Of a stretch of DNA of 32,532 bases, positions 1 through 32,532 are shown one piece after another. Position 1 is the first letter of the stretch; every line of letters begins with the position of its first letter. The notes beneath the pieces are model-generated. The model did not search any database. It saw only the letters and a list, made by a program, of their open reading frames with translations, and was not told where the DNA came from. Position numbers and translations under genes: made by a program. The stretch is taken from assembly GCA_025201865.1 (NCBI GenBank), contig MU602926.1:1-32532 (forward strand). The letters run 5' to 3'. This DNA is from Ramicandelaber brevisporus. Taxonomy: Eukaryota > Kickxellomycota > Ramicandelaberales > Ramicandelaberaceae.

Positions 1-411
1 CTGAGAGCCGGAGAACTCGTCAATCGGGTGGGTCTCGACGCCAGATGGGGTGAACTTGATGGACAGACCCAGGAAGGCGTCGTGCTTCTCGGCAGTAGCG
101 CCGGTCTGTGGCTGGAACCAGTGGGTGAAGTGGGTGGCACCCTTGGACATGGCCCAGACGCGGACGGCGTGGGCAATGGCATCGGCGGTTGGGCGGTCCA
201 GGCTCTGGCGGCCGCGGCGCTGCTTCAGGAAGCTGGCGTACACTGGCTTGGGCAGGGCCTTGGCGAGCTCCTTGAAACCAAAGACGTTCTCGCCAAAGAC
301 TTCAGACGGGAACTTGGGCTTGCCGGATGGCTCGCGAGGATACTCGACGACGCGTGGTGCGCGCGAGATGGCGGTTAGGACAGCTGACTGACGGTTGCCG
401 GTGGAGGCCAT
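1..411 (-). CDS. Type III glutamine synthetase, N-terminal part (runs off the left edge)
   Basis: The minus-strand frame from the ATG at 411-409 stays open to base 1 (137 codons, no stop), so the gene continues left of the window. The translation begins MASTGNRQSAVLTAISRAPR, then has SEVFGENVFGFKEL, a Leu-Pro-Lys-Pro segment, and near residues 85-120 the block WAMSKGATHFTHWFQPQTGA followed by TAEKHDAFL. That block is the hallmark of the GSIII (GlnN-type) family; it is unlike the N-terminus of the usual fungal GSII. Family role: ATP-dependent condensation of ammonia with glutamate, normally as a large cytosolic oligomer. The catalytic domain lies outside the window, so activity cannot be judged. 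A TATA-like element lies about 125 bases upstream. GSIII is common in bacteria and patchy in microbial eukaryotes. Confidence 0.92.
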   Translation of the reverse strand, partial: MASTGNRQSAVLTAISRAPRVVEYPREPSGKPKFPSEVFGENVFGFKELAKALPKPVYASFLKQRRGRQSLDRPTADAIAHAVRVWAMSKGATHFTHWFQPQTGATAEKHDAFLGLSIKFTPSGVETHPIDEFSGSQ

Positions 412-1192
412 TGTATCGAGTTTGAAGGTTTGAGGGTTTGGGAGTTGTTGTTGCTGTTGCTGGTGTTGCAAAGTTGCTGTTGCTGATTGTGATAGTTGTT
501 GGGTGACTGTAGATCCAGCGAGAAAAGCTGCGAAAAAAATATAATCTGAGCAAATTCGAGTATCGACGACAGGAGTGTGACTCGAATGAGACGCTGAGTG
601 TTTAGTTTGAGTGGTGCAGCTCAAGAGTGGGAAGAAGGTCGGTGTAAGTGGAAAGGAGTGTGCTTGTGTGTGATGCAACAAGGAGAGGCAGGTGTAGCGG
701 CGCCGCCGCCATCCGCACAGCCGCGAGCCTATTAATACCGGCAAGCCGGCTGGCCCGCAAGGCGCAGGCAGGGACGGCGACATAGGAACAAGTCATGAAG
801 ATTTCAGAAACCCCCTCGGATGCCGCCGGGATTTCAACGTCTTCACGGTTTTCTCCACCGCCAGAACACTCACATCACACACACGCACACACATGCCGCT
901 GTCATTTGATCGATCAGCAGGTCGATATCCATATCAGCAGTAACATCAACATCGACATCGACATCGACAGCAACAACAACAACAGCGCCGAAGCATTTGA
1001 ACATACTACAGAGTGTTAAAAAAAAAAGTGAGGAAGGCTATTTTACAGGTATTGTAACAATGTGTGACGGTTGTCTGAGACACCGATAATGATAGAGATA
1101 GAACCAGCTCCCCTATCACCGAGCAACCGTGCGTGTCTGTGTGTGTGTCTGTGTGCACGCGCGCATGAAAAACAAAGGTTGGAATCGCTTGT
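412..1192. other. Intergenic: GSIII upstream region and kinase 3' flank
   Basis: No convincing gene is seen. Short open frames on both strands have low-complexity or improbable translations. The stretch contains a GC-rich block near 695-780 with the inverted repeat CCGGC-AA-GCCGG, a run of ACATCG repeats followed by AAC repeats near 945-985, and a GT/CA-rich patch near 1135-1160. It should hold the GSIII promoter and 5' leader (left part) and the 3' UTR of the kinase (right part). Confidence 0.6.
537..543 (-). promoter_or_regulatory. TATA-like element upstream of glutamine synthetase
   Basis: On the minus strand the sequence reads TATATTT inside an AT-rich patch, about 126 bases before the GSIII ATG. 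The leader between it and the ATG is CAA/CAG-rich and poor in G, as in many fungal 5' leaders. Assigned by position and sequence only. Confidence 0.35.
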
Positions 1193-2374
1193 TCACTGAA
1201 TGATCTTGGCCAGCCGAAGATAGTGCTGCATCCACTGTGTGGCGACAATGTCCTCGATAAGGGGACGATCACATGGATCTGGAGAGAGCATGCGCACAAT
1301 GAGATCAACAGCGCCTGGCTCGGCAGCATACTTTGGGTCTGGGTTGGTGGCGCTGGCAAAGTTGAGCCAGTACCGCACGACATGCAGCGGGTTGCGCAGG
1401 AACAAGAAGAAGCTGCGGTCGGTGGGCTTGGCGGACTCCCACGGGAAGAAGGAGCTCGTCATGGCCAGGTACACAATGGCCAGCGACCAGATGTCGGCCT
1501 TCCTTGCGTCGTAGCCGGGACCACCGCGAGAGCCGTTCAGATACACTTCCGGTGCAATGTATGGGTCCGACCCGCAGACTCCATGGGACATCTCGCCTGG
1601 AACGGTAAACTTGACCGCGCAGCCAAAGTCAATCAGCACCGAGCGATCCGCGCTGCCATCGGCGGCCGCACCACGATCGACCAGAGTGTTGTCGAGCTTG
1701 ATGTCGCGGTGGGCAACATGCATGTCAACGTGCAAGTGGTGCACAGCAGCAACCAGCTGCGCAAAAATACGGCCGGCCACTGCTGGCGGCATCTTGCCAC
1801 CCGGATGCTGCTGGATGGCAGCAAACAGATCGCTTGAGTGGGCCTCCATGATGCTGTAGAATGACCCGTCGTCTTCGGCCACATAGGCCAAAGTACGCAC
1901 AATGTGTCGATGGCGGATTGGCAGCGTGATTGAAGCCTCATTGACCAGATGCTGAACTCGACGAGTGTACGACATGTGCGAGGGGTACTGATACTTTTTG
2001 ATGGCCAATGCGGCGCCAGACCATGGGTGCTGGTAGAGCGCCACGCTACCGGAATTGCCGCTGCCGAGGTGTTTCACGGCTGGACCGAAGGAACCGGAAA
2101 TGTAGCCAGCCGGTCGTGAGTGGATTACTGTGTCTTTGGAGTTGTTGCTGTTGGTGGTGGTGGTGGTGTTGTTGCTGCTGTTACTGCTGCTGCTGTTGTT
2201 GGTGTTGTTACTGCTGCTGCTGTTGTCTACCCCAGGTGAAACATTTTGGCAAGGAGGTGAAAACGGAGATCCCTTTTCGATGGCTGTTGCAGAATCGGTG
2301 GAGCCTGCTGGAGCCAATAGCCGTGGAAGGCGTGGCAGGTGCACCGGAATAGCGCTACAAACTGCAGTAATCAT
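1193..2374 (-). CDS. HAL/NPR1-type serine/threonine protein kinase (393 aa)
   Basis: A complete kinase domain lies after a Ser/Asn/Thr low-complexity stretch (residues 51-79). Visible landmarks are the glycine loop GSGNSGS (about 104-110), the Lys of LAIKK (126), the helix-C Glu in NEASITL (146), HRD at 222-224 in VAHRDIKLDN, DFG at 249-251 and APE at 274-276. The activation segment CGSDPYIAPEV, followed by DIWSLAIVYLAM and FFPWESA, is typical of the fungal HAL4/HAL5/NPR1 kinases, which control plasma-membrane transporters and permeases. All catalytic residues are present, so it should be active. It ends shortly after the domain and lacks the long N-terminal regulatory region of classical family members. 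The start is the first ATG of the open frame; upstream is low-complexity. It lies next to a second kinase of the same family on the same strand. Its substrate is unknown. Confidence 0.9.
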   Translation of the reverse strand: MITAVCSAIPVHLPRLPRLLAPAGSTDSATAIEKGSPFSPPCQNVSPGVDNSSSSNNTNNSSSSNSSNNTTTTTNSNNSKDTVIHSRPAGYISGSFGPAVKHLGSGNSGSVALYQHPWSGAALAIKKYQYPSHMSYTRRVQHLVNEASITLPIRHRHIVRTLAYVAEDDGSFYSIMEAHSSDLFAAIQQHPGGKMPPAVAGRIFAQLVAAVHHLHVDMHVAHRDIKLDNTLVDRGAAADGSADRSVLIDFGCAVKFTVPGEMSHGVCGSDPYIAPEVYLNGSRGGPGYDARKADIWSLAIVYLAMTSSFFPWESAKPTDRSFFLFLRNPLHVVRYWLNFASATNPDPKYAAEPGAVDLIVRMLSPDPCDRPLIEDIVATQWMQHYLRLAKIIQ

Positions 2375-2818
2375 TTGAGAAGAAGATGTGTGTGAGAGTG
2401 CGTGAGTGCGCGCAGATGAGAGAGCGATGTGTGTACTTTTGCGAAAGCAAAGGCGAGTGCGTGTGCCGAAGATGTGGCAAGAGCTGTTTATTATGTACGT
2501 TTCTGGCTGTGTGGTGTGTGTGGAGGCGGAGATGGGTCTTTTGGTACCCGAGAGAAAGTATCAGAGAGTTTGTGGAAAAGAAGGAGAAAGACAAACACAT
2601 ACACAGAAGAAAGCCGGATATGTGGCGCCACACTTGATTTATTTTGAACCAATAATCGACAGTCCACTAATGACAACAAGTCGCCTCCACTAAAATTGCG
2701 GATTAGACCTTCAGGGCACTGGCTCTAGCTGACAGCGTAGTAGGTCCACCCTTGACTAACCTCCGTCCGCTAATAGCGGTCTTCATGCGAAAGTCTCGGT
2801 CAAAGTCTCAGTGAGGCG

Positions 2819-2968
2819 GTGAGGCAGTGAGTGGTGAGCAGGCTGTAATTAAAACCGTAGGCGGTTTGAAAGCAATTTACTTGTTTTTTTTTGTGAGGCA
2901 GTGAGTGGTGAGCAGGCTGTAATTAAAACCGTAGGCGGTTTGAAAGCAATTTACTTGTTTTTTTTTTT
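2819..2968. repeat. Perfect 74-bp tandem duplication, each copy ending in a T-run
   Basis: Copy 1 spans 2819-2892 and copy 2 spans 2893-2968. They are identical except for T-run length (9 versus 11 T). Each copy starts GTGAGGCAGTGAGTGG, contains the hairpin AAACCG-TAGG-CGGTTT, and ends in TTACTTG plus the T-run. T-runs of this length can terminate RNA polymerase III, and GGTTTGAAAGC loosely resembles a B box, but no tRNA fold is evident. After copy 2 the T-run is followed by AG, so a splice-acceptor reading is also possible. Function unknown. Confidence 0.9.
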
Positions 2969-3155
2969 AGATTCGGTGGCAGGTTTCAGCCAGTCATCTG
3001 CCAGTCCACCTCTTCAGTCTGCCTTTCACTCGCATGGATATCCAGTGACGAATGTAATAAATCTGCGGCATCCGCATCCGCATTCGCATTCATAGTGGTG
3101 GAACACTTCCGTGCCACACGAGAGAGAGACTGGATGATATGGTGGCACACTTTAA

Positions 3156-3204
3156 AGAGCTGCTCGTACAAAAAGAAAAAGAAAGTGAGAAAAAGAGCAG
3201 CTCT
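3156..3204. repeat. Inverted repeat: perfect 10-bp stem with 29-nt purine-rich loop
   Basis: AGAGCTGCTC (3156-3165) pairs perfectly with GAGCAGCTCT (3195-3204). The loop is almost entirely A and G on the plus strand, so it is a T/C-rich loop in the minus-strand transcript. It lies about 290 bases past the stop of the 3490-5247 kinase, so it may form in that 3' UTR or mark its 3' end. Confidence 0.75.
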
Positions 3205-3381
3205 CGTGTACTTCCTTTTTCCATGCCGTATTGTAGGGTCGATCTCCTCCTAAGCACACTTCAATGTTTGATTACGGTTAGCAAAAGCGAAAGAAGTTAA
3301 AAGTTCAAAAAAGGTCAATCAGTTTACAAAGCAAGAGTGTGAATAGTGGCAAAGAAAAGAATGAAAAGAAGAGTAGGCGCG

Positions 3382-3427
<46 letters not shown>
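3382..3427. repeat. GTT/AAC trinucleotide microsatellite
   Basis: About fifteen uninterrupted GTT units. It lies 60-110 bases beyond the stop of the minus-strand kinase, so it would be read as AAC/CAA repeats in its 3' UTR. Confidence 0.95.
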
Positions 3428-3489
3428 ATTCTTTTTTTGAGTCCTTTGTGGCTCGTCTGTCGCGAGGTTTGTCGTGAAGTAAATTCTAA

Positions 3490-4657
3490 TTAAGCCTGTT
3501 TGCGGCTCGTCGCCGCCCGCTTATTCAATGTGGTGTTGCGGATGTTCTCCATGAAGGGATCGGCATACACCTGCTCGATGGTCGGTCTCTTGGTGGGCTC
3601 CAAGTCCAGCATGCGCTTGATCAAAGAGCTATCCAGGACGTGGCCCTTGTATGGTGGCAGCCAGTGCTCAAAGATGCTGGGGCCAACGCTGAGGTATGCA
3701 CGGAAATTGGCATCGGAGCTCCTTGCCTTCTCCCATGGGAAGTGGCCGGAAACCAGCGAGATGTAGACAATGGCAAGTGCCCACACGTCCAGCGAGTACG
3801 GGTCGTAGGGGATGCGGTTGTTGGCCATAACCTCGGGTGTCAGGTATGGGTCGGAGCCACACGGACCAGTGGTGGTTGGCGCGCTACCCATTATCCTGGC
3901 AGCGCCGAAATCGACAATCTTGACATGGCCCTCGCGGGTGATGCAGATGTTGTCCAGCTTGAGGTCGCGGTGCACCATGCGGCATGTCTTATGCAGGTAG
4001 TGGACACCCAGAACAGTCTGGTGGAAGATCGACTCGATGAGAGCTGGATACAGCAGCTTGCCGTTGACCAGGTCAAACAAATCAAACTCGCAGTACTCCA
4101 TCACGCAGTAGAAGGTGCCAGCGCGGCCGGTCTCGTCCCACTCCAGCACGTATTCGTACGTCTTGATGATGTTCGGGTGGTTCAGATTGAGTGTGATGCT
4201 GGCCTCGCGGTTGATGACATCTAGCTGGCGCTCGAAGTTGATGCTCTCCGGGAAGGTGAACGTCTTGACAGCGACGGGCTTCTGCTGCTTGGCACCGGTG
4301 GACCAATCAATGAAGATAGCATTGTGGAGACACACTGCACCGCCAGTGCCAGCACCGAGCTGCTTGATAGACTCGCCGTACATAGTGCGGATATACTTTC
4401 CAGAGAATGTCTTGATGTTTTGGATGCGCTGGCGCTCGATGAACGGTGCCGATGGTGACGGCGATGGCGGTGGTGGCTGGGGAATGGCCTTGGCTGGTGC
4501 AGCGGCCTGTGCAGTAGCCTGTGCACGCTGGGCAGCAAGCTGGTGTGCCTGCTCTTGTTCACCAAGTAACTTTTGGAGATGCTGGATCTGCTGCAGTATC
4601 TGCATATTCACTTGATTTTGCTGCTGTCTGCTTGATGACAGTCTACGAGTCTGCTTG

Positions 4658-4699
<42 letters not shown>

Positions 4700-5247
4700 T
4701 GTTGCTGCTGCTGTTGCTGTTGCTGCTGCTGTTGCTGTTGCAGCTGTTGTTGCAGCACATGCTGCTGCTGAGCCTTTGTGCTTGTTGGGAAAGCAGGTGC
4801 AGTTGCTAGTGGAGATACTGGCTGAGCATCACCTTCTGGAATCTGAGTGAATCGCACCGGACTGTTGATGACAACCGGGCTCAATGGGCCGCCAGCACCA
4901 GCGAGTGTGTTCAGCTTGCCAGTGGCTACCTTGAGGTTGGATGGCTGGCGTGCCTTTGGACTAAGGCGAAGCTTCTTTGGCGGCTGCTGCTGTGGCTGCT
5001 GCTGCTGGTGATGCTTAGTGGTGTTCGTGTCTTCATACTCAAAGTCACTGTCGTAGTCGCTGCTGGTAGTTGTCTTGTCGGGGACATTGTGTCCACCAGG
5101 ATGATTGCCTGCATACATTGTCTGCTGCTGCTGTTGCTGCTGCTGTTGCTTTGCATAGTGGGCAAAGTAGCCTTCCGGTGGCCATTGGAAGCGCGAAGCA
5201 GTGGTCGGTGTGGTTGGCTTATAGAAAGATGTCGCGGATGATGCCAT
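3490..5247 (-). CDS. HAL/NPR1-type serine/threonine protein kinase with long polyglutamine N-terminus (585 aa)
   Basis: The kinase domain occupies about residues 293-566. It shows GAGTGGA (298-304), the Lys of PVAVK (328), the Glu of NREASITL (348), HRD 426-428 in MVHRDLKLDN, DFG 446-448, and CGSDPYLTPEV with TPE in place of APE (470-472; the structural Glu is kept). DVWALAIVYISL and HFPWEKA match the neighbouring kinase and the fungal HAL4/HAL5/NPR1 group, which modulate nutrient and ion transporters. The N-terminal 290 residues look disordered: a Q8-9 tract near 34-42, an acidic DYDSDFEYED patch (64-73), a pure Q27 tract (170-196), a Q/L-rich possible coiled coil (207-245), and a Pro/Ser stretch (257-266). 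The start is the first ATG; a TATA-like/CCAAT pair lies about 140 bases upstream. Its target is unknown. Confidence 0.92.
4660..4740 (-). repeat. CAG/CAA repeat encoding a 27-glutamine tract
   Basis: Twenty-seven consecutive Gln codons on the minus strand. The half toward the N-terminus mixes CAA with CAG, and the 3' part is a pure CAG run of about twelve. Pure CAG runs are prone to length change, so length may vary between strains. Confidence 0.95.
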
Positions 5248-5382
5248 TGGGATGAGTGTTGTTGGTGAGTGTGATTGGTAAGTGTGGTTGGTAAGTGTGA
5301 GCGTGGTTGAGGATGATGTGGTGGTTGTTGTGATTGAGGATATCCAGTGTAAGAAGAGGCGACGTTGATTGCTGGCTTCGTA

Positions 5383-5398
5383 CTTATAGTAAAATTGG
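5383..5398 (-). promoter_or_regulatory. CCAAT plus TATAAG core-promoter-like elements for the 585-aa kinase
   Basis: On the minus strand CCAAT is followed six bases later by a TATAAG hexamer, 136-151 bases before the kinase ATG. The leader in between is C/A-rich with repeated CACACTTACC words. The distance resembles that of the TATA-like element before the GSIII gene. Assignment by sequence only. Confidence 0.35.
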
Positions 5399-6853
5399 CT
5401 AAGGGCGATATGGAGAGTGGTTCACAAAAATAGAACGCGAGGTATTGTGGTCCTTATGAACGGCGAGGCAAGTGCGGGAGGTATTGGTAGTTGAAGAGAG
5501 TAGGTTAGGGGATCAGAAGAGCCAAGGTTTGTAGCGCTGCACAGAGACACTGATGGAGAGAAAAGCTTAGTGATGACGTGAAGGATATTGGTGCAATCGG
5601 GAGGAATCAGTGCACGAAATTTAAGGGAAAAGATGTACAAGAAGGCAATTTCGACAAGAAAAAAAGAGAGAGAGAGCCTATGTGTGTCTCTTTCTTTTCT
5701 TCTTTTTGAAAGAGAAAGTGAGGAACAATGTAGTCTTATTGGCAAAAAGAAACAGTCGATATCGGGAGTGACGATGACGATTCTTTCAAAAACACAAAAA
5801 AAACCTTGGTGCTTTGATGATGGTCACAGACCGCGGTGGCAGACAAGCAGAAAGACACCAAAGAAGAGAAAAAATGTAAAAAAAAAAGAAAGTAGTGACG
5901 CTGTCGGTCCACTTGACAAAGAGAGTCAAAATGTTGTAATCTCCGAAAAAGAATGCCGCAGTGTGTGTGTGTGTGTGCGTGCAGAAAGAAGCTTTTTGTT
6001 CTAAAAAGTGTGACGTGATGTCGTGGACGAGCCTTGTGTACAAAAAGGAATGTGTGCTTTTACAGTTGGCGTGCGACTGGTGTACGCAAGTAAAGGGTAG
6101 CGATTTCTCTTCAAGAGAAAGAAGGAAAGAAGCAGGCAAAGGCAGTGACGATGATTGTGGCTGTTGTAGTGGCTATTGTTCACGAAAAGTATTGTGTGGG
6201 GAATGAGGAGGTGCAAGCAAGGTTGGTGGGATTGCCTTTATGTACTCACATCGCGAGGAAAGTACACCTTTTGTTTTTATTGCAGTGCATCAGTACACGC
6301 GCCAATGTATGCATTATTGTTGCAGTGTTGTTGTTGTTGTTATTGTTATTTTTTTTAAAAATACCATTCGTCGTAATCGCTTCATTGCATGCGAGAGAAT
6401 AATGATGCTCACGTGCAGAATAGTTGAAGTGCAAAGAGTGAGATTCGTGATACGAACAACAAAAAAGCGACGCAAATACGCACGAACTTCATTGTTTACA
6501 CTGCACTCGTGGATCCCAGTGGTGTTAAAAATACACCCTCTTCTTAATTATTGCGGAATAGTGAGTGAATGCGCGTTTGTGCGTTTGTATGTTTGTGTGT
6601 GCGCGTGAGCACGAGAGCTTCGCAATTCCCATCCATACGGAGGAAATCATGTTTTATTTTAGGCGTGCGAATCCGACAAGCGCGAGAGCAAAAAAAAAGA
6701 CAAAGAACAACAATAATGAGAACAAAAACAACCTTAATTTGATTACTTAATTAATTATGTGATCGATTGTTTCAAATGGACATTTTGTTTAAAACGAACA
6801 GACCCAAGCTGCGGAGACACGAAGTGGAGTGATGACAAACGCCCCCGAACCAT

Positions 6854-6870
6854 AAAAATTCCGAATTTTT
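6854..6870. promoter_or_regulatory. Perfect palindrome upstream of the GNAT gene
   Basis: AAAAATT-CCG-AATTTTT is a 7+3+7 inverted repeat centred about 95 bases before the ATG at 6957. It is followed by a pyrimidine-rich leader with repeated CACCTCCAC words. It could be a dimeric transcription-factor site; no factor is assigned. Confidence 0.35.
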
Positions 6871-6956
6871 GGTCTCCGGTACGCCTTAGCTTTCACCTCC
6901 ACGCTCACCTCCACTTTCGCCTCCGCACTCTCTCACAGTAGCAAACCACAAGTATA

Positions 6957-8012
6957 ATGTCCAAGAAAGTTGTTCACTGCTACGAACGCTTTGAAGACGG
7001 CGACGCGTTGCTACGCCTGCTTGTTGAACTGAATCAGCCGCGTCTCAGCCAGTTCATCGGGCAGCTTGCCGATGATCGCCTATTATTTGGGCTTGCTGCA
7101 GACGCGGATTCTGGTGCACCAGCCGCCGTGGCAGCCGCAGAGGCTGTTCGACAAGGTGGGCTTCGGTCATATATCTTTGTGACACGCCGACCTGGAATCG
7201 ATGCGGCATTCAGCGACTCTGCGCTCTTCGGGCCATTGGACTTTGTTGTGTACGTTGGCTTGGCTGGCGACGGATTCTGCCAGCTCAGAATCGCAAGCCC
7301 ATGGGATTTGAATACAATCAACAATGACAATCAAGAAGATGTGAGCCAGGCGAGATACATTCTCCAGCTTGTGTTTGATGCGGTGCTTGATGCTGTTGGT
7401 GTTGTTGAGCCATTTGTGATGGGTGTGCATTCAAACATTGCCGAAATGCTGCACTCCCACGCAGTTTGCACAAACGACTCGCCGGCCGTCCTTTATGGGC
7501 TGGATGCCTCCGCCTTGTCACGTGTCCGTGACGAGCTGTACCCGCAGCTTGCTGAGAAGCAACACGAAGGACTGGAGCTTGCTCGTCTCGAGGCGACTCC
7601 CGATATCGTCAAACTGGTCTTGTCGTTCACAGATATCCCGTACGCGCCACAGTACATTGCTGCCTGTCTGCGCAACTCGGTATGCTTCCGTGACACTCAG
7701 ACAAAGACACCAGTCGCGTGGGGACTGCTACACTCGGACATGTCGATTGGCCTAGTGACGACTGTCGAGGAGCATCGCCGCAAAGGTCTCGCCCTTCGCA
7801 TAGTGGCCGAGCTCGTGTTGAACGTACTTCCTGAGTATCGCAAGGTTGCACTTGGATCAGCTGGCTGCAATACCGACGAGGGAGCGGTGGACACACGAGC
7901 ATTCTGCCTCATTCGAGAGAGCAACACGGCGTCCATCAACCTGTTCAACAACATTTTCGGCTTCACGCGCATTGGTCCGGTACATTACTTTGACGCGCTC
8001 CGCAAACAGTAG
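6957..8012 (+). CDS. GNAT-fold acyltransferase, GLYAT/FR47-like (351 aa)
   Basis: The C-terminal third (about residues 205-346) is a GNAT fold. PVAWGLL (from 252) and SIGLVTT form the central strands. EEHRRKGLALRIV (271-283) is the acyl-CoA pyrophosphate-binding motif A (R-R-x-G-x-A type), and SNTASINLFNNIFGFTRIG is the terminal motif B region with the usual Asn-x-Ala-x-x-x-hydrophobic-aromatic pattern. The N-terminal half resembles the extra domain of glycine N-acyltransferase-like proteins. Such enzymes move an acyl group from acyl-CoA to an amine; the acceptor here cannot be told. There is no signal peptide or C-terminal peroxisomal signal (it ends RKQ). The start is the first ATG after a pyrimidine-rich leader. 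The stop lies 94 bases before the next gene, a peroxisomal acyl-CoA enzyme on the same strand. Confidence 0.75.
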   Translation: MSKKVVHCYERFEDGDALLRLLVELNQPRLSQFIGQLADDRLLFGLAADADSGAPAAVAAAEAVRQGGLRSYIFVTRRPGIDAAFSDSALFGPLDFVVYVGLAGDGFCQLRIASPWDLNTINNDNQEDVSQARYILQLVFDAVLDAVGVVEPFVMGVHSNIAEMLHSHAVCTNDSPAVLYGLDASALSRVRDELYPQLAEKQHEGLELARLEATPDIVKLVLSFTDIPYAPQYIAACLRNSVCFRDTQTKTPVAWGLLHSDMSIGLVTTVEEHRRKGLALRIVAELVLNVLPEYRKVALGSAGCNTDEGAVDTRAFCLIRESNTASINLFNNIFGFTRIGPVHYFDALRKQ

Positions 8013-8026
8013 AAAAAAAACCTCAA

Positions 8027-8032
<6 letters not shown>

Positions 8033-8057
<25 letters not shown>
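8033..8057. repeat. TC dinucleotide microsatellite in a short intergenic gap
   Basis: An uninterrupted TC run of about twelve units, lying between the GNAT stop and the start of the enoyl-CoA isomerase gene. It probably forms part of the pyrimidine-rich leader of the downstream gene. Confidence 0.95.
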
Positions 8058-8106
8058 ATCTCACTTCTGCTTTTTGTTTGCTCATCTCGCTCTCAGCTTA
8101 AAGCCC

Positions 8107-8931
8107 ATGTCCTCATCTGCACCTTCCTTGCCTTCCTTGCCGCACATTCAGTTCGAATTCCATGAACCTGGCGTGCTGCTGATTGCTCTCAACCGCCCAG
8201 AGCGGTACAATGCATTCTCCCCGGCACTCTATGCCAGCTGGCGCGATTCACTGATATTTGCACAGGACTGTCCGCAAGTCAGAGTAGTCGTGGTGACCGG
8301 CCGAGGCAGCTACTACTCATCGGGTGCCGACATCAATCTCGACGACCAGGCCCAGCAAACCGCCAACGCCAATCAACGCGACTCGGCCGTTGCCGACATT
8401 ACGCGCATCCTCATTGACTTTCCAAAGCTAATAATTGCGTGTGTCAATGGCCCGGCCTATGGGTTTGCTGTGACGACGTCAGCGCTGTGCGATGTCGTGT
8501 ATGCTTCAGAGAATGCACGCTTCCAGACACCGTTCATGAGATGGGGATTCTGCGTTGAAGGCGTGAGCTCGGTCACCTTCCCTCGTATTCTGGGCAACTC
8601 GCGTGCCAACGAGATGCTGCTGATGGGTCGTGCCTTCTCTGCAGCCGAGATGGAACGGTTTGGGTTTGTTAGCCAGGTCTTCAAATCGGACGAGCTGCTG
8701 CCAAAGGTGCTGGACATCGCCAAGGAGGCTGCCAAATTGCCACGACAGGCTGTGCTGGATTCCAAGAAGGTGATTCGCGACGTCATCAGGGACGACCTCA
8801 AGAAGTGGAGCGAGGCCGAGTTTGACCTGCTCACCGTTCGTCTCCAATCCGATGAAAGTCTCGGCGCAATCAGAGAGTTTGTCGAGGAGCGGAAGCGCCG
8901 CAAACAGCAACGTCTATCATCCAAGCTCTAA
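8107..8931 (+). CDS. Peroxisomal enoyl-CoA isomerase/hydratase (crotonase family, ECI2-like, 274 aa)
   Basis: A single crotonase domain. LNRPERYNAFS (28-38) is the family start. SSGADI (71-76) and GPAYGF (115-120) form the oxyanion hole. FQTPFMRWGFCVEGVSSVTF (139-158) carries Glu151, which aligns with the catalytic Glu of peroxisomal delta3,delta2-enoyl-CoA isomerases. The protein ends in SKL, the canonical PTS1 signal for peroxisomal matrix import. Expected role: moving double bonds of unsaturated fatty acyl-CoAs for beta-oxidation; plain hydratase activity cannot be excluded. I chose the ATG at 8107 because the longer frame from 7846 overlaps the preceding gene and reads through the TC repeat. 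The 94-bp gap to the acyltransferase is very short. Confidence 0.9.
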   Translation: MSSSAPSLPSLPHIQFEFHEPGVLLIALNRPERYNAFSPALYASWRDSLIFAQDCPQVRVVVVTGRGSYYSSGADINLDDQAQQTANANQRDSAVADITRILIDFPKLIIACVNGPAYGFAVTTSALCDVVYASENARFQTPFMRWGFCVEGVSSVTFPRILGNSRANEMLLMGRAFSAAEMERFGFVSQVFKSDELLPKVLDIAKEAAKLPRQAVLDSKKVIRDVIRDDLKKWSEAEFDLLTVRLQSDESLGAIREFVEERKRRKQQRLSSKL

Positions 8932-9315
8932 ATGGAAAAAAGAAACATCAACTTATGAAGATCCTATGTGTAGCACCTAACTGGCGCCAGTACCTCGAGT
9001 CTTCCCAAACAAAGAATTCACACATAAAAAGCAATGAATGAAAGAATGAATGAAAGAGTCCAAAAGCGTGTGTGTGTGCGTGTGTGTGTGTGTGTGGGAG
9101 CAAATGTGCCTTTTTGCACCTTTGATGTTGCTATTGTTGTTGTTGTTGTTGTTGTTTTTTGACTGTCTGTTGCTATTTTCTCTTCCCTCTTTTCGAGCGA
9201 GTGCCGACCCCTGCAAACTGGACTCCTGGAACGCACACCCCAGTTGTCGCTCACTTCCTTCGCAATCTCTACTTTTTCTTTCTTACCGTTCACGTCCTTT
9301 CCTTGAGCAAACAGT
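8932..9315. other. Intergenic with GT and TTG microsatellites
   Basis: Contains GAATGAAT/GAAAGAAT-type repeats near 9033-9057, a GT run near 9068-9096 and a TTG run near 9126-9153. It then becomes pyrimidine-rich up to the phosphatase ATG. No gene is seen. Confidence 0.6.
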
Positions 9316-9358
9316 ATGTTCGACAACATACGACAGGCTGTGCCTGATCGGCCACAAG

Positions 9359-9389
<31 letters not shown>

Positions 9390-12300
9390 GCAGAAGCAGT
9401 GGCAGCAGGTTGAGCTGACAAACTGGACATGCGCAGGCGGACATGCTGGTTTTGGTGTGGATGGCGACACGCCTATTCAGTCACCACAGCTACAACAGCA
9501 ACCACAGCTGCAACCACAGCACTCGTCGGAACTACGGCGCCGTCGTTTTAACCGCAAGAACTTGTCCATAACGCTGTCCTCAAAGGCCAGCTTAGCTTCT
9601 TTGCTGGCGGGCGATGGCGAGTCGGTAGCAAGTGATCAACAGCAGCAGCAAGTGCCCGCCACACCGTCTGTTATCAACACCATCAGTGGTGGCGGCAGCA
9701 GTAGCAACAACAGCAGCAACAGTGTCACAGGTCATTGTGATAACACTGCGTCAACGGAATCACTGAGAGCAGCCGCAACCGCAACAGCAACAGCAGCATC
9801 GAACACTATTGCCTCCGATGATGCCATGTGCGAAGAACTTGACCCAGTCGGCGTCGGTGTTTCTGTGACTCAGTTGCACTTGTCTCGTGAGCTAAATTTA
9901 GATAATGGCGCGGGTCAACCTCCAAACCCTCAATCCACCACTTCTATTCGCTCCGTCGTTATTGACCGCCAGCAACAACAGTTACAGCAGTTACAGCAGT
10001 TACAACAGGTACAGCAGCAACAGCAGCCACAGCGGTCGCAAAACCTCAACCCTCATCAAACACAAACAATGACAGACGCACCTTCGCAAGCAGCACCAGT
10101 CGCTCCGTCATTTCCAGCCATTGGTCCAATGATAAACGGACTCCCGAAGCGCGGAAGCATCGCTGCACTTCGAACAGGCAAGACACCCTCACTCAGTCAG
10201 CTACGCAGCAGCGTCATGCCGCCCACAGTCACCAACACAGACGCACCGCCAGGGGCTGCCGATGCCTCAGTCAACGCTAACATGCAACGCAGTGACCTGT
10301 TGAACGTCCTGCGAGATGGCATCGAGGGCGACAATGACAGCTCCAATCAGCGCCAAGCACTGTATGCAACACAGCCGGTATGTATCATGAACGGATTATA
10401 TCTTGGTGACGAACACAACGCAGCCAGCACAGCACAGCTATCACGCCTTCGGATCAGCCACATTTTGAATGTTGCTCGCGAAGTTGAGAATCCCTTCAAA
10501 ACTGCGTACATGACACGACAGCAGCAACAACAACAGCAGCAGCAACAGCAGCAACAACAGCAGCAACAAAAGTTGGACATGCGCAGAGCCTCTGCGCCTT
10601 CAGCTGCCAACTCACAGGATGCATCCCCTTTGACAGCAACTATCCCGCCCATGCCCCCGCTGCCACATGCCATCATTCAGCGAATGCCAACCGCAAATGG
10701 ATCTATAGAGCTGAAGATTCAAACTGAAAACTCGCCAAGTCTACCTGGATCTCCGGCATTCTCTGCAATGCCAGGTTCCTCTCCATTGATGATGCCGATG
10801 GGCAGCGGCAGTAATCAGCCTGGACGTCACTCCTTGGCGCGATCAAAGACACTCAACGGACTTCCGCCAGCACACATCCTCAACAGACGAGCCAGTGCAC
10901 GCAACCCACTTCGACCCCTCCCACCTCCTTTGACTTTACCGCAGCATGCACCTCCAATGCCTGATCTACCTCAACAGCAGTTCTTGGCTGCCCCAGCGGC
11001 AGTGAGTGTGCCCCAGGATCCACCGGCTGTGCATTCACGCTCGTCATCGGTTATCTCTTTATCATCGATTAATGAGACTACTGAGCAGTACGTTGTAGAG
11101 CTACAGGACGACGCGGACAGTGACACCGCCAGCACAGTCAGCAACAATCACGGCAATCACGGAAACCACAACAATCACATAGTTGGACCACCCGATTCAT
11201 CAACATCAACTACAACTACAACGTAGAATTGCAGGACGATGCGGACAGTGACACCGCCAGCACAGTCAGCAACAATCACGGCAATCACGGAAACCACAAC
11301 AATCACATAGTTGGACCACCCGATTCATCAACATCAACTACAACTACAACAACTACAACTACAACTATGCAAATTACGTACAAGAAGTTTTCATGGTCAC
11401 ACAGTGAAGAAGATCTACGGCCGCATTTTGATCAGGCATTTGAATTTATTGACACGGCACGTCGCGCTGGCTCGAGCGTGCTAGTTCATTGTCAATTAGG
11501 TGTATCTCGTTCAGCTACTCTAATTGTGGCCTATGTGATGAGATTACTCCGGCTACCTCTCAACGATGCATATAGCTATGTTAAAGACCGGTCTCCGTGC
11601 ATCTCACCCAATCTCGGTCTGATTTATCAATTGTTGGAATACGAAAAGGCACTGGGACTTGCCTCAAACAATCATCCTGGAAACTCAAACGGTGTGAATC
11701 CAGCAATAAGCAGCAGTGTTAGTGACATTGGGCCAGGCATCATTGGCGGAACACCAGGACGATTTGGAACACGGCGATTTACCACTCAGCAGCAATTACA
11801 GCCACCACAGCAGCCCCAGATATCGACACAGCGGAGAGCAACTGCACATCATCCAGGTCAGCTCAATGGGAGACATCATCCTGGACCGCTTGCCACCGCA
11901 CCAATGACAGTGGCGTCCAATGGATTTGCATTGAATGGAGATGGAGACGAGCCAAAGGCGGTTCGAAGGAGAAGCTGGAGCAAAAGCGATAATAAAAGTG
12001 ACAACGACACGCCAAGCATCCATAGCACAAACAGCTCTCATAGTAGAATCAGTAGTTCTGAGGAGCAGCACTCAATCATCAGTGGAACACTCTCTGTGCC
12101 TCAAACAAGCGTCCCATCTCTTCTGCAGATTCCAACGCGGCCCGACTCCCCCCGTATGGTGTCTTCATCCATCCCTCTTGGCATCGATGTTGGCCACTCA
12201 GCTACTGCCGTCACAGCGTCATCAGCCATCCTCACATCTTCTGTAGCTGCACCACTCACTCCTCTGACCGCTTATGCCACAATTCACGCACCATCGCTGC

Positions 12301-12677
12301 CCACTTCAGCTCGTCTTCCAATCAATGGTATTGATCCACCGAGATTTGATCAAGGGAGCTTCAATATGATGGGCAGCGGCCACCATAACGAAGCAGCATC
12401 GCCAGAGAACGAGAGAATGCCAGACTTGATCAGTCCAGCTCCAACAAGCGCTGACTCTTCGGCTCCGTCAAGTGCAATTACTGCATCTCAGCTTAATGGA
12501 CATCTCATGCCATCTCTGCTACTCAGACACCACCTGCATGTCCATCAATGCCATCTGTCGACCCAGCATGATCACCAGAAACAGCAAGAGGAGTCTGATG
12601 ACTCCATGAAGATGGACATTATTGAAGATGACGACGATGTATTTGGCTCTACATCTGCTCACGACCACCACACCTAA
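9316..12677 (+). CDS. Dual-specificity (MAP-kinase-type) protein phosphatase; frame interrupted by a 128-bp tandem duplication
   Basis: Two consecutive open frames (9316-11226, and to 12677 in another frame) encode one phosphatase. The first has CIMNGLYLGDEHNAAS and ISHILNVAREVENPF, the start of a dual-specificity phosphatase domain. The second has TYKKFSWSHSEEDL and the active site VHCQLGVSRSATLIVAYVM (HCxxGxxR, Cys codon 11490-11492). This is the fungal MSG5/PMP1 class, which inactivates MAP kinases. A 128-bp direct repeat (11095-11350) puts the halves out of frame. Removing one copy gives 1077 codons; splicing a GT-AG intron at 11095-11234 gives 1073. The catalytic domain is split by about 250 residues of Gln/Pro/Ser-rich insert, including Q17 (10519-10569). 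RRRRFNRKNLSITL (75-88) resembles a MAPK docking site. The N- and C-terminal regions look disordered. Confidence 0.85.
10519..10569 (+). repeat. CAG/CAA repeat encoding 17 glutamines inside the phosphatase domain insert
   Basis: Seventeen consecutive Gln codons with interspersed CAG and CAA, shortly after the NVAREVENPF strand of the phosphatase fold. It is part of the long insert that separates the two halves of the catalytic domain. Confidence 0.95.
11095..11350 (+). repeat. 128-bp direct tandem repeat that shifts the phosphatase frame
   Basis: Copy 1 spans 11095-11222 and copy 2 spans 11223-11350. They differ at four bases, all within the first 18 positions (11100/11228, 11101/11229, 11103/11231, 11112/11240). 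The remaining 110 bases are identical. In each copy's own frame the four changes are silent (GAG/GAA, CTA/TTG, GAC/GAT), so both encode VELQDDADSD. Because 128 is not a multiple of three, copy 1 runs into TAG at 11224-11226. The repeat ends in an ACAACT simple repeat. Confidence 0.97.
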
Positions 12678-12942
12678 GCAACCTTTCAACTATCCAACTA
12701 TCCATCAACCTATTCAATTGACATATTCGCTTCCTTTCATCTCTTTCCTCTCTTTCCTTTCCTTTCCTTTCCTTTTTCTTTCCTTTCCTTTTACGCGTTA
12801 AATATCAATTCGTTCATGATTCCATTCCTCGTTGTATCTGCATATCGAAACGTCAGTTGTGGCAATCCGCTTCACTTGTTTGCTCACTCATTCTCTCGCT
12901 TTCTCTCGCTCTCACTCATATCAAATTTTGTGAACAACTGAA

Positions 12943-15900
12943 ATGAGCACTAACCCGCGTCGTCCGCCGCGACCACGCCCACCTCCAGCTGCTGCAGGCT
13001 CACACGGCGCAGCGCGGCCGCGACCACCGCCTCCATCGGCTGGCTATGTGCCTCGACCACGGCCGCCGCCTCCTCCACAGGTTGCGCGTCCCGCGATGCA
13101 GCACCGGCCACCTCCAGCATCTGCAGCCATTGCGAGCGAGTCGACTGGAGCCTTTGACACGTTGCTCGTCTTTGACGACGATCTGCCAGCACCCTCTCTG
13201 GATAGCAGTCAGCCAGAGCCGTATACCATGCCCCAGCCACCAGCTGTGCCTGAAGCGAGTCCAGCGCAGACATCGACGTTGCGCGATGCCTCTTCCTCGG
13301 TGCCAGAGCCAGCTCCACCTGCATCGATGTCATCTCCACCTCCACCTCCATCGCTGCCTCCGTCGCTACCACAGCCTGTGCACATCCAACAGAATGTATC
13401 ACGCACATCATCTCCACGTCCAATGCATCTGCCTTCATCTCCTCCAGCTCATGCTGCATCCTTACCCGTGCGTACTGCTTCACCTCGCCCACCAAGCGTC
13501 TTCTCGCCTCCTCCACCTCCTCCACCTCCTCACCATCCACCGCCTCATGCTCAGCATTTGCCGAGAGGAACTGTGACCAGACCGCCTCGCCCACCGCGTC
13601 CTCCTCCTGCACATCGTCCACCTCCACCTCAGCCGCCACGTATCGCCAGTCCTGCAACCGGTTTGAGCCCACCCGATGTGCGTGAGGTGTCATCTCCCAG
13701 TGGTGCCGCGGTTGTGTCTCCTCCAATGCCACCTCCGCGTCCATCTCCTCAGATGCCAGCACATCGACCACGCCCACCGCCTCCTCCGCCTCACATGCGT
13801 GGCATGATTCGACCTGGGACTCCGCCTATGCCAAGACCACGCCCTCCTCCTCCTCCTCAGCACCAATCAGCGGCTGTTGTTCGTCCACCACCACCACATC
13901 CTCATCCTCATCCTCATCCTCCTCAGTTGTCGTCACCATCGCAGCCTCAGCCGCACACTGTTCCTGAAACCGAAGCTATGGTTAAAGTTGGAACTTCTGC
14001 GTTTGCGCTTGAATTTGGCGAGCCTGATGTCATGGAGTCTGCGTACGAACATGCTCTCAGTGGCAATATCCATGCACTTGTTGACTTGGTTACTCAGGAT
14101 TCAGCTCGTAAGCAGCTCTCCGAGGTGCCATTGAGCGAGCGGTTTACACTACTGGACGCAGTTCCCGAAGCTGCCCGCCCGCCTGCTCTTTATGCCCGTG
14201 TCATTTTGGCCATTTTGTTAGATCCGCACCGAGTGACTGGCGACGATATTCCGGTGGATATCCAGCGCGTGGTTGAATGGATTACTGCGCGCTGTATTGC
14301 AATTGACTCGTGCACTGGTGATCTGGATTATATTGGCACAATGGTTGACACTCTAGTTGATGACTCTGTTCTTACACTGCATTTGGCTGGATTGCGCTCT
14401 GACGTTATGTCTCTAAACAAGTATATATCTCAGTCTAAAGAGCAGGTTACATTGGAGAAGTTCATTTCGCTGGCACCGTTTGAACGTATTGCATTGTTCC
14501 TGGATGGATCCGATGCAGAGTCTGTTCGTCACATTATTAACACACTCATTCTGCCAAGTTTGCGCAGTAAACCAGCTGAGACGAGAACTGCGCTTTGTGA
14601 AAATATACTGGCCCGATCTGCGGGTGGTGAGTTAGATTGGGTAGCTGCAGTGCTGTCATTGGCACATAAACAACTCGCAGAGTCGACTACCGACCTCAAT
14701 CTCGATACAGAGTCCAGTTCTTCATCATCAATTGTATCATCTGTGATTGAGCTTGTTTGCATTCTGATTGGTTGTTTGATGTGCGGTTCATTTGTTGACA
14801 ACCCAAGTTCCATGGATGCTCTCCAGTCACTGCTTGCTTCACTTGTGCCTTCGTTCTCACCCGATGCCAAAATCGACTCTTCTTCTTCTGTGGATTTCGA
14901 TGCAGTTATTGATGCCCTGAGAGGTGGCTGTGCTGATGCGGATTCTGTGACTCCAAGCACCATTGTGTCATCTCTGTCTGGATATGATTCACAAAATGAG
15001 TCTCGCTCTGCATTCATCACGCAGGCAGCCACTGTAGCTCTCATCTTTGCACATGCATCTTGGACTTGTTCAGTGAGATATAATGCGACATATGTTGCAT
15101 CTCCCAAGTGGTTCGCTGTTCATTATGACAGTAAACGCGACCAAACCCAATTGATTGCACATATTCTACGTCCAATGCAGAAGCTTGCGAAAGATGCTGG
15201 AGGCGTCGTGAATCCACTGCGTCAATTGTTGGATGATATGTGCAGTCTCTCTGATAGTGGTGTTCTATCACTTATCAATGTGCACTATATTGCATCTGAG
15301 TATCTACATGCACTGTTATTGCTGGTTGTTGATGATAACAAGTTGATCGACTTTAGTGTTGAAACTAGTGGCGATTTGCGCCGTCGTGGTGTTCTTGATG
15401 TGAGTGACATTGAACGCATTACACTGTCAGTTTGTTCGGAGTTCTTTGATAGTGCAGAGTCTGGCTCGTCTCATGATGAGATGATAATTTGTGCCAAACA
15501 GTGTCTAAGTTTATTGCCAGACTCATCACCGGCCGTGGCCGCAATGCGCGATTTAATGGATTCAGTTGAAATGATGAACCAAGTGGCCTCGAATGCTGGT
15601 ATGCACCACTCTGCACCATCTCCTGCTCAAGTTCACCATGCTGTCGACAGATTGACACTCGCGAAGCACTTTTTGCTCGAGGTTGATGGCAATTTTGTTC
15701 ATCAAAAAACTGCTTTAGTGCGCAAACTTATTCAGAATTTGGGTTACATTGGAAACACTCATAGCGGTGACAGTGACATCACAATTCGTACAACTTCAGC
15801 ATTGGCCGATGCGATTGTCACTGTGTGGGCCATCTCTTCAGCATCTCAATCAGCCATTGGACAGCAACAGACGAGGCGCATTCTTGAATTGTCCGAATCA

Positions 15901-18900
15901 CTTGTTAAAACTATTTTGTCACGCGAGTGGCAGGATATTGAAGCATCTATTAACAAGGCTAGCGTGCCACTTCCCCAGCGCCTGTTATCTCATCCGCATC
16001 GTCAGTTGCACCCTGGTAGCCAGTCAGCAGACGCCACATCAGGCAACGAAGCATGGCGCTCAATCGGCTTACATCCAGCTGACATTGCTACCCATCTATC
16101 ACATCTACTTCTCGAACTGGTTCGTACAGGCGACTTTACAGAATATCACAAGGAGTCTCTACTTGGATTTGCGATTATGTTGAGCCCCGCCGATATGCTA
16201 TCTGAGATTATATGCGATTCAGCTGCTGCTCTTTCTGAGATTGGAACAGTCTCTGCTGGCAAGAAGCACTCCATTCCAGATACGCACGATGATGTGAAGC
16301 GCCTCAGATCAAGCTCGTCAGATACCAGCGAGTCTGTGTTTAATGTCGCTGTTTTGGCTGCAATCGATGACTTGCTATCTGTACCGCGTTCTACGGTGAA
16401 TACCAAGCGCAGTGATGTGCCCAAAGTGTCTCTATCGTCTGTTCACACATTTGATGCATCCGTGCTGGCCCAGAGTCTCAAGCTCGCTCGCCATTCTGGT
16501 TTGAAACGCAAGGACTTGGTTATCGAGCACCTTCGCTATTCACTCGCCACCCATCCGCCATCCAACCCAACCTCAAGCATTGTCAGTTCAGATACTGTTG
16601 CTCATGATGAGATTCTTGCTGAGGCCGCAGCCAAGTATCCACGCGCTCTCTTAGATTTACTAACTGCCGAGGTGATACCGCGCATTGCTGGAAATGATCA
16701 TGCTCTGCTTCGCACTGCATATCGTGGTTTGGTGACATCCCTTCAGTCGCCAAAGCGTACCAATCGATCAACCAATGACAGTGATGTTCTGTCTCAGCTG
16801 CAGGTTCGCATCGATCTCCTGGATGACATTATTGCCACTGGCGGCCCTCTTGTTGATTTGGATGTCAAGCAGCTCGTATCTCATGTGGCCGCTGGCGATG
16901 CATCTGAGATTGCTGAAATTATGTGGACATTTATTTGTGCTCAGCAGCTGCGACCTGACAATTATGAGCCGATTCTAAACATTGCTCAAAGCGCGTGCAA
17001 CCTTGTTCCATTCCCACAGCTTGATGGCTCGGTCGACCACGATTCCTCTGTCGATTCTACTGCACTGACAGAGCTCTTATTATCTGAACTGGCATCTCGA
17101 CTGATTAATGCTGCACTTGGCGAAGCTCGCTCAATGGCTATTGGTATGGCTGCTGGTGAACCAAGCAGTGCTGACGATGATGTACCAATTGTAACCGAGG
17201 CTCTTTCTCTGGTTGATTCCTGCTGGCAACAGTTGCATCCTGTCGTGCAAGCCGCCGACATTGCTATGGAATTTGACTCCGAATCTTCTCTGCTGTCGTT
17301 TGTAGCCCGCAAGACTGTTATTGATACTGCTCGCGGCTCCATTTTGGCTTCCCCTGACTTCGACGACGATGAAACGATGGCAGAGGCGGTCAAGAAGCTC
17401 ACCTCAGTTGGTACTAGACTTGCGTTCCTTGCTCAAATCGATGCTATTCGTGATCCGTTTTCATTTTGTCGCATTCCGTATGAAGACGTTGTTTCCATGG
17501 ATTCATCTGAGATTCAACAGCGTGTGCGCGATGTCATCAAGAAGCTCCTCACAGTGCATGCGGATGACATTGACCAAGAGCCAGTTGAGGCATATCTTAT
17601 TGTGAAGCTCGCGTTGCTCACCAATCAGACATTTGGTCGCGACACTGTTGATATTGTGGATGTGTATCGCCGCTCATTTGCCTCTGCACTGCGTGCTACC
17701 AATGATGCGCGTCCATCGCTGGACGCAGATGAGAATGAGGAAGATGTATACTCTCGACTGCTGAATGAACAGCTTGCTCCAGTATCAAATGTGCTTCAGA
17801 TCACTCAGTATGACTTTGGAACAGACGAAGATAGTCTCTCGTCAGCTCTGCAGGACATTTACTCATCAATGCATCGATTGACTATGGCTACCTGTGTCTC
17901 TGGCGATCTTCCTCCCATCGAGCCCCCGCTCTCAACATCTGCCACGAATGCTACGTCTCCAGATTTGACACAATCAATGGCTCGTGACTCCTTTGCCGCG
18001 TGGGTGCAGATGCGTAAATCGGCCGCAGCGTCGTCTGTTGTTGTCAAGATTCGGCCGCTTGTCCTTCTGGCGCTGATCACATTTGCTGACCAAGCATTCA
18101 ACCTCGAAGCAGCTGATTCCGCCACTTTGACTCGGCTTCAACTGCGTATCGCATCCACTCTGGCTGGTCAAGAAGATGAGATTGAGCAGGTGCACGAACA
18201 ACCACGGCAGCTGCAACAAGCTCAAGCTCAAGCTCAAGGAGAAGAAGAAGAAGAAGAAGAAGAGAAGCCTCAACCAACAGATGTGACTGAAAGGGATGAG
18301 TGGTCGACGTGGAACGATGCTGGCAGCTGGGAGGATCTTCCACAGCGCGTAGCTGAGTCTGTTGATGCAACTCCAGTTGAGACTATTGCTGACCGCAGAG
18401 ATACGGCTGGTAGCGATTTCTCATTGATTGAGGATCCATCTCCCGTTGTATCGCCACCACCACCACAGCCTGAGTCTGCTGCTGTAGATGAGAGTGCCAT
18501 TGACTTTGGCGAGTCTGACGCTGGATGGGGCTTTGATAGTGTATCTGTCGAAACAAGCTCGCCTGCTGAGCCTGAATCTGAACCTGAATCTGAGCCTGAG
18601 CCTGAACTTGAGCCTGAACTTGAGCCTGAGCACGCTCATGAACCAGAAAATGAGCCTGAACATGCTCATGAGCCAGAAAACGAGGCTGGACTTGTACATG
18701 AAGAGATTGGTGCTCAGTCAAGCCCTACTGAGGCGTCTGCTCCCGTCGCCATTGTTGAAGATGTGTCTGTCCCATCGCCAGTTCATTCACCAGTGCCCAC
18801 ATCCTCCCAAGTCGAGTCTACTTCTGTGCCGGTGCCAGTTCCAGTTCCAGCAGGTGACCCTGTGTCAGATGATACGCAGATTGACTTTGGTGCTTGGGGA

Positions 18901-21900
18901 TTTGACGGCCCGATTGATGCATTGATCGACACTTCAAGCGCAGACATGATGCGCGTTACTTCGCTACAAGCATCGGATGTCATGAACATGTTTGATACTG
19001 GTTCAGCTCAACCTCCATCATCAACTCAAGCGCAGCCTGAAGAGACTCGTTCCATCAGTGTTACTGAGCAACCTGCCATCGAAGAAGAAGAAGCGGCATC
19101 CGCAGCTACTGAAGCTGAATCTGGCTGGGACTTTGATTTCGATTCTACTCATCATGAGCCTGCTCCAGAGTTCATTGCTGGCACTGCTGTTTCTGCTGAC
19201 ACCGATCACGAGGCTCTTTCCACCGAACCTGTTGCGGCCAACAATGTATCTATTGATGAAGAGTCTGGCTCGGGCGTCGATGCTCAGCTGGATGATTCCG
19301 TCGCTGATGAGCCAGTTCCTTCCAATGCTGGTGCCGAAATTGAGGACAGCACTACTTCACATGATGGCGATGACACTTCACTGCCACAGCCACACGAAGA
19401 ATCCGGCTGGTCATTTGATGCCCCATTTGATGCTCCATATGATGAAGCAGCGCATGTAGTCGCCGATGAAGAACAGGTGTCTTCTGAACTTGAGCATGCT
19501 GAGCACGAGCAAGACATTGCTGTCGATATCAAGCCACCAGCCATTGATGAGGCTGCCACTGAGCATCTTGCTGAGGAGGATGGATGGAATTTCGATTCGG
19601 TTATTCATGACCATGAAGAAGATTCAGCTGACGCCGCAGTTCGTGATGCATCCATCGGACACGCTGGTACTGATGCCGGGATTCACGTCGATGAGCCCGC
19701 CCCTGCTGTCGCGCCTGAACTCCATGTCGATGATTCTGTGCCCACCGCTTGCAATGATGCTGATTACCAAGCATCATCTGAGGAGTTGACTATTGGTGAG
19801 CAGCTTGGTGACGAGTCTGGTTGGCAGTTTGACACGGTTATCGACGAACCAGAACTGGAGCCTGTCGACGCTGTCTTCGAGTCTGACTCTCTAGCTCCAG
19901 TTGTTGAGCCAGAATCTGATGTTGCTGCTTCAGTCTCTGAGGTTGATATCCCTGTATCTGTAAATGAGGATGTTCCACAGATTTTGGATTCTCTGGTCCC
20001 AAGTGAAGAGGATGAACGGCAGTTTGATGAAGTTGCTGCCGAACCAGCTGAGGATACTTCTGCTGTTGATACCATTCCTCAGGATGAAGAGGCTGCCACT
20101 GTTGATGTCATTGCCACTGAACCAGAGCCTACGGTTGATACCATGCCTGTCCCTGTTGAAGACGTTGTTGGCACTGATCAGCTGGCTGATGAAGATGGAT
20201 GGCAGTTCGATAATGTTGTTGCCGATGAAGCTGCGCCTCTGGAGACAGCTGTTGAGCACGAAACAGTCTCTGATACACTGGTTGCTGAGCCTGAGATCAC
20301 TGTAACATCTGATGACTCAATCTCTGCTCCTGCCGCCCCGGCTATCGATGTGTTTGTTGCCGAACAGCCTACTGAGGATGAGGGTTGGAATTTTGATGAC
20401 ATTGTATCTGAGCATATTGTCCCCGAGTCTGACTCTGCTGCCACTGCTGCGTTGCATGCTGACTCTGGTCATGAAGCGGTTGCTGCCCCAGCTGGCAATG
20501 TACCTGAGGCTGAGCATCTACTCGAAGACGATGGATGGAGATTTGATGACATCGCGTTTGACCATACTGCCGCCATTGCTGATGCTGATGCTGATGCTGC
20601 CACTGCTTTCCCTGAGGTTTCTACTGTACAAGAACCTACCTCTGATAGCCAAGTCTCTGTCTCTGAGCAGGAAACTTCAGTTGTGCCAGAACATGCCGAT
20701 GTTACCCAGGTTGAAGATGATGGTTGGAAGTTTGACACACTTGTTTCTGAGCACACTGCAACTCTGGTTGATACAGCCAATGAACAGCCTGAGCAGCAGA
20801 CTGTGTCCGAACCAGATCATGCTGACATTGTCCAGACACCAGCCGAAGATGAGTTGATTGCTTCTACCGATTTGCCATTGAGCGAACTGCCTGCCGAGGA
20901 ATCCGGATGGTCGTTTGATGCTCCCGCATTTGATGAGTCCGAGCTGATTATACCGCCTCAGATTGTTGAAACTCACGATGAAGATGCTCAAGTTGATACT
21001 TCTATTGTGGCCGTTGATAGCAATGAAGTTGTAATCGAAGCATCCGAATCACCTGAATCACCTGAATCGCCTGCCGAATCTGCTGGAGAGGCTGTTTCTA
21101 GCGAGTTGGTCACCACTGTTGCTGAACCCATTGCCACCGACCAACATCCTGAATTTGCTCAATCCGATATACCTTCCGGATGGAGCTCTGATGCAGACCA
21201 CGCCGCCGCTGATGCTGTCCATACCGAGCTTGTGTCTGACCAGTCGCATCCTGATGAAGTTAACGAAGCTACTGAATGGGACTTTGAGCAATATGCAATT
21301 GAAGACAGCGAACAACGTGAAGAACCAACCACTTCTTCTGTTACTACTGAAGATGTTAGCGCTGCTGACGAACTTGAATCGTGGCGCGCTGATGCCCATA
21401 AGCTTGCTGATATCTCTGAAGAAGATATTGTCCAGGCCGAGCCTCAGGTACCGTATATCGAACCACCTCCATCGAGTGAACAAGTGGATGCAGCCGATAT
21501 TACCTCTGCCGCCACCGCCGCCGCCGCCGCCGCTGAATCTGAATCTGGCTGGGACTTGGATGCGACCACCTTGGATATCCATGACGCTGGAGCTGAAGCT
21601 GGAGCTGGAGCTGAAGCTGGAGTTGAAGCCGAATCGGCTACTATCGAGCCTCCAGTTGAACCTCATGATATTGCTGTTTCAACCGAAGTTGTATATGAGC
21701 AGTCACCCGCGGATGCTGCAGAAGAACAATCTGCATCTGATTGGGGCTTTGATGAACCTGCACTGGCTGACATTCATGAAGAACAGCAGCTGCCTGATGC
21801 CACAACTCCACTTGTTGCCGAATCTGAAGCACCGCTCGTTGACGAGCCTTCTGAGCTGCTGAGTGGAGTGGCATCTCCATTGGATCGCGCCGCGGTCGAC

Positions 21901-22971
21901 ATTGATGGTGACGGTGAAGGTGAAGGCGAAGGTGATGTTTCGTCTGCAGATTCATCATGGGAGCGCGATTTCGGCACTGACCAAGTCTCGATTACTCCAA
22001 CCTTCGATGCTGTCCTTGTTGACAACGAATCAACCGTGCATGATATCCCGTCCGCCATGTCCGAACCAGCTGACGTGGCGCCAGAAATGTCCTCCTTGAC
22101 TGAGGATGTACGTGTTCCACGAGTGCTACGCAAGTTGTACGCGCTTGCCCACTCTCCATCTGCCGGTGGACAAGATATGGGTGCCATCTGCCGAGATTTG
22201 CTTGTGCAGCTGAGTGAGCCAGACAGACTGCCCACTAATGCTGTTTATGCAATGACTTGCTTCTTTGGCATGCAGATTCTACCGTCAAACTCTGAGTGTG
22301 CCGAGGAGATTGCCGAAGTGCTTCGTTCCATTGGATACACTCGCGAAGCTGTCATTTTCAGTCTGGTTTCGTCCGTACCGTCACTGGTCAGCGGCGCTCT
22401 CTCCATGCTGCGCAGCTCTGCATCTGACCTTTCGAGCGACCTCCTTGATGATCCTCTGGTTCAGCTGGCAGTCATGTCTGCGACAACTGCAGTGGATCCA
22501 TCTGAGCCCAGCAGCAAGTACACTGATGTCGTTCCGGCTATTACTCGACTGGTTGGCACTCCTCTGTTTGACAAGATCCTTTCTGCATTCCTTGGCGACT
22601 TCGGTGGCGTCTTTGCCTCCAGTTCGGCATTGAAACCTATTGCCACAACGGCAGCTGAGGCAAACATTGTGCTCGCCATTGTCGAGTGGTTGCAGTCATC
22701 TCGCAATCCGCAGCATCAGCTCCATGCCCACAGAATCCTCTTTGGGTACTTCCAGACGCCAACTGGATTGCGTGCTAGAAACGCTGGCTTTGCGGGTCTA
22801 CTCACTAGATTGCGCATGATTGCCAAGTACTTTGGTGGCACAGAGTCAGTATCTGAGATTGATCAGATCCAGCTGCAGCACATTCAGGATGCGATGGATC
22901 ACGATCAGTCATTTGGCGGACATCACCTATACCAGGCATGTCTCGCACTTTGCCATAAGCGCCTCTCTTAA
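12943..22971 (+). CDS. Giant Sec39/NBAS-like vesicle-tethering protein with proline-rich N-terminus and acidic W-x-F-D motif array (3342 aa)
   Basis: One uninterrupted frame. Residues 1-345 are Pro/Arg/Ser-rich with many PPPP and PRPPPPP runs. About 355-1780 is alpha-helical and matches the Sec39 pattern: LLDAVPEAARPPALYARVI (about 402-420), WITARCIAIDSCTGDLDYIG (from about 446), LRSDVMSLNKYI, LEKFISLAPFERIALFLDGS, and YHKESLLGFAIMLSPADML (from about 1069). Residues 1780-3010 are highly acidic and carry repeated G-W-x-F-D motifs. Residues 3050-3342 are a second helical region. Sec39/NBAS proteins belong to the ER-side Dsl1/NRZ complex, which captures COPI vesicles returning from the Golgi and works with ER SNAREs. 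It lacks the WD40 N-terminus of animal NBAS and is far longer than yeast Sec39. The start is the first ATG after a pyrimidine-rich leader. The family call comes from pattern recall, not an alignment. Confidence 0.68.
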   Translation: MSTNPRRPPRPRPPPAAAGSHGAARPRPPPPSAGYVPRPRPPPPPQVARPAMQHRPPPASAAIASESTGAFDTLLVFDDDLPAPSLDSSQPEPYTMPQPPAVPEASPAQTSTLRDASSSVPEPAPPASMSSPPPPPSLPPSLPQPVHIQQNVSRTSSPRPMHLPSSPPAHAASLPVRTASPRPPSVFSPPPPPPPPHHPPPHAQHLPRGTVTRPPRPPRPPPAHRPPPPQPPRIASPATGLSPPDVREVSSPSGAAVVSPPMPPPRPSPQMPAHRPRPPPPPPHMRGMIRPGTPPMPRPRPPPPPQHQSAAVVRPPPPHPHPHPHPPQLSSPSQPQPHTVPETEAMVKVGTSAFALEFGEPDVMESAYEHALSGNIHALVDLVTQDSARKQLSEVPLSERFTLLDAVPEAARPPALYARVILAILLDPHRVTGDDIPVDIQRVVEWITARCIAIDSCTGDLDYIGTMVDTLVDDSVLTLHLAGLRSDVMSLNKYISQSKEQVTLEKFISLAPFERIALFLDGSDAESVRHIINTLILPSLRSKPAETRTALCENILARSAGGELDWVAAVLSLAHKQLAESTTDLNLDTESSSSSSIVSSVIELVCILIGCLMCGSFVDNPSSMDALQSLLASLVPSFSPDAKIDSSSSVDFDAVIDALRGGCADADSVTPSTIVSSLSGYDSQNESRSAFITQAATVALIFAHASWTCSVRYNATYVASPKWFAVHYDSKRDQTQLIAHILRPMQKLAKDAGGVVNPLRQLLDDMCSLSDSGVLSLINVHYIASEYLHALLLLVVDDNKLIDFSVETSGDLRRRGVLDVSDIERITLSVCSEFFDSAESGSSHDEMIICAKQCLSLLPDSSPAVAAMRDLMDSVEMMNQVASNAGMHHSAPSPAQVHHAVDRLTLAKHFLLEVDGNFVHQKTALVRKLIQNLGYIGNTHSGDSDITIRTTSALADAIVTVWAISSASQSAIGQQQTRRILELSESLVKTILSREWQDIEASINKASVPLPQRLLSHPHRQLHPGSQSADATSGNEAWRSIGLHPADIATHLSHLLLELVRTGDFTEYHKESLLGFAIMLSPADMLSEIICDSAAALSEIGTVSAGKKHSIPDTHDDVKRLRSSSSDTSESVFNVAVLAAIDDLLSVPRSTVNTKRSDVPKVSLSSVHTFDASVLAQSLKLARHSGLKRKDLVIEHLRYSLATHPPSNPTSSIVSSDTVAHDEILAEAAAKYPRALLDLLTAEVIPRIAGNDHALLRTAYRGLVTSLQSPKRTNRSTNDSDVLSQLQVRIDLLDDIIATGGPLVDLDVKQLVSHVAAGDASEIAEIMWTFICAQQLRPDNYEPILNIAQSACNLVPFPQLDGSVDHDSSVDSTALTELLLSELASRLINAALGEARSMAIGMAAGEPSSADDDVPIVTEALSLVDSCWQQLHPVVQAADIAMEFDSESSLLSFVARKTVIDTARGSILASPDFDDDETMAEAVKKLTSVGTRLAFLAQIDAIRDPFSFCRIPYEDVVSMDSSEIQQRVRDVIKKLLTVHADDIDQEPVEAYLIVKLALLTNQTFGRDTVDIVDVYRRSFASALRATNDARPSLDADENEEDVYSRLLNEQLAPVSNVLQITQYDFGTDEDSLSSALQDIYSSMHRLTMATCVSGDLPPIEPPLSTSATNATSPDLTQSMARDSFAAWVQMRKSAAASSVVVKIRPLVLLALITFADQAFNLEAADSATLTRLQLRIASTLAGQEDEIEQVHEQPRQLQQAQAQAQGEEEEEEEEKPQPTDVTERDEWSTWNDAGSWEDLPQRVAESVDATPVETIADRRDTAGSDFSLIEDPSPVVSPPPPQPESAAVDESAIDFGESDAGWGFDSVSVETSSPAEPESEPESEPEPELEPELEPEHAHEPENEPEHAHEPENEAGLVHEEIGAQSSPTEASAPVAIVEDVSVPSPVHSPVPTSSQVESTSVPVPVPVPAGDPVSDDTQIDFGAWGFDGPIDALIDTSSADMMRVTSLQASDVMNMFDTGSAQPPSSTQAQPEETRSISVTEQPAIEEEEAASAATEAESGWDFDFDSTHHEPAPEFIAGTAVSADTDHEALSTEPVAANNVSIDEESGSGVDAQLDDSVADEPVPSNAGAEIEDSTTSHDGDDTSLPQPHEESGWSFDAPFDAPYDEAAHVVADEEQVSSELEHAEHEQDIAVDIKPPAIDEAATEHLAEEDGWNFDSVIHDHEEDSADAAVRDASIGHAGTDAGIHVDEPAPAVAPELHVDDSVPTACNDADYQASSEELTIGEQLGDESGWQFDTVIDEPELEPVDAVFESDSLAPVVEPESDVAASVSEVDIPVSVNEDVPQILDSLVPSEEDERQFDEVAAEPAEDTSAVDTIPQDEEAATVDVIATEPEPTVDTMPVPVEDVVGTDQLADEDGWQFDNVVADEAAPLETAVEHETVSDTLVAEPEITVTSDDSISAPAAPAIDVFVAEQPTEDEGWNFDDIVSEHIVPESDSAATAALHADSGHEAVAAPAGNVPEAEHLLEDDGWRFDDIAFDHTAAIADADADAATAFPEVSTVQEPTSDSQVSVSEQETSVVPEHADVTQVEDDGWKFDTLVSEHTATLVDTANEQPEQQTVSEPDHADIVQTPAEDELIASTDLPLSELPAEESGWSFDAPAFDESELIIPPQIVETHDEDAQVDTSIVAVDSNEVVIEASESPESPESPAESAGEAVSSELVTTVAEPIATDQHPEFAQSDIPSGWSSDADHAAADAVHTELVSDQSHPDEVNEATEWDFEQYAIEDSEQREEPTTSSVTTEDVSAADELESWRADAHKLADISEEDIVQAEPQVPYIEPPPSSEQVDAADITSAATAAAAAAESESGWDLDATTLDIHDAGAEAGAGAEAGVEAESATIEPPVEPHDIAVSTEVVYEQSPADAAEEQSASDWGFDEPALADIHEEQQLPDATTPLVAESEAPLVDEPSELLSGVASPLDRAAVDIDGDGEGEGEGDVSSADSSWERDFGTDQVSITPTFDAVLVDNESTVHDIPSAMSEPADVAPEMSSLTEDVRVPRVLRKLYALAHSPSAGGQDMGAICRDLLVQLSEPDRLPTNAVYAMTCFFGMQILPSNSECAEEIAEVLRSIGYTREAVIFSLVSSVPSLVSGALSMLRSSASDLSSDLLDDPLVQLAVMSATTAVDPSEPSSKYTDVVPAITRLVGTPLFDKILSAFLGDFGGVFASSSALKPIATTAAEANIVLAIVEWLQSSRNPQHQLHAHRILFGYFQTPTGLRARNAGFAGLLTRLRMIAKYFGGTESVSEIDQIQLQHIQDAMDHDQSFGGHHLYQACLALCHKRLS
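18298..21963 (+). other. Acidic tryptophan-motif array within the Sec39-like protein
   Basis: After a Trp triplet (W1787, W1790, W1796), acidic sequence carries Trp motifs at residues 1862, 1985, 2062, 2156, 2215, 2294, 2420, 2482, 2532, 2595, 2656, 2747, 2779, 2814, 2870, 2934 and 3006. Ten are exactly G-W-x-F-D preceded by two or three Asp, Glu or Ser; 1985 and 2934 are A/D-W-G-F-D. Position 2359 keeps Q-F-D but has lost G-W. From 2156 to 2656 the spacing is 50-79 residues, mostly 59-65. Between motifs lie Glu/Pro/Ala/Val-rich linkers, including EPES/EPEL repeats at about 1875-1915. Confidence 0.95.
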
Positions 22972-23171
22972 ACTTTCTCTTCCTCCCCTCCCTTCTTTTA
23001 ACTCTCCATATCGCTCTTTACAATCACGATTCACATTATTATGTATAGAGAAATACTAGGCACTTGAAAGTAAACAAAAAAATAAACGCGACTAGAACGC
23101 TGAAGAATAGGCAGGATGTAGAGATGAGGGAATTAGTAGTGTAAATGTAAGATATGTATGCTAGATGTAGT

Positions 23172-24611
23172 TTACTCGGAGGAGCGGCGGCCATCGTGGG
23201 ATCGGTTTGTACGAGCATCATCGCGGATGAAGACAGTCTTCTCCTCGTTGACTCCCATGAGACCCTCGTCGAAATCATCATCAGAGCCACTGCTGTTGAC
23301 GGCAGTAGCGCCGCCAATCTCAGACACTGCACCAGCGTTGAGAGGCTGCAAGTACACGATATCGTCACGCTTCTCACCAGCAGCAACATTGTCGGCTGAG
23401 CGGCGGATGATGATGCTGCGGTGGCTGCGCAGGCTTTGCTGGCTCTTCTTGGAGTTGAGCGACGCGATGGACTTGTTTTGGACAATTGCCAAAGTTGGTG
23501 GCTTGGATTCGACGCTGGCACGAGCGCGAGCCATGATGGCGGCTGGGATGTGGCTGCGAGTGTGGTTGACCTCAGTGGTCTCCGTGAATGCCTCGTCAAC
23601 ATCGCTGCCAATATCCTGCTCCTCAGATGCCTGCAGCTTCTTCATCTTTTCTTCCTCCAGCAAGTGAAGTGGTGCAAACAATGCCTTGAGGTCGGAGCTC
23701 AGCCACAGCAAAAGCGCAAGCAGCTCAAAAGTGGGATCAAACACAGTGTAGACCCACTCCTTGTTGGCGTCTTCGTTAGCACGATGACCAATGATGGCAG
23801 CACGGTACACGCACTTGGTCAAGAGCAACAGCGACGGGATCAAAATGAGCCAGAACCGAATGCCACCAGCAACCTCTTTACGGGAACCGGTGATTTCCTT
23901 GTGAGCGTAGATGCGCAGCCAAATCAAAACCAGAATCTCAATGCTGAAGAGAGCGACAAAGCCGTACGATGAAGCCTTGCGAGCAGGGTTGAGCGACTTG
24001 TGCATGTAGTCGATGGCAAGCTGGACAGCAGCGTAGATACCAACAATGGAGATGGCAAAGATGAGGAAATAGAGAGTGTTGCGGACAATGCGCCACTTGC
24101 GAGGCAGCTCTGTAAGATCATAGATGCGAAGATACCAGTCGCTCATGAGCTTGGAGTGGACCACGAAAACACCCCAGAAGCCAGACGCGACGGCAATGTT
24201 GGATGCGGCAACCCAGCCCAGCAGCGGGTGCTCGCTCAAAACGGCGCGGAATGCGTAAGCAAGAATCTTGGCGGAGACGAATGAGTAAATGAGTCTGTAT
24301 GGCAAGTAGCGTGTCTTGAGAGTCTTGTAGATGGTGATGATAGTGGCAACGGTGAAGATGATTGTGAGGAAGATGGACATGGCCAGCGTTGGAATTGGGA
24401 ACACCATGGACACGGGTGGTCTGAAGCCAGGAGGGAGGCCGCCAGGAGGCATGCCACCTGCGCCAGCTGTCGCGTTTGGAGGCAGCATGGTGCCAGTGCC
24501 AGTGCCAGGAGCTCCTGGGACAGTGTCGCCGCCTGCCTCAAAAGGAGGTGGCGTCACTGGAGTGAATGTGTGACCAGGTGGTGGGATCAGCGTGGGGAAC
24601 AAGAGATCCAT
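23172..24611 (-). CDS. Seven-transmembrane protein, RTA1-like topology (479 aa)
   Basis: Seven hydrophobic segments are visible at about residues 70-96, 106-124, 130-152, 177-200, 215-236, 250-272 and 286-305. A Pro/Gly/Thr-rich N-terminal 65 residues (with NAT, a possible N-glycan site) precedes them, and a 170-residue Ser/Lys/Arg/Asp-rich tail follows. TKCVYRAAIIG in TM6 followed by EWVYTVFDPTFELLALLLW in TM7 resembles the R-x-x-(Y/F)-R ... Y-x-x-D pattern of fungal RTA1-like and related seven-TM families. The ligand or transport role is unknown; a receptor-like fungal membrane protein is equally possible. The tail has many Ser-Arg phosphorylation-type sites and an acidic GSDDDFDEG patch. 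The gene is convergent with the Sec39-like gene, with 200 bases between stops. The start is the first ATG. Confidence 0.7.
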   Translation of the reverse strand: MDLLFPTLIPPPGHTFTPVTPPPFEAGGDTVPGAPGTGTGTMLPPNATAGAGGMPPGGLPPGFRPPVSMVFPIPTLAMSIFLTIIFTVATIITIYKTLKTRYLPYRLIYSFVSAKILAYAFRAVLSEHPLLGWVAASNIAVASGFWGVFVVHSKLMSDWYLRIYDLTELPRKWRIVRNTLYFLIFAISIVGIYAAVQLAIDYMHKSLNPARKASSYGFVALFSIEILVLIWLRIYAHKEITGSRKEVAGGIRFWLILIPSLLLLTKCVYRAAIIGHRANEDANKEWVYTVFDPTFELLALLLWLSSDLKALFAPLHLLEEEKMKKLQASEEQDIGSDVDEAFTETTEVNHTRSHIPAAIMARARASVESKPPTLAIVQNKSIASLNSKKSQQSLRSHRSIIIRRSADNVAAGEKRDDIVYLQPLNAGAVSEIGGATAVNSSGSDDDFDEGLMGVNEEKTVFIRDDARTNRSHDGRRSSE

Positions 24612-25414
24612 GATTGTGTGAGAGTGAGAGTGAGAGTAAGTGAGTGAGTGAGTGAGTGAGTGTCTGTGTGTGTTTTTTTTTTAGTTGGTAAGTAAGAGAC
24701 GCGTGGTAGAGTGTGTATGGAGACTGACAAAGACTGAAGAGTGTCGATATTGAAGAGTGGCTTTCTGGGTAGTAACCAGAAGAACGAGCTGGTGGTGGTT
24801 GTTGACTTCCTGGAAGTGCCTTTTGAACACTCGTCTGGGCGGAATTAAGTTGGGGGAACAACGGAATTGCCGTGGCTCAACTAAAGAGCCGAACGTTCTG
24901 ATTGCTTCAAATTACTGGTTGGTGGCGTTTGTTGACGAGTTTCTTTAAAAATAAAAAAAAACCTCAACTCTTTCAGCATGAAAAAAGTGTCGATGGTCTG
25001 TGCTGGGTCATTCCTCGTCCTTTGGTCCAATAGGCGGTTAACACACCATCGCAACGGAGCCGCAGCTGAACTCCACAAAATCTCGTTGAAAAAGAGAGAG
25101 AGAAAAACCATGCGATCCAGACAGATGTTTTAAATGCATCCCGAAACAGTAAATAGGCACATTTAGAGGTCCAGCGTGGAAGATACACACGAGGGTATGC
25201 AGGCAACGGAGCCATGACTAAGCTCCATTAAACAGAGTTGAAAGCTACGTCTGTTTGATACTCAGTGGCCAAAGTGTTTTTTTGATAAAAGCGAAAGGGG
25301 AGGGAAATGAAAGTGATCAAAGAAGGATGCAGAGGATGAAAGCGAATAAACGATAAAAGATGCGAAGATGATGCGATGCTTAAGGAAAGAAAAGAGGGTA
25401 AATGATAATGCAGC
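24612..25414. other. Intergenic between the seven-TM gene and the Ala-rich secreted protein gene
   Basis: No protein gene is supported. It starts with GTGA/GAGA-type repeats and a T10 run (24620-24682), which would be the C/A-rich 5' leader of the minus-strand seven-TM gene. Further right is an A-rich patch (24943-24960) and an inverted repeat next to an A6 run (24981-25051). A purine-rich stretch (25265-25400) probably is the 3' flank of the Ala-rich gene. Confidence 0.55.
24981..25051 (-). other. Stem-forming element followed by T6 on the minus strand
   Basis: On the minus strand CGATGGT (25051-25045) pairs with ACCATCG (24997-24991) across 47 bases. The stem is followed by ACAC and a T6 run, a layout compatible with a short polymerase III transcript. 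No A/B boxes, tRNA loops or known RNA family features were recognised, so this is a structural observation only. Confidence 0.25.
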
Positions 25415-26740
25415 TTAGCGACGTGTGGTGACAGTCGGTGAAACCGCTGGGAATCCTGGAATTGCTGGTAATCCAGCTGGAGCGCCAGGCAAACCAGGCA
25501 GCGTGGGCAGTCCAGCAAGGCCGGCGAGACTAGGAGGAGCAACAGGGGCACCTGGAGCTGCAGCTGGTGCACTCGGCACTGCAGCTGGGGCGGCCGGTGC
25601 TGGAGCCGCTGGAGCAGCACCTGGGACAGCCGCTGGAGCCGCAGCAGGGGCAGCAGCAGCAGCAGCAGGAGCGGCCGGAGCGGCGGCGGCTGGGGCAGTT
25701 GCTGGAGCAGCACCAGGAATTGCGCTCAATGGGATACCTGCTTGCTGTGCAAGGGCGGCGAGCTGGGCAGGGCTTGCATTAGCGAGTTCGGCGGGAACAC
25801 CAGCTAATGCGGGATTTGGCGCAGCCGCAGCAGCAGCGGCGGCAGCGGCAGCGGCAGGAGTGGCCTCCTTGGCAGTTTTGGCAGTCTTGGCCGACTTAGC
25901 CGACTTAGCCGACTTGGCTGCTGACTTAGCCTTTGCACCATTCGGATGATGCTTCTTAAGGTAGCGCTGGAGAAGGCTAGTCTCCTGTTTCAACATTCCA
26001 AGAGTTTGACTCTCAATGTTCTTGAGATCAGCCAAATTGACATCCCCAGTTGCGCCAGGGGTAGCTCCAGGAGCAGGGACGGCCGCAGCTTGTGGATTTG
26101 GTGTGCCTGCGGGGGTGGCAGCAGCACCACCACCGGCAGCGGCAGCGGCAGCCTGCTGTGCGGCGAGAAGAGCAGCTGGATCATTTGCTGCAGCGGCGGC
26201 AGCTGTTGCCGGGTTTGCTGCCTGAGCGGCTGCTGCTGCTGCTGCTGCTGCTGCCGCTGCTGGATCAGTGGCTGCTTGTGGATGCTGCTGTTGCTGTTGA
26301 GCTGCCAACAGTGCAGCCATTGGATCGGTCGCTGCGGTTGGAGGCGATCCTGGTGCTGCGCCTGGTGTTGCTGGTGTTGCTGCTGCTGCTGCTTCTGCCG
26401 CTGGCGTAGCTGCTCCTGGTTGTTGAGCTGCCGCGGCTTGTTGGGCGGCGAGCAATGCTGCCATTGGGTCTGTGGCTGCAGTGCCTGGTGCAGCAGCAGC
26501 AGCTGGAGCCGGAGCCGCTGGAGCAGCCGCGGCCTGTGGTTGCTGTTGCTGTTGAGCAGCGAGTAACGCAGCCGCCAATGGGTCTGTCGCACCTGCTGCT
26601 GGAGCGGCGGCGGCTGGAGCGACTGCTGGAGTTGCTGCCTGAGGTTTAGCAGCCAGGAACGCCTGTGGAATCTGGGCGGTTGCCAGGTTGCAAGAGGCCA
26701 GAGCCGCTGCAATCACGAAGCCAAGTGTGCTAACCTTCAT
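25415..26740 (-). CDS. Secreted Ala/Pro/Gln-rich repeat protein of unknown function (441 aa)
   Basis: It begins with a clear signal peptide (MKVSTLGFVIAAALASCNLA, likely cleaved in ATA-Q after residue 22). The mature chain is dominated by Ala. Residues 51-205 hold about five imperfect repeats of the form (A/N)(T)DPxAALLAAQQ followed by Q or A runs (about 51, 89, 137, 158 and 186). A short charged helix, NLADLKNIESQTLGMLKQET (236-255), continues into RYLKKHH, then a Lys-rich SAK/TAK repeat (269-291). The rest is Ala/Pro-rich with a PGLPG-type end. No enzyme motif, GPI signal or Cys-rich domain is visible. It may be a wall or surface coat component; this is a guess from composition. The open frames on the opposite strand and other frames are shadows of its GCN-rich codons. 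Confidence 0.75.
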   Translation of the reverse strand: MKVSTLGFVIAAALASCNLATAQIPQAFLAAKPQAATPAVAPAAAAPAAGATDPLAAALLAAQQQQQPQAAAAPAAPAPAAAAAPGTAATDPMAALLAAQQAAAAQQPGAATPAAEAAAAATPATPGAAPGSPPTAATDPMAALLAAQQQQQHPQAATDPAAAAAAAAAAAAQAANPATAAAAAANDPAALLAAQQAAAAAAGGGAAATPAGTPNPQAAAVPAPGATPGATGDVNLADLKNIESQTLGMLKQETSLLQRYLKKHHPNGAKAKSAAKSAKSAKSAKTAKTAKEATPAAAAAAAAAAAAPNPALAGVPAELANASPAQLAALAQQAGIPLSAIPGAAPATAPAAAAPAAPAAAAAAPAAAPAAVPGAAPAAPAPAAPAAVPSAPAAAPGAPVAPPSLAGLAGLPTLPGLPGAPAGLPAIPGFPAVSPTVTTRR

Positions 26741-27157
26741 GCTATTGTGCCAACGATGCTAAAGTGAAAAACAGTGTGCAGTGGTGTGTGTAGTTGTGTG
26801 TCTGTGTGTAGTAGCGGTGTACTCGCGGTGTGAAGAGACGAAGTCCCCAGGCCGTCGCTTGGTTACCACTTCCATTCTCAATGAACGATGAGGGTGTATC
26901 GCCCCCTCCCCCTACCACTAACAAGCGTGGCTTGGGTCACCATCGCCATCATAAACAGCCGGCGAAGACGATGAAATGAGGCGATATTTTGAATGTGGAT
27001 GGTCGTTCATGATTGCGGAAGTGGACGACGGTCTTCCTCGGCATGACTGCGTTCTTGGCACGGCGGGTCAGTTCTACCACATCAAACTACTCCAATTTTA
27101 TTACTGTTTCTTCTTTTTTTTGTTGTACTTTCCCTCTTGTCGCTGGCTGTTGTCGAG
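26741..27157. other. Divergent intergenic region between secreted Ala-rich protein and FAS1 protein genes
   Basis: About 400 bases that must carry both promoters. A CA/GT-rich leader lies at 26770-26815, a C-rich run (CCCCCTCCCCC) near 26902-26912, and a pyrimidine-rich tract with T8 (27108-27137) just before the FAS1 gene start. No clear TATA box and no gene are seen. Confidence 0.5.
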
Positions 27158-27181
27158 ATGTCGCTGGCTGTTGTCGAGATG
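27140..27181 (+). repeat. 21-bp tandem repeat that duplicates the start codon of the FAS1 gene
   Basis: Two perfect copies of a 21-bp unit starting TCGCTGGCTG and ending GAGATG (27140-27160 and 27161-27181), followed by the partial copy TCGCTGG. Each unit ends in ATG, which creates two in-frame start codons, at 27158 and 27179. Confidence 0.95.
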
Positions 27182-30100
27182 TCGCTGGTACGAGCCATCT
27201 TGGTAGTACTGTGTGTGCTTTGCACGTTCTTGGCACAGGCAGCTACGCAAACGGTGGTTGATGTGCTGTCTCAAGACCCAGAGTTTGCGGCCTTTATTAT
27301 TCATCTCCAGCATGCGAGACTCATCCCGTCTCTGAACAGACTACGCAATGTAACTGTGTTTGCACCCACAAACGCGGCCATCCGAGAATGGCAGGCTGAA
27401 CGCAATGCTCAAAGTATTGGAGCAGAATGGATACCACGCGACTTGCTCATGAACCACGTTGGAGTAAATGAAGTCCTCGCACTTGATGAACTGCATTCTG
27501 GCAAGATTATTGACTCGTGGGCAGTGAGATACGATGCTAAATCAGCATCCCTGAAAGAAGGTGATGATGACCAGACTGGTGTTGTGCAGCGTATTAAAGT
27601 CAAATTGAACAAAGTCAGCAATGGCGATGAAGGCGAGGAAGTTGACCAAATTACATTGGACAGTGGTGCACGAGTAATTGCAGGCGACTACAAAGGAACA
27701 CTGTGCGTTATCCACAAAATCGACGCACTTGTCAAGCCATTGCCATCCATTGCACAGGTTCTTGGTATGGACAGCAGCGTTAACACCAACAGTGATGGAG
27801 ATGGTAGTGGGGATGGAGATGGAGATGGAGATGGAGATGGCGAAGATGATGTATATGCAGAGGCGCGAAAGTTCATTCGTGGATCAGAGGAGTTGAGTCG
27901 ACTTGTGCATAGCCATTCAGATGGTGATTTGACATTCTTTGTGCCACAAAATGGATCGTTTGCCTCGGCTTTTCTCGATGTCGAGCAGCAATATCTGCTG
28001 AGTGAGAAATCCAGTAATAAAGATACATTGGGTGCAGAGGATGACCTCCACCGACTGATTCATAGCCATTTTGTCAACTTTGGACCAGCTGTGTTTGTGG
28101 ATAGAGTTGGACAGGATGGCTCCAAGGATGTAACATCGATGGAGGGCCGTAGTTTAACTGTGACTGTTGGAAGCGATGTAAATGATGTTAAACTGCATAC
28201 GAATGGTGATGAATTGTCAACCAGAGTGGTTACCAGGGATATTGTGTGTTCAAACGGTGTTATCCAACTGGTTGATTCTGTGCTTCCGCCCCGGTCACTT
28301 GTGTTTACAACAGCCAAATACTTGATTGGTAGAAATGCAACCGAATATGTCAGAATGATGCAAGAATTTGGACTGCGCAGTGTGTACTTGGATGACAGTA
28401 AACACAATGACACCAGAAGTGATGATGAAGCTGATAACGTGCCTCGGTTTACTCTCTTGGCACCAACAAATGCAGCAATCTCTCGATGGGTTAATGAACA
28501 GCCAGCCAGTCGGAGTGAAGTGCGCGATTTCTTGCTGTATCATGTAGTACGTGGCAAATATCTGCACTCTGATTTGCGAGATGGACAAACACTGCTGACT
28601 GAGTTATTCTCTGAATACGAAGCAGTTCATCATTCAAAATCCGATCATTTACGCCATCGTGTGCGAGTTGACGTTGACATTGAGTCTGAATCCATTGCAC
28701 GCGAGCTTAACTCCATGCGCGATGCAGTTTATTTCAATGGCGCTCCCTCCCAAAGTCACATTGGAGACTATACCAAACACACTTCATTCTTCTTATTGGA
28801 AAATGCATATTTAGCTCCTCAGCCACTGATCAACACTCTTATTCAGGATCTGCGCACCACTCGGTACATTTCGTATCTGTACACATCTGGCATTGCCACA
28901 GAAGTGCAAAACTCAAGAGCAGCAACTCACTTTGTGCCTCTGGACTCGGCATTTGACTCGGCACAAATGCTGATGGGGTATCTGACGCTTCCTGAATCTA
29001 CCCCAAGATCACTGTTGGCCGATTTATACCGCACCCATGTCGGAATATCCATCGACAGCGATCATGTGATTGCTGGTGGAATGGCTTATACCAGTGACTT
29101 GACTGATATTGGTGATAAGATGGTTATAAAGACATTGGCCTCCAAGAACGATCCATCAAAATTCACTGGAGTAGAGATGGAGAGAACCGCTTCGGGTGTG
29201 CAGATATCCGCAGGTAACTCGGCTGCGGCCAAGGTTGCAGTTCATGATGTGGCATCCACTGTTGGCGTTATTCACCTTGTGGACAAAGTGCTCGTTCCAA
29301 GCAGTATTGCTGCCAACATCACTACTCACAATTTGGCTCGCGGCTTGCGTACATCCAGTAGATTCCTCTCGTATGCTGCTGACTATGGCCTCGAAGATCG
29401 CCTGATTGACCCTGTTGATCGCAGCAAATCTAATGCCACTGGATACGCCGTGTTTGTTCCGACAGACCGTGCCTTTGCCAGACTGCTGTCTGTGCTTGAT
29501 CCTTCGCCCGTAGCTCAGTCGTCGTTATCAGTCGCGCCGTATCCAGGTGTTCCTCCGCCAGTTAATATGACCAAAGCCCTGGAACGAATCATGCAGCTAC
29601 ACATTGTGCCTATTCGGCCTGTCAACCACACTCCAGCTACCCTGGAAGATGAATCTGAAGGAAGTGTGCCCGAGTGGCCCAAACTGGTTGATGATAACGC
29701 ATATCCCACGCTGCTTAATGACACTTCGCTACTTGTCCGAGAGGTTGACGAAGGCAGATATGTGGTGCAGGTTAGAGACTCATCAATGACATGGAGTGGA
29801 AGCACAGCTACTGTTACTAGAATAGGCACGGCTAGCAACGGTATCGTATATGAGATTGACTGGGTTCTTGTTCCCGATGACATTGATGGTTCTGGTAAAG
29901 GTGGCTGGTGGGCTTGGCTGCTGGCTGGCGGTGGAATACTTGGTTCGCTGGCCACAGTTGCTGCGGCCTCCTCAGGCACTCCCTTCTTTGGCGTAGCTTC
30001 TACTACCAATGCTGCTAGTGCTACTACTACCACCGAAGCAGACGCATCATCCGAACAAGCTGGCACAGCTATCCTTGTGGCTGGTGATGGTGAAATCGAT

Positions 30101-30223
30101 GCCATCACAGTGTCTATAGACGCTGGCTCATCCACCAATGCTGACGAAGACAGCAGTGAATCACAACCATTACTGTCTCAACAACCTAACAGCACTAACT
30201 CATCTAATGGCCCCACTGAATAG
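27158..30223 (+). CDS. Type I membrane protein with five FAS1 (fasciclin) domains (1021 aa)
   Basis: The signal sequence is followed by five FAS1-like domains at about residues 32-193, 235-377, 383-556, 558-715 and 721-907. Recognisable H1 motifs are VTVFAPTNAAI, LTFFVPQNGSF, FTLLAPTNAAI, THFVPLDSAF and YAVFVPTDRAF, and several domains end with GVIHLVDKVLVP-type H2 strands. A Gly/Trp-flanked transmembrane segment (about 916-938) leads to an acidic Ser/Thr-rich tail containing ESQPLLS, an ExxxLL sorting motif. The plan matches fungal FAS1 proteins of the vacuole or cell surface, which mediate adhesion or have unknown roles. A (DG)n acidic run lies at about 211-230. N-glycan sequons (NVT, NAT, NIT) suit a luminal face. 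ATG 27158 is the first in-frame start; ATG 27179 gives the more typical signal peptide MSLVRAILVVLCVLC. Confidence 0.88.
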   Translation: MSLAVVEMSLVRAILVVLCVLCTFLAQAATQTVVDVLSQDPEFAAFIIHLQHARLIPSLNRLRNVTVFAPTNAAIREWQAERNAQSIGAEWIPRDLLMNHVGVNEVLALDELHSGKIIDSWAVRYDAKSASLKEGDDDQTGVVQRIKVKLNKVSNGDEGEEVDQITLDSGARVIAGDYKGTLCVIHKIDALVKPLPSIAQVLGMDSSVNTNSDGDGSGDGDGDGDGDGEDDVYAEARKFIRGSEELSRLVHSHSDGDLTFFVPQNGSFASAFLDVEQQYLLSEKSSNKDTLGAEDDLHRLIHSHFVNFGPAVFVDRVGQDGSKDVTSMEGRSLTVTVGSDVNDVKLHTNGDELSTRVVTRDIVCSNGVIQLVDSVLPPRSLVFTTAKYLIGRNATEYVRMMQEFGLRSVYLDDSKHNDTRSDDEADNVPRFTLLAPTNAAISRWVNEQPASRSEVRDFLLYHVVRGKYLHSDLRDGQTLLTELFSEYEAVHHSKSDHLRHRVRVDVDIESESIARELNSMRDAVYFNGAPSQSHIGDYTKHTSFFLLENAYLAPQPLINTLIQDLRTTRYISYLYTSGIATEVQNSRAATHFVPLDSAFDSAQMLMGYLTLPESTPRSLLADLYRTHVGISIDSDHVIAGGMAYTSDLTDIGDKMVIKTLASKNDPSKFTGVEMERTASGVQISAGNSAAAKVAVHDVASTVGVIHLVDKVLVPSSIAANITTHNLARGLRTSSRFLSYAADYGLEDRLIDPVDRSKSNATGYAVFVPTDRAFARLLSVLDPSPVAQSSLSVAPYPGVPPPVNMTKALERIMQLHIVPIRPVNHTPATLEDESEGSVPEWPKLVDDNAYPTLLNDTSLLVREVDEGRYVVQVRDSSMTWSGSTATVTRIGTASNGIVYEIDWVLVPDDIDGSGKGGWWAWLLAGGGILGSLATVAAASSGTPFFGVASTTNAASATTTTEADASSEQAGTAILVAGDGEIDAITVSIDAGSSTNADEDSSESQPLLSQQPNSTNSSNGPTE

Positions 30224-30447
30224 ACTCGCCTTCTTTCTTTTCTTTTTTCTTTCTTTCTCTTTTTAATGCATTCCTATTTTTCTGATAGAGATGTGGATGT
30301 AGATGTTCGTGGATGTGTGGATGCTTGTGGGTGTAGTAGCATATTCTCACAGCAAGCTCTGTGGAATCGAAATCCACGCGTCAATTTTTTTTTGCAAAAA
30401 CTAATCTACACGACAAGACACACTACCGAGCTGTTGATCAAACCAGA

Positions 30448-32246
30448 ATGTAAGTGCACGACTGCTCACTCCATCCACCCGTCCTTGCACCAGCGGGGAG
30501 GCGATCGTGAAGAGATCTGGTCTAGACGAGTAAATCAGCGCAGACAGAGCAGACTGACAAAACACCGTTTATTGCTTCCTATTCTTTATATCACAAATGC
30601 ATGACTCTGGTTGTTGATCTAACGCTGTATGCGCAAACAGGTCGGCGTTAAAGTCACTGAATCCGAACGCAGAGCAGACGCGTGCTGGACAAGCATATTC
30701 CATCCTGGCATCAGCTGCAATTGGATTGGTGGAGGTTGTAAAGTCCAATTTGGGACCACGGGGCACATTGAAGATGCTGGTGGATGGCGCAGGACAGATT
30801 AAGATTACGAAGGATGGAAAGGTACTGTTGACTGAGATGCAGATTCAACATCCAGCGGCAGCAATGATTGCACGTGCAGCCACAATGCAAGATGAGATCA
30901 CCGGCGATGGAACTACTACAATTGTTTTGTATGTTGGCGAAATGCTGCGCTTATGTCAGATTCCATTGACTGAGGATATCCATAGACGAATTCTCGCCAA
31001 CGGCTTTGACTTGGCTTTGGAGGAATCTCTCAAGTTCTTGCAGGATTTCCAGACCAAGCCAGCAGCTGTCAAGATTGATCGTGAACTGCTCATCTCAGTT
31101 GCACGCACTTCCCTCTCTACTAAACTGGACAGCAAGCTGGCCAATGCCATGGCTGAAGTGGTTGTTGATGCCATTTTGACAATTAAGCGTGATGGAAAGC
31201 CAATCGATTTGCACATGGTTGAGATTATGAAGATGCAGCATCGCACTGAAACCGAGAGCAGACTCGTTCGCGGCCTCGTGCTTGACCACGGTGCCCGCCA
31301 TCCTGACATGCCAAAGCAAGCCAAGGATGCCTTTATTCTCACCGCCAACGTTTCCCTTGAGTACGAGAAGACTGAAATCAACTCTGGCTTCTACTATTCC
31401 AACGCTGAGCAGCGCATGAAGTTGATTGAGTCCGAGCGCAAGTTTGTTGACGAGAAGGTCAAGAAGATTGTTGACTTGAAGAACATTGTCTGCACTCCAG
31501 ACAACAAGAAGACGTTTGTTCTCATCAACCAGAAGGGTATCGATCCGCTCTCTCTCGACATCCTGGCCAAGCACGGTATCATTGCCCTGCGCCGTGCCAA
31601 ACGCCGCAACATGGAGCGCCTTCAGTTGGCCTGTGGTGGCACCGCTGTGAACTCAGTCGATGACCTGACTCCAGATGCACTTGGTCACGCTGGCCACGTG
31701 TACGAGCACGTTATTGGCGAGGACAAGTTCACCTTTGTTGAAGACGTTGAGAACCCAGAATCCGTGACCATTCTCATCAAGGGTCCAAACCCACACACCA
31801 TCCAGCAGATCAACGATGCCGTCCGCGATGGTCTGCGCGCTGTTCGCAATGCTGTCGAGGACCAATCCGTTGTTCCAGGCGCCGGAGCCTTCCAGGTGGC
31901 GTGTGCTCACCATTTGCTGACTAAGTTCAAGCCTACCGTCAGTGCCGATGTTGCTCACGGCGTTGAGGTGTTTGCCAAGGCTCTGCTTATTGTCCCCAAG
32001 ACTCTCGCTGCCAATGGTGGTTACACGATCCACAAGGCAATGGCTGAGCTCCAAAACGATATTCAGCGCGGCCAGCGGGTTGTCGGACTGGATCTGAAGA
32101 CGGGCGAGCCGATGGACCCGACGGTGGAGGGCGTGTGGGACAACGCGTGCGTGGTGAAGCACCAGTTGACGAGCGCGGCCGAGCTGGCGCGCAATTTGCT
32201 GCTGGTCGACTCGATTGTGAAGGCGGGCCGCTCGCTTAAACAGTAA
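30448..32246 (+). CDS. CCT6: T-complex protein 1 subunit zeta (CCT6), start codon split by an intron
   Basis: Group II chaperonin subunit of the cytosolic CCT/TRiC ring that folds actin, tubulin and WD40 proteins. Joining 30448-30449 (AT) to 30641-32246 (G...) gives 535 residues starting [20 protein letters not shown], which aligns with known CCT6 N-termini; the family is about 530-546 long. Visible motifs are [19 protein letters not shown], the nucleotide-binding GDGTT (89-93), [57 protein letters not shown], Asp397 in [12 protein letters not shown] (catalytic Asp position) and VVPGAGAF. Exon 2 alone has no suitable upstream in-frame ATG; the first internal ATG (30726 frame, Met) would lose the first 29 or so conserved residues. 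Codon use becomes more GC-rich toward the 3' end. Confidence 0.93.
30450..30640 (+). other. Intron interrupting the CCT6 start codon (191 nt)
   Basis: Donor GTAAGT at 30450, branch-site-like CTAAC at 30619-30623 and acceptor AAACAG ending at 30640. Removing it joins AT to G and makes the ATG in front of SALKSLNP. No other acceptor or donor gives the conserved N-terminus with a start codon. Confidence 0.82.
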
Positions 32247-32532
32247 AACACACACACACTCTCTCTCTCTATACTATCGCTATTGTCTTTGAAGCGCCTC
32301 TTTGTTGTTTATTTGCTTTCGGCTCCCGCGACCTGCGTTGGGGCGACCGCCATTGGCGCACATGCCACAGTCTGACCCTAAAAATAGCAGTACGTCATAA
32401 GTGCTCCTGTATCGATCGCCGCCGTGATTGGGCGGAGAAGCCGTCTCGTCCAAGCGACTTCTCTCGTGAGACGAAAGGTCAAGTCGGCTGAAGCCCTGTC
32501 CCTGAAGCGCCGAAAGTCCTGCTGCTGTTGTT
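32247..32532 (+). promoter_or_regulatory. Right-edge GC-rich region: possible promoter of a gene beyond the window
   Basis: After the CCT6 stop come CA and CT repeats. The sequence then holds ATTGG (inverted CCAAT) at 32352-32356 and 32427-32431, CTAAAAATAG at 32378-32387 (a perfect MEF2/Rlm1-type MADS site), and TACGTCAT at 32391-32398 (CRE/bZIP-like). A hairpin CGTCTC...GAGACG lies near 32444-32475. This mix suggests a promoter for a plus-strand gene to the right. An alternative is a minus-strand coding end: a frame from the right edge to a TAG at 32282-32280 is open for about 84 codons, but it has no recognisable domain. Confidence 0.35.

What the first reader, a model, noticed from the sequence alone, without database searches (positions are those of the whole stretch)
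18298..21963. Sec39-like tether carrying about 17 acidic Trp motifs (G-W-x-F-D): a possible multivalent COPI-capture array
Seen: ten exact G-W-x-F-D motifs and about seven variants in a 1.2-kilo-residue acidic region, regularly spaced near 60 residues in the core (W2156 to W2656). Known: in the yeast Dsl1 complex a disordered acidic loop of the Dsl1 subunit uses a few Trp motifs to bind alpha- and delta-COP, while Sec39 is only a scaffold. Inference: here coat capture has moved to, or been greatly amplified on, the Sec39 subunit, giving a high-avidity, possibly phase-forming vesicle tether. I know of no described Sec39 family member with such an array.
Basis: partly seen in the sequence, partly recalled or inferred. 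Interest (0 to 1): 0.88.

Follow-up and report, generated by a model that had tools for sequence, protein, structure and literature searches.

The report
Sec39-like tether with tryptophan motif array
A soil fungus encodes an unusually long version of a vesicle-docking protein that carries a long acidic loop studded with repeated tryptophan motifs, which probably grip the coat of arriving transport vesicles at many points, a job done in yeast by a different subunit.

Summary
One open frame of 3342 codons (12943-22971 +) has ten exact G-W-x-F-D motifs in an acidic, predicted disordered region (residues 1786-3007), ten further Trp, and one decayed copy (ER instead of GW) in the ~62-residue register. 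In 20,000 shuffles at most one exact motif arose; the pattern also stands out when all 20 Trp serve as anchors. Pfam Sec39 matches residues 438-873 above its curated cut-off. The genome is most likely Ramicandelaber brevisporus (delta-COP 100% identical). It encodes delta-COP with its mu-homology domain, alpha-COP, Use1 and Sec20, and a weakly matching ZW10/Dsl1-like protein without any W-x1-6-[WF] motif. No Piwi domain was found, which weakens the Argonaute-hook rival. Best reading: a Dsl1-complex tether whose coat-capturing Trp motifs sit, amplified, on the Sec39 subunit instead of the Dsl1 subunit. Array, selection and Sec39 kinship are well supported; COPI binding is inferred, not shown. 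Conservation in relatives could not be tested: two protein searches found nothing. Phase separation has no evidence.

The parts
12943..22971 (+). Single open frame of 3342 codons plus stop, Sec39-like protein
   Evidence: codon usage of its four segments agrees with TCP1, alpha-COP and delta-COP genes of the same genome (r 0.59-0.77; array in the five other frames 0.05-0.27)
12943..13974 (+). Proline-rich N-terminal part, residues 1-344 (121 Pro), disordered by charge and hydropathy; no beta-propeller matched
13975..18282 (+). Helical part, residues 345-1780; residues 345-1200 modelled as nearly all helix at low confidence
   Evidence: (mean pLDDT 40.9, single sequence)
14254..15561 (+). Pfam Sec39 (PF08314) match, residues 438-873, profile 107-557 of 753
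   Evidence: 3.6e-8, 32.8 bits, cut-off 22; 5.8e-9 on residues 345-1780
18298..21963 (+). Acidic region with 20 Trp, residues 1786-3007: the motif array
18301..18330 (+). Trp cluster WSTWNDAGSW (W1787, W1790, W1796), N-terminal edge of array
18523..18537 (+). GWGFD, W1862
18892..18906 (+). variant AWGFD, W1985
19123..19137 (+). GWDFD, W2062
19405..19419 (+). GWSFD, W2156
19582..19596 (+). GWNFD, W2215
19819..19833 (+). GWQFD, W2294
20014..20028 (+). Decayed copy ERQFD in register (position 2359 is Arg where the others have Trp)
   Evidence: best-scoring place of the array outside the 8 core copies when the G and W columns are left out (F and D columns included)
20197..20211 (+). GWQFD, W2420
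20383..20397 (+). GWNFD, W2482
20533..20547 (+). GWRFD, W2532
20722..20736 (+). GWKFD, W2595
20905..20919 (+). GWSFD, W2656
21178..21192 (+). looser variant GWSSD, W2747
21274..21288 (+). variant EWDFE, W2779
21547..21561 (+). variant GWDLD, W2870
21739..21753 (+). variant DWGFD, W2934
22003..22968 (+). C-terminal helical part, residues 3021-3342, which makes the array an internal loop
   Evidence: (residues 3030-3342, mean pLDDT 47.1, best blocks 55-74); no Pfam match

Best explanation
This is the Sec39/NBAS-type subunit of the Dsl1 vesicle-tethering complex of a Kickxellomycotina fungus. A disordered acidic loop of about 1200 residues, between its long helical part and a short C-terminal helical part, shows ten or more copies of a short peptide, roughly [DE][DE]xGWxFD. 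Each copy would bind as an extended W-x-F peptide in the delta-COP mu-homology domain (and perhaps alpha-COP) of COPI vesicles coming back to the ER, so that one tether can hold one coat at several points or hand it from site to site; Use1 and Sec20 would then drive fusion. Shown here: the array, its selection, Sec39 kinship, presence of partner genes, no such motif in the ZW10-like protein found. Inferred: complex membership, COPI binding, avidity.
For: Pfam Sec39 above cut-off, the only match in the genome at E 0.001. Ten exact motifs, at most 1 in any of 20,000 shuffles; W-anchored enrichment of G-1, F+2, D+3. Synonymous sites of the motif codons are saturated (Gly third base differs in 0.69 of pairs, 0.68 for random Gly codons of the gene) while spacers have fallen to 0.11 identity, 0.09 expected (the four fixed columns define the exact rows, so their lack of amino-acid change is by choice of rows and only the saturation and the W-anchored counts are informative). 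16 of 20 array Trp fit W-x1-6-[WF], expected 21%; 1 of 10 in the helical part. Delta-COP with mu-homology domain (E 5.4e-27 to 5fk0, recalled to be the yeast domain), alpha-COP, Use1, Sec20 in the genome. ZW10/Dsl1-like protein without the motif. Published: acid-flanked Trp motifs of the Dsl1 loop bind delta-COP (passages).
Against: No binding test. The partner is inferred from kinship: other domains read Trp/Phe-acidic peptides. Of two ArfGAP proteins found, the 572-residue one has W-x1-6-[WF] only inside its ArfGAP domain, the longer one only in a low-complexity N-terminal stretch and its PH domain; neither has an acidic GWxFD, so no second user of the motif in the COPI cycle was seen, and none of 39 other exact DNA matches in the genome lies in an acidic frame like the array. 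The delta-COP domain is net acidic here (14 K+R, 28 D+E), though so are the two solved ones (21/38 and 25/36). Two protein searches found no relative of the Sec39 part or the array. RINT1/Tip20 and Zw10_N were not found. F-x-x-[VIL] in 7 of 10 exact motifs could also fit an Atg8 motif.
Confidence: 0.5

Rival explanations
1. The array binds another trafficking partner: an AP/GGA ear or other coat domain that reads Trp/Phe-acidic peptides, so the protein is a general multivalent adaptor-binding scaffold rather than a COPI tether.
For: Disordered acidic regions with many short aromatic motifs are typical for clathrin-adaptor ligands (recalled). The genome has two further mu-homology proteins besides delta-COP.
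Against: The protein is of the Sec39 family, whose complex handles COPI vesicles (passages); ear motifs as recalled (WxxF, DPF, DFxDF) have another spacing than W-x-F, found in 13 of 20 Trp.
Confidence: 0.15
2. The array is an Atg8-binding (LIR/AIM) array, with F-D-x-[VIL] as core, making Sec39 an ER-phagy or autophagosome-linked protein.
For: F at +2 is followed by V, I or L at +5 in 7 of 10 exact copies and acidic residues precede it. A paper links the Dsl1 complex to the autophagy SNARE Ykt6 (PMC7726795, title and start of abstract in the listing only).
Against: The best conserved positions are G-1, W0, F+2 and D+3; +5 is P or D in 3 of 10 and V, I or L in only 7 of 20 by the W-anchored count (p 0.04). 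W-x-x-[VIL] is met in 0 of 10, since +3 is Asp.
Confidence: 0.12
3. GW-repeat Argonaute hook: the Trp array binds an Argonaute protein.
For: Many G-W pairs in a disordered region recall the GW/WG hook (recalled).
Against: No Piwi match in the assembly, while the same search rings in 1 of 14 control genomes. Conserved F+2 and D+3 are not part of the hook as recalled.
Confidence: 0.03
4. Neutral or near-neutral repeat expansion of a low-complexity acidic region in one species, without a specific partner.
For: The gene has simple acidic repeats, other genes read here have homopolymer runs, one array copy has decayed, and no relative with the array was found.
Against: Spacers have diverged to near-composition identity (0.11, expected 0.09) while G, W, F, D recur around Trp; synonymous positions are saturated, so this is not a recent duplication.
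Confidence: 0.12

Closest known systems
Dsl1p acidic 'lasso' loop of the yeast Dsl1 complex (binds delta- and alpha-COP)
   Same: Disordered, acidic, internal to a helical subunit of the same kind of complex, Trp motifs.
   Different: Here on the Sec39-like subunit, about 1200 residues, ten or more regular copies with Phe as second aromatic residue and mostly Gly before Trp; the yeast loop is on Dsl1p (passages) and has few motifs (recalled).
Fungal Sec39/Dsl3 and animal NBAS/NAG
   Same: Pfam Sec39 domain in a long helical protein.
   Different: Many fungal orthologues are described as about 80-100 kDa and NAG as 2371 residues with an N-terminal beta-propeller (passages); this one is 3342 residues with a proline-rich N-terminus, no propeller matched, and an array.
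delta-COP ligands Gcs1p and ArfGAP1
   Same: Use similar Trp-based motifs for the delta-COP mu-homology domain (passage).
   Different: One or few motifs in an enzyme, no array (recalled).
Multi-motif endocytic scaffolds such as Eps15 (DPF) and AP180 (DLL)
   Same: Works like: many weak copies on a disordered chain (recalled).
   Different: Other motif, other coat, not a tether (recalled).

Membership tests
Sec39 (PF08314) | Sequence match above the curated Pfam cut-off | tested here: met
   32.8 bits against 22; 35.4 bits on residues 345-1780 alone
Sec39 (PF08314) | Long alpha-solenoid fold | tested here: inconclusive
   Nearly all-helical model of residues 345-1200 but mean pLDDT 40.9; no sequence match to a solved Sec39 chain at E up to 10
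Sec39 (PF08314) | Binds Use1 and the Dsl1/ZW10 subunit | not testable with these tools
   Genes for Use1 and a ZW10-like protein exist
Dsl1/NRZ complex | Dsl1/ZW10 and Tip20/RINT1 subunits encoded | tested here: inconclusive
   ZW10_C 22.7 bits, over its cut-off only with neighbours in frame, 23.3 against 25.8 by hmmscan, Zw10_middle 19 against 23.6; a human zw10 chain only at E 0.2 among 24 mostly unrelated chains; Zw10_N and RINT1_TIP1 no match, without a positive control
Dsl1p COPI-binding loop | Acidic disordered loop with Trp motifs between folded parts | tested here: met
   Charge-hydropathy and composition; C-terminal folded part at low confidence
Dsl1p COPI-binding loop | Carried by the Dsl1/ZW10 subunit | tested here: not met
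   Carried by the Sec39-like protein; ZW10-like protein has 3 Trp, none in W-x1-6-[WF]
delta-COP Trp motif | W-x(1-6)-[WF] in a disordered acidic stretch (form recalled; class described) | tested here: met
   16 of 20 array Trp
delta-COP Trp motif | Binds the delta-COP mu-homology domain | not testable with these tools
   No peptide-domain modelling offered; domain present in genome
LIR/AIM (Atg8) | [WFY]-x-x-[LIV] core | tested here: inconclusive
   W core 0 of 10, F core 7 of 10 exact copies
GW-type Argonaute hook | An Argonaute in the same organism | tested here: not met
   No Piwi match; assembly may be incomplete

The most novel reading that the evidence does not exclude
In this fungal line the COPI-capturing function of the Dsl1 complex sits on Sec39 as a more than ten-fold motif array, independently of the yeast Dsl1p loop: a second origin of coat capture in the same tether, on another subunit, with high avidity that could let one tether hold several coat units or condense tethers with vesicles.
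Probability: 0.4. Interest if true: 0.78.

Novelty: new variant of a known kind. Interest (0 to 1): 0.6.

Why it matters
How tethers that lack the yeast Dsl1p loop catch COPI vesicles is largely open; a review notes that Dsl1 relatives of aquatic fungi, plants and animals have no such loop and that mammals use UVRAG (passage), and another reports the proposal that Sec39 lost its propeller in parallel with Dsl1 gaining the acidic region (passage). A Sec39-like protein without a propeller match that carries acidic Trp motifs itself, beside a ZW10-like protein without them, makes such an exchange of functions between subunits directly testable with peptides and yeast strains.

Tried and rejected
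Protein search with residues 355-1780 (2521 candidates scored) and with the array core 2140-2680 (2429 scored): nothing, although the same database holds this species and Coemansia, Martensiomyces and others. By the tool's length rule only proteins of about 1838-5848 residues were eligible, and shared 5-residue words are needed, so shorter or very diverged Sec39 relatives would be missed. Unexplained: the window's own protein was not returned either (its public gene model may be cut differently). I therefore cannot say whether relatives have the array.

Sequence match to solved structures for the whole protein and the helical part: no Sec39 chain. Structure models of residues 345-1200 and 3030-3342 came out at low confidence, so no fold search was made. 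Argonaute hook set aside for lack of a Piwi match. Idea that GWxFD is a genome-wide element rejected: 39 of 39 other DNA matches are outside net-acidic frames like the array; my first measure, acid in the 12 upstream residues, did not separate one of them and was replaced. Idea of a recent tandem duplication rejected: TRF reports no repeat of that period, six copies of 52 bases, five of them 62-77% identical to the reference copy, saturated synonymous sites. A hydrophobic pair after the motif looked good in the core but is weak over all 20 Trp. Papers: in the listings (two of them, 10 and 34, empty) and the passages I saw, no description of Trp motifs on Sec39 or NBAS; (20 of 33 listed) shows no paper on trafficking in Ramicandelaber. 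Seen as passages only: PMC7145657, PMC4868844, PMC4206994. Suckling et al. 2015 was not held and is recalled.

Full report
What was checked. The finding covers residues 1786-3007 of one open frame of 3342 codons, window 12943-22971 on the plus strand. All four segments of the frame have codon usage like other genes of the genome (r 0.59-0.77), and the array in its five other frames does not (0.05-0.27), so it reads as one coding exon; no transcript was available.

The array. Ten exact GWxFD copies and ten further Trp lie in a region with 322 acidic and 16 basic residues in 1240. Chance is excluded (at most 1 exact motif in any of 20,000 shuffles). Since exact copies are picked by the motif, I also used all 20 Trp as anchors: Gly at -1 in 12, Phe at +2 in 13, Asp at +3 in 16, acid at -4 in 14 and at -3 in 12 of 20. 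In the core the copies are about 62 residues apart; the one double gap holds a copy that reads ER where the others read GW. It is the best-scoring place outside the eight core copies when the G and W columns are left out (2.3, next -3.4; F and D columns are included). Gly third bases differ between copies as often as between random Gly codons of the gene (0.69 against 0.68), and spacers are at 0.11 identity with 0.09 expected: the copies are old or arose apart, and the residues are kept by selection. TRF reports no tandem repeat of this period; a repeat scan shows six copies of 52 bases, five of them 62-77% identical to the reference copy, a trace of common descent. The DNA pattern for GWxFD has 49 matches in the genome (13 for the reversed control); 10 are here and 39 elsewhere. 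All 39 were read: 2 have a stop inside, and net acidity over -20 to +25 is at most 3 against 10-14 in the array. Variants such as AWGFD were not searched genome-wide.

What protein it is. Pfam Sec39 matches residues 438-873 with 32.8 bits against a curated cut-off of 22 and it is the only such match found in the genome. No beta-propeller was matched; the first 344 residues are proline-rich. The part after the array is again predicted folded and helical (low confidence), so the array is an internal loop, as the Dsl1p loop is.

Which organism. The genome's delta-COP is 100% identical over 99% to a protein named as Ramicandelaber brevisporus, a Kickxellomycotina fungus. Twelve matches to a chitin synthase family agree with a fungus, though 4 of 14 prokaryote controls also match that family.

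Partners. Found: delta-COP with its mu-homology domain, alpha-COP, Use1, Sec20, a ZW10-like protein on two similar contigs, two ArfGAP proteins. Not found at E 0.001: Zw10_N, RINT1_TIP1, Piwi; the first two have no positive control. The ZW10-like protein has 3 Trp and none in W-x1-6-[WF]. Its family match is weak and solved structures give no significant support, so its orthology to Dsl1 is likely, not sure. The 572-residue ArfGAP has W-x1-6-[WF] only in its ArfGAP domain; the 1375-residue one only in a low-complexity N-terminal stretch and its PH domain.

How it most likely works. In yeast, acid-flanked Trp motifs in a loop of Dsl1p bind delta-COP and alpha-COP and dock COPI vesicles at the ER (passages). 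The consensus W-x(1-6)-[WF] for delta-COP is recalled. The array fits: 16 of 20 Trp, against 21% expected by composition and 1 of 10 Trp in the helical part. A Sec39-like protein with many such motifs, in a fungus whose ZW10-like protein has none, is best read as coat capture placed on Sec39. The step from motif to binding is inference. The net charge of the delta-COP domain does not help either way. Against it stands that no second user of GWxFD was seen in the COPI cycle, and that conservation in relatives was not testable. Atg8 binding remains possible through F-x-x-[VIL] in 7 of 10 copies, but the best conserved positions speak for W and F as the core.

Novelty. The listings and passages named in Tried and rejected show no report of Trp motifs on Sec39 or NBAS; the library is open-access papers only and most listed papers were not opened. 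I rate it a new variant of a known kind: a known tether, a motif of a known type, on another subunit and many-fold.

Noticed in passing
G000 contigs C500 and C504 (L016, L017, L018): The ZW10-like gene lies on two short contigs of about 10.5 kb with like content but small differences in the neighbouring gene, which suggests two haplotypes kept apart in the assembly.
   Followed up: partly
window 9316-12677 +: Dual-specificity phosphatase domain split over two adjacent frames (weak first part in 9316-11226, main part in 11229-12677), so this gene probably has an intron, unlike the Sec39-like gene.
   Followed up: no
window 27137-30223 +: 1028-residue frame with five Fasciclin domain matches beside a TCP-1 chaperonin gene at 30726-32246.
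   Followed up: no
L019 alpha-COP, W923 and W964 of the 1313-residue frame: alpha-COP itself has an acidic linker with two GW sites (GGWGDEDLGF, GSGWGGDDDD), a possible competitor for the same pocket on delta-COP.
   Followed up: no
window 18566-18702: Degenerate acidic hexamer repeats between the first two exact motifs.
   Followed up: no
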